This document shows, in pieces, positions 1-64,000 of a stretch of DNA of 64,000 nucleotides. Source of the DNA: Mytilus galloprovincialis (Eukaryota; Mollusca; Bivalvia; Mytilida; Mytilidae); contig NC_134846.1 of the NCBI RefSeq assembly GCF_965363235.1, forward strand, positions 63,725,121 through 63,789,120. Direction: 5' to 3'. A program made the position numbers and the translations under genes. Under the pieces are notes generated by a model. The model was not told the origin of the DNA and ran no database searches. It saw only the letters and a program-made list of their open reading frames with translations. The first letter of the stretch is position 1, and every line of letters starts with the position of its first letter.

Positions 1-96
1 AGTAACCACACAATAAAGGTATATATAATTATATGCACTTGCCTACCATTCATCTCATATTCAAACTTTACACCTAATATCATCACTAGTGAACAA

Positions 97-102
97 TTTA
101 TT
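97..102 (-). terminator. Candidate poly(A) signal of the TRIM-like gene
   Basis: TTTATT on the plus strand reads AATAAA on the minus strand, about 70 bases past the stop codon of the TRIM-like gene. Position and sequence fit, but the region is AT-rich, so chance occurrence is possible. Confidence 0.4.
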
Positions 103-169
103 AATTGAATATTGTATATTTCTTTCACCAGGATGTTTTATCATAAGATTTATCAATGTTTATGTTATC

Positions 170-1690
170 TCATTTTAAATTATATTTTGCCAAGTATGTA
201 CCTCTTAAATCACAAAAAAAACCTGAAGACTCATTATGTTTAAAACAAATACAGTGAGGTTTTTTCAGTCCATCCTCTTCACTAATCAATACTTTACTAT
301 CCTGTCCATCTTTTGATATAACTATTATTCTACTAGATCCAAAGTCTGTTACAATAATGTTACCATACGTATCTATACAAAGTCCTTCTGGTTTGGATAA
401 ATCCTGTATATATTGCCAGATCTGTTTACCTGATTCATCATAACAGTATACTGCTTTACCAAAACGGTCACTATAGATAACTCTGTCATTACAATAAACC
501 AGGTAATGCAGGTTTGATTTACTCTCTACTTGTATTGACTTCAGTGTATTACCTTCCAAGTCTATAATACGGATTTGTTTACCAGCCAAACCTACGGCTA
601 GAGACTTATTGGAGAATGATAAACTGTAGCATGGTTTGTCTAATGTGATAACTTTGGTAACAGTTTCATTCTCCATATTGAAGATCTTAATGGCATTCTC
701 ATAAGGACAAGCTATGGCAATCGTGTTCTGATTGATCTGTGTAACACTCCTCCCTTTACCAGGTATAGGTAATTGTTTCTGAAGTTTGCCATCAGAAGTA
801 AATAGATAAACTTTACCTTCAAGTTCCACTACTATTTCTCTTCCATCCATCAGACAAATCATGTCACTTATATAATGCTCTGTGTTGATCTCTATCTTTG
901 TCTCAATATTCATGGTCATGTTGTTTATGTTGGATTGTTTTCCTAATTCTACTTGTGCTTTCCTCTTTACACTGGCTTCTCTTTTCATTGCTACTTCTGT
1001 CTTTATAACAATAACTTCTCCTAGCGATTCTAATGAACCCAACTTGTTCAGTATCTTTTCTATTTCATCATTTTGCTTCATTTTGATTTCAACTTCATTT
1101 GCTCTTTCATTATCATCCAGATCTTCCACATATCGTTGGCATTGATGGACTTTTTGTTCAATCTTATGTATACCAAGAAATGATTCTAGTTTAGAACTGT
1201 TTATTGTGACTGTTTGTAAATGTTCTTTTATTTCTCTCAAGTTTTCCTTTTCCCCTTCAATTTCAGAAATAAAATCAATTGTTTTAGATTTTTCCTGCTT
1301 CCAGATGATATCTGTTTCATGGCATAACTTCTTCTCAAGGTGATCTAAATGTTTGTTTATTTCCTGTCTAATTCCTTTAATTGACTTTTTTATACTACCA
1401 CATTGATTTTCTCCAGTTTCAATGTTTTTGGATTTGTTGTTGATTAATGTTTCCAAAAAAGATAAGATAGAATTTATGTCCTTCTCTACAGATTCCTTTG
1501 ATTTTTCAATTTTAGTTTTCTCCACGACACCTGCTAAATTTTGTATTCCCAAACATTTTGAATGACTACCCATAGTGGAAATACATTCATCACAGCAAGG
1601 CATCAAATGACTGGGGCAGTACGAATTGAGCTGTTTACCATGTTTTTCACATTCTGTTTTGATAGGCTGGCTAGCTTTACTGGATGCCAT
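170..1690 (-). CDS. TRIM-like protein: B-box, coiled coil, C-terminal beta-propeller (no RING)
   Basis: Single open frame of 506 codons on the minus strand. Residues 14-46 carry Cys/His pairs typical of a B-box zinc finger (C14, H17, C25, H28, C33, C36, H43, C46). Residues ~55-235 are charged and heptad-like, as in a TRIM coiled coil. Residues ~270-506 contain repeated hydrophobic/Gly-Asp blades (for example LCIDTYGNIIVTDFGSSRII) resembling an NHL/YVTN propeller. No RING precedes the B-box, so E3 ligase activity cannot be assumed; a scaffold or RNA/protein-binding role is inferred. Three bases before the ATG is a good splice acceptor (pyrimidine run then TTCAG, AG at 1694-1695), suggesting a 5'UTR intron with an intact single coding exon. 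Related intronless genes form large families in bivalves. It appears to lie antisense within an upstream intron of AQR. Confidence 0.85.
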   Translation of the reverse strand: MASSKASQPIKTECEKHGKQLNSYCPSHLMPCCDECISTMGSHSKCLGIQNLAGVVEKTKIEKSKESVEKDINSILSFLETLINNKSKNIETGENQCGSIKKSIKGIRQEINKHLDHLEKKLCHETDIIWKQEKSKTIDFISEIEGEKENLREIKEHLQTVTINSSKLESFLGIHKIEQKVHQCQRYVEDLDDNERANEVEIKMKQNDEIEKILNKLGSLESLGEVIVIKTEVAMKREASVKRKAQVELGKQSNINNMTMNIETKIEINTEHYISDMICLMDGREIVVELEGKVYLFTSDGKLQKQLPIPGKGRSVTQINQNTIAIACPYENAIKIFNMENETVTKVITLDKPCYSLSFSNKSLAVGLAGKQIRIIDLEGNTLKSIQVESKSNLHYLVYCNDRVIYSDRFGKAVYCYDESGKQIWQYIQDLSKPEGLCIDTYGNIIVTDFGSSRIIVISKDGQDSKVLISEEDGLKKPHCICFKHNESSGFFCDLRGTYLAKYNLK

Positions 1691-1699
1691 GACCTGAAC

Positions 1700-2400
1700 A
1701 TAAAAAAAAAGTTATTTAACTAACTTCAATGTACAGTGAACTCCATATGAGTATAGCATTTAAATCATTTTGCAAGTGCTGTTTATTTTTTCACTATTCT
1801 TATCATGAAAATGCAATGTTGAATAATCAGCTCATAAATTCGTATTGTTTAAAATAAAGTGGTACAGCTTTGATATATTGAGACTCGATTAAAAGATATG
1901 CCTTTGAGTTATTTTTGTTGTCACATAAATTTGAGCTTTGGTACACATTTTCAATATTGTGTGACTCTAATCTTAATTGACTAGGATTATTAGTGTTTCT
2001 ACCCAAGGTCGATGGTTCTCCCTGGGCAATTTGGCTTCCTCAACCATTAAAAACCAACCATGACAAAACAGGACAATAGTTTTGAAAGTGTGTTAAACAT
2101 CAACCAATCAATTAATCATTATTATGTGAACTGTTCAACCCCTTCGTCCCCAATCCTTCCTGTAGTCATGATGGCTACCACCATTCTTTGATGGCCTGTA
2201 TGACCGTACATACTTTTTTAGAACTGCCCCAGCTGAACTGTCCTGACAGCAAGGACTTCAACCATGCAGTGCATGGTCCATAAACTCTTCCCAGATGTCT
2301 GTTTATGAAAATATGGGGATAAAAAATTTAGGTTGTTTAAGAGTTCTAAATTGGAAAAACATGAATAGTAGCCAAAATCAGGTGGGGGTTGGCATCAATT
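1700..2400. other. Intergenic or intronic stretch with no recognised gene
   Basis: AT-rich sequence upstream of the TRIM-like gene. No exon of AQR, RNA gene or clear transposon ends were seen here. It could hold the 5'UTR exon and promoter of the TRIM-like gene. Confidence 0.5.
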
Positions 2401-2419
2401 TAACCCATTAGCTTGAGAT

Positions 2420-2600
2420 GGATAACGCATTGTCAGTGTTCAGATATTTAAAGGAAAATAATGTCAACATTGAAAGTGAAACATAGGTTCATCATTTGAT
2501 TGACTAATTCGATCAACAAAAAATAATTCTTATACAGGTGAAAGACAATGATAAACATATACCAGTATTTTTGTCGATCCTGCAACTTTTGTTGCAGAAA
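2420..2600. repeat. Dispersed repeat, copy 1 (second copy near 25,090-25,230)
   Basis: The segment around 2460-2560 (AATGTCAACATTGAAAGTGAAAC ... TCTTATACAGGTGA-type text) recurs in the same orientation at about 25,120-25,225 with moderate divergence. No coding capacity. Family unknown. Confidence 0.6.
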
Positions 2601-2739
2601 GCTCAACATAGGGATAGTGATCCGGCGGCGGCGGCCGCGGTGTTAGCTCACTTTTTAAAAGCTTTATATTTTAGAAGGTGGAAGACCTGGATGCTTCATA
2701 CTTTGTATATAGATGCTTCATGTTACGAAGTTTCCGTCA

Positions 2740-3545
2740 GTCACATGTCCAATAACCTTGACCTCATTTTCATGGTTCAGTGACTACTTGAAAAAAAAGT
2801 TCAAATTTTTTGTAATGTTGAATTCTCTCTTATTATAAGTAAAAGGATAACTATATTTGATATGTGCGTACCTTGCAAGGTCCTCATGTCTGTCAGTCAG
2901 TTTTCACTTTACCTCGACCTCATTTCATGGATCAGTGAACAAGGTTAAGTTTTGGTGGTCAAATCCATATCTCAGATACTATAAGCAATAGGGCTAGCAT
3001 ATTCAGTCTATGGAAGGACTGTAAGGTGTACATGTCCAACTGGCAGGTGTCATCTGACCTTGACCTCATTTTCATGGTTCAGTGGTTATAGTTAAATTTT
3101 TGTGTTTTGGTCTGTTTTTCTCATACTATATGCAATAGGTCTACTATATTTGTTGTATGGAATGATTGTAAGCTATACATGTCTAGCGGGCAGATGTCAT
3201 GTGACCTTGACCTCATTTTCATGGTTCAGTGGTCAAAGTTAAGTTTTTTGAGTTTTGGTCTTTTTATCTAATACTATATGCCATAGGTCAACTATATTTT
3301 ATGATCTTTATGTCAGTCGAGCAGGTTTTATTTGACCGTGACCTCATTTTCACGGTTCATTGCACAGTGTTAAGTTTTTGTGTTTTGGTCTATTTTTTTT
3401 AAACTATCAGTAATGGGTCAACTATATATGTTGTATAGAAGCATTGTTAGCTGTACTTGTCTGCCTGGCATGGTACATCTGACCTTGACCTCATTTTCAA
3501 GGTTCATTGGTCTTTATTTAGTTATCTTGGTTAATGTTAAGTTTA
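2740..3545. repeat. Diverged tandem array, ~145-bp unit, about six copies
   Basis: Each unit carries GACCTTGACCTCATTTTCA followed by a 'GGTTCA(G/T)TGG' block; the motif starts near 2757, 2911, 3057, 3202, 3343 and 3483. Units differ by many substitutions, so the array is old. It probably belongs to a dispersed mussel repeat with an internal tandem core. Confidence 0.75.
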
Positions 3546-3659
3546 TGTGACAGTTGTAATAAAGCTTAGCTTTATACTTAGGACTATCAACATAATATCA
3601 ATGATTAGTATAGAAGGCGAGACATTTCAGCGTGTGCACTCTTGTTAATCTATAATATG

Positions 3660-3945
3660 AAATTAAACAGACCATGAAAAGACTATTTGCAAGAGTTGCT
3701 TAATCTGTTTATTTCTATATTTATGTTTCTATCGCTTATATGGTCGTTGAAGGTGGTCAGGGGTCAACTTGATAGTTAATTAGATGGCGTTTAAACTAAA
3801 ATAGTCAGGAAAAAACGAAGCTAACTCACGACCTGTAAACTGTTTGTTTTAAGACAATAATAGTTTGGATAAAGGTTTAAATTGTTATAAATCTGAGTGA
3901 AATCGGTGAACATGAATTTGACAGCTAGTGCCCCTTTAATAAAAG
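3660..3945. repeat. Dispersed repeat (copies also near 27,160-27,430 and 61,520-61,830)
   Basis: All three loci share an 'AAACAGAC...' start, a 'TGGTC(G/A)(T/C)TATCT' block and, in two of them, an end near AACATGAATTTG(A/C)CAGCTA followed by TCCCTTTAA or CCCCTTTAA. Non-coding; family unknown. Confidence 0.6.
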
Positions 3946-4192
3946 AAGTTTTGAGTATTGGAGTATGGGACATTTATATACAGTAATATAGATATACAAG
4001 GTACCCCTAGACATCTAGATGTAAACACACACTCTTCAATAATTGGCAGTTGTCCATACAAGATGGCAAGCTCTAAATTACCATTATGAATCAAAATTTT
4101 ACTAAATTTGGTCATAAGAATTATTTCAGAGAATACATTTCCATCTGACAAGATTCACTTGACATCGGCCTCATTTGCATGGCCTTAGATTT

Positions 4193-6098
4193 TTAGCTCA
4201 CCTGTCCCGAAGGGACAAGTGAGCTTATGCCATCACTTGGCGTCCGTCGTCGTCGTCCGTCGTCGTCGTCCGTCGTCTGTCGTCGTCTGTCGTCATAAAC
4301 TATTTCAAGAATCTTCTCCTCTGAAACTACTGGGCCATATACTTTCAAACTTTAACTGAATGTTCCTTAGGGTATCTAATTTATAAATTGTATCCGAAGT
4401 TTTGATCTATCAACAAACATGGTCGCCATTGCTAAAAATAGAACATAGGGGTCAAATGCAGTTTTTGGCTTATAACTCAAAAACCAAAGCATTTAGAGCA
4501 AATCTGACATGGGGGTAATATTGTTTATCAGGTCAAGATCTATCTGCCCTGAAATTTTCAGATGAATCAGACAACCCGTTGTTGGGTTGCTGCCCCTGAA
4601 TTGGAAATTTTAAGGAAATTTTGTTGTTTTTGGTTATTATCTTGAATATTATTATAGATAGAGATAAACTGTAAACAGGAATAATGTTCAGCAAAGTAAG
4701 ATTTACAAATAAGTCAACATGATGGAAATGGTCAGTTGACCTCTTTAGGAGTTATTGCCCTTTATAGTCAATTTTTAACCATTTTTCGTAAATCTTAGTA
4801 ATCTTTTACAAAAATCTTCTCCTCTGAAACTACTGGGCCAAATACTTCCAAACTTTAATTGAATGTTCCTTAGGGTTAATAGTTTGTAAATTGTATCTGA
4901 AGTTATGATCTATCAACAAACATGGTCGCCATTGCTAAAAATAGAACATAGGGGTCAAATGCAGTTTTTGGCTTATAACTCAAAAACCAAAGCATTTAGA
5001 GCAAATCTGACATGGGGTAATATTGTTTATCAGGTCAAGATCTATCTGCCCTGAAATTTTCAGATGAATCAGACAACCTGTTGTTGGGTTGCTGCCCCTG
5101 AATTGGTAATTTTAAGGAAATTTTGCTGTTTTTGGTTATTATCTTGAATATTATTATAGATAGAGATAAACTGTAAACAGGAATAATGTTCAGCAAAGTA
5201 AGATTTACAAATAAGTCAACATGACGAAAATGGTCAGTTGACCCCTTTAGGAGTTATTGCCCTTTATAGTCAATTTTTAACCATTTTTCGTAAATCTTAG
5301 TAATCTTTTACAAAAATCTTCTCCTCTGAAACTACTGGGCCAAATACTTTCAAACTTTAACTGAATGTTCCTTAGGGTATCTAATTTATAAATTGTATCC
5401 GAAGTTTTGATCTATCAACAAACATGGTCGCCATTGCTAAAAATAGAACATAGGGGTCAAATGCAGTTTTTGGCTTATAACTCAAAAACCAAAGCATTTA
5501 GAGCAAATCTGACGTGGGTAATATTGTTTATCAGGTCAAGATCTATCTGCCCTGAAATTTTCAGATGAATCAGACAACCTGTTGTTGGGTTGCTGCCCCT
5601 GAATTGATAATTTTAAGGAAATTTTGTTGTTTTTGGTTATTATCTTGAATATAATTATAGATAGAAATAAACTGTAAACAGCAATAATGTTCAGCAAAGT
5701 AAGATCTTCAATTAAGTCAAATTGACCAAAATTGTCAATTGACCACTTAAGGAGTTATTGCCCTTTAAAGACTTTTTTCACAATTTGTTCATCATGTTGA
5801 CTTACTTTAAAAAATCTTCTCCTTTGAAACTGCTGTATCAATTTCAGCCAAACTTAGGCTAAATGAGTTTCAGAGTATCTAGTATAAATTTTATATTTTA
5901 TTTCCTTGTATGTCAAGAAACATAGCTCCTATGGCTAAAATAGAACATAGGAGAAAATGATTATTTTTTTTGGCTTTTGAAGAAAATAGGACGATCCAAA
6001 AAACATTTAAATAAATTGAAAAGCCAAAATAATCATTGATGAGAGATTTAACCAAAAGAATTAAGGTGAGCGATTCAGGCTCTTGAGAGCCTCTTGTT
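4193..6098 (+). mobile_element. Hairpin-ended non-autonomous element, AGCTCACC family, copy 1
   Basis: The 5' end is a hairpin formed by AGCTCACCTGTCCC and GGGACAAGTGAGCT, followed by a (CGTC)n-rich tract. The 3' end is GGCTCTTGAGAGCC followed by TCTTGTT. The body holds four ~505-bp tandem units, each starting near AATCTTCTCCT (about 4310, 4812, 5313, 5814), the last strongly diverged. A second copy at 31,410-32,816 has the same ends but three units. No protein is encoded. The 3' hairpin with a short tail recalls non-autonomous Helitron-like or 'pearl' elements of bivalves, but the family is not established. It appears inserted into older repeat sequence. Confidence 0.75.
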
Positions 6099-7340
6099 TA
6101 GCTTTTCAGCGCTTTAATGTTTCATAGGCAAGGAATCATACCACATCTTATTTTCATAAATCCTTTTCTGAGTATTAGTCAGTCTTAAACATTGAAGTCC
6201 ACCCTTGTTTTAGTATTGCCATACAATAAAAGTTTTAGCAGGAAATTTGATGAATGATATTATTTCTCTACACATGACATTTCAAAGTATCCACTCTTGT
6301 TTGAGAACTAGGTACATAATAGTTATTGAAAAAATGATCATTATCGTGATATATGGACTGTCCTACAGGCTGTCCATATATCACAATAATGACCAGTTTT
6401 TCAATGACTATTATGTTTATTTGATTGAGAAACTTTGTTTCAAATTGTTGAAAGTAACCTCGAGATAATGAACAATTTCTATAGGAAAGAGTGAAGACTG
6501 GTCATAGTTTTAATTAACTATAAGTCACTTCAGTATATGAAATACAAAATAAAGTTTAATATAATTTTAAAAGTAGCAAAACGGTCATTAGAGTTGTCTG
6601 CAGTGGCACACGTGTCTTCCATTTTCTTAACTGTAAACTATAGTCAAGTCTGAATTGTGATTGCGTTTTATTATGGGACATCACTAAAACAGAGAAACCA
6701 CGCCTCACTGGTCATTATCATATAAAAGGCTGTTAAGGGCTGGTTTTCTGGTCCGTTTTGTTCTGTTAATGACGGATGAAATTTATTATTGAAGAATAAA
6801 GAATGTCATGTGGCTTCTTTTTATCCAATAAGATAAGCTTATTCTTAACCGATATGAAATAATATATAATAAAAGAGTTTTCATAGGAAATATTGTAAAT
6901 AATATTCCTCTTGACATGACATATTTCAGTGTATCCACTCTTGTATTTAGTATAGCCTTACGAGAAGAGCTATTGTAGAAGTATTCGGGAATTATTTTGC
7001 CCTAAGAGATATCTTTTGTCTGAGTATTAGATTAATATAGAAATTCACTTTGTACAATATTCTCCAATAAGATTACTTTAACTTTATAAGTTGTACAAAC
7101 AAATACCCAAAATTAAAGTATGAAGTATTTTCTACTGTGTACCTCTTGTTTTAGGTAAATATCAATTCATCTGTTTACATTTAATTTTACTTTCTGTTCT
7201 GTGTCTTTAACCAAAATGTCGTCATACCAGGAAGTTAATTAAGACATGTTTATACATGATCCAGTAAATATTTAAATGACTGATTATACCTGTACAAGAT
7301 ATGATATCTTAAAATAATCTTAGTTTAAAAATAGATTTAA
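6099..7340. other. AT-rich stretch with repeat debris and one perfect-looking hairpin
   Basis: No gene seen. The segment holds the hairpin listed separately and fragments that resemble the mussel repeats flanking it. No AQR exon was recognised here. Confidence 0.5.
6315..6415. repeat. Hairpin-forming inverted repeat, 44-bp arms
   Basis: Arms 6315-6358 and 6372-6415 are near-perfect inverse complements around a 13-base loop; the ends read CATAATAG and CTATTATG. It looks like a MITE remnant or the central palindrome of one. No target duplication was identified. Confidence 0.7.
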
Positions 7341-8160
7341 AAGTTTTTATATGTTGTTTTTTATGCCCCCATGCCCTTGCAGTTGGGGGGGCACATTATT
7401 TTACCCTTGTCTTGTCTGTCTCTCCTTCTGTCCTTCCGTCCATCCCACATCCCATTATGTGTATATAGTTATTCAGCATAACTCCTTCTACAGTTTGAAT
7501 CCTAAGAAAGTTTCACTATTCTGTCTGTACATATATTAAAGGTGTACATGTGGTCAGGGTTTTGATTTTTATTTATTTTTGCTCTTTATGGAGATAGTTG
7601 AACTTTGTCATTTTTGAACGACATAAAAAAATCTATGAAGGATAAAAAAAACTTAATTCAAATAGTTTGGGGGTGGGGGTCAAAATTGCTGCAAGTTTTG
7701 TTTAACTGATATCGATTCTATATATATCCTTACTGGTCAATCAATTTTTCCCCAATTTAAGTTAAGAGGGGGGTAGGGGAGGGTCAGTGAAAAAAATATA
7801 TGAACCAAGTTTTTTATCCTACATTGAACTTTTAATGTCACCCTAAGGGGTGCATTGTGTTTCCAGATAACTCCTCCTACAGTTTGGATGCTAGGAAGTT
7901 TTCACTTTGCTATCTTTTTGTACATATATTAAAGTTGTGCATGTGGTCAGGGTTGACCACTGACGTCTGTCTGTCTGTCTGTCCGTCTATCTGTCCGTCT
8001 TTCCATCCGTTCAATTATGTGTATATAATATCCCATATAATTCCTACAGTTTGAATGCTAGGAAGTTTTCACTTTGCTGGCTGTTTGTACATATATTGAA
8101 GGTGTGCATGTGGTCAGGGTTTTATTAATATTTGCTCTTTTGGGAGATAGTTGAAGTTTG
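7340..8160. repeat. Dispersed repeat with ~3 internal units and (TCTG)n/(TCCG)n tracts
   Basis: Units share 'CAGTTTG(A/G)AT(G/C)CTA(G/A)GAA(G/A)' and 'TGTGGTCAGGGTT' blocks at about 7490-7560, 7875-7955 and 8045-8120. Pyrimidine-rich microsatellites (TCTGTCCTTCCGTCC-like) precede two units. Non-coding, old, family unknown. Confidence 0.6.
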
Positions 8161-8896
8161 TCATTTTTTTTAAGTATTTACTTTTATAAGTGGTTCTTCT
8201 ACAGTGAACCATAAACCTATGTGCTCCCAAGCTCAACTGTGTGTATGTAGTTTGAAATTAAACTTTGCATCTGCGGGTGCATCATAATGTTCTCCTAGAC
8301 ACAATACTATCTCAAGGAAAGTCTCACATTGACTTTGTTATAATACAGTAACTTCAGATTGGTGTGCTTTGTCTAGTCTTATTTATATAATGTTACGTGT
8401 ATTATTATATTTCTTATATTTCTTATTTTTTCTTGTAAGGCCACAATTAAAAATATTTTGGTTTGCCCAAACCCTACCCAAAGGTTGAGACAGTGGGTAG
8501 GTAGGTAGGCATTTTCTTTTCTTTTTTCAAAAAGAAAAATTGAAGTATCGAGTGTTTATTAGTCTTCATGCCTATCTGATTAAAAAAAAACTTCTTCAAA
8601 TCAGGACAATAAAAGAATTTGAGTAGGCAGCTTTTTTCTGGGTAGGTTTATTGTTGAGGTCTGAAAGTGACTTATAACTGCCAACAGCCACATTATTTGG
8701 ACTTTGGTGGATAATAATCAGACTGTTATCTCATTGGCAGTCACACCCCATCTCCTTATTTTATTACAGGTTAATTATTTGAAATAAATTACTTCAATAT
8801 TAAACATTAAATCATTTGAAAAATGTTGTCATTTTAAGATTTCAGAGTATATGTATGTATATTAAAATAAGAATTTACAGACTAAATTTCACATCA

Positions 8897-9077
8897 AATA
8901 CAGTGCAACCTGTCTAATTCGACATACAGGGGGACCAAAAAAATGTTGGATTAAACAGGGTCTGAATACTCAGATTATTTCTGTAAGGATAGGCATATTT
9001 TGGGACCATGAAAATGTGTCAGTTTAAGCAGGATGTTGGAATACTCAGGTGTCAGATTAGACAAGTTGCACTGTATT
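8897..9077. mobile_element. MITE-like element with inverted ends AATACAGTGCAAC
   Basis: The left end AATACAGTGCAACCTGTCT is the inverse of the right end AGACAAGTTGCACTGTATT with one mismatch. The 181-bp element also has an internal near-palindrome. It encodes nothing. It probably moved by an unidentified DNA transposase. Confidence 0.75.
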
Positions 9078-9887
9078 AACAGTTTGTTTAAATATTGTCA
9101 CTAGCACTTTCATGCCTTCTGACAATCTTCAGAAATGTGCAGTAGTGGAAAATATACTGTATTTCCGTTCTATAAAATGAACAAATCTAATAAATATTTA
9201 AAGACTGGCAATAATGTTAATCTATAGATTTTGGAAACAATTCATATATATTTTATTATATCAGTCACCCTACCTATGGTGAACTGAAATGTCTCCTAAG
9301 ATTCAGTGGGTAAATTGTGTAAAAATCAAGACTTGCAACAAAAATATTCCATTCTACATGCAGACTATATTTTGATGCATCTATTAGCATGCCTCTGTCT
9401 TCCAGGTCAAGAAAGAAAACGAAAAAAAAATCGCGTCAAATTTTCCTCCTCACCACGACCACCCCACCCTGTGATCCCCTATCTTATTAGATTTAAAGGT
9501 ATCCATATGCATCAGCATCAGGGTACAGCTCAATTGCATATTTGCCAAAAAATTGTCAATTAGACAGTTTCTGAAAATGAATCAGCATGGTAAGGGTTTG
9601 AAACCTCAAAAAAGTTTATTAAGCATAATTTCTCCACATAAATCTATATTAAATTTATGTAGGTATTTGAAAGTTTTGTGATGTTTTGCCGGGACCATAT
9701 TTATGATTTAGCCACACTAGGCTTAATGCTTATGGGGACCAAAACAGTTACTATTTAGATTATAAGTATTTATTGAATGTCATAACATTTTATTCCTTTT
9801 GCAAGTTAACTTATAAAATGAAATAAGAATTTTTGTGTAAATAATAATCTGAAGCATTATAGTCAAATCTTATTTTCTTCATTACAG
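9078..9887. other. Intronic sequence before the first AQR exon seen
   Basis: AT-rich, without a recognised gene or exon. It ends in an ordinary acceptor (TTCATTACAG) at 9887. Confidence 0.5.
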
Positions 9888-12800
9888 GTTTTAGCCAGAT
9901 GGGAAGAATACTTAAGTAAACTGAGACAGTCAAAGGTATATACATCACATTTCCAAATTTTCATTTATTGTTTCAGTAATACTTTCAATTTTCATACATT
10001 TTTACAAAACTTTGAAAGATTTTATTTATTGACTTATGAATTTAACAAAGTAACACTAATTTCGCCTTTTCAGAATCTAATAGACTATGGGTAATATCAT
10101 TGTTAGTACACCAAAATGAAAAGAACGTTACATCATTAATTGAATTTCCATTGTGTTTTGACCAATTACAACGTTTTGATGTACGCTTTAAAAAATATTA
10201 CCCAGAATGTATTAGATTCCGAAACGGTGAGTTATTGTGTCATATCTAATATTAAAGTTATGTTTACTGATTGTTCTTTGTAGGAATGTGATAAGTTGCA
10301 AAAGATAAAAGAGTTGTTTCCCTTTAACAAATTCTTTGAGAATGCACCACAGCCATTATTTAAAGGTAGCACCTATGCAGAAGATATAGATATAGCTGAA
10401 GGCTGCTTTAGACATATCAAAAAGATATTCACTCAGCTTGAGGTAGGATTTGTTGTATAATTTATATATTCAATTCATATTTCTTTATGTATGAAATTTT
10501 TGTTAACAGCAATAACAGGTGTAAGTAGGTGAAGTTATAAGACTTGTACTGTCGTTAGTTAACAGTACTTACAGATGTCCTGAATGTAAAAAGATGATTA
10601 AAAAAGTAATTGTAACATTAGTGTCACCAATTTTAGGGAGGTGGCCTTGAAAAAATATTCCATATAAATACTTGGTGCTGGGATAATTGCTTCATTTTTT
10701 TACAAGTGAGTTTAATTTTTCAGAAAAATCAGCAATAAGGAACAATTTTGGGGGCAGGGATAATTGTAAAAATATCCCATATCAAATACGTTGGGTATGG
10801 TAACTAACAGCTTTAGGTTGGTGTTCATAATCATTATATTTTATATATCTATATATGATTTTGTAATTAAAAATCTGTACAATATATGTAATTTAATGAA
10901 ACAATATTCTTGGTATTTATTAGTTCCTCAATACTAGGAGGTCATTCTATAAGAAGCAAATGTCTCCATTAAAAGCTTCTATTACTGTTTCAGGAATTTC
11001 GAGCTTTTGAGTTACTTAGAAGTGGAACAGACCGAGCTGAGTATCTCCTTATAAAGGAAGCTAAGATCATTGCTATGACATGTACACATGCTGCCTTGAA
11101 GAGAAGAGATCTAGTAGCAGCAGGCTTCAAGGTAAGATTTAAATAATAACAAAAATCAATTTATACAATATGTCATAACCAGAATCACGGACAGGTCTAG
11201 TTACCATTCAACCCTGTCCATCCATAGGTCTGAAACTTATAGAGGGTACCTAGTGTTGTTTCATGCATATCTCAACTAGTTTTCCCTCAGCATTGTTCAA
11301 ACATTGCCTCCTTATTGAAGATGAGTACCACCTACACCTAGAGTTAAACTATTTGACACACTTTTCTCAGAAAATTCTTAACAAAATGACTGCACATGTT
11401 CATAATTACGAAAACATTTGAACTTACATGCTAATTAGATTTTCGAACAAGATTTTGTGTTTCACTGAACATGGAAATGGTTAAGACATATCAGAAGACA
11501 ATAATAAACTGTAGTAGTAATACATGTACTTTTAAAAGATACAAATGTGAAACTTAGAAAGCCAAATGTTTTTTCTCATTCCAGTTTGACAACATACTAA
11601 TGGAGGAAGCTGCTCAGATTTTAGAGATAGAAACTTTTATTCCACTTTTGTTACAGGTAAGTGTAGAAATCTTTATACCAAGCTTAGTTTAAGTGCAGAA
11701 ACTTATATAGCAAGAATAAAATTAGTAGCATTTCTGAAACTTTTTGAAATAAATATTCCACAAAAGATAATAACAACCCAAACCTGTCAACCTCTGAAAA
11801 TGAAAATGCAGAATATGGTTTAGGAAGACAATGTCAGGGATACCATTTACATACTTTTTTCCGTGATTTTAGTATCTAAGATAAAATTGAGAATGGAATT
11901 TTTTTCATTTTTTAAACATATACCAGTTTCCTACAAATATTTGCAATTGTAAAGTATTTGCTGAAACTATTCATGTTTTCATATTACTTCAATGTATATT
12001 TTAATTTAGAATGTTATGTTGTTGAAGTTTAAAATAGGGCACATGTAAAGTGGAGGGGAAATAATAAAACCACAAATTATTTCCTAGTGTAATTTGAGAT
12101 TTAAGGAAAGTCAAAGTTGGGTGAAAGTGATAGGTTTGACCCTTGAACTATCAAATTAAATATCCATGAAAAAATAAACCACTTTTGAGAAATTGCTCAA
12201 AATTTAGCCTTTACTCACTACTGAAATTATATAAAACAGTTTAACAATTTTTAAGTTTATGACACATATTTCACCAAATAGATGAAATTTTTGATAACAG
12301 TACTGCAGACTTATGTTCCAAATTATATATCTTTTAGAATCCTGAAGACAATATTAACAGATTAAAGAGATGGATTATGATTGGAGATCACCACCAGTTG
12401 CCTCCTGTCATCAAAAATATGGCATTCCAAAAGTTCTCTAACATGGAACAGTCATTGTTCACAAGACTTGTCAGATTGGGTGCACCTACTGTAGAACTGG
12501 ATGCCCAGGGAAGAGCTAGGGGAAGGTAACTGACAAAAAAGAACAGTTTTATTTTACAAGTGACATATTTTAAACTTAAATGAAAAAAATAATCAAAGTA
12601 TGAGTTAATTTTATTAATTTTGTCAAATTCAATGGGAAAATCTTTAAAAATAATCAATTTAAATGCTTTTGAAAAATTTACATGATAAAAAGCAGTTTTA
12701 GATTGCAGGACAACCTTCATTTCTGAGCAAAAGCCACACCATATAGTACACTTAAGTAGGTCTGACATGGCGTCATAATAAAATGTTTAAACGTATGAAT

Positions 12801-15800
12801 AATTTAGAGAAGATAAAATGTGGTTAATTGACTAATAGCATGGACAGATTTTAGCTACATTCATAAAAGATCCTCTTCACAAATGTTGTTCATAGAAACA
12901 GTAGGATAAATTCTTTCTTACATTTTAGTATTGCTAACCTGTATAACTGGAGATATAAGAAGTTAGGAAATCTACCCCATGTTATGGTGAATCAGGAATA
13001 CAGATTAACTAATGCAGGATTTGTACATGACTTCCAGTTGATTGATGTACAGAATTTTAATGGAGTTGGAGAATCAGAACCAAATCCTTACTTTTATCAG
13101 GTATGAATTGACTACATCATTTATAAGTTTGTATTCTAAAACCACAGACTTTTTTTCACATTTAGATAACCATTCTGTAGTTATCTTTATTTTGTTTGTT
13201 TAAAAAAAACTTTATTCAGGCCAATGATAGTTAAAACATCAGTGAATATATAGGTCATGCAAGTTTAAGTATACCAATGATAGGCTAAACATCAATGAAT
13301 TCATAGATTTTGAAGGTTTTAGGGAAAATGATCAGTTTAACTTCAGTAAACCCACAGGCAATGGATGTTTTAAAGGTTAGCCTTATGGCTAAGTACACAG
13401 ACAAGAGTCCCTTCTTTAGGCCCAGTTTATTGAAAATGGGTAGATTGAATCTTTATTCGAGATATTCTACTAGGTTACCATTTGGTAAGTTATGAAAGTA
13501 ATTCAGTGATAACCAGAGCTCCAGATAAGCTGCGTATTTGCGTGATCACGCAATAAAAATAATAAAAAACCCAATGCAATTGCCCATTGCAGGGTTCAAT
13601 AACCCAATTATTTCAAAGGAAAACCCAATTATTTGCCCAAACCATGAGTTCTCAACCCTTTAATTGGCTACTGTTTGCGTTATTTACCCTTATCTGTTTA
13701 CAGTCGTCGCGTAAATCTATGTTTATAATATTTATAATTGGAAATCTCCTTTCGTTCTAAAAATAGATCCCTGCATCTCTGTTGGAGTTTTCCCGTTGCT
13801 CAATAGGTACACATGTTTTTGAAAACATTTCGGTCTTCTCTGCGTTTATCCAATTAGCGTGTGTCATTTAGTCATATTTTGTTTGCATTGCTCGAGATTT
13901 ACCATAACATACATTGAATTAAAACGAAAGTGAATGTCCGGTAAAAATATTAAATAGAAGCATGTTTTCTGCTTCTTTTGAAAAGCTGAGGGAAAGTTAT
14001 GATAACAAGACTCAGCCAGTGTTTTAGGAAGCGTCAATCGAAAGCACAGGCGTGTGTGCGTACCTTCTAACGAGAACATTGCTAATAAACACAGGGTTTC
14101 GTCAAAAACGAATTCAGTTGGAAAAAGTGAAAGGCCAAATCAATTATGACATGATAAAGCATGAGAAACCAAAAGTTCTAATAAAAGACAACTAAACCCA
14201 GATTTATATAAATTGAATAAACCAAAATCATTCAAGTATAATTAGAGTTTATGTAGTATTTTTTTTCATTTTACGGTTAATTAATGAATACACACACAGG
14301 CACTGGTCTCAGAATTTATTATATAAAGGTGTAAGACGAGTGCCTGTGAATACACATATCCGTTTTTGTGAGAAAATACAAAACTGGCAGAAGGTTTGGA
14401 ACGGGACACAAATTAAACCTACAATTGCTCCTCAGTGAATAAACCAAATAAAACAGCTAGCAAATAACCCTAACCCTAACCATCAACCAAATAAAACAGC
14501 TAAACAAAGAAAGAAACATATTTAAGATGGAAAAAAATCTGGGGTTGATATTGCCTAAATATTCAATATTGTGTTGATGAAAAAACCCAATACATTCAGG
14601 AGCTTGGTGGTGAAAAACCCAATTTGATATTAACATGAGGGGTGAATTGGAATTGATAATGCAATTAAAAAACTTTATCACCCAATTATATAAGAAAATG
14701 GTGGGTAAAAAACCCAATTTGAGAATTCTTATCTGGAGCTCTGGATAACATTATTATTATATTTCAGAACTTGGCAGAAGCTGAGTATGTTATAGCAACT
14801 TTTATGTACATGAGGATGCTTGGTTACCCTGCAGAGAAAATCTCCATCTTAACTACTTACAATGGACAGAAACATCTGATCCGTGATGTGTGTAAACAGA
14901 GATGTGGAACTAATCCATTTATTGGCTTTCCTCATAAGGTAATTAGTTAATATGTAGCAGTTTAATGAAGTTGAGAATTGAACTTGAGTGTGGCTAAAAT
15001 CAGGAACTTTATAATTTCCAGTACCTGAAATTAGATTTAAACATTAACTGATTTAAAAGAAACCTATCGAAATTCAATATTTGTCTGATGTTTAAAGAAT
15101 GCTTCAGTAGTTGATATAGATATATTTGTATTCTAATCCAGTGGCAACAGCTTTATCTTAAAATACTATAAAAGTAATATAGATTCCACAACTGCAACAA
15201 GTGTATTCCGATATTTCTCCACCGGAGTCAGTTAAATTTTAATATTTAAAGAGCGAGGCTTGCAGAGCTTTTTAAATGAATTAAAATTTAACTGTTGAGA
15301 GTGGAAAAATATTGTAATACAAGAGTTACAGTGGTGGAATCTGTCGATTTTTCACTTGTGAGAAGAAATATTTTTCTCACACAGGTCAGGAAATGTGAAA
15401 ATAGCACAAAAATTAGAAAAAACCCATTCTAACATCACATTTATAAGTCCTTTTGTTGGTCTTAACCATTGAAACATTCCTGCATTTTTTACAGATACAT
15501 TTTGTAAGTCAGAATACAGGAAATCTGTATTTTGAGATTTTTTGCTTTTGAATCATGGCCAATCTTTTTATAAGAAAAAGTATTACATGTATTAGACTGC
15601 AATATGATATTGAGCTACTGACATACAAATTCTTAATAACATTGGTAACATTTTGTTTTCCAGATAACAACAGTAGATAGATACCAGGGCCAACAGAATG
15701 ATTATATCTTACTGTCCTTAGTCAGGACAAAAACTGTCGGTCATTTAAGGTAATTATATATATTACTGTCCTTAGTCAGGACAAAAACAGTCGGTCATTT

Positions 15801-18800
15801 GAGGTAATTATATCTTACTGTCCTAAGTCAGGACAAAAACAGTCGGTCATTTGAGGTAATTATATCTTACTGTCCTAAGTCAGGACAAAAACAGTCGGTC
15901 ATTTGAGGTAATTATATCTTACTGTCCTTAGTCAGGACAAAAACTGTCGGTCATTTGAGGTAATTATATCTTACTGTCCTTAGTCAGGACAAAAACTGTC
16001 GGTCATTTGAGGTAATTATATCTTACTGTCCTTAGTCAGGACAAAAACTGTTGGTCATTTGAGGTAATTATATCTTACTGTCCTTAGTCAGGACCCAAAC
16101 TGTTGGTCATTTGAGGTAATTATATCTTACTGTCCTTAGTCAGGACAATAACAGTCGGTCATTTGAGGTAATTATATCTTACTGTCCTTAGTCAGGACAA
16201 AACTGTCGGTCATTTGAGGTAATTATATCTTACTGTCCTTAGTCAGGACAAAAACTGTTGATCATTTGAGGTAATTATATCTTACTGTCCTTAGTCAGGA
16301 CAAAAACAGTCGGTCATTTGAGGTAATTATATCTTACTGTCCTTAGTCAGGACAAAAACTGTTGATCATTTGAGGTAATTATATCTTACTGTCCTTATTT
16401 AGGACAAAAACTGTCGGTCATTTGAGGTAATTATATCTTACTGTCCTTAGTCAGGACAAAAACTGTTGATCATTTGAGGTAATTATATCTTACTGGCCTT
16501 AGTCAGGACAAAAACTGTCGGTCATTTGATGTAATTATATCTTACTGTCCTTAGTCAGGACAAAAACTGTTGATCATTTGAGGTAATTATATCTTACTGT
16601 CCTTAGTCAGGACAAAAACTGTTGGTCATTTGATGTAATTATATCTTACTGTCCTTAGTCAGGACAAAAACTGTTGGTCATTTGAGGTAATTATATCTTA
16701 CTGTCCTTAGTCAGGACAAAAACTGTCGGTCATTTGATGTAATTATATCTTACTGTCCTTAGTCAGGACAAAAACTGTCGGTCATTTGAGGTAATTATAT
16801 CTTACTGTCCTAAGTCAGGACAAAAACAGTCGGTCATTTGAGGTAATTATATCTTACTGTCCTAAGTCAGGACAAAAACAGTCGGTCATTTGAGGTAATT
16901 ATATCTTACTGTCCTTAGTCAGGACAAAAACAGTCGGTCATTTGAGGTAATTATATCTTACTCTCTTTAGTCAGGACAAAAACTGTTGTTCATTTGAGGT
17001 AATTATATCTTACTCTCATTAGTCAGGACAAAAACTGTTGGTCATTTGAGGTAATTATATCTTACTCTCATTAGTCAGGACAAAAACTGTAGGTCATTTG
17101 AGGTAATTATATCTTACTGTCCTTAGTCAGGACCCAAACTGTCGGTCATTTGAGGTAATTATATCTTACTGTCCTTAGTCAGGACCCAAACTGTTGGTCA
17201 TTTGAGGTAATTATATCTTACTGTCCTTAGTCAGGACCCAAACTGTCGGTCATTTGAGGTAATTATATCTTACTGTCCTTAGTCAGGACAAAAACTGTTA
17301 GTCATTTGAGGTAATTATATTTTTGTTTTTTGGTTTTTTTTCTCAACATTTTAGTATCAATTTGACATTGTGCATGCTTATTATTCATTGTGTATGAAAT
17401 GGATGCTGGTGACATATTTTAATTGCTCATTGTTAAAAGATGACTTTTTGTGAATGTCACATGCGATGTCCCTGTTCATAAATAATGTGACTGTATTGTG
17501 TATTCGGTAAGTATATTTAGCTCTGTTGAAAGGTGTACGTAAAGACAAAAGATAAAACTATGAATTATTATCTCTCCTAAGGAAACTTATAAGAAATCTG
17601 TCATTTTTTTTTAGAAATAGACACAAATTGGTTACTTTATATAAGAACATACGTAAATAAAATAGTCTTTTATTCAGCTTTAAAGTTAATGTTAGAGGAA
17701 CATCAAAACTAATGCATTTATTTCTTATGTGTAGAGATGTACGACGTCTTATAGTAGCCATGTCCAGAGCCAGATTAGGACTGTATACTTTTGCCAGGGT
17801 GAATTTGTTTAGCAATTGTTTTGAACTGACACCAGCATTTAATCAAGTAAGTATCTCAAGAAGTCTTACATACAGTATGGTCTTTAAAGTAGTTTCCTTT
17901 ATTTTTATTTCAAAATTTGAAAAATTTGCTTCATATTTTTCACATTGTTGGTATTTTCTCCATTTGCTATATACAAGAAAATCATTTCATGAAAATTGAG
18001 CATTTACAATTATCCTTTAAACTTCAAATTTTTAATAATTAATGACACTAAATACTGTGGATTGATTTATTTTTGTGGGTACCAATTTTCTTGGTTTGAG
18101 GAAAGATTGCGTATTCATGTTTATTTGATTTCGTCTGCATGCACTCCTTTAGAAATGTTGTAATTTGATGAATATTTAAATTAGTGATTCCCCTGTACCT
18201 TCGAAATCCCCAATATTGGTATCCAAGGAATATTAATGAATCCAAGGTACCTACAAACACTTGGACAAAACCAAATGGCAAGGACTTTTATGTATGTATG
18301 GAAATTCCATTTTCATTTACTAAACAGAATATGCTGTGAACTGTAAAAAGAATACAAATCACCTAATCAATTCAAAACATTTCCACTACATGTGCATCCA
18401 CTGAATCTATCCACTTTGGAGGTAAAACATTTCCACTACATGTGCATCCATTGAATCTATCCACTTTGGAGGTAAAACATTTCCACTACATGTGCATCCA
18501 TTGAATCTATCCACTTTGGAGGTAAAACATTTCCACTACATGTGCATTCATTGAATCTATCCACTTTGGAGGTAAAACATTTCCACTACATGTGCATCCA
18601 TTGAATCTATCCACTTTGGAGGTAAAACATTTCCACTACATGTGCATCCATTGAATCTATCCACTTTGGAGGTAAAACATTTCCACTACATGTGCATCCA
18701 TTGAATCTATCCACTTTGGAGGTAAAACAGCATTCTATTCAGTTGTAAAAAATATAACTCTGATGCACATTATTAAATTATCATGGGGTATAGTAATATA

Positions 18801-21800
18801 ATTTATTTTGTGAGATAGTATGCATTAAATTGTGAAAATATCCATGTACACAATATAGATTTTATCTGTTTCAATATTAGGACTGAAAATGTCAGTATCA
18901 TGTTTTGTTGATTATGTTAGAATTACTTAAATTTCTTATTGTACTTTCAGTTGATGACCAGACCTTTACAGCTACACATTGTACCTACAGAGTCATATCC
19001 ATCTTCTAAAAAGGTAATATCACTTTTCCGAAAGTAAGAATTTGCAGTTCATAATCTTTTAGGGGTGTTCAAAGCTTCATATCTACTTGATTCAAGGTAA
19101 ATGATTCTTGTTCAAGTTCATTTCCATAGGTGTTCACAAACCATGACAGTGGCGGATTCAGAACTTTTCATAAGGGGGGCTCGCTGACTGACCTAAAGAG
19201 GGGCCTCTCTCGTCATGCTTCAGTGATTCCCTATAAAATCAACCAAATTTTTCCAACCAAAAGGTGGGGGGTGAATCCCTGGATCCGCCTATGTATGGGA
19301 TATGTACAATCCATAAAAAGAGGCCAAAGAAGCTGTCAATGAAAGGAAAAGTTAAAATAAAGTGTTTTTTTTTTTTTTTTTTTATTATTGTATGAAGATT
19401 CCCATAAGAAATTCTTATGTCCAGCTTGAAAGGTTTAAACACCAACAACCTTCAACTTAAAGTGATCAGAAATAATACTGTATCAACAAGATAACAATTA
19501 GATGTTGCAATCTAGATGGACATAATAACCTAAAAAATGACTACTTAACATTGTTAATTGAAAAGACAGTTTATCACATTCATATTCATTCATATTCTAG
19601 AAGTTCATCCCTTTGACTACATGCCTTTTACATTGTCAAAATACTGTGGATTCACTATTATTCGTTGGATACCAATTTTTCCTGGATTTCGTGGGTACAG
19701 GTGAACCACAAAATTAAATGCTCAACGAATAACAAATTTTCTTTAGGCTTGTATGCAGACTTCGGCAAAACAACGAAATTAAATATCAAAGAATATGAAA
19801 GTTTTCCTTAATCCAGGAAAATTGGTACCCACGAAAATAAATGAATCCACAGTAAACATGATACAGGATTAATTTTAATCCATACAACAATGGATTTAGT
19901 AAGCGTTAGATTTTGTTTAAGGTTGGTAGTGCTGTAAAAGAACCAGTAATGGTTATAGATGACATGGCACATATGGCACAGTTTGTTTATGATTTCTACA
20001 ATCAGAGAATTAACACCATGATGAAACAGCAGGATTTTACAGTAAGTACACCTATTATATTGCTAGCTATACATTTCTTTTAATTTTTGGCAGAAGAGAT
20101 CAAATATAAAATCATAAGTCAAACAAAAAACAGACAGCACCTTGGCAAAGATCGAAAAAAATGATGAAAATACTAAATAGTTCTCAAAATAATAAATAAA
20201 AAGGGTGACAGTTTGTCGTCATCCCAAGACATTTGGTTTTTGCACTCTAACTTTAGTAAAAGTAAATAGAAATCTATGAAATTTTAACACAAGGTTTATG
20301 ACCATAAAAGGAAGGTTGGGATTGATTTTGGGTGTTTTGGTCCCAACAGTTTAGGAATTAGTGGTCAAAAAGGGCCCAAATAAGCATTTTTCTTGGTTTT
20401 CGCACAATAACTTCAGTATAAGTAAATAGAAATCTATGAAATTTTAACATAAGGTCTATGACCACAAAAGGAAGGTTCGGATTGATTTTGGGTGTTTTAG
20501 TCCCAACAGTTTAGGAATTAGGGGCCAAAAACAGGTCCCAAATAAGCATTTTTCTTGGTTTTTGCACAATAACTTTAGTGTAAGTTAATAGAAATCTATG
20601 AAATTTTAACACAAGGTTTATGACCATAAAGGGAAGATTTGGATTGATTTTGGGAGTTTTGGTCCCAACAGTTTAGGGGCCAAAAGGGGCCAAAATTAAA
20701 CATTGTTTGATTTCATCAAAAAATGAATTATTGGGGTTCTTTGATATGCCAAATCTAACCGTTTATTCAGATTCTTAATTTTTGGTACAGTTTTTAAATT
20801 GGTCTACAGTAAGGTCCAAAGGGTCCAAAATTAAACTGAGCTTGATTTTAACAAAAATTGAATGCTTGGGGTTCTTTGATATGCTGTATCTAAACATGTA
20901 CTTAGATTTTTAACTGGATTTTTGTAACAAAAATGTCGGTTATTGATTTGGGGATGTATGGCGGTCGGGAGGCCGGGTGGGCGGCAACCAAATGTTGTCC
21001 GTGCATTAACTCATGAACCATTCAACCAAATTAAAGCTTTTCAAATTTTAATATGTTGTTACAGACAACAAAATGAAGGTCAAGTTCAATAATGATGATT
21101 TTAACTTTTACCAGTCAGGAGTTATGGTTCTTGAAAGATTGAAAAATGGCATTTCTGGTCGTGTCCGTGCATTTACGCATGAACTGTTCAACCAAAGCTT
21201 CCCAAATTTTAATATGTTGTTACTGATGACAAAATGGAGGTCAAGTTCAATAATGACGATTTTGACTTTTACCTTTCAGGAGTTATGGTTCTTGAAAGAT
21301 TGAAAAATGGCTTTTCCAGTCGTGTCCGTGCATTTACTCATGAACCATTCAACCTATGCTTTTCAAATTTTAATATGTTGATGACAAAATGGAGGTCAAA
21401 TTTGATATTGACGATTTTCACTTTCACCGTTCATCAGTTATGGTTCTTGTGATATTGGCAGGACACAAATAAATGTTAATAAATCTGGTTTGCTGTCGTT
21501 GTGACAGCCTCTTGTTGATTATGGGCCCAGTTTTCAAGTTGGTCCAAATCGGGGTCCAAAATTATTATATTAAGTATTGTGCAATAGCAAGAAATTTTCA
21601 ATTGCACAGTATTCCGCAATAGCAAGAAATCTTCAATTGCACAGTATTGTGCAATAGCAACCTAGCCCTATGTGCCATAAGGCATAGCAAGGACTAAGTA
21701 AGTAAATGAGTGCAATAGCAAGAAATTTTCAATTGCACAGTATTGCACAATAGCAAGAAATATTCAATTGCACAGTATTGTCCCGTTTTCAAATTGGTCT

Positions 21801-24393
21801 ACATTTAGGTCCAAAGGGTCAAAAATTATACTTTGTTTGATTTCAACAAAAATTTAATATATGGGGTTCTTCAATATGCTGAATCTAACCATGTATTTAG
21901 ATTTTTATACGACCGCAAATTTTGAAAAAATTTTCGTCGTATATTGCTATCACGTTGGCGTCTGCGTCGTCGTCGTCGTCGTCGTCGTCCGGCGTCCGAA
22001 TACTTTTAGTTTTCGCACTCTAACTTTAGTAAAAATGAATGGAAATCTATGAAATTTTAACACAAGGTTTATGACCACAAAAGGAAGGTTGGTATTGATT
22101 TTGGGAGTTTTGGTCCCAACATTTTAGGAATTAGGGGCCAAAAAGGGCCCAAATAAGCATTTTCTTGGTTTTCGCACTATAACTTTAGTTTAAGTTAATA
22201 GAAATCTATGAAATTTTGACACAAGGTTTATGACCACAAAAGAACGGTTGGGATTGATTTTGGGAGTTTTGGTCTCAACAGTTTAGGAATTAGGGGCCAA
22301 AAAAGGGCCCAAATAAGCATTATTCTTGGTTTCCGCACAATAACATTAGTTTAAGTAAATAGAAATCAATGAAATTTAAACACAATGTTAATGACTACAA
22401 AAGGAAGGTTGGTATTGATTTTGGGAGTTTAGGTCCCAACAGTTTAGGAATTAGGGGCCAAAAAGGGACCCAAATAAGCATTTTTCTTGGTTTTCGCACC
22501 ATAACGTTAGTATAAGTAAATAAAATTCTATGAAATTTAAACACAAGGTTTATGACCATAAAAGAAAGGTTGGGTTTGATTTTGGGAGTTTTGGTCCCAA
22601 CATAATAAGGGGCCCAAAGGGTCCAAAATTAAACTTTTGTTTGATTTCATCAAAATTGAATAATTGGGGTTCTTTGATATGCTGAATCTAACTGTCATGA
22701 CTGTGTATGTAGATTCTTAACTTTTGGTCCCGTTTTCAAATTGGTCTACATTAAGGTCCAAAGGGTCCAAAATTAAACTTAGTTTGATTTTGACAAAAAA
22801 TGAATCAGTTAGGTTCTTTGATATGCTGAATCTAAAAATGTACTTAGATTCTTGATTATTGGCCCAGTTTTCAAGTTGGTCCAAATCGGGGTCCAAAATT
22901 AAACTTTGTTTGATTTCATCAAAAATTGAATAAATGGGGTTCTTTGATATTCCAAATCTAACTGTGTATGTAGATTCTTCATTTTTGGTCCTGTTTTCAA
23001 ATTGGTCTACACTAAAGTCCAAAGGGTCCAAAATTAAACTTAGTCTGATTTTAACAAAAATTGAAATCTTGAAGTTCTTTGATATGCTGAATCCAAAAAT
23101 GTACTTAGATTTTTTATTATGGGCCCAGTTTTCAAGTTGGTCCAAATCAGGATCTAAAATTATTATATTAAGTATTGTGTAATAGCAAGTCTTTTCAATT
23201 GCACAGTATTGCGCAATGGCAAGAAATATCTAATTGCACAATATTGTGAAATATCATTTTTTTTTTAATTAGAGTTATCTTTCTTTGTCCAGAATAGTAA
23301 GCAAGAAATATCTAATTGCAAAATATTGTGCAATAGCAAGATTTTTTTTTAATTGGAGTTATCTTTCTTTGTCCAGAATCAACTTAAATCTTTGTTATAT
23401 ACAATATACAATGTATATTCACTTTTTACTACCAACTGATAAATTAAAATAATCTTTACCATTCAGTGATAACAAGCAGTTTTTTTACATCTTAATATTT
23501 TATGATGTATTTAAATGAGTAGTTATTGTTGCAAACTCCATTAGAAATTTTAATTGAGATTAGTTTTGGAATAAGGGAAAGGGGGATGTGATTAAAAAAA
23601 TTGGGTTCAATTTTTCTCATTTGAAATTTCATAAATAAAAAAGAAAATTTCTTCAAACATTTTTTTGAGAGGATTAATATTCAACAGCAAAGTGAATTGC
23701 TCTAAGAGAAACAAAAATTTTAAGTTCATTAGAACACATTCATTCTGTGTCAGAAACCTATGCTGTGTCAACTATTTAATCACAATCCAAATTTAGAGCT
23801 GAATCCAGCTTGAATGTTGTGTCCATACTTGCCCTAACCGTTCAGGGTTCAACCTCTGCGGTCGTATAAAGCTACGCCCTGCGGAGCATCTGGTTAATAT
23901 TTGGGCCTGGTTATAAAATTGGTCCACATAGAGGTCTAAAGGGTCTAAAATTGAACACTATTTGATTTCATCAAAAATTGAATTCTTGGGGTTCTATGAT
24001 ATGATATGCTGAATCTAACCATGTATTTAGATTTTGGATATTGAACCATAATAGGTAAATGTCCAATTGAAAATTTTAAAGTTTTTAAGTTTAAGTTCTT
24101 AGACCACATTCATTCTGTGTCAGAAACCTATGTTGTGTCAACTATTTAATCACAATCCAAATTCAGAGCTGTATCAAGCTGAAATGTTGTGTCCATACTT
24201 GCCCCAACTGTTCAGGGTTCGACCTCTGCGGTCGTATAAAGCTGCGCCCTGCAGAGCATCTGTTTTTTTTATATCTTCAACCTTATGTGAAATAAACAGA
24301 CACACAGCAATTCATTAATGTATTCTTAAATTGTTACTTGTAATTTTGCAGCCTCAGGAACTTAAAGGTCCACCTAGACAGAGAAAAAGATGA
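9888..24393 (+). CDS. AQR: AQR (Aquarius/IBP160), intron-binding spliceosomal helicase, last 12 exons
   Basis: Twelve exons with GT-AG borders and matching phases encode the C-terminal 456 residues: 9888-9935, 10284-10442, 10994-11131, 11585-11656, 12338-12525, 12929-13100, 14768-14938, 15664-15749, 17735-17846, 18951-19013, 19922-20041, 24352-24393. The product aligns by memory with human AQR almost throughout ([37 protein letters not shown]). Superfamily 1 (Upf1-like) helicase motifs in this fragment: MEEAAQ at 121-126 (motif II), GDHHQLPP at 155-162 (III), LDAQGRAR (IV), [11 protein letters not shown] at 319-329 (V), VAMSRAR at 352-358 (VI). The P-loop and N-terminal armadillo part lie upstream, outside the window or missed. 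The acidic tail of vertebrate AQR is replaced by a short basic end, PPRQRKR. AQR binds introns upstream of the branch point in the activated spliceosome. Confidence 0.96.
13513..14744. mobile_element. 1.23-kb DNA element with 17-bp perfect inverted ends in an AQR intron
   Basis: The left end CCAGAGCTCCAGATAAG (13513-13529) is the exact inverse of 14728-14744. Both sides are flanked by ATAA (13509-13512 and 14745-14748), a plausible 4-bp target duplication. The interior repeats AACCCAAT-like blocks near both ends and contains a small (CCCTAA)-like run near 14,467. It has no transposase frame, so it is non-autonomous. It lies between AQR exons 6 and 7 of this window and removes cleanly with the intron. 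Confidence 0.8.
15181..15342. mobile_element. Palindromic MITE-like element, ends AGATTCCAC
   Basis: The left end AGATTCCACAACTG is the inverse of the right end CAGTGGTGGAATCT allowing a mismatch, and the two halves (GTTAAATTTTAAT and ATTAAAATTTAAC) pair as well. It is 162 bp, non-coding, inside an AQR intron. Confidence 0.7.
15750..17320 (+). repeat. 52-bp minisatellite built from an AQR exon end plus its 5' splice site, ~30 copies
   Basis: The array starts at the splice donor of the AQR exon 15664-15749, and that exon's last ~44 bases are themselves the first unit. Each unit contains the coding segment for [13 protein letters not shown], then GAG and the donor GTAATTAT. The first step is 54 bp (15750 to 15804), the next ones 52 bp. 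Copies differ at a few positions (TGTCGGTC, CAGTCGGTC, TGTTGGTC, TGTTGATC), partly in alternating order. Nearly every copy keeps the GAG|GTAATT donor. The array ends in TTTTTGTTTTTTGG at 17,321. It arose by tandem duplication across an exon-intron border. Confidence 0.95.
18053..18250. mobile_element. MITE-like element, TACTGTGGATT family, copy 1
   Basis: It begins TACTGTGGATTGATTTATTT and ends TTAATGAATCCA, with an internal 'GGGTACCAATTTTC' block. The same layout is found at 19,642-19,854. The right end is diverged. No coding capacity. Confidence 0.6.
18374..18729 (+). repeat. 50-bp minisatellite, about seven copies
   Basis: The unit starts GGTAAAACATTTCCACTACA and ends CTATCCACTTTGGA. Copies are nearly identical (one or two substitutions), so the array is recent or homogenised. 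It lies in the AQR intron between exons 17735-17846 and 18951-19013. Confidence 0.95.
19642..19854. mobile_element. MITE-like element, TACTGTGGATT family, copy 2
   Basis: The left end TACTGTGGATTCA is the inverse of the right end TGAATCCACAGTA, and subterminal blocks (TACCAATTTTTCCTGGATT and AATCCAGGAAAATTGGTA) also pair. The element is 213 bp and non-coding, inside an AQR intron. Confidence 0.8.
20911..21514 (+). mobile_element. Hairpin-ended element with ~160-bp tandem core, nested insertion
   Basis: Inserted in the outer ATACGACC copy: the host text ...CTTAGATTTTT continues as GATTATGGGCCCAG after it. About three units contain GTGTCCGTGCATTTACTCATG and GTTATGGTTCTTGAAAGATT. The 3' end is a small hairpin, GCTGTCGTTGTGACAGC, then CTCTTGTT, the same tail as the AGCTCACC family, which suggests a shared mobilising enzyme. 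Confidence 0.65.
21907..23895 (+). mobile_element. ATACGACC-family element, inner copy with both ends
   Basis: The 5' end holds ATACGACCGCAAATTTTG, whose inverse ATTTTCGTCGTAT follows, then a (CGTC)n tract near 21,965-21,990. The body has about four 158-bp units and several 'GGTCCAAAGGGTCCAAAATT' units. The 3' end is GCGGTCGTATAAAGC, then a GCTACGCCC/GCGGAGC hairpin and ATCTGGTT. It sits in the outer copy between 'TAGATTTTT' and 'TATTTGGGCCTGG'. A (CAATAG/CAATTGCAC) subrepeat occurs in both copies near 21,570-21,780 and 23,170-23,340. Non-autonomous, family unnamed here. Confidence 0.7.
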
Positions 24394-24563
24394 GATTTTC
24401 GATCAGAGAAATAGTGAACTATTCATTGGGTCAGATTCAAACAAAGAAGGATACAAAACTCTAGAGGAATCAACTATTTCCTTCAAACTGATGTTCAAGT
24501 TATTCTTAAAAAGAATAGATTAATAAATGTCAAGTCAACATAATTAGTTGATGTTTCATTGTA

Positions 24564-24569
24564 AATAAA
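24564..24569 (+). terminator. Poly(A) signal of AQR
   Basis: AATAAA 171 bases past the AQR stop codon, the best-placed signal; another AATAAA-like string lies near 24,522. Confidence 0.55.
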
Positions 24570-27500
24570 ACATAGACATGACTATATAGAAACTGAGTTT
24601 TTATTCTCCCATCTTGCTTTTTCAGTGTAGTCTTCTTTAAATGTTTTCTCGTTGCCTGAAATAATTGACTTTAATATGTTATTTGAAGACTTCCCTTTAA
24701 TATGGACCCAACAAGAAAAACTAATCAAGAAAGAACAAATCTTTTAAATTGAGATATCTCTTGATGTTGTACTCTGCTTCAAAATATTTAAGATACACAT
24801 ATATTTGTGTAGTGAAATTTGAATTTCAAATTAAGAGATACACCCTGAAAATAAAGATGTTAAGAATAAAAAATATATGTTGTTCTTGTTGGTATGAATT
24901 TAAATGTGAGATTGCTCAGTTCAAAATTAGTATGCATTTGTTCAGGCAATATTTTAACCTCTTATTTGTTAAATCAATCATTAATGAAAGTGAAATAGTG
25001 AAATTAAAACTCAATTTAAGCAGCCAATTTGGTTCAATTTTGTCAAAATGTCACTGAAAGTGAATAATTCAACCCCTTAGCTGGACATGGGTTGTGCACA
25101 ATTCTGCTATAAAAAGGATAAGAATGTCAATATTGAAGGTGAAACCAGGATGAACCATTTGGTTGACTGTTCCAATTCATAAAAAAAAGCATTCTCATAC
25201 AGGTAAACACGATGATAAACATACTTTTTAAAGCAATTGCTTTTATGCTATCGCGTATGGCCATCTTTGTGACCCAGATCAGAGACTCCGCCCATATCAA
25301 GCCATAGTATTTTGTTAAACAGGCTCCTGGTCTGTCATTCTTTAACACCTATGTATGTTTTCTAATGCAATACATAGCTTGAAACTTTAAAAAAACGTTA
25401 GTGGATTTAAGAAGTTTCAGAATATTTCTTGTAGATGTATTTTTGTATTTAAAGGGTCAACGGTTTGACTATCAAATAACATAGAAGTCCGAGTGAAAAA
25501 AAGTACATTTTTATAACTGCGATTCTGTTTCCGCCGTTCGTACGATGTTTCAACAAAATATGGATTCATTTCAGTTGTTGATTTAGTATTGAAAATTTAA
25601 CTGAATTATCTCCTATTAAATACGGTTTTATATGTTTAATTTGTGTTTCTTTAAGAGGTCAGGTGCTCTTGTTCATTCATAAAATTATCGTTCATTCATA
25701 CATTTATCGTAAAATCAAAATCACTACACAGGTTAATGCGTAGTGTCAAATGATTACCTGTAATCTAAAAATAGACAAACTTTGTTTGCGCAAATAATTT
25801 AGCGGAACGAAACCCTTGTTGAAAACAAATAACAATAAGTTCGTTTTCCTTTTCTGTCAAACTCCGTAATATTTATCGATCACCTTACTAATGAAATGGA
25901 CCCGTCCAAACGTAGTAGATGCCAAGTCGGTCCAGATGAAGAGATATTTCAATTTGGAATTTTCTAGTTACATAGATTGAAAAAAGTACGTCTTTTTAAA
26001 TATCATGATCAAAACTGGGAATGCATAACAAATGTCAGATGAAACCATTATCCTCGTCTTTTCAGTGAACAAGTCTACTACGTTTGTTCACACTCGACGG
26101 TCCACCGTGTTAGCAATTTTATTTCACATGTTTTCGAAATATTGAAGATCATTTTTCGCAATGTTTCCTGAAAATTGATAAATGTCAAAGCAACGTAGAG
26201 CTGTTTGTTCTTGTTCGTATAATAAAATTGAGAATGGAAATGGGGAATGTGTCAAAGAGACAACAACCCGACCATAGAAAAACATACAACAGCAGAAGGT
26301 CACCAACAGGTCTTCAATGCAGCGAAAAATTCCCGCACCCGGAGGCGTCCTTCAACTGGCCCTAAACAATACATCAGTGATAACGATTTAATGTCATGTT
26401 TGTCTGTGATGACCCCCCCCCCCCCCCCCCCCCCCCTTTCGGGATTGCATGAGAATTATAGTTATCTCGTACCCACATGCACTTGTTTATATCCATAGGA
26501 AGGTCGGCTATCCATATAAAACTATTTTGGATAGAAACAAGTGCCTGTGCTCGTACCGCATCAGAAGGACATACATGTATATCAACTGAGCAATAATGTT
26601 TGGAACTTAGTTTTAAAAATGATGACAAAGTACCATTATGAAAATATTTTTATTAAGCTGAAATATATATTTATTCTTTACATGTTTATGTCTTGTAAGA
26701 TATTTTATTTCTTTCCCGTTTTTTAACATTTGCGTCTGGAAAGTTGAAATGTTTTAACTTAATCATTTGTGTTAATGGTTAAATATAAATTGATAATGAA
26801 AATTGTTAAAATTAAATCAATAAAGGAAATTATTGCCCAGTTACAAACACTACCAGGGAATAATCCATGATGATTTCTTTTTGAGTTATATGTTTCAGCA
26901 CATGTATATTTGACCCCAACTTTAGCCTGGTAAACGTGTTGTCTCCTTGTGAAATATAAAACATATTAAAAATGACTTTCTGCTAAAGTCTTTTATTTAT
27001 ATAAAGTTAAAACCTTCTTACTTCTAACTAGACAACACTCATGTCAGGTTTAATTATTATATATATGTGGATGAAAAATAAAAGTCCCCAAACATTAACA
27101 TGACAGCAATTGCTTTTACAGCCTTTAAGGCTTTGATTAAAGTCTTCAATATCAATTCAAACAGACTACCAATAAGCAAAGTCCAATTGTACATGGTCAC
27201 TATCTGTTCATATTTATATTAACGTTTATTTAGGATTATTTATGACCGTCATGTAGTCTTCAGAGGTCATCTCAAAGGTTAATTAGCTCGTGTCGAGGCA
27301 AAAAAACACATGAAATGTTGATGCATATTATCCAGTCCATGCATTGAAAATTGTTTATTTGTGACTTTTTGTAGTTTTGATATATGTTTTAGCATGTTCT
27401 ATCAGGTATGAGAATTTGACAGCTTATTACTTTCACGGATTTGGCTATACTTTTTGGACCTTTTGGATTATAGCTCTTCATCTTTTAAATAAGCTTTTGA

Positions 27501-28530
27501 TTTCAAATATTTTGACCACGAGCATCACTGAAGTGACATGTATTGTGGAAATGCACATCTGGTGCAGGAAAGTTGGTACCGTTAATGTTATTATTCCCCT
27601 TTAAAGATGTTTTTTTAATGGTTTATGATTTATACTACAGCAAACTTGTCAATAGAGGTTATATAGACAAGCTGATTGAGGGTCAAAAGGTCAATTCTCA
27701 CATATTCACATATGACTTTTCCATAAAAATTATTTATCAAAATTACACACAAAAATGTAAAAGATTTTGAAAATCTAATGAATGGAAAATGGTTTACATG
27801 AAAAGACCAAACAAATAGGACCATTCCAATCTACTGTTTAAAATGTTCACATATCTTGTAACTTGTGAGATTCCAGTCCCTTAACCATATATTTTCTAGT
27901 TTGACATGACAAAACAAGTCGAATTGTATATAGAGTGAGTCCTCAATGATATATATTTAAGGGTACTCTTTCAGGAAAACTTTGTAACAGCATCCTGTTA
28001 CAATTATTACTTGTGTTTTTTCTTTATTGTTACTCTGTAGTTTGACATCGACAAACTCATACTTCATCACACTGCTCACAACATTGCTGTATGAAATTTG
28101 TGTAGGATTTCTATATCAACAGTTTCAGTCAGATTGATCAAATATAAAAAAATATATGTACAAGGCTCTAAGAAGTATGTTGTGAGGTCAGCTTTATACA
28201 TGTATTTTTGCCTGGAGACCCATGTATAGAAGGAAATATTAAGAAGCTTAGGAAATGCATACTGGTTATAGAAGATATGTTGCTCATCAAAACGATAAAA
28301 AAAACATTAAGGGATCCAAGACATTCTGGACTTTGCCAATATAGAAAAAAAGGTTGGTATAACATCCCTGATGAAGGAAGGAAAACTGTTCACCAACTGA
28401 TATGCTGAACATCCTAAATGCACAATTTAAATCTTCATTCTCTGAAAGAAGTAATTCACACAAGACCAATTTATATCCTCTAAGAGAATGGAATACAATA
28501 ATACAATTTTAACTAAGAAAAAAAAACAGA
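24570..28530. other. Gene-free stretch downstream of AQR
   Basis: No gene recognised. It contains the second copy of the 2.4-kb repeat (~25,090-25,230), a piece of a mussel repeat with 'GTCAAAGAGACAACAACCCGACCATAG'-type text (26,230-26,370, listed in part), a long poly-C run at about 26,403-26,435 and a dispersed repeat at 27,160-27,430. Short open frames here are not supported by any family likeness. Confidence 0.55.
26230..26435. repeat. Dispersed repeat fragment ending in a poly-C tract
   Basis: The segment contains TGTCAAAGAGACAACAACCC and TCCCGCACCCGGAGGCGTCC, text I associate with a common mussel repeat, and is followed by about 30 consecutive C. Such homopolymers are often mis-sized in assemblies. 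Confidence 0.5.
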
Positions 28531-28539
28531 ACTACAGAG

Positions 28540-29520
28540 GGCACAGACAAACTGCCGAAAAACCTGAACCCAATCAAACTGTAGGCCCATCTTTCTGCTA
28601 CAATATGATGTAAAGTCATTGAACATGTCATTCTATCATCAATGATGACTTATGGTGAAATCAAAAACAATATTTACAAGTTAAAATGGAACGGTTTCGG
28701 GAAAGGAATATCATGAGAAATTCAACTCATTGATGATACATGAATGCAGGACAGCAAACATATGAACTGACAATAGACTTTGCCAATGCCTTTGATAAGG
28801 TTTACCATAGCTTACTTGTAAGCAAATTAAAGGCTTGTGGAATGAGGGAACACCAATACGTGGACAAAGAACTAGTGATATGTAGAACACAAACTGTTGT
28901 ATTAGAAGGATGTAGTTCAACATCAGTCTCGTAGATTCAGCAGAACCCCAGGGCTCAGTCCCTTCGATTGGGTCTAGTTTCTTTCTCTGTTACACCTATG
29001 ACTTGCAGGAAGACTCAGATGATCCAGTTTGCCTATTTACAGTGGACAAAAATGCCAACCGTACAATAACATCCAATATTTATTAATGTGAAAAAAAAAT
29101 ATTACAAAAAGACCTAAATCAACTGGCAAGATACGAAAACCTGTATGGTACATACAATTTCATCCTGACAAATTCAAAATCTTATTCTTGAAGGTAACAA
29201 ACAAGAAGACACCAATAAACACATCATATTATATCCATGGTCCTAATTTAGATGTACAGGCAGTCATAAACTTGCGTCTCACAATCCAAAACAACATGAA
29301 ATGGGATCAACAAATACAGCAGATAACGAACAAAGCATATACAACTCTCGGAATTTTACGGAGAAATATCTGAATTTCATCAACAAAGATAAAAAGCCAA
29401 GCTCATATTGGATTAGTAAGACCACAGCTAGAATATGACTCAACTGTTTGGAACCCAGTCACAAAAAACATATATATTCAAAAGAGAACAGATACAAAGA
29501 TGAGCTTCCTGATACGGGAC
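28540..29520 (+). mobile_element. Decayed LINE fragment (reverse transcriptase region)
   Basis: Broken frames give recognisable pieces of a non-LTR reverse transcriptase: 'RPISLLQYDVK' near 28,580; TIDFANAFDKVYHSLLVSKL at 28,770-28,830 (RT domain 2, the D-x-x-x-AFD-V motif); and LRLTIQNNMKWDQQI...TLGILRRNI at 29,270-29,370, the conserved tail after RT in jockey/CR1-like LINEs. The catalytic YADD segment is not clear. Frameshifts and stops occur throughout, and neither the endonuclease nor a 3' tail was found. It is an old 5'- and 3'-truncated copy. Confidence 0.8.
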
Positions 29521-31405
29521 AAATAATAACTGGTAAGTACAACATATGTGTTTTTGCTTGTGGAAGAGTTGTCTACTGTCTGTAAATATTTCAACGGTTC
29601 TATTTCTTTAAATTCAAGATTATCTACATCCACTTCATTTTAGCAATGGTGGATAGTTGTCAAAATTGCAATCATACCACATCTTATGTATATATTGGTT
29701 GCATTGTTTGTTGCTTTAATTGTGTGCATGCATGCTGTATGTCCCCTTGCTTGTTGTGTATGCCCTTATATTTTTCTGTGATGTTTTGCTTGTGAGAGAG
29801 CTGTCTACTGTTATTTGTCTTCTTTCTTTAAATTAAATTAAGTTAAATGCACTTCATTTGAACTTTGTTGGATAGTTGTCTCTTTATTTGTAAATATTTA
29901 TTAAATGATAGATCTACAATTGAAAATCAAATCACGACAATAACGAAGAAAGGATACCAGATTTGTCTTGTTTTATAAAATGGTAAATAATATGGAAGCG
30001 ATATATCTAAAGAAAAGCAACTTGCACTTTCAGTGCGTCATGAGAGAATATACAGACAGACACTTGCCGCAGAACAAAAAAATCCTATATATCTTAATAC
30101 AACACATGCGTTAATTATTATAACCCATTGTGGGCATTATGTTTTTCTGTGTTTGCATCCGTCCGTCCGTCCGGCATTCTAATCGTTAATCCGTCTGTCC
30201 CACATCAGGTTAAAGTTTGTTTGTTAGAGTTTTAGGTCAAGGTAGTTTTTGATGAAGATTTAAGTACAATCAACATGAAAATACACATGTTTCCTATGAT
30301 ATGATATTTCTGATTTTTATGCCAAATTAGAGTTTTTACCCCAATTTCATGATCCACTGAACATAGGAAATGATAGTTCGAATGGGGCATCTGTGTATTG
30401 TGGAAACATTCTTGTTTAATTGAAAAAGGTCAAACTAAGGGTTGTTGATACATTAACAAATAAAAAAACAAAACATTCTATCTAATTCTATTTCTGCTTT
30501 TAATTTGATGAGTACTTGATAAATATCCCTTGATTCGATTCTTCAAATTTCTATGTAATTTATTTTATATCTTTATGATAAAAAAATAATTGCTCAAGTC
30601 CGATATCTGTTATAATCATTCATGTTAATATTTATGTATTTATTGAAAATGATGTTACTAAGTTGAAAAACTTGTCTCTCATTCATTTGTCCGTTTTAAC
30701 AATAAAATATGTTTAACTGACTAAATTCAAACCACTTAACATTTTGATCCACATCATTAGTGTAAAGGATTAGGTAAAATAAATATAACACTATAAAGTA
30801 CAATTAAAATCACTTATAAAAGATTGATTTGACTATTGTTTGTTTGACTCTTTAGATCATACGCACCAGCTCTTCACGTGTTCAAGTACTTCTAATTCTT
30901 TTGATTCTGTGCTTGTATAACATTGTTGTGATATGTAGTCGGCAATTTTCAAAATTCCCTTTATTTATTTCTATTTGGCTAAAAATATAGATATTGATGA
31001 AGTTTATCGTCATGCTGTTGCTCAACCGTTGTGTCTGATGTGTTTTATGTAATGTTTGAGTTTTTTCGTTGAAGCGGGGGTAATTAGAAAGATTATGTAT
31101 GCTCTGCTTATGACGTTAGAATATATAGTCTGAAAGAACCTTAAGCGTCCGAAAGTCTTTTTCTTGATCAACCTTGACCACCAGAAACGCTCAAAACCAA
31201 AACAAATGGGTGTTATCTTTTGAATCAACACCCTTTTTCACAATAAATTGCCATTGGAAACAGAATAGACTGAAATGCTTCTCAAACTGAACCAAAACTT
31301 CTACTTAGTTTACGATAGGGTTATAATGATGCATTACTTTGCATTACTTTATTGCAGTATGTCAAGTTTCAGACCTTTTGACTAGAAGATCATCATATTT
31401 TTATA
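29521..31405. other. Repeat debris without a gene
   Basis: 29,540-29,890 has antisense fragments of the common mussel repeat ('GATAGTTGTC', 'CAATCATACCACATCTTA'). 30,100-30,415 is another dispersed repeat with (GTCC)n and an end GGGGCATCTGTGTATTGTGG followed by TTCTTGTTT. The rest is AT-rich with nothing recognised. Confidence 0.5.
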
Positions 31406-31409
31406 CCTT

Positions 31410-32816
31410 TTTAGCTCACCTGGCCTAAAAGGCCATGTGAGCTTTTCTCATCACTTGGCGTCCGTCGTCGTCGTCGTCGTCGTCGTCGACGTCGTCGTCG
31501 TCGTCGTTAACAATTTTTCAAACATCTTCTCCTCTGAAACTACTGAATGGATTTGAATGAAACTTAGCATGATTGTTCCTTAGAGTATCCTGCACAAAGT
31601 GTGTGCTTCGATTTTTGATCCGTCAAAAAACATGGCCGCCATTACTTAAAATAGAACATAGGGGTCAAATGCAGTTTTTGGCTTATATCTCAAAAACGAA
31701 AGCATTTAGAGCAAATCTGACATGGGGTAAAAATGTTCATTAGGTCAAGATCTATCAGCCCTGAAATTTTCAGATGAATCAAACAAACCATTGTTGGGTT
31801 GCTGCCACTTAATTGGTAATTTTAAGGAAATTTTGCAGTTTTTGGTCATTATCTTGAATATTATTATAGATAAAGATAAACTGTAAACAGCAAAAATGAT
31901 CAGCAAAGTAAGATCTACAAATAAGTTAATATGACCAAAATTGTCAATTGACCCCTTAAGGGGTTATTGTCCTTTAATGACAATTTTTCACAATTTGTTC
32001 ATGATATTTGCTAACTTTAAAAAATCTTCTCCTCTGAAACTACTGAATGGATTTGGATGAAACTTAGCATGATTGTTCCTTAGATTATCCTGCACAAAGT
32101 GTGTGCTTTGATTTTTGATCCGTCAAAAAACATGGCCGCCGTTACTTAAAATAGAACATAGGGGTCAAATGCAGTTTTTGGCTTATATCTCAAAAACGAA
32201 AGCATTTAGAGCAAATCTGACATGGGGGTAAAAATGTTCATTAGGTCAAGATCTATCAGCCCTGAAATTTTCAGATGAATCAAACAAACCATTGTTGGGT
32301 TGCTGCCACTTAATTGGTAATTTTAAGGAAATTTTGCAGTTTTTGGTCATTATCTTGAATATTATTATAGATACAGATAAACTGTTAATAGCAAAAATGT
32401 TAAGCAAAGTAAGATCTACAAATAAGTCAATTTGACCAAAATTGTCAATTGACCTCTTAAGGAGTTATTGCCCTTTAAAGACTTTTTTCACAATTTGTTC
32501 ATCATGTTGACTTACTTTAAAAAATCTTCTCCTTTGAAACTGCTGTATCAATTTCAGTCAAACTTAGGCTAAAGGAGTTTTAGAGTTTCAGAGTATCTAG
32601 TATAAATTTTATATTTCATTTCCTTGTATGTCAAGAAACATAGCTCCTATGGCTAAAATAGAACATAGGAGAAAATGATTTTTTTTTTTGCTTTTGAAGA
32701 AAATAAGACGATTCAAAGAACATTTAAATAAATTGAAAAGCCAAAATAATCATTGATATGAGATTAAACCAAAAAAATTCAGGTGAGCGATTCAGGCTCT
32801 TGAGAGCCTCTTGTTA
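31410..32816 (+). mobile_element. Hairpin-ended non-autonomous element, AGCTCACC family, copy 2
   Basis: The start is a hairpin of AGCTCACCTGGCC and GGCCATGTGAGCT, then a (GTC)n tract at 31,459-31,507. Three ~505-bp units start near 31,520, 32,026 and 32,522. The end is the GGCTCTTGAGAGCC hairpin plus TCTTGTT. The base changes in the 5' stem relative to copy 1 are compensatory (GTCCC/GGGAC versus GGCC/GGCC), so the hairpin itself seems conserved. Confidence 0.75.
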
Positions 32817-34238
32817 TTATTGTTATTTAGGGGGCATAACGATTTCTATATCTGTGTGAAAAGTTAAATGAAAAATACCAAACTCTTTGGACAATTCTAA
32901 ACAGGAAGTTCCTAAGCAAATGGCAAAATCAAAAGCACAAACACACCAACCGAAGGGATAACGACTGTCATATTCCTGACTAGTAACGTTTTCTACATAT
33001 CTTGCTGGTTATTTGACTTTGGTTGCATATCTGTAAGTAATTTTTGTTATTCAATTCAGTGACCCAGTACTGAAACATCAACTGTCATGTTTTTAAATGT
33101 TCCGACTATTATTTCCTGTGACTGACCTTTGAATGTAAGATAACTTTGTTTATTTAGTGGCTTTGATTATTGTACGGTCTTTTTCTCTTACTTTGCATTT
33201 TTTTCGATCTGACGAGGCTAGCAAACAATGATGGATAAAGTTCAACATTGAGACCAAATAAAGGCAACAGTAGTATACCGTTGTTCAAAAGAAAAAAAAT
33301 AATTGAGAGAAAACAAATCATGTTACAAACTAAAACCAAGGGAAACACAATACCTATAAGAGGAAAACAACGAAACAACAGAAACACTGAAGTGCAACAA
33401 AAACAAACGACAATGCAATATGCATGCATGTGGTTTTTAAATTTGATAGATGCTTTTTGTGCTCTTTTGTTAAATATTTGTTTGTTTTGAGATTGTGACA
33501 CAGTAATGACTGCTGTACCACTATTTTGACTTTTACCTATGAATGTTTTGTTCACGCAACGTTGTAAATATAATGGAATTTGATGATACTGTCAAACAAG
33601 TGAGAGTGTTAACGCTATAAAACCAGGTTAAATCCACCATTTTCTACATTTCTACAGTTGTTGTTTGTTCGTTTGGTGTGTTTTATCATTTGATTTTGCC
33701 ATTTGATTAGGGACTTTCCGTTATGAATTTTCCTCGGAGTTCAGTATTTTTGTGATTTTACTTTTTAGATAACAACTGCCATATTCCTGACTTGGTACAG
33801 GACATTCTACGAAAAAAGTGGTTGAACCTGGTTTTATGGCAAGCCAAACCTAGCACTTGGTGGCAATGTTAAAGATACTGCTAAAATGACAACATCACAC
33901 GACGGGAATACAGTACAAATAAATGCAAGAACAACCAGGACACTAACCATTCTTTCAACGTGTACAACATGAACAAAAAGTATAAAATTGAGTCTTTTGA
34001 TTTATTTCAAATTTGCAGGACAAAATGTATCCTCAAAAATGCATCATCCTAGTTTTTGTAGGCAACATTTTTCATCTAAACGGAACCAGATGAGTTATTT
34101 CCTTTAGTGACTTAAAATACCTTATCTTAAACTTTTTATTTCCGCTTGTGGTAACAATGCGGGAAAACATCAGTACAATTATTAGATAAATGCATATGAA
34201 TTATACAAATTACAAAGTTTTAAAAATTAACAAAAAGC
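32817..34238. other. Gene-free stretch with a dispersed repeat
   Basis: About 33,490-33,770 closely resembles 59,725-60,045 in the same orientation (shared TGTAAATATAATGGAATTTGATGA-type and GAGTTCAGTATTTTTGTGAT text). No gene was recognised; the 133-codon antisense frame at 33,154-33,555 is low-complexity and has no family likeness. Confidence 0.5.
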
Positions 34239-34244
34239 TTTATT
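34239..34244 (-). terminator. Candidate poly(A) signal of rhamnonate dehydratase 1
   Basis: TTTATT on the plus strand gives AATAAA on the minus strand about 160 bases after the stop codon of the gene at 34,404-35,699. Confidence 0.45.
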
Positions 34245-34403
34245 CTGGAATATAATTATAAAATGTTTCTTGACCAAATGCAAGAAGCAGCCATACATAT
34301 TCCAGATGCAAATAAAAAAGAAACAAAAATAATGTGTGATTGATTGTCACATTTTTACAAAATGGTGCTTAATAAACTCGTTTGATCCGTTGTACCCACG
34401 ATA

Positions 34404-35699
34404 TTAAAAGGGCATGTGAGCCTTTTCAGGAACTTTTCTGTTAATGTTCTTGTCTGCTTGTTCCTTCGACTGTTTTTCTGTACGATCATAAGGACGTTTT
34501 AGAGTATCATGACAAAGAGTTACTCCAAATCCTGGACGATCTGGTAAATCTATAAATCCATCTTTTGGAAGTGGTTCATCTTTGAAAAGTCCGCCAAAAT
34601 ATGGTGTAATTTTGTCGGCTTTTGGACTAAGATTTATAAATTCGGCTACAGGACAATTCCGAAACGCATACTGCAGATGATAGGAATATACGCTTGATCC
34701 ATGGGGAATTATGATCGTATCATATGGAGAAGCCATGGCACACACCCGGCGCGCCTCGGTAATACCTCCGAGCCAAGTTATGTCTGGCTGAAGAATATCA
34801 ACACACCCTGCCGTAATTAGTTGCTGAAATCCGTATCTACTGTATTCATGCTCTGCGGTGGTTAACATTACGCTACTTCCACGTAAGGCGCTACGAACCT
34901 CATTATAGCCAGTATAATTATCTGGTGGTAGAAACTCTTCCATCCATTTCAGTCCGTATTTTTCAAGTTCTTTAGCCAATTTAATTGCATATGGCACAGT
35001 GAGAGCCATGTAACAGTCTAACATAAGCGGAAAGTTTGGACCAACCTTTTCTCTCCAATTCTTAAAAAACTCCACATTTTTACGGAAACCTTCATCGCCT
35101 GCTGTTGGCCCGTATGGACATGGCACTTTCGCACCGACGAAACCCAGGTCTTTGGCGATATCTGGTCGTGCTGTTGTACAGTAGACTGGAAGTCTATCTT
35201 TTGTTTTCCCTCCAAGTAAGGCATAAACTGGTTCCTTTCGGATTTTCCCTAATAAATCCCAGATAGCAATATCTACGGCACTTATTGCCTGAACAGACAA
35301 ACCTTTTCTTCCATAATTCCAGGTAGCACGAAACATTTGATCCCAAATAAGTTCAACATCTCGAGGATCTTGACCTTCGACAAAACGACTTAAATGTTTT
35401 TCAACTATATAGCATCCAGGTTCTCCTCCGATAGTAATTCCGACACCTGTCGTTCCATCCGTGGCTTCCACCTCCACAACAAGGGATCCAAGCGCATTAA
35501 TACCCCAGGATTTTCTGGTGGCTGAATACTGTTCGTAACCCGACATTGGATTAGCGACAGGGGTAGGGAAACCGTTAATCCAGTGATCGTCTTGCACATC
35601 ATGACAATCGGCTCCCTGGTCTCCTAGTGATTGCTGTTCAGTAACATAGGCTCGAACAGCTTTAATTCTTGGGAAATCTCTGCACTTATTGGTCGACAT
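34404..35699 (-). CDS. L-rhamnonate dehydratase-like enzyme, paralogue 1 (enolase superfamily)
   Basis: Intronless frame of 431 codons. The sequence matches my recollection of bacterial RhmD (DQGADCHD, NPMSGYEQY, GEPGCYIVEKHL, ARPDIAK-LGF-GAK, PHGSSVYS). Catalytic residues of the enolase fold are present: metal ligands D228, E254 and E283; general-base region with D306 and H333; H33 near the N terminus; and E353. RhmD removes water from L-rhamnonate to give 2-keto-3-deoxy-L-rhamnonate, a soluble Mg-dependent reaction. Specificity in an animal is inferred. Length fits the family (~400-430), with an extra ~25-residue tail ending EKAHMPF. A weak splice acceptor (AAAACAG) lies eight bases before the ATG, so a 5'UTR exon is possible. 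A close paralogue lies at 44,485-45,801. Animals generally lack this enzyme; horizontal origin is a reasonable hypothesis. Confidence 0.9.
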   Translation of the reverse strand: MSTNKCRDFPRIKAVRAYVTEQQSLGDQGADCHDVQDDHWINGFPTPVANPMSGYEQYSATRKSWGINALGSLVVEVEATDGTTGVGITIGGEPGCYIVEKHLSRFVEGQDPRDVELIWDQMFRATWNYGRKGLSVQAISAVDIAIWDLLGKIRKEPVYALLGGKTKDRLPVYCTTARPDIAKDLGFVGAKVPCPYGPTAGDEGFRKNVEFFKNWREKVGPNFPLMLDCYMALTVPYAIKLAKELEKYGLKWMEEFLPPDNYTGYNEVRSALRGSSVMLTTAEHEYSRYGFQQLITAGCVDILQPDITWLGGITEARRVCAMASPYDTIIIPHGSSVYSYHLQYAFRNCPVAEFINLSPKADKITPYFGGLFKDEPLPKDGFIDLPDRPGFGVTLCHDTLKRPYDRTEKQSKEQADKNINRKVPEKAHMPF

Positions 35700-38660
35700 G
35701 ATTAACCTGTTTTGTTGAATTGCAATCTGCCGATAGTTAACAGGTGTAGTTATCAGTACGTACGTGGCTATGTAAATTCATCCTATACGTATTTGTCAAC
35801 AACACGTTACCTACCAAATACTACATTTATCTATATAAAGGTATCTTATAGCTGATAAACAGATATATATAGATAGATAGGGCAATAGTTAATAGAGATT
35901 GAATAAGGAGCTCACTGAAGGTCGCACGAGTCGGTCCGATAATTTACGATGTAACAGTTAATTGAAGTTCAATGTATATAGAAACCAGTTCAAAATTATC
36001 TTACTTATAGTTTTAAATGATAATAGATTTTGTCTTTATTCATGTTTTATTGTCATTCTGTTCCACAGTCTTTGTATTACAGAAGGTTATCTAATTAGAT
36101 ATAGGAAGATATGGTATGAGTGCCATTGAGACAACTCTCCATCCAAGTCACAATTTATAAAAGTAAACCATTATAGGTAAAGGTACGGTCTCCAACACGG
36201 AGCCTAGGCTCACATCGAACAGCAAGTTATAAAGGGTCCCAAAAATTACTGGTGTAAAACCATTCAAACGTGAAAACCAATGGTCTAATCTATATAAAAA
36301 AACAAGAAACGAGAAACACTTATGAACCACATAAACAGACGACAACCAATTGCACAGTTCGTGCCACTGAAACTTGAAGTGTGCTTTTAGTCTCAGGTGC
36401 ATGATTTTTTTCTTAGTTGTAATTGACTTTGATCTAGCGGTGGGTAAATGCAATGAGTACACCCAGATCTGTGCTATGTGTTATTCTATTGTGTGGATGT
36501 ATAAGTCCCGGTCCACGTCCACTCTGTGTTTTTGTTAGATGTATTTCTATTTGCATCCATCTGATGAGTTAGGCCTTTTTCAACTGATGATTTTTATATA
36601 GTTTGTTCTTATGTTGTACTGTTGCGCTACTGTGCCAGGTTAGGGGAAGGTTTGGCGCCAACAAACTAGTTTAACCCTTCCACATTCTGTATGTGTCTGT
36701 CCAAAGTCAAGTCTGTATTTCAATGATTGTCGTTTGTTGTTGTGTAACATATTTGTTTTTCATTCATTATTTATAACATAAATTAGGCCGTTAGTTTTCT
36801 CGTTTGAATTACTTTACATTTGTCATTTTGTGGCCTCTTATACTGACAAATCGACATGGGCTTTGTTCATTAACGAAGACCACACGATGAGGTATAGTTA
36901 TCAATTTCTGTGTCATTTTGTCTCTTGTGGAAAGTTGTCTCCGTTGTCAATCATACCACATCTTCTTATTTTTATGTTCAGTAACTGCGAGTGTTCTTGA
37001 TAATAATTCTCGATAAAGTATTACCGGTTTTTAGTATTGACCAATTGTATTTGTGTTTTTGTTCGTGAGTCATCAAATTCATCGTACTAAAACTAACCGG
37101 ACATGGCTGAGTAGTTAATTTTTACATCCTACACAGCAAAACTGACACCCTCCTTAATTTTGGGTTTTACTCTCCTTAATTTTGGTTTTTACCGCCGGAT
37201 GGAATAAGTCCAGGGGAGCATATATCTCTGCACAAGTCAATCTATTGGACTATCAAAATTTCTATCATTTGGATAACAAAGCTAAAGCAAAGAAAGTACA
37301 GGGGATTTAAGTTCGATTTCCCCTTGTCCTTTTTTACTTATGCTGAGCAAACACAACGCACTTAGACGCCTAAAAAAACATTACGTAAGAAACTGTATGA
37401 AAATTGCACTTCTTGTTTTATCTATCTTCCTACAGTTGGAAATCATAATGCGCAAAAAAAAAACGAGTACAGCTTAAACGTCTTATTATAATTGTATAAA
37501 GTCCGAGATTGCAGGTTCGTTTCGTAAGTGCGTCACTGTATGGGATGTCATGTGGTGTCTGTCGTTTATTGAAGATGTCCGTTGTTGTTCAGCGATTTGC
37601 ATGTTATGCATGTTGTGTCGATTATTACATCATTTCGTATCAGTGTTCTTGATGTATTTCTGTCACGTAGTATTGTCATTTTAGCGATATTTCTTAACAT
37701 TGTCATATAAGCGGGAGGTTTGGTTAGCCATTAAACCAGTTCAGCCAACTTTTTTTTCTTCTTTCGTTTTTGTTGCACTTCATTGCTCTTGTTGTTCCTT
37801 TGTTTTCCTTTTATAGTTGATGTGTTTCCCGCGGGTTTAGTTTGTAACCCGTATTGTTTTCTCTCAATCAATTTATGACTTATGAACACCGGTATACTAC
37901 TGTTGTCTTAATTTATATGTGGCACAGCTTCTTATGTGAAGCGGCATATATGTTTTATTACAGAATGAAAAAGGTGACATGAGAAATTTAACTTGTTGAA
38001 CAATTGTTCAATGATACTTTATACTGAAATAAATGTTATTGTCTGGTCGTTTATTTAAGGCTTTTGAGGTTGCAATTTCAGGTCATTAAAATAAACTACC
38101 AGTGTTGGATATATTTAACTTAGACAGTCAGTTTTTTCTGTCGTTGAATAATTTATCAATGCATGTATTTGTACATAATTTTGTAGATGCAGCTTTATCC
38201 AGAACATAGATAAATTAAGCGGTTGCGACAAATCAGCTTACGTTCATGTCGTCTAATAGCTAACATGCAATTTCCATTCTTAGTGGCTAATGTGAATCTA
38301 TAAACAGATAAAATGAAAGTTCAAAATATGTTGACAAGTTATCTCATGTAACCAAATTAATCAGATAATCGAATTTATATATCCTTGTATATATCGAGGT
38401 TAGACTAACAACGATATCGTTGATAATAATATAAGAAATGAATAAGAGATAAATTAAGGTAAACTCACATTTATTTAGAGAGATCATGTAAGGAGATCAA
38501 AACTTAAATTATACATTCAAAACCTCATTAAAGGCGGATATTGGGTCTTCTGTTATCACTTACCTAATCCAAAGTTAAAATTGATAGATTTTCTGTATAA
38601 TTCTTCAGGTGTCCTCACATATATTTATGAAAATAAGAAGTCTTTCCTTTCCAATAAATA
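35700..38660. other. Intergenic stretch with common mussel repeats
   Basis: Probable promoter region of paralogue 1 lies just right of 35,700. 36,098-36,340 (AGATATAGGAAGATATGGTA start) and 36,470-36,980 (antisense) are pieces of the abundant repeat also seen at 40,990-41,400 and 62,990-63,160. 37,100-38,660 shows nothing recognisable beyond AT-rich sequence. Confidence 0.5.
36098..36980. repeat. Two pieces of a common dispersed repeat in opposite orientation
   Basis: The left piece shares 'GAGTGCCATTGAGACAACTCTCC' and 'AACCATTATAGGT' text with the reverse of 46,945-47,035. The right piece, read on the minus strand, shares 'AACCTGGCACAGT...' and 'CTCATCAGATGGAT' text with 41,300-41,400 and 63,060-63,150. 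Confidence 0.6.
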
Positions 38661-38664
38661 TTAG

Positions 38665-39800
38665 ATTTATACGAAAGACCTACAAATTCTGACTGGGGAC
38701 AAATCGAAATGCCATGCAAGTAGAAACGAAATACCTACTATATCTGGCTGATGACAATTAGAAATATCAAACAAGTAGAAACGAAAGACTTATCAATTCT
38801 AACTGAGGACACATTAAAATGCCATGCAAGTAGAAAAGAAAAACCTACTTTATCTGGCTAAGGACAAAAAGAAATATCCAACAAGTAGAAGAAAAAAAAC
38901 ACCTACCAATTCTGACTGAGGACAAATTGAAATGTTGTAAGTAAAAACTAAAGACCTACTATATCTGACTTAGGACAATTAGAAATATCAAACAAGCAGA
39001 AACGAAAGACCCGCCATCTCTGGCTGAATACAAATAGACTGTAAAGCAAGTAGAAAACAAAGACCTACACTGTTTGGTTTAGGACAAATTACCTATAGAG
39101 CAAGTAGAAACGAAAGACCTTAAATAAATGTATGAAGACAAATGCAAATATGAAGCAAGTCCAAACGAAAGAGCTACAAATTCTGGCTGAGAACAATTAA
39201 ACTGCTAGTGTATAACAAATAGAAACGAAAGACCTTCCATTTATGTCTGAGGAAAAATTTACTCTATAGCAAGTAGGAAGAAAGACCTACTTTTTCTAGC
39301 GGAAGACAAATGACTTATCAATCAAGTAGTAAAGTAAGACCTTCCATTTCTGCCTGAAGCTAATTGAAAAATCAAGCAAATACAAACGAAAGACCTAACA
39401 TTTCTGGCAGAGGATAAATGAACTGTATGTTCACTTGTTTTTGTTAACATGCCTTTTGATGGAGTTAAGACATTTCAATTGATATTTTATAATGTGTCTT
39501 TCTATGTTGTGATGTTACACTAATGTTCCAGGTTGGATGAAGGTTGGTGCCTATTAAAACGTTTAAAATTGCTGCATTTGTTCGCACTTGTCCTTAGACA
39601 GGAACCTGATGTTTAATGGTTGTCTTTTGTTGATGTGGTTCATAAGTGTTTCTCGTTTTTATATATATTAGACCGATGGTTTTCCTGTTTATATAAAACA
39701 AATAGAAACGGAAGACCTACTATTTCTGGCTGAGAACAAATGAATTAGAAACAATTAGAAACGAAAGCCTTACTATTTCTGGCCGAGGACAACTGAAATA
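38665..39800 (+). repeat. Degenerate tandem array, ~55-60-bp unit, ~15 copies, interrupted once
   Basis: Units follow AAGTAGAAACGAAAGACCTA, then CTATTTCTGGCTGAGGACAA and GAAATATCAAAC with heavy drift. The run 38,665-39,430 resumes at ~39,695-39,800 after a 260-bp insertion that reads as an antisense copy of the common repeat at 40,990-41,400. The array ends 70 bases before the foldback-like element. Confidence 0.8.
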
Positions 39801-39909
39801 TTAAACCAAAACTGTATGAGAATATTTTTGAGACAATTTATTTCAAAAGACATCATTGGTACAAGGAATAACTATGGAACGCCATGACTGCCTTATGTTA
39901 ATGATCAGC

Positions 39910-40170
39910 ATTATACGCAGTGCTCACAACATTATATGCAGTGCTCACACCATTATATGCAGTGCTCACACCATTATATGCGGTGCTCACACCATTATAT
40001 TAAGTGCTCACAACATTATATTAAGTGCTCACAACATTATATTAAGTGCTCACATCATTATACGCAGTGGTCCAAACATTATATGCAGTGGTCACAACAT
40101 TATATGAAGTGGTCATAACATTATATGAAGTGCTCACAACATTATATGAAGTGGTCACAACATTATACGT
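39910..40170 (+). repeat. 21-bp tandem array, left arm, ~12 copies
   Basis: The unit is ACATTATATGCAGTGCTCAC plus one A, with variants GAAGTGGTC, TTAAGTGCTC and CAGTGGTC. Because 21 is divisible by three the array reads as an open frame (QHYMQCS-like), which is not evidence of a gene. Confidence 0.95.
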
Positions 40171-40989
40171 TTTTTGTTGTATGATGAGATTGATGTATGA
40201 TGAGATCATTCGGTAAACTTCGTTTTTTAGCGGAAATTACCGAATCCATAATTGGTAAATTACGGTAATGCCCAGCAAACAAATTTAAACAGTTATTAAA
40301 GTCATGTTATCATAAGGCAGTATACAATATTTAAAACTGATTGAAATAAGTAAGGAAAAGATGAAACTAAGAGGTGAATGATTGAAGTAGTTCTGTTCGT
40401 CGTAAGAAATACGAATGGCAAAATATAAGTTAAATAATAAAATGTTTATTTAATGAAATATCGAAGGAAAATTTGTATGATATATTCCTCGAGTTCATTT
40501 CCTACTGAAGAACTTTAGCAAGGTGCCACTTTATAGTCCGTACTCAGTTTTAAAAAGCTTAATTACCTTTTAAATAAAACAGTCAGCTTTCTATAACACA
40601 TAAGTGCCATTATTACGCTAGCTTATATATGTCATGATAGAGTCATTTTTGGCATCGATTTTCAGAATTTGGCATTTTTACATGAATAAGTATCTAACAG
40701 ATATGGAAAATGCAGTTTAAAGCATTTCCTTGTAGGTGTTTAACATAACTTTACATCAATTATTCCATTTTTTTACAAGCTTTTTAGCACGCCAAGTAGT
40801 TTGTCTTCTAAGTATGATCAGCAGTCTTATATAGAAATATAAACTTTCATAAGAAAAATTTACTCTTTCAAGACCCAGTTTAACATCTTCATTTAAAGTT
40901 ATCATCTCTTATGAAAACTGAGTTTGTGGGGATGAATAAAACGTTTACTTAGTACTACGTTTGTTCGTCAGTTTGCACGGTTAATATAT

Positions 40990-41790
40990 ATAAAAAAGTG
41001 GTATGCTTGCCAATGAAACAACTTTCTACAAGAGACAAAATGACATCACAGAAATTAACAACTAAACGGCCACAGTACGGCCTTCAACAATGAGCAAAGC
41101 CCATACCGCATAGTCAGCTATAGAAGGCCCCGAAATGATAAACGTAAAACATTCCTAATTTATGTACAAACAAACGATCGAAAAACTAACATGTATATAA
41201 CACATTAACAAACGACAACCACTGAAATAAAGGCTCCTCCTGACTTGGGACAGCCACATATATACAGAATGTGCGGCGGGTTTTAACATGTTAGCGGGAT
41301 ACCAACCCTCCCTCTAACCTGGGACAGTGGCGTAACAGAACAACATAAGAACGAACTATGAAAATCAGTTGTAAAAGGCTTAACTCATCAGATGGGTACA
41401 AATATAAATACATCTAACAAGAAAATAGAGTGGACGTGGGCGGGTACTTGTATATCCCAACAACAAAAAGACACTATAAGTACTGATCTGAGAGTACTCG
41501 CAGTTACTGACAGCTAGTGCAAAGCCACTAACAACTAATAAAAAAAACATGCATCTAAGTTTTGCATTTAGGTAAAGATTGAAACAAACTGTGAGTAAAA
41601 AAGAATGATTTACTATTATTGGATAGTAACGATTGTCCATGAAAAAAGAGTCATTTTCAATGCTCTTCAACTTTGTACTTGTTTGGATTTATAAATATTT
41701 TGATATGAGCGTCACTGATGAGTCTTATGTAGACGAAACGAGCATCTGGCGTACTAAATTATAATCCTAGTACCTTTGATAACTACTTGA
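40990..41790 (+). repeat. Common mussel repeat joined to a hammerhead-bearing fragment
   Basis: 40,990-41,400 has the 'ACGGCCTTCAACAATGAGCA', 'AACCTGGGACAGTGGCGTAA' and CTCATCAGATGG text of the abundant repeat. 41,640-41,790 matches 59,430-59,560. Its hammerhead core is kept (CTGATGA at 41,715-41,721, GAAA at 41,735-41,738), but helix III is mispaired (ACGA/GCAT), so self-cleavage is doubtful. Confidence 0.65.
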
Positions 41791-42698
41791 CCTAAATTAA
41801 TTCTGGTTAAGGTACATTAAGATACAAAATATAATCAACTACAAGTCATAGAAGAATAATATCTTTTAGATCGCATTTCTTTGATAACAATGGACCTCGA
41901 AAAAAGATTCAAATTTGTGTTTAGGTCCAGATGATAGCAACAACACATAAAAGAGGAATGCTATTTGTTGCGGAGCACTTCTTTGATTTTATGTTAAGTC
42001 CACACAATTTATTTTGTAACAGAAGCACACAAAAAACCGATACTCGTTATTATGTCAATATATAATTGTAATATAATTATATTAATGGAAAACTTCTAGT
42101 ATAGTTTTACTGTGAATTCTTCTCGTTGTTGTTATTGGCGTTCTAATTCTTCTCGCATACAAGCTTGTCTATAGTCTGGGGATTTCTGTTATTTTTGCTA
42201 CTAATTTTTTTTCCATATCCCATGTTAGGATCAATGTAAAAGGTTGAAAATTTCATATCTGAATATTTTTTTCGTTATCTGGAAAGTTACTTTTGACGAC
42301 GGATCTTGATTGTTTCTGTGGGGCTTCTTTCTCATGGATATGGATCACTCACGAAATAAAATGGAAAATTGTCGAAACTAATTTGACTTTTCTGTATAGC
42401 ATAGTCCGAATTATATTCTTTTTAATTTAAATTCGCAAACTTGTTATTTTGCACCAAACATTGCTGTGACATGCCTTTTTAAAATATGATTGAAAATCGT
42501 AAATGTTTAAGTAAAATTCTATTTGCAATTGCTGACCAACATTGATAAAAAAAAATGCAATGAACAGTATACTTCTGACAGATATTTGGTTCTCCTTGAA
42601 AAATACTGGGTCATAACATGTCTTAATTACAATCCCGAGTAATCTGAATATATTTATTCAAAAATGCACAATATATGTGTATAAATCTACATGTTTTA

Positions 42699-43632
42699 AT
42701 ACGACTGCAAGAAAAAATGAGAAAAAAAAATGGTCGTATATTAAATTGCTATCACGTCGTCGTCGTCAGCGTCGACGAAGACAGATGTTGTCCGGATAAT
42801 AACTTTTGTTTAAGTAAATAAAAATCAATCAATTTTTAACACAACGTTTATAACCACTAAAGAAAGGTTGGGATTGATTTGGGGGGGGGAGGGTTATGGT
42901 CTTAACTGTTTTTGGGAATTAGGAGCCAAAAAAGGGGTCGAAATAAACATTTTTGTAGTTTCCAGTCATTAAGTGTATGAATCTCTCTGAAATTATACCA
43001 CAAGTTTCCAAAATACAAAAGGGATGGTTATGATTTGCTCGGAGGGGTAGGTGGGGGGAGGTGTTATGGCTCAAACCGTTTAGGAATTAGAGGCAAAAAA
43101 GAGGGAAAAACAAGGGTTTCTTGGTTAATGGTCAATTAAGACAATTTGAAACCAGTGTAAGGAAGGTAATCCAAATATATTAAGGTAATCCAGACATGTT
43201 GATTACCTCCCTTACACTGCTTTAAATTATGTGTAAAGATTTTGTTTTCCCATATCAGATTTCAGAAATTAAAAAGAAAAAAAGTGGGGGATACATTTTT
43301 CTTTTCTTGAGGTTGGGGTCAGTATGCAACAGCATAGTATATTGCACAACACAACAAAAAAAAAGGGTATTTTTTTAATTTTTGGAGGGGGTGGGGCAAT
43401 TCGCAACAGCGTAGTGCAAAAGCAAAAAATTAAGTATAAATTCAAATTATATCACCAATTTTTAGTTCTTTGACTACAGTTATTCTGTGTCAGAAACCTA
43501 TTTTGTGTCAAATATTTAATTACATTCCAAATTCAGACCTGAATCAAGCGTGAATAGTGTGTCCATTTTTGTCCGAACGGTTCAGGGTTGGACCTCTGCG
43601 ATCGTATCCAACTGCGTTCGGCGAAGCAATTT
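42699..43632 (+). mobile_element. ATACGACC-family element, third copy, nested in the foldback-like element
   Basis: It begins ATACGACTGCAAG with inverse TGGTCGTAT, then CGTCGTCGTCAGCGTCGACG. It ends GCGATCGTATCCAACTGCGT, TCGGCGAAGCAATTT. The middle has degraded 158-bp and 'GGGTTTCTTGGTTAATGG' text plus purine-rich GGGGTGGGG stretches. It is more decayed than the copy at 21,907-23,895. Confidence 0.65.
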
Positions 43633-43950
43633 AATAAAGATTTAAATATAATTTTATATATATATTAAGTTGTGAATATGGTGAAACTGATCCTCAAAAT
43701 AAGTTTAAACTGCCCTGGTGTGGAATAAATTTGTGTTAAATTGATCATACTTCTTAATTTACTTATTTCAATCGGTTTTAAATATTGTATACTGCCTTAA
43801 TGATAACATATATAATAATAACTGTTGAAATTTGTTTGCTGGGCATTAATTTACCGTAATTTACCAATTATGGATTCGGTAATTTCCGCAAAAAACGAAG
43901 TTTACCGAATGATCTCATCATACATCAATCTCATCATACAACAAAAAACG

Positions 43951-44441
43951 TATAATGTTGTGATCACTTCATATAATGTTGTGAGCACTTCATATAATGT
44001 TTTGACCACTTCATATAATGTTGTGACCACTGCATATAATGTTTGGACCACTGCGTATAATGTTGTGAGCACTTAATATAATGTTGTGAGCACTTAATAT
44101 AATGTTGTGAGCACTGCATATAATGGTGTGAGCACTGCATATAATGCTATGAGCACTGCATATAATGTTGTGAGCACTGCATATAATGTTGTGAGCACTT
44201 AATATAATGTTGTGAGCACTTAATATAATGTTGTGAGCACTGCATATAATGTTGTGAGCACTGCATATAATGATGTGAGCACTGCATATAATGATGTGAG
44301 CACTGCATATAATGTTGTGAGCACTTAATATAATGTTGTGAGCACTTAATATAATGTTGTGAGCACTTTATATAATGTTGTGAGCACTGCATATAATGTT
44401 GTGAGCACTGCATATAATGTTGTGAGCACTGAATATAATGC
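43951..44441 (-). repeat. 21-bp tandem array, right arm, ~23 copies
   Basis: Same unit as the left arm, inverted (TATAATGTTGTGAGCACTGC plus A). It has about twice as many copies as the left arm, so the arrays have changed length independently since insertion. It lies in the 3' flank of rhamnonate dehydratase 2. Confidence 0.95.
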
Positions 44442-44484
44442 TGATCATTAACATAAGGCAGTCATGGCGTTCCATAAATAACAC

Positions 44485-45801
44485 TTAAAACGGCATATGC
44501 GCTTTCTCTACAACAGCCTTCTTAATATTTCGGTCTGCTTGTTCTTGGCTTTGTTCCTCTGTTCTCTGATAGGGACGTCTGAGTGTATCACGACAAAGAG
44601 TTACACCAAACCCAGGACGATCTGGTAAATCAATGAATCCATCAGCTGGCAGAGGTTCATCTAGGAAAAGACCACCAAAGTATGGGGATATTGTATCAGC
44701 CTTTGGACTTACATCGATAAATTCAGCAACGGGACAGTTTTGAAAAGCATATTGAAGATGATATGAATACACACTTGATCCATGAGGAATTATCATAATA
44801 TCAAAGGGAGATGCCATTGCGCACACCCTACGTGCTTCGGTAATGCCTCCGAGCCAAGTGATGTCTGGCTGAAGAATATCTACACATCCTCTTGAAATTA
44901 ACTGTTCAAATCCATACCGGCTGTATTCATGTTCTCCTGTAGTAAGAAGAACAGTACTGCCGCGCGTTGAGTTGCGAACATCGCTGTATCCAATGTAATT
45001 ATCTGGCGGAAGACATTCTTCGATCCACTTTAATCCATATGTTTCTAGTGCCTTTGCAAGTTTGATACTATACGGTACAGTCAATGCCATGTAACAGTCT
45101 AACATTAGAGGAAAATCTGGTCCGACCTTATCCCGCCAGTTCTTGAAAAATTCTACATTCTTACGAAAACCTTCATCCCCAGCTGATAGACCATAAGGAC
45201 ACGTGACCTTTGCTCCTACAAATCCAAGCTCCTTTGCAATGTCTGGTCTCGCTGTCGTGCAATAAACAGGGAGTCTCTGTTTCGTTTTACCGCCAAGTAA
45301 GGCATATACTGGCTCTTGTCTAATTTTTCCAAGCAAATCCCAAAGAGCAAGATCAACTGCGCTTATTGCTTGTACTGATAATCCTTTCCTACCGTAATTA
45401 CACGTCGCCCGAAACATCTGGTCCCACATCAGTTCGACATCTCTGGGATCCTGACCTTCAATGAACCGACTAAGATGATGTTCCACTATATAGCATCCAG
45501 GTTCTCCAACAACTGAGATACCCACACCAGTCGTACCATCAGTGGCTTCAACTTCGACAACTAAGGAGCCAAGTGCGTTCATGCCCCATGATTTTGTTCT
45601 GGCTGCATACTGATCATATCCAGACATAGGATTTGCAATTGGTGTTGGATAGCCATTTATCCAGTGCTGATCATCAACGTCATGACAGTCTGCTCCTTGG
45701 TCTTTTCCGTTGTCATCACTGGCTTTGTTGTCAGAAATGTAAGCTCGGACTGCTTTTATACGAGGAAATTTCCGACAGGTTGTCTTATTAATAGTAGCCA
45801 T
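44485..45801 (-). CDS. L-rhamnonate dehydratase-like enzyme, paralogue 2 (enolase superfamily)
   Basis: Intronless frame of 438 codons, closely similar to the gene at 34,404-35,699 across its whole length. Longer N terminus with an acidic insert (SDNKASDDNGKDQGADCHD). Active-site segments are complete: LMLDCYM, WIEECLPPD, LTTGEHEYS (the canonical GEH; paralogue 1 has AEH), LQPDITWLGG and IPHGSSVYS. Expected role is Mg-dependent dehydration of L-rhamnonate or a related sugar acid in the cytosol. A TTTTTTCAAG acceptor-like string lies 11 bases before the ATG. The stop codon (44,485-44,487) is two bases from the target duplication of the foldback-like element, so the normal 3'UTR and poly(A) site have been displaced or replaced. 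Confidence 0.9.
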   Translation of the reverse strand: MATINKTTCRKFPRIKAVRAYISDNKASDDNGKDQGADCHDVDDQHWINGYPTPIANPMSGYDQYAARTKSWGMNALGSLVVEVEATDGTTGVGISVVGEPGCYIVEHHLSRFIEGQDPRDVELMWDQMFRATCNYGRKGLSVQAISAVDLALWDLLGKIRQEPVYALLGGKTKQRLPVYCTTARPDIAKELGFVGAKVTCPYGLSAGDEGFRKNVEFFKNWRDKVGPDFPLMLDCYMALTVPYSIKLAKALETYGLKWIEECLPPDNYIGYSDVRNSTRGSTVLLTTGEHEYSRYGFEQLISRGCVDILQPDITWLGGITEARRVCAMASPFDIMIIPHGSSVYSYHLQYAFQNCPVAEFIDVSPKADTISPYFGGLFLDEPLPADGFIDLPDRPGFGVTLCRDTLRRPYQRTEEQSQEQADRNIKKAVVEKAHMPF

Positions 45802-46162
45802 TTTACAACCAACCTTGAAAAAATGATAAATAAGTATAATAATTTTTGTGTGAGATAACGTACGTATGCCATCTCACGGACAGCAAAGTTTGTGATAAAC
45901 AGATAAATAATTTCCTTAACAGGTTAACCAAAGGGTCGGAAATGCTTGTCGATCATGTAACCAACATTTCCTACGAACAACACGTTTCCCCTCTCACTCT
46001 GTGAGGAATTTATTGAAAAAGTAATTAAGACATATTAATCAAAGCTTCCTTTACTAATTAATTCAAATCAGAAAACTAACGGCCGAAAATAGATGCCAAT
46101 TTAATATTCTATACTTTTAAAAGAAAATTCATATTTTTGCTAGCGTAAAATTTATAGCCTTT
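45802..46162. other. Upstream region of rhamnonate dehydratase 2
   Basis: Probable promoter and 5'UTR of the minus-strand gene. AT-rich; no clear TATA box at a defined distance and no other gene was seen. Confidence 0.4.
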
Positions 46163-46622
46163 AACACAGTGTAGATACTATTCTGTACGCTATCCGGAAG
46201 TCGCGATTTTCGAAGCGAGAACTTTTTGGATAGTATGTGAAATTTGATGGATATACTGAATTTAACGGTAAGTGGATCATCTGTACATTGCTGAATGATT
46301 AATTTAGCTGACATCGATATTCTCAAATGGTTAAGAATTAAATTTAGCACATTCATTATTCGTATCTCTGTCTTAATCAATAGATTTTCAAGTGCATCAC
46401 TAAGGACAATCAGTCTGTGAACCTAAAAACAATCTTTTTACCCTCTTAGTGTACAAATTAACGTAAATACCAGACTTAATTAACTAAATGAAATATATTT
46501 CAAGTGGTGGTAAAAGTTTCAACCAGATCTTTGAAGCCAGAAATAAGAAAATAACACTTGTTGGAATTTCTCACTGTACGATCAGTCTCGCTTGTATATT
46601 TTGAAACTGTATGATCAGTCGT

Positions 46623-47098
46623 TATTTCACTGTATTCTAGTAGTGATTTCAAAGTTATTTACGATACATTTAGAAGATGTCATTTTTCTAAATAACACAA
46701 ATATATTTCAATAAATTCACATCCTGAAAACTTATATGAAACATATTTAGCTTAATAGGGTGTACTCGACTTACTACATTCAGTATAAGGATGTTAAATG
46801 TTGTTAAAATCTTTATATTTCACTGTATTCTAGTAGTGATTTCAAAGTTATTTACGATACATTTAGAAGGTGTCATTTTTCGAAATAACACAAATATATT
46901 TCAATAAATTAACATCCTGAAAAAAACTTATATGAAACATTGAAGGCCGTACTTTAACCTATAATGGTTTAATTTTAAATTGTTATTTGGATGGAGAGTT
47001 GTCTCATTGGCACTCACACCACATGTTGCTATATCTATTAGCTTAATAGGGTGTACTCGACTTACTACATTCAGTATAAGGATGTTTAAATGTTGTTA
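46623..47098 (+). repeat. Tandem duplication (193-bp period), second copy split by a repeat insertion
   Basis: TATTTCACTGTATTCTAGTA begins both copies (46,623 and 46,816). The second copy is interrupted at about 46,940-47,038 by a ~100-bp piece (GGCCGTACTTTAACCTATAA ... TGGATGGAGAGTTGTCTCAT) that is the inverse of 36,098-36,190. The shared text resumes at TAGCTTAATAGGGTGTACTC. Confidence 0.8.
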
Positions 47099-47569
47099 AA
47101 ACAGGAGGAAGGTTTGTTGTATGTATAAGTTTTAGAATTGTCCTCCGTTATACTTAAAATTGTACAAACGCACAGATTTAATTGTAATACAAAAATGCAT
47201 GTATTTACACACATTCGAGGCCGTACTGTAGCCTAGCTATAATTGATCACAGTTACTTCACTTTGTTTTGGGAGTAGAGCTATTTCTGTGACACCCAATT
47301 GTACAACACTGCGGGGGTTTATAATGATAATGAAGTCCGTCTTTCCGTTCGTTCGTTGGACAGTTATACTATGTTTGGCCGGTTTTGTAAGTACATCTCC
47401 TCATTTACCACTTAATATACAATGGGGTTTCCAGCCATTTTTAAATGGAGAGAGGGTCTAATCCAGGAGAAAAGGGGATTCCAAATATATGTTCCCATAC
47501 AAATGCATTGATAGTTAAAAAGGGTTTCAATCCGCCGGATCGCCTTTTTTTTTATCCGTCACTGATATG

Positions 47570-48190
47570 ACTTAATTAATCTTTCCCGGATTCCTTATCA
47601 TAAATTATAATGACTGTATTGTGCACCGTCTATTTCGAATTAAAGTAAACATCTTTTATGGGGGTTCTTTGTATAAGATACGGACTATGCATTATATGGG
47701 GCACCTATCAGGTTTTTCCAACACCACCTCCTAAACCAATTATAAAAGTTCTGAACTGAATTGCTCCATTTTTAATCAATTAATGCAAATATGCACCTTC
47801 TATTTCTATTTTTTGGTGAAAATATTTTTCATGTTTTTATATCTCAAATACGGACTTTGCCATAGTTTTATATTGGGCGTATCTATTTTATATCCACAAA
47901 TTCCTTCAGACACTTAACTTTGTGAATCTTTTTTAGATTCTTTATCATTTAATTCAATTGTGCACCTCTTATTTTCATTTTTTTTTTTAGAAAACTCACT
48001 GTTTTCTCCTTCCGTGATAAGGGCTTATCCACTACCTTATTGGGTGGTACCCATTCACTATACGCAACTTTCCTAAACTTACCGTATATTAATAAAACTT
48101 TCTCAGATTCTTTATCAAATGATGCCACTCTGCACCTATATCTTAGTTGGTTTTTTTTTTTTGGGGGGGGGGGTATTTTTTCCAAAACAT
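47570..48190 (+). repeat. Diverged ~180-bp tandem units, 3-4 copies
   Basis: Each unit has a 'TTCTTTATCA', 'TGTGCACC(G/T)(T/C)(T/C)TATTT' and 'ATACGGACT' series near 47,600, 47,780, 47,945 and 48,115. Old and non-coding; poly-T and poly-G tracts near 48,155-48,175. Confidence 0.55.
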
Positions 48191-48719
48191 GGACTTCAGA
48201 AGCGGCGGGAGAATACTTTCGTTAATTCTTTTCTCAATACCTCAAGTTTTTAAACAAATCACTGCATGTTGTATTGAGTTGTAAATACTTAAATTTACAT
48301 ATATTACTTCAAAAAGAAGATGAAATATTATTGCCAATTGATTGCCAATTTAATTATACAACTTTCCCTCCGCGTCTCAAATGTTCCCTGAATAAAATAA
48401 TTCACATGAGACAAACCAACGACCATAAATTATATACAGCGAGGTAATACGTATTTGTTAGATCTAACCCACACACACACACACCAACACAAACACCGAT
48501 ACACACCAACAACCCTTTTAACCCTGCACAATTGAAATATGAAAAAAAAACAAAAACGTTTAAATCCCTTTTAAATAAGCTGTACTCGCCAGACCGATAA
48601 AATGCCAAACTTAAAGCAAACAACATCGAACAAAAATGAGGACAAAATCACAAATATTCAAAACGACAACGCAGTGAAGCAGTGATACAACTTAGGAAGC
48701 TACCATTTGATTTTTAGGA

Positions 48720-48910
48720 TGGGGGGAGGGGGGGGGGGCTAGGATGAAAAATTGTTTCCTGCTTTTTTTTTTTTGTAATCTCTATCCTGCCTTTTTATTT
48801 TTCAGTCTATTCGGTCCTGCCTTTTTTTCTTAGCTTATCCTGACTTTTTTACAACAAATGTCATCCTGCCTTTTTTTTTCCAAGTTACTCATCCTGCCTT
48901 TTTTTTTACG
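48720..48910 (+). repeat. Degenerate ATCCTGCCTTTTTTT repeats after a poly-G tract
   Basis: Five drifting copies of (A/T)(T/C)CCTG(C/A)CTTTTTTT at ~35-40-base spacing between 48,760 and 48,905. The segment follows a poly-G stretch. Low-complexity. Confidence 0.6.
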
Positions 48911-48911
48911 A

Positions 48912-49294
48912 CCATTGGTTGACGACCTAAATTATCCCATTGACTGGGACAGATTAGGTGAACGTTTGTTGGTAACAATCACTGCTCACTATGTACTTGT
49001 TAAAGACACTGAATCTGTGGGGTCACATAAGGTTCTCAACACCTAAATAAAGTAATTCGAAAAACTAATCCGGAATAATACGATGTGTTGATTTATATCA
49101 ATAATATAAATCAAAACATAAAGGTTATTCCTGAATAATTTTTCGAATTATTTTATTATTAAAGGCGTTAAGAACCTATGGTGACCCCACAGTTTAAATT
49201 ATATAATAAGTAAGAAGTGAGCAATGGTCGTTACCGACAAACGTTCACTTGATCTGTCCCAGTCAATGGGATAATTTAGGTCGTCAATCAATGG
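48912..49294. mobile_element. Palindromic MITE-like element, ~170-bp arms
   Basis: The left arm starts CCATTGGTTGACGACCTAAA and the right arm ends TTTAGGTCGTCAATCAATGG. The arms pair over most of their length (ATTATCCCATTGACTGGGAC with its inverse near 49,256-49,275; GGGGTCAC with GTGACCCC) around an AT-rich centre near 49,095. Non-coding. Confidence 0.75.
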
Positions 49295-50253
49295 CCAGGA
49301 CCACACTGTTTTGAATATGATTCTATATTGATTTGAATTTAACATGTTCATTTCATTAACAATTTTCAAATAACAAAGTCAGTAGATATTAACAATGTGC
49401 CTCCTTTTCACCCCATCCCAAAGTTTTTCTCAGGGTCGACTAATATCAACTTTTAACCTGAATGTTTCGGCGGACGGTGTAAATAGTCTTTTAAAATGTT
49501 ATAGCTAAAAAGATAACTGCAACTATACACTATTACAAAGTCCACAAGTAAATCAAGTATTGCTTTTTAGGCGTTTGATTTTAAACAAGACTGACGGAAC
49601 AAAAATACAATTATTTTGCAGTCTACAAAAATCATCATATCTATATTTATATTGTCTGATGAACGATATTACACTTTAAAGTTCCCTGGACAGTTCATAA
49701 TATCATATAAATACGTAGATACCTTCAAATTGCCTTTGTTTTTTCTTCAAAATCACGACTGGTCATACAGTAAAAAAATTTGAAATCGCTACTAGAATAC
49801 AGTCAGTTATGGACTGATCGTACAGTAATTTATTTTGGTATCCTCAAGGAAAACATATTTTTTATGGGAAATACGAATGTTCTACTTAAATACGAAACGA
49901 ATATTGAAACAGTATATATTGAACTTTAAACTGATGCAAATATTTGCAATAAAAGGTTATTTGTTTTGTACTACGAGAGCAAAATTGTCCATCGATTTCA
50001 CTTTTTTCTATGAAGTTGGTATGATGCACACGTATATTTTATATTCTACTGCATGTTTTTGTTAAAGTTACACATATTTATGATGCTTTACATACCTTGA
50101 AGATGTTCAAAGCACTTTATAGATATAGGTGTAAACAAATGATGAGAAAAGTCACCGTAGGCAAAACCGTCCTGTTAGCCAGTTGGTAGTCATCGCTTCG
50201 AAAATCGCGACTTCCGGATAGCGTACAGAATAGTATCTACACTGTGTTTAAGA

Positions 50254-53200
50254 ATAAATTTATTCTTATGTTCTAATTCGCCAAGCTTAGCCGAACATAA
50301 ATTATTTAGTCAATAAAACTCAACACATGTATACTATATATAGAAATGAGCTCTCCTTGTGAGTAGCACACTTTCATACTTTATTTTTTTCTTTTCAAAC
50401 ATCAAAACCAATGCATATATTCATATTTCAATATTCATTCAAATGTTCATCTGCATCTAATAACTCATCCAAGAAAATCACACATGTCAAGTTTCCTCAA
50501 TACAACAAAGTCCGTATCGGGATTCCATCCAACTAAAAATCAAAATCAACAACAATCTACATTATTATTACAATTTATCTTGTCACATCATTAAACTGTC
50601 TAACTCAAATCTATCAAATGGGTGGGGTGGGGTGGGGTGGGGGATATGTATAACGAAACGGAAGGTACGCTACTCGGAAAGGCAGAACGTCGAATAACTG
50701 GTTATTATTTATAAGATTCTGCACGAGAATCACGATCCTACCCTCATACAAACGGGTAGGATACCTGCATTGCGACATACAATAAACAATCAAATCATAC
50801 AATAACAAACCAGGTATGCAACCATGTGCTCATCAACACGTGTTGCACATAAACAAACATAGACATGTGCTTCCGATACTATTAATAAATATATTTATAT
50901 TCTAATTCGCCAAGCTTAACCGAACATAAATTATTTAGTCAATAAAACTCAACACATGTATACTATATATAGAAATGAGCTCTCCTTGTGAGTAGCACAC
51001 TTTCGAAATGACGAAGTAGATAAGAAAAACGGGTATGAAAATTACAAGCCAATTAAGATTCTTAGTAACGAGTAGTTTTTCAGAAATGTTTTCACGCACA
51101 TATCCGTCTTTTGCTGTATCTGAAGACCATCTACCGTGTTTCTTAAATATTCTATCTTGAATACCAGCAGCAGCCGCAGCTGTTGTTCCACCTGCTCTTA
51201 AACTATGCAAACCAAATTTTGATTTGTCTAATCCCAAAGATTCTAAAGCCTCTAACAGTACTTCTCTGGCTCTTGTATAAGATAAAGGTGTATGACCCCT
51301 TAGCACGTACATGTTAGTCTTTTTACGATATACAACTGATCTAAACATGAATTCTATAGAATCGTGTTTAATGTTCGCTTGGTTCAAGTATGTCTCTAAC
51401 ATTTGAACTGGACAGGTTACCGAATATGTTTTGGAAATATAAACATGAGTTCCTGCTCTTTGTTGGTCCGTTTTGCTTTTTTTCGATGAATAAAGACATA
51501 TATAATGAATGAAATGAAACATCTAACCTTTTTAGATTAACTAATTCTGAAAATCCTAAAAATCCGGCATAGCTAACGAGACACATACATGCTATTCTTC
51601 TGTGGTTTAAAGTACTATTTGTATTGCCATATTTCAAAACCAGTTGATTAAGAATATAAGGAGTTATTGGTTCCTTCTTGTTTACAATGTGATGACCGAT
51701 TGACCTTTGGGTACCTTCTTTTACGGAAGTACAAAGGAAAGAATCACAAGGATTTACATATCCAGCTAATTTTTGTGTCCATTGAATGGCATAATATGCT
51801 TCATCTATCTTTGCAAAAGAACTATAATTTTTTCGTAAGTGAATCAAATATAATGAGACATTATAATCTGATGCCGGTAAAGGCTTTATATTAAATAAAT
51901 TACACCATTTACAAAATCTATTAAATGCATACCTGTATTTCTTTCTAGTATTATCAGCTCTAGAATTTAAACAATAATCTGGAAGACATTTTGCAAGGTT
52001 GCGAAGAGCTTCATTCTGTGGCATATTATCCTTAGACCAACGACCAGTACTAAAAACATCTGCAAAACGTATAAATAAAATAAACAAATAATAACATTAT
52101 AAAACTTTTTTTTTAATTTTTTTTCTCATGTATATCGTACTAGTCACTAGACCTTGCTATATCAACATATATAGCCGTGTCAGAATCAAATTTGCATTAC
52201 AATGCAAATTTCCCATATTGTAAACAATTAACAATATGTACATATAAATTCGAACATGATTAAGTCGCTTTCATCTTAATTGCCAGTATATCAGACTTAA
52301 AATGCTTGGTACCAAAAATGGAGTTTTTATTCTGTCCTTGAATAAATATATTTTGACCGGATGAAAAATCAAGAACTTCTCTAACGTAAGGTTGAAATTC
52401 CAATCTTCTGTTAAAAATCAAAGACCAAAATGCCGATGATGGTCATTTTGGAACGATCAATGTTCCCTCAGCTCTACAGAGAATGAGGTGTTTAATGCTT
52501 TAAGCCACTAAACTTATCGGAGGAACCATCCAATTATTTTCCAATGTCCAATTTTGAGCGAAAGCGTCAATAGCAGTGCTTCCTGGATTCCAAAATTTTG
52601 AGTTAAACCTTTTCAATTTTGTATTATGAAAATTAGCAAATCTATCTATTGTGTAAGGACCCCAAATTTCATTCATGAAAGTAAAAAACTGAAACGAGGT
52701 TTGCCAGTAATCAATATCAACCATTTTAGATATGAAATCAGCTTTGAAATTTTCACACCGAGGTATCCAAGTAGGACACAACGTGATACCCGACCTTGTA
52801 CATATTCTAAAGATATCATAAGCTAAATGTTGTATATGTAACTTTGTACTGCCTTTATTGATTATATTTACACAATTTTGGTTGTCTGTATGCCATTTAA
52901 CTATTTTACATTTCAGATCGGGTTCAAACGAATTCAACGATAACTGAATAGCCCTGAGTTCACGCCAAGTGGAACTCAATTTTTCACATTTTCATTCAAC
53001 ATACAATGACAAATCTTTTCATTCGATTCAACAGTATATGAACCTAAAGCTACATTACTTGCATCTGAATATACCATAATATCGGTACAGAATCATTCAA
53101 TAAACGCTTCTCGTTAAGCGCCAACAAATTTTTCTGCCAAAATTTCAATTCAGCTAATACACATTGTTCATATACTAAATATAGTTTTGAATCCCATGTT

Positions 53201-55276
53201 TTTCTGTTTTCTATCGCGAAATATATATGCCTCGTCATTAAATTTGTGACATTACCCATAACTGGTGACATTGATATAAATCTTCCGGCAAATTGAGCCA
53301 GCATACGTGCGTTCAAATTTGAAAATGATTTTAGAATAATATCAAGAGAATCTTTAGTGTCATTAATTCTGCGCTCTGGCACCTTTAAAGTAAAATCTTT
53401 TGAATCCCAAATCAATCCTAACCATTCTCAACACTGAACTGGTTCAAAAACTGATTTTTCTTCATTGACAATAAATCCAGCCAGTTTAAGTGATGACTTT
53501 ACAAATTCAGAAGTATCTTTACAATTTTTATAACCTTCATCCATGCCTAATCCATCGTCCAGATAAAGAACAATATTAACACCATTTTCTCGCCAATATT
53601 TTACCATTGGTCTCAAACATTTAGTGAATATATAGGGGGCGCTACTTAAACCAAATTCTAATACAGAAAAGCAGTAAAACTTGTTATTCCAGGAAAAACC
53701 TAAATATGTTTGTTGTTCTTTACAGATGTCCAAATGAAAATATCCTGATTTTAAATCAAACTTAATTAGAAAATGATCTTTTTGGAAGAATTCCATTGCA
53801 ATTTTCCAATCTTCAAATTTTACCTTGTTTTTCAAAACATAGAAATTCAATTCACTTAAATCTAAAATCAAACGCTTTTTACCAGTCTTTTGTGTAGCAA
53901 CACTGAGAGGATTAACGACGAATGGTTGAAAAGGTACTTCTAGAATACAGCCATTGCTAATTAGCTCAGTTACCGCTTCATTTACAAACACACTATTTTC
54001 TAAGGCAGATTTATTATTCCGAAATTTCATTGGAGGGGGTTGTTTCATAAATGGAATTATATAACCATTTTCAATGGTGTCCAACACAAATTTGTTGGCC
54101 CCAATGTGTTTTCAAAACTCTATATGTTTAAATAAGCTTGATTTTACTCCTTTAGCGATTTTTGAAAAATCTATATTATCAAAATATTTAACATGTTGAA
54201 AGAGAACGTTAATATGACCAAATAACATTAAATTGTCAACAAAAGTAATATACTCATCTTGTATCTTTTCACTTTGACAAGGTTCCAAAGGTTGGTTTGT
54301 TTGCAGCTTTTGGCAGTTCCTCTTGAAGTGGCCAGTTTGATGACACTCGTAACAGGTGTCGTATGGGGTCGCCTCTCGGCGACGGAACCTCGGAAAGGAC
54401 TGCTGGGTAGCGGTGTAAGGCTGATAATAACTGTTACTAGTATCAGTAGAGTTAGCAGGTCTCGAAACGGTGGCGGACGGTTTTGAGTACGGTTTTCCAC
54501 GGGTTTTCTTTTCTTTGATTGTCTTGAGGGCCCTGCTTTCTGCTTGGCGCAAACGTTTTTCATCTTCTGAATCTGATGCCAGGTCATCACTTTCGTATTC
54601 TCGGACTGTGGACCAGCCTGCTGGCGACTTGTCGGCAATCCGAATCAATTTATTCCTCCTGTTGATTTTTAGAATAAGGCCCGATATCAAATTGGTGCTT
54701 ACGGAATCTTCCGCGGATGTACATTTCTGAAGTTTCTGCAATTCGGAAACAATATCTGAGTTGGAGGAATATTGAATCTGATTCCCCTCACCCTTAAGCT
54801 TAACGGACACTTCCTTCTTGAGCTTCTTAGCTAGGGAGACTAACTTGTTTTTCAGAAAAGAAATCTTACTATCAAAATATGAAGTAAAAAGTTCAAAAGT
54901 TTGATCACTTATCTGTGGTACAGAACTAGAGTTGACACCTAAACTTGCATGTACAGGTGGCTCGTGCAAAAGCAAAGTATCCTCGTCGTCTGGGTGGTTT
55001 TCGGTCATTATAAGTTAACAAAACGGAAGGTACGCTACTCGGAAAGGCAGAACGTCGAATAACTGGTTATAAAAATATCTATTATTTATAATAAGATTCT
55101 GCACGAGAATCACGATCCTACCCTCATACAAACGGGTAGGATACCTGCATTGCGATATACAATAAACAATCAAATCATACAATAACAAACCAGGTATGCA
55201 ACCATGTGCTCATCAACACGTGTTGCACATAAACAAACATAGACATGTGCTTCAGATACTATTAATAAATATATGT
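50254..55276 (-). mobile_element. Tyrosine-recombinase retrotransposon (DIRS order, Ngaro/PAT-like), broken
   Basis: Read on the minus strand, the element has a gag-like region with a CCHC zinc knuckle (about 54.1-55.0 kb), reverse transcriptase then RNase H (about 52.5-54.1 kb), and a tyrosine recombinase (about 51.0-52.1 kb). Split direct repeats flank these parts instead of LTRs: block A at ~55,017-55,276 and again at ~50,650-50,896, and block B at ~50,898-51,005 and ~50,270-50,376. This order (A, coding, B, A, spacer, B) is that of Ngaro/PAT-like elements, which integrate through a circle by recombinase and make no target duplication. The repeat pairs differ at only about 1-2% of sites plus one small indel, so the copy is young. 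The coding part nevertheless has a few breaks, so I treat it as a fossil. Confidence 0.85.
50618..50643 (+). other. G-rich (GGGGT)n run within the retrotransposon end
   Basis: Five runs of three to five G separated by single T in 26 bases, in the spacer between the inner A block and outer B block of the retrotransposon. The sequence fits the G-quadruplex pattern. Confidence 0.6.
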
Positions 55277-55965
55277 AGGATCAATGAGTTTAGAACGGTT
55301 TTATCTAAATTAACTGGCTCTATAAACAACATCACCGTTAAATAAGGATGTGATTTCCCTATGTTAGGTGTTTTATTTAATTCTACAGGTACTGTAAAAC
55401 TTCTTAACAAAATTTTTGTATCAATGGAAATATCTTGAGTAATCATTTTTTAATTTTTTTTTTTATCTTAATATTTGTGATAACGTTATCCATGACTTCA
55501 TAATTTACCAGTTATACATAAATTACGTGAATTGAAATTAAAATACTCGAAATGCAAACACTGACATAACTAACAAATTAAGTAGGACTTCGTGACATTA
55601 TGAAGCCGGAATTGTTGACAAAACAAAGATATTTGATACTTAAGACGTAAAATATTTGTACATTTCGAAATCTGAAGCTGTTTTTGTAATTATAATCAGT
55701 TCTGATAAAATCACATTTTTTCACAATCAATAAATTTTTGTGTAAATTAAACTTTACTCATAAAAAATATTGCCACACTTAGCTGCTGACAATATGATCA
55801 TTCATTCGTGTCTTTTCATGCTCCAATGCTGTCTAGAAAATAATTTCATATATGGCTAAATATAGGCCTACACTTCGTTTTGTGACACAGATGGCGTTCT
55901 GTAGATATTAGATTTTATCAAATGACCTGTCACAACTAACGAACTTCCCCACTACAGTCAGCGAG
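55277..55965. promoter_or_regulatory. Upstream region of the dehydrogenase gene
   Basis: AT-rich gap between the retrotransposon and the dehydrogenase ATG. No other gene was seen. The promoter must lie here, but no core motif stands out; the retrotransposon end is only ~690 bases from the start codon. Confidence 0.35.
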
Positions 55966-58900
55966 ATGGCCACGACTGTCCCCAAAACCATGAAAGCTCT
56001 TGTAAAGACAAAAGAAGGCAGTTCCTTTGAATACAAGGATGTGCCTGTTCCTGAGCCTAAAGATGACGAAGTCCTACTAAAAGTAGATGCAATTTCTGTT
56101 TGTGGATCCGACATATCTTTGTACATGTGGAATGAAGTTGCTAGAGTTATAGCCACGGTGCCATTTATTCCAGGACACGAATGTGCAGGAACAGTTGTTA
56201 AATGTGGACCAAAAGCCGACATCGCTGTAGGAACAAAAGTTGGAGTGGAGAACCATTACTTTTGTGGAAACTGTTACCAATGCAAGAATGATTGTCGTGA
56301 AATTTGCAAAAATATGGGGCAGTTTGGTCATGGGAAGAAAACGGAGCATGGTGCATGTTCAGAGTATACCATAGTCTCAGCGAAGTATTTGTACCAGCTT
56401 ACCAGAAATTTAAGTAAGTTGACAAAAACGCAAAAACATCCACTTATGTCCTATTTATTGACCCCTTGATAATAGCTAAATATAGCCCAGTTATTATAGT
56501 AAAAGTTTATACATGAGATGGACAAAGTTTTTAAATTAACACAATATTATTCTAGCTGGCCTATTGGTGGCCCGAATATTATATTTTCGTGGCTAAAACA
56601 AAGTTGACACAAGACAAGTAATTAAAACCACACGTACTGAAGTCTTGTGGTCAGGATACCAAGAATCACGCCCACCCTGTGTATTTTGATAGTTTAATGG
56701 TGTTTAATCTTTTAATAAACACGTATTTTATTGTTTGCACAACAAATAACTTCGACATATATTTTAAGTAAAAACAATGTCCTCCCTCTTTAAACATAAT
56801 TTTTGATCCGATTTGTTGATTAAAAAAAATAAAGAATATTTTCTGATATGTAAAAAGGAAGGATCTAAAAAGCTTTAGCTTTAATCAATTCTATTGTACG
56901 GAAGATTGATTACGATTTCAGAAAATTATCAATATTTCTTGATATAAAAAAAATGTATGCACAGAACGACATGATAGTATTTATTCAATGATTAAAACCT
57001 TTTCAATAAGTAAGTAAATAACCAAATACATGGAGATAAACTTATTTAAACCATGCACATTTCAGACGCGGATCAAATAGCTATGTTAGAGCCGCTAGGT
57101 GTGGCACATAATGCCGTTGAGAGGTTAGATGTTAAGGGTGAAGATGCTCTTATCATTGGTTGTGGACCAGTTGGGTTGTTAGCTGGCATGGTGGCTAAAG
57201 CTGAAGGAGCTAAAAGGTTAATTTAATTTATTCTATTGGACGAACGATTGGACACGATTTATGAACTTTCTTTGAATTTACAATTGATTTATATATTCGC
57301 TTGAGATCAGTAATAAATTACTCTGAACACAACCATACAAAACACACAAACAAACCCTACCGAAAAAGAAAAAAAAAACAGAAAAGGCAAGCAAATAAAC
57401 TTTTAATAAAACAAACGAATAAGCAGGATAAAAAAAAACAAAACAAAACAAAACAAATAAAACAAAAATTAATAAGCAGGCAAACAAGACAATGAGGGAA
57501 CGAAATGTTCCAGTTAAAGTCTTGGTAAACTTTCTTGACTAGTTTATATCAAAGAGATTGGAATTTTCCCGTTTGTGACTGTGCCTTTTTCGATATATAT
57601 GTCAAACAATTTCAAACATAAATTTCAAATGTTTGCAATCATTATATAACTGAACAAGTTTCTGTTTTAGATGTTTGCGACAATTTTTTTCATTATGGAA
57701 CAGATAAAATAAATAAAAGGATATTTTCTTCTCTTGACTGCCGGTGCTTTGATGTTTGGATATGACACTTTAAGTTATATCTATACAGAACTCTTTCAAA
57801 ATTAATCAATTTCTAATATTTCTGAATTTAAAGAAAATGTCACATCCCATTACTGCAAAGTTATCGTTACGAAAGATTCAATTGGTAACACAGATTCAAA
57901 CCGGCTGTCTACAAAAAAAAAAAAAACAACATATTACTGCACAGGCAACTGGAAACACAGACAACATTTATCGTTGACTGTAGCCAAATAATTGATTTTG
58001 ATAGCAATCATGAACATGCACATGTGCAAGTCCTAATGTATCTGCCGTACCGATATCCGGTTATTGGATGTTCTATAATTAAGTTTGATTATGTCAGAGC
58101 TGCAGTGTCCTTTAACAAAATTCTGTGAAGCACAATACCTTAGATTTGTGTGAGTAGAGAGATGCTTATTTTCTCTATTGTTGTGGCTGCGCAATCTATA
58201 TGAAAAAAGTATAACAAAAAATAACTAACTCCAAGGCAAATTCAAAAATGGGGAAGCGCACCCATAAAACCAACGAAACCAAACGCTATCGATCAACGGA
58301 ACAAGGGAAAAACAACTGCCATAGTGGTATATTTCTGACTTGATACCATCTTAGATATGCGCACTTCCTTACTTTGTCTTTAAAAGCATGGTGGCTAGTT
58401 TAGTGGAGTATAAGCAACGTTTTGCACCATACGTTATACACCATCAACACACCAACCTAAAATTAATTAATTATAAATAACTATTGTATGGTTTGATTAC
58501 AGTCTAATTGGAGCAGACATTGACCCAAATAGGCTCGAACTAGCCAAGAAAGTTGGATTTGACGTAACAGTCAATACCAAAGAAAAAAACTTGAAAGAGG
58601 TAAGACAAAATCACCTTCAAGAATTTTATGTTGTGAGTTAAATCGGTTCTTAGTGCTCATACATCTCTGCAGATTCTTCTTATTTCTGTTACGTTCTTTA
58701 CAGTGAGTTTTTTTAACCACAAACTCCTTGTATTTTACAGTTTGTTATGGAATTTACAGAAGGTGATGGTTTTGGACGTGTTTGTGAATGTTCCGGAGCC
58801 CCTGTTATGGTTAATGCTAGCTTTTCTTTGCTAAGGAAGGGTGGGACGGTGGTTATGGTAGGACTACCAAAACAACCACTACATGTAGAGAATGTTCTAC

Positions 58901-60665
58901 AGGATATTGGTAAGCTATATGCTATCACAATACATGTACTTAATCAAAAAATAATGAGTCACTTTATATTATCAAGCATAAAATTGTAATAAAGATTGTA
59001 TCTACCTTAGTTGATCCTAGACATGGTTTGTTCGTTTAACCCTTATAATTGGTTTGATGTCCTAAAACTTTTTTAAATTTTTTTTTTAAACTTTTGGCGG
59101 TCCGGGGAGCGCATTTGATATTTGAAAGAATACATTAAATAAAAAAATTCACAAATTTTATTGAAAATTTACTTCAAATAATCCTGGTACCTTTGATAAC
59201 TATTTACACCACTGGGTCGATGCCACTGCTGGTGGACGTTTCGTCCCCGAGGGTATCACCAGCCCAGTAGTCAGCACTTCGGTGTTGACATGAATATCAA
59301 TTATGTGGTCATTTTTATAAATTTCCTGTTTACAAAACTTTGAATTTATTGGAAAACTAAGGATTTTCTTATCCCAGGAATAGATTACCTTAGCCGTATT
59401 TGGTCCAACTTTTTGGAATTTTGGACCCTCAATGCTCTTCAACTTCCTACTTATTTGGCTTTATAAATATTTTGATATGAGCGTCACTGATGAGTCTTAT
59501 GTAGACGAAACGCGCGTCTGGCGTACTAAATCATTATCCTGGTACCTTTGATAACTAATTAATCTGAAGTTGAGGGAGCCATAATAAAGTATGTTGAAAT
59601 ATTTCTTTGCAAAATATTTAGGTATACTTATAGCTAGTTTAAACATGTTTATTTATAGTGGATTGAGAAACAAGTTTAGCAACTTATACCCTTTCCACTT
59701 CGAGGGTGCGAGTGCCGCCTTGTAATTGTTACACGATGATGACTGCTGTACCCATATTTTGACTATTTTATTTATTATGTCTGTTTAGTTCACGCATCAT
59801 TGTAAATATAATGGAATTTGATGAGACTGTCATCAAAGTGAGAGGTTTAGCGCTTTAAAACCAGTTTTAATCCACCGATGATTTTCTACATTTGAAAATG
59901 CCTGTACCAAGTCAGGAATATGACAGTTCTTGTCCATTCGTTTTTTGTGTGTTTTGTCATTTGATTTTGCCATGTTATTATGGACTTTCCGATTGGATTT
60001 CCTCTGAGTTCAGTATTTTTGTGATTTTTCTTTTTTTTGTAGCGCCATTAGCTTACTCTTTTTTCGAAAATCTACAAGGGTGTCTTTTACGTGCAAGAGA
60101 TATGGCTCTATCTTAACACGGGTCAGCCATTTATTTTCCCCTTCCGACGAAATATCATCGTTTTCTCAAGACTATAATCGAAAATGGTGTCAAAGGAGAG
60201 CCGAAATTTCAGTCCCTGAAATTTTCATCTTCGAATGGGAATCGAACCAGGAACCTTTGTGTTAGTACATATAGCTACCTAATAATAACAGAAAATTCTT
60301 ATATCTACTTCCTTTGATCTCTGGTTGATTTGGTATCATAGACAATCATACCACATCTTCTTAGTTTTATATAAGAATCAAACAGTGTTAGTTTTTTTTT
60401 CGGTCAAAAACGATGATGTACTAATTGTTCTGAATGTGTTTTAATAATTGATATCGTTTTAGTATTTAAGGCTTTAACTCTACGAACTGTACACGGGAGA
60501 CGTATATTTCACACATGGAGAAACACCGAAGCACTCGTTGCAGACGGCAAAGTGGATGTGAACGCACTGATCTCTCACAGATTCCCAATGTCTAAGTTTG
60601 AAGATGCTTTCAAAGTGTTGTTTAGTGGAAAAGGTTGCAAAATTGTTTTGTACCCAAGTGAATGA
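55966..60665 (+). CDS. Zinc-dependent medium-chain dehydrogenase, L-threonine 3-dehydrogenase-like, five exons
   Basis: Exons 55966-56413, 57066-57216, 58503-58599, 58741-58909 and 60463-60665 join in phase with GT-AG borders into 355 residues, the usual family length. Catalytic zinc ligands: C46 (VCGSD), H71-E72 (GHE). Structural zinc: C100, C103, C106, C114 in the C-x2-C-x2-C-x7-C spacing. Rossmann motif IGCGPVGLLAG, followed by GADIDPNRLELAKK, whose Asp after strand 2 predicts NAD over NADP. The C terminus (VFKALTLRTVHGRRIFHTW...ISHRF) resembles bacterial Tdh more than sorbitol dehydrogenase, so threonine or a polyol/sugar-acid alcohol is the likely substrate. The usual animal TDH is an unrelated short-chain enzyme. 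Introns carry repeats, including the hammerhead repeat in the last one. Confidence 0.92.
59178..59560 (+). repeat. Hammerhead-bearing repeat (retrozyme-like), one ~360-bp monomer with repeated edges
   Basis: TCCTGGTACCTTTGATAACTA occurs at the left (59,182 onward) and again just past the ribozyme (59,538 onward), so the segment is one monomer plus the start of the next, as in repeats copied from tandem or circular RNA. The ribozyme is listed separately. A minus-strand frame of 80 codons in it is a property of the repeat. It lies in the last intron of the dehydrogenase gene. Confidence 0.7.
59479..59526 (+). ncRNA. Type I hammerhead ribozyme with complete core
   Basis: Core boxes CTGATGA (59,487-59,493) and GAAA (59,507-59,510). 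Helix II is GTC/GAC around a 7-base loop. Helix III is very short and palindromic (ACGCGCGT). Helix I pairs GCGTCA side (59,481-59,486) with TGGCGT (59,519-59,524), six pairs including two G-U. The NUH site is GTC, with cleavage predicted after 59,518. A short palindromic helix III is typical of metazoan hammerheads that work as dimers. Activity is predicted, not shown. Confidence 0.8.
59725..60045 (+). repeat. Dispersed repeat, second copy of 33,490-33,770
   Basis: The two loci share ATGACTGCTGTACC, TGTAAATATAATGGAATTTG and TTTGATTTTGCCAT blocks in order. It sits in the last intron of the dehydrogenase gene. Confidence 0.65.
60060..60290 (-). repeat. SINE-like segment with a tRNA-type B box
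   Basis: On the minus strand, 60,248-60,237 reads GGTTCGATTCCC, matching the RNA polymerase III B box consensus. An A-box-like region would be to its right near 60,265-60,290 but is poor. This suggests a tRNA-derived SINE head in the dehydrogenase intron. Confidence 0.45.
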
Positions 60666-60682
60666 AAGGACAATCATATTGC

Positions 60683-60743
60683 AATAAAAAAATGTATAAA
60701 TAGATGTGTAAATAGATGTGTAAACTTTTGGAAAATGAATAAA
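60683..60743 (+). terminator. Poly(A) signals of the dehydrogenase gene
   Basis: Two AATAAA strings, 60,683-60,688 and 60,738-60,743, lie 18 and 73 bases past the stop codon. The second is better placed for a functional 3'UTR. Confidence 0.5.
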
Positions 60744-60779
60744 ACATGTTAAATTTTTGTTAACTTTTTTAAAATCTTG

Positions 60780-62060
60780 TGTATTAACAGAGGATTCCAT
60801 GATATGACAGACATCGATATTCGAGTATCCTCTCAAACCTGGGGAGTTTTTGTTACATGCATTGAACTTTAACCTATAGACCCCAAAACAAGTTCATTTA
60901 TTGTTCTTTCCAAAGGGGCATTTACAAGCTAGGTTTGATGTAAGTTAGATATAGCATTTCGAAAACAAATGTGTCCTTGTTTTGTTATATTCAGTCATGA
61001 CATGTTGAAAATATTTCAAAAGATAGCCTTATTCTTTCCACGGAGCATTCTCAAGGCTCAGTTTGGTGAAAGTTTAGCATAAGGTTCAAAATATTTCATC
61101 CAGAAAAAACCTGAATTTCAGTATATCTGTTGATGCTTTGACCTTTAAATCTAACCTTATGACCTCAAATTCAGTTGAAATCTTATCATCTCTCAAAGCA
61201 CCCTCGAACCATTTTGTATATAAAAGGTTGGTCAAATGGCTAAAAAAATAACTGGAAACCGGCAACTTTTTGTCTAAATTTCGAGCTGTCTGTTTAAGAT
61301 CAATGCCTTTAGTAGAACCTTTGTCGGAGGCTTTCAACAATACTCTTACAAATTTATCCACATTTAGATAATTGACTGATTTATCTCACTTACAATCATA
61401 CCAGGTCTTCCTATTTTTATTATAAAGCTTTAATTTCTAAAGGGTGATTTTTTGTCGCATCTCCGGGAGCGATAGTATATGATTCGATTCCCAAAAAGAT
61501 CATTCTTATACAGTCACCTACAATATGAAATCAAACAGACCTAGTAAAATCAAATTGCACGTGGTCGTTATCTATTTATATTTATGTTCATTTCGGATAA
61601 TATGACAATCGGCTGGGAGGTCACCTCGATTGTTATTATATGACATTTTAAGTAAACCAAAATTATACGAAATGCTGATACCTTTTATCGAGTTCATGCA
61701 TTGTTATTCGTTTATTATATTTTTTTGTCATTTAGATATACGTTTAAGTATTTTATAAATCAACTATGTGAATTTCAGACAAATCGGTGAACATGAATTT
61801 GCCAGCTAATGTCCCTTTAAAATACTTCATGACGCTGGGTTTTTTACAAAAAGTTCAGATTGATACCAATTTACACTTCATTCACACTTCATTAAGAAAA
61901 ATGAAGTGTGTCATTATCCCATACATAGGCGAAACGAAATATGCTGTATTAATTGCCTATTAATGAATTACCTTATTGTAATATTTGTTGCTTATTATAT
62001 TTAATGTAACATTTATTGTACTTGGTACCTATAAGCAGTATTGCTTTTGGAATACAGAAT
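60780..62060. other. Gene-free stretch after the dehydrogenase
   Basis: 60,850-61,380 carries drifting 'GACC(T)T(A/T)AA' and CAAGGCT(C)AG(T)TT-type repeated text. 61,520-61,830 is the dispersed repeat shared with 3,660-3,945. The 91-codon minus frame at 61,086-61,361 has no family likeness. Confidence 0.5.
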
Positions 62061-62064
62061 ATTT

Positions 62065-62221
62065 AATGAATGGCTGTTATTTATTTTGAATTTATTGAAC
62101 CATAAAATTAATTTTTGACTCTTCACATTGAATAATCCGCGAAGCGGATTATGTTAAATGTGAAGAGTCAAAAATTAATTTTATGGTTCAATAAATTAAA
62201 AATAAATTATTGCCATTCATT
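62065..62221. mobile_element. Palindromic MITE-like element, ~76-bp arms, 3-base loop
   Basis: Arms 62,065-62,140 and 62,144-62,221 are inverse complements with few mismatches; the centre is CCGC-GAA-GCGG and the ends are AATGAATGGC and GCCATTCATT. It could fold into a long hairpin RNA if transcribed. Confidence 0.85.
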
Positions 62222-64000
62222 ATAAATAAATTTCTATCAAAAATAAGGCTCAAAGATGTATATTAATACGAATAACAACGTACACAGATATTTGCGTATG
62301 AATACACAACGTTAGAGTGGGCGTGTCGTCATAAAAATTGATAACATTGAAAATAAAGCTAATTCTTTTAACCAATCAGAAGACAGTAAATACACCAAAT
62401 TTATTTATATATATATATAAAGCATGTTACATTGGTTTTGTTTTAAACTTTATCTTATATTTTTCAATTGTATTTTTTTTTATAATTCATGCCATTTGTA
62501 AAATCATGTTCAAAGGAAGTTAATTCATAGCTAAAATTGGTGACTGAGAACAACTAAAAATTTAATCTTTTTTTTGTAAATTCTTGTCCGTTCCTACGCA
62601 CAAATAATTAGTGCGTAAACAGTTTTATTTGTCGTTAAATTGTGCAGAAAATAAAGTATATAATCTGTCATGTAATGTTGTGGAGAGGATTGAAATGGCT
62701 ATAATAGCTTACATTAACGCAATTCAGTGATCTTTGGTGAATATCAAATGTATGTTCTGTTCAGCCGCAGTTTATTTTCTACAGTCTGATATTTCAGTCT
62801 CACCTCGAGGAGAGAGAGACATGTGCCACTGAAACAACGTGAAAGTACGGTGTGATAGCATATCCCAGTGCTGTTAATTAATTTAACTCATTACCTATTA
62901 TTGAGAGAAAGTTCCAACCTTTAACAAACGTCATGTGAATAATCACTATGAATTGGTTTTTTTTTTTAATACTCACAACCAATGAGTATTAAAAGAAGAT
63001 GTGGTATGATTGCCAATGGTGGGGTTAAACATGTTAGCGGGATCGCCCCCACCCCCCCTTAACCTGGGACAGTGGTTTTACAGTACAACATAAGAAAGAA
63101 CTATAAAATCAGTTGAAAAGGCTCAACTCATCAGATGGATAAAAATACAAATAGTTTGTATTTCGTTTGTTATTCACATTGGCACCCACAGAAACGCAGT
63201 TTTAAACCAGGAGGGGGATTATTAATGTGACCCTCGTCGCGACATAACCTTGTTTGGTTTTGTGCAGACGTTACCAAGCGATAAACAACATATGCTGGCC
63301 TTGTATCGTCCAGAAATTAATTATTGGAACAGTTATCTAGATACCCAATCTCATAAAAATTCAGACCTCTATTGAATTGCGTGCTCATACTTTTTAATTA
63401 AACTGTTAGATACCCTGATTTCCAGGAATAGAAGGCAACAGTTGGTATACGTCTATGGTGCACTTATCACTGATAAGCAAATGTTGATAAGTATTTACTA
63501 TATAATTAACCACAAAAAGGTTCTATCTGATTATGTAAAAACTTTAAAAAAAAAAAAACCAACAAAAAAAAACCCAACAATTTGTCAGTTAAGTATAGTG
63601 ATACTTTAAACTATAAAGACCATACCAATGCACACCCTACTTAGACATACACCATACCAATGCATATCGAAATTTTAAAGATATATATCATACCATTGCA
63701 CATCGAAGTTTTAAGGACATACTTTAATAGTATATCATACCAATGCAGAGCGATATCTTTCCATATCATTTATCTTCTATTGTATAAATAAGATGTATCA
63801 TTTATTATGTTTGTACCTTTTGTTTGGATTTATGTCCGTCTATAAAATATAGAAAATTATAACATTATTATTACAACTGGGAGGTTAACAAGCAGGACAA
63901 ACACATATATGATACGCAATATTGGTTATTTACGACCAACCTCTATGGGACCTCTCTACTGTACCTTTCTTTTTTATATTTAAATCCAAGTTCAGTCTTT
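62222..64000. other. Gene-free end of the window
   Basis: 62,990-63,160 is a piece of the common mussel repeat (AACATGTTAGCGGGATCGCC). 63,600-63,760 holds three or four drifting ~50-bp units with CATACCAATGCA. Nothing else was recognised. Confidence 0.5.

Follow-up and report, generated by a model that had tools for sequence, protein, structure and literature searches.

A tandem array of exon-derived, donor-like sites directly downstream of a 5' splice site in the AQR gene of Mytilus galloprovincialis

The AQR Locus

The window analysed here is a stretch of 64,000 nucleotides of the Mytilus galloprovincialis genome (assembly GCF_965363235.1, contig NC_134846.1, positions 63,725,121 to 63,789,120 of the forward strand). 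It contains exons of a gene that had been named AQR in a preliminary description, and the comparison with human Aquarius supports this identification. The AQR exons of the window, all located on the plus strand, were labelled A to J, with J preceding I (Table 1). A phmmer search matched the peptide of exon G to human Aquarius (5mqf_U, 1257–1284) with an E-value of 2.9e-10; the peptides of the exons neighbouring exon G align to Aquarius in order, exon I only weakly, and exons F, G, H, J and I splice into a single open frame. Exon G encodes 28 residues plus (R) and ends in phase 2 (TTA AG/, the slash marking the cut). The next exon, H, carries a 10-residue stretch that we take to be helicase motif VI.

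Table 1. Positions of the AQR exons, the array and related features in the window
Feature	Position	Strand	Remarks
Exon A, AQR	ends at 10442	+	
Exon B, AQR	10994–11131	+	
Exon C, AQR	11585–11656	+	
Exon D, AQR	12338–12525	+	
Exon E, AQR	12929–13100	+	
Exon F, AQR	14768–14938	+	ends AAG/GTAATT
Exon G, AQR	15664–15749	+	phmmer match to human Aquarius; open spliced frame
Exon stretch copied into the unit, 49 bases	15701–15749	+	from unit alignment; begins with ATTATAT (15701–15707)
True donor, AAG/GTAATT	15750–15755	+	from sequence and frame
In-frame TAA inside the true donor	15751–15753	+	terminates the products of all 30 later donors and that of the retained intron
30 tandem units	15750–17310	+	52 bp; followed by donor-like GAG/GTAATT (27) or GAT/GTAATT (3)
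Final GTAATTATAT	17311–17320	+	probably the original intron start; 17314–17320 is ATTATAT
Exon H, AQR	17735–17846	+	next exon after the array-bearing intron
Comparison array, next intron	18374–18729	+	50 bp × 7.1 (TRF); seven GAG/GTAAAA, one per unit
Exon J, AQR	18951–19013	+	
Exon I, AQR	19922–20041	+	weak match, 0.6 bits

Structure of the Array

TRF analysis revealed an array with a period of 52, 31.1 copies and 95% matches (15701–17320), which starts inside exon G at the exon–intron border and contains a donor-like site in each unit. The unit consists of the last 49 bases of the exon followed by the GTA of the donor; its composition of exon end plus donor had been recognised before, but the copied exon part is longer than the approximately 44 bases proposed then. 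Thirty full units follow exon G, none skipped, with a spacing of 52 bp except for the first (54) and the ninth (51), in agreement with the earlier estimate of about 30 exon-derived copies directly 3' of the true AQR donor. Counting the true donor, GTAATTATAT is found 31 times, from 15750 to 17311, at all of the boundaries. A search with the 52-base consensus, allowing up to three mismatches, yielded 27 matches and none in 100 shuffles, and GAGGTAATT has no other occurrence on either strand of the window. Rfam searches of the whole window gave no matches at gathering scores. A protein-coding role of the array was rejected, as the exon frame is closed by a TAA where the first unit begins.

The array comes from a single assembled sequence, and an error in its presence or length would be an artefactual explanation; since the copies vary in 17 columns (18 if the exon unit is counted), show block structure and are not identical units, such an error appears extremely improbable.

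The following intron contains a second, shorter array with its own donor-like sites (Table 1). An exon origin of that array was considered and rejected: its peptide PLHVH is slightly AQR-like, but the alignment score is 28 for the array versus 73 for the real exon at 18951–19013. This array has no exon source; therefore, intronic donor-like repeats also arise in other ways.

Donor-like Sites and Predicted U1 Pairing

GAG/GTAATT is present in 27 of the 30 copies, and the other three, at 16531, 16635 and 16739, carry GAT/GTAATT, so that the claim that the copies keep the GAG form holds for all but these three. The description of the copies as the exon's own 5' splice site is correct except at position −3, since the true donor reads AAG. 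Position −3, A in the exon and G in all 30 copies, is the sole fixed difference between them, and the change is silent in the exon; the chance of a single fixed change falling at this position is 1 in 52, which is no more than suggestive. The donor type itself is normal in AQR, for AAG/GTAATT also closes the preceding exon F, and in the small sample of ten AQR donors, four (D, F, G and J, all with AAG before the cut) lack G at +5.

The predicted U1 duplex has an energy of −6.6 kcal/mol for the true donor, −6.7 kcal/mol for the GAG copies and −1.4 kcal/mol for the GAT form. The expectation of many competing donors is thereby borne out at the level of predicted pairing, with 27 of the 30 copies equal to the true donor, and in this model U1 pairing alone does not have the power to mark the first donor among the 27 GAG copies.

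Predicted Products of Downstream Donors

Each of the 31 donors was spliced in silico to exon H, and the products were translated. Only the first donor gives an open frame; the products of the other 30 donors, as well as full retention of the intron, stop at one and the same TAA (15751–15753), because exon G ends in phase 2 and the reading continues as TTA AGG TAA. The preliminary description saw the cost of a late donor in a shift of frame, 52 not being a multiple of three. This is not what the translations indicate: all 30 alternatives end at that TAA regardless, including the 10 whose added length divides by three. Every decoy product is thus poison, whatever the copy number. The stop falls 50–1557 nt ahead of the next junction in these products, and exon H is untranslated in all of them; only the first donor yields the full-length protein because all others leave the TAA directly after the exon.

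The boundaries between units could, in principle, also be read in the opposite sense, serving first as acceptor and then as donor, and RNA spliced at a late donor, or the whole array, would then be trimmed back to the first donor in steps of about 52 nt. AG/GT is present at 28 of the 31 boundaries, a cut from the first donor to any of 27 downstream boundaries re-forms AAG/GTAATT, and, on paper, 27 of the 30 late-donor mRNAs become normal mRNA after one such cut; moreover, tandem arrays bounded by AG/GT are spliced in either function in human UBC, according to the portion of the study available (PMC10809524). The acceptor context argues against such trimming. In the one unit measured, the pyrimidine fraction before the boundary is 0.53, compared to 0.59–0.76 in nine real AQR acceptors, and a better acceptor-like site, CTTAG/TC, lies inside the same unit (0.76); the 28-nt piece that would be inserted from that acceptor runs to a stop in the four units inspected. 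The three GAT boundaries cannot act as acceptors at all. Stepwise trimming is considered unlikely.

Probable Origin and Homogenisation of the Array

The heptamer ATTATAT is found at both ends of the array, at 15701–15707 and at 17314–17320, where the array meets the unique intron sequence. The chance of this 7-bp microhomology is about 1.3e-4 at the composition of the window, and when the last 60 exon bases were compared with the first 20 intron bases at nine other AQR donors, matches reached a length of 6 at most. Removal of the array would leave an intron of 424 nt; of the other eight AQR introns measured, five span 403–725 nt, and three span 908, 1104 and 1667 nt. These features of the sequence point to an origin by tandem duplication across the exon–intron border, in which the ATTATAT shared by the AQR exon and the intron start, as the array ends suggest, may have let a 52-bp duplication carry the exon end together with the donor.

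Among the 30 copies, an average of 3.2 of the 52 positions differ; of the 435 pairs, 19 are identical, and 17 of the 52 columns are variable among the copies (18 counting the exon unit). Blocks recur within the array: copies 2–3 equal copies 21–22, and a variant alternates in copies 10, 12, 14 and 16. Because of these block patterns and the low divergence, we infer that the duplication was followed by unequal exchange; this process, or slippage, would have expanded the unit to 30 copies and kept the copies alike. A search for an exact 24-base pattern found no matches in a collection of genome contigs. With a 16-base pattern, 95 stretches were retrieved from viral contigs; in view of the shortness of this pattern, they were regarded as chance matches.

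The array may also have traded sequence with its source exon, through gene conversion or repeated re-seeding, in which case the copies would partly record past alleles of the exon. Copies 4, 5 and 20 are the same as the exon unit except at −3, and the distinct substitutions tilt towards silent ones (10 of 19 versus 5.2 expected with the kinds of base change fixed, one-sided P = 0.004), also in four reduced sets (P = 0.009–0.058), although the test was post hoc, on small numbers and on events that are not independent. A variant common to four copies creates a stop, which rules it out as a former functional allele of the exon, and the fixed difference at −3 implies that any exchange was incomplete. 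Such exchange is a possibility, albeit a somewhat doubtful one. It is compatible with a border minisatellite that arose by duplication.

Except at the edge of copy 1, which is ambiguous, positions +1 to +6 are invariant, and this conservation is not significant (P = 0.08–0.14 for +1 to +6; P = 0.13–0.23 for −3 to +6), so that no significant selection on the decoy donors was detected in these tests. The conservation of the donors across copies is no evidence of function; recent homogenisation suffices.

This result bears on the idea that the array acts as a regulator, in which the use of decoys would commit a fixed proportion of AQR transcripts to nonsense-mediated decay, possibly depending on the level of AQR or U1. 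The same early stop produced by every decoy would suit this role, and splicing factors that control themselves via poison splicing are already in print, judging from the parts of those reports that were accessible. Apart from the lack of significant selection, the donor-like array in the next intron, which has no exon origin, speaks against the idea. Poison self-control of AQR is not reported in the accessible parts of the literature matches listed, and the authors of the UBC study, in the part of the article consulted, found no feedback regulation (PMC10809524). A regulator of this kind seems quite improbable.

Possible Choice of the First Donor

The explanation that is probably correct is a tolerated intronic minisatellite at the exon border, born by tandem duplication and homogenised, with some leakage of transcripts to decay. 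The pre-mRNA carries 31 donor-like sites, 28 of them nearly equal and only the first productive. The first donor may win by being transcribed first and by defining a short, normal exon, with position −3 and RNA accessibility giving it small advantages at most; some use of decoys, leaking to decay, would be expected.

Among the 31 donors, the first ranked 1, 8, 5, 1, 2 and 1 for 9-nt opening in six folding windows and 3, 2, 2, 1, 2 and 1 for mean unpaired probability. Its predicted gain in accessibility is small, varies with the size of the folding window and may be an edge effect, since the last donor is also above the mean in all six. The opening probability of the first donor (0.02–0.04 in the two folding windows compared) lies within the range of eight other AQR donors (0.005–0.144). 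The fold of the exon plus the first unit hardly surpasses that of shuffled sequences, with a z-score of −1.10 and 30 of 200 shuffles as good, and that of two internal units has a z-score of −1.92, with 10 of 200. RNA structure as the choosing device was rejected, because the first donor and an internal decoy both lie in predicted hairpins with no clear separation.

When two 5' splice sites are equal, the intron-proximal one usually wins, and this preference would favour the last copy, against the first donor. The case of DOK7 also counts against the first donor, with the intron-proximal site preferred there, but in the portion of the paper seen that site is also the stronger one (PMC5585400).

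A link between the array and the function of AQR itself on introns is suggestive only. No mechanism tying this action to the array was found, and the connection may be a neat coincidence.

Relation to Known Systems and Implications

In 1995, Turri, Cuin and Porter (NAR 23:1854) reportedly described a minisatellite of the human IFI6 gene that contains multiple splice donors. The IFI6 unit is said to be 12 bp long and in frame, and the products to be protein variants. The AQR unit differs in its length of 52 bp with 49 coding bases and in that every decoy leads to a stop. The two cases are alike in that a minisatellite offers several donors to one transcript, those of AQR being predicted sites; in IFI6 (6-16, G1P3), two downstream minisatellite units serve as donors, so that three mRNAs arise, according to the section of the article available (PMC4526556).

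Human UBC and VCX3A, insofar as they are covered by the accessible text (PMC10809524), likewise have tandem units bounded by AG/GT, as potential 5' or 3' sites, the AG/GT at 28 of the 31 AQR boundaries corresponding to this pattern. In the same text, each UBC unit is a complete coding monomer whose length divides by three, and the products are in frame, whereas the AQR units are intronic, 52 bp long and poison if retained, each retained unit bringing in the TAA at 15751. The part seen of a work on intron gain by tandem duplication (PMC4974935) describes how the duplication of a border copies splice signals; AQR differs in needing no new intron, the existing one being lengthened by about 1.56 kb. 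Ratchet points of recursive splicing also juxtapose acceptor and donor, as outlined in the passages available (PMC8605326), but in AQR the acceptor context is weak and 1.6 kb would contain 27 such points. Minisatellites are also present in introns of an earthworm gene, which has no exon-border array in the part of the report covered (PMC12783039). The AQR array was not found in print within the open-licence literature searched. The AQR case combines known elements: the array is exon-derived, numbers 30 copies, makes all decoys poison and lies in a spliceosome gene.

A far-reaching combination of the readings given above would be a self-healing poison array of variable length, in which 27 dual-use AG/GT sites behind one productive donor set the amount of AQR mRNA, late products are decayed or re-spliced in steps of 52 nt, and the array trades sequence with its source exon. 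This combination is very improbable; if it were true, the length of the allele would tune the level of the spliceosome helicase AQR.

The array represents a natural case of 5' splice-site competition, with one productive donor against 27 near-identical and three weakened (GAT) decoys at 52-nt spacing, where the wrong choice of donor always has the same, easily counted outcome. It also suggests how an intron can lengthen when the border with its exon is copied into it, the reading frame being left intact because the first donor keeps its place.

Splice-site-like motifs of the AQR tandem arrays

The stretch of the AQR exon that was copied into the intronic 52-bp units (15701-15749) contains an acceptor-like site, CCTTAG/TC, and a reading of the unit list found the same site in 22 of the 30 units; its pyrimidine count, measured in one unit, equals that of the best of nine real AQR acceptors. 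Another intronic tandem array is located in the next AQR intron, where a 50-bp unit is repeated 7.1 times with 99% matches. This array is not exon-derived, and GAG/GTAAAA is present in all of its units (7/7).

Other features of the region

The predicted 513-aa protein resembles a TRIM-type protein. The three direct copies at 4283-5814 show 86–98% likeness to the reference copies. The reverse transcriptase ORF lies close to the ORF with the Dam methylase match (region 52503-54111). The inverted arms, each 323 nt long, are 96% complementary and 3661 nt apart; they may be a mobile element, or else the outcome of inverted duplication. The two MR_MLE ORFs may be a duplicated gene pair.

Positions of the features within the window
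Feature	Position	Strand	Remark
ORF, 513 aa	173-1711	minus	NHL repeat above its cut-off; B-box match below cut-off
Unit of ~500 bp, three direct copies	4283-5814		Upstream of AQR exons found
Second AQR intronic array	18374-18729		
Two long ORFs	34407-35777 and 44488-45873	minus	Mandelate racemase/enolase superfamily (MR_MLE)
Two 21-bp minisatellites	39906-40228 and 43890-44212		Located in inverted arms
ORF	52503-52991	minus	Match to a Dam methylase family, under cut-off
Reverse transcriptase ORF	53431-54111	minus	RVT_1
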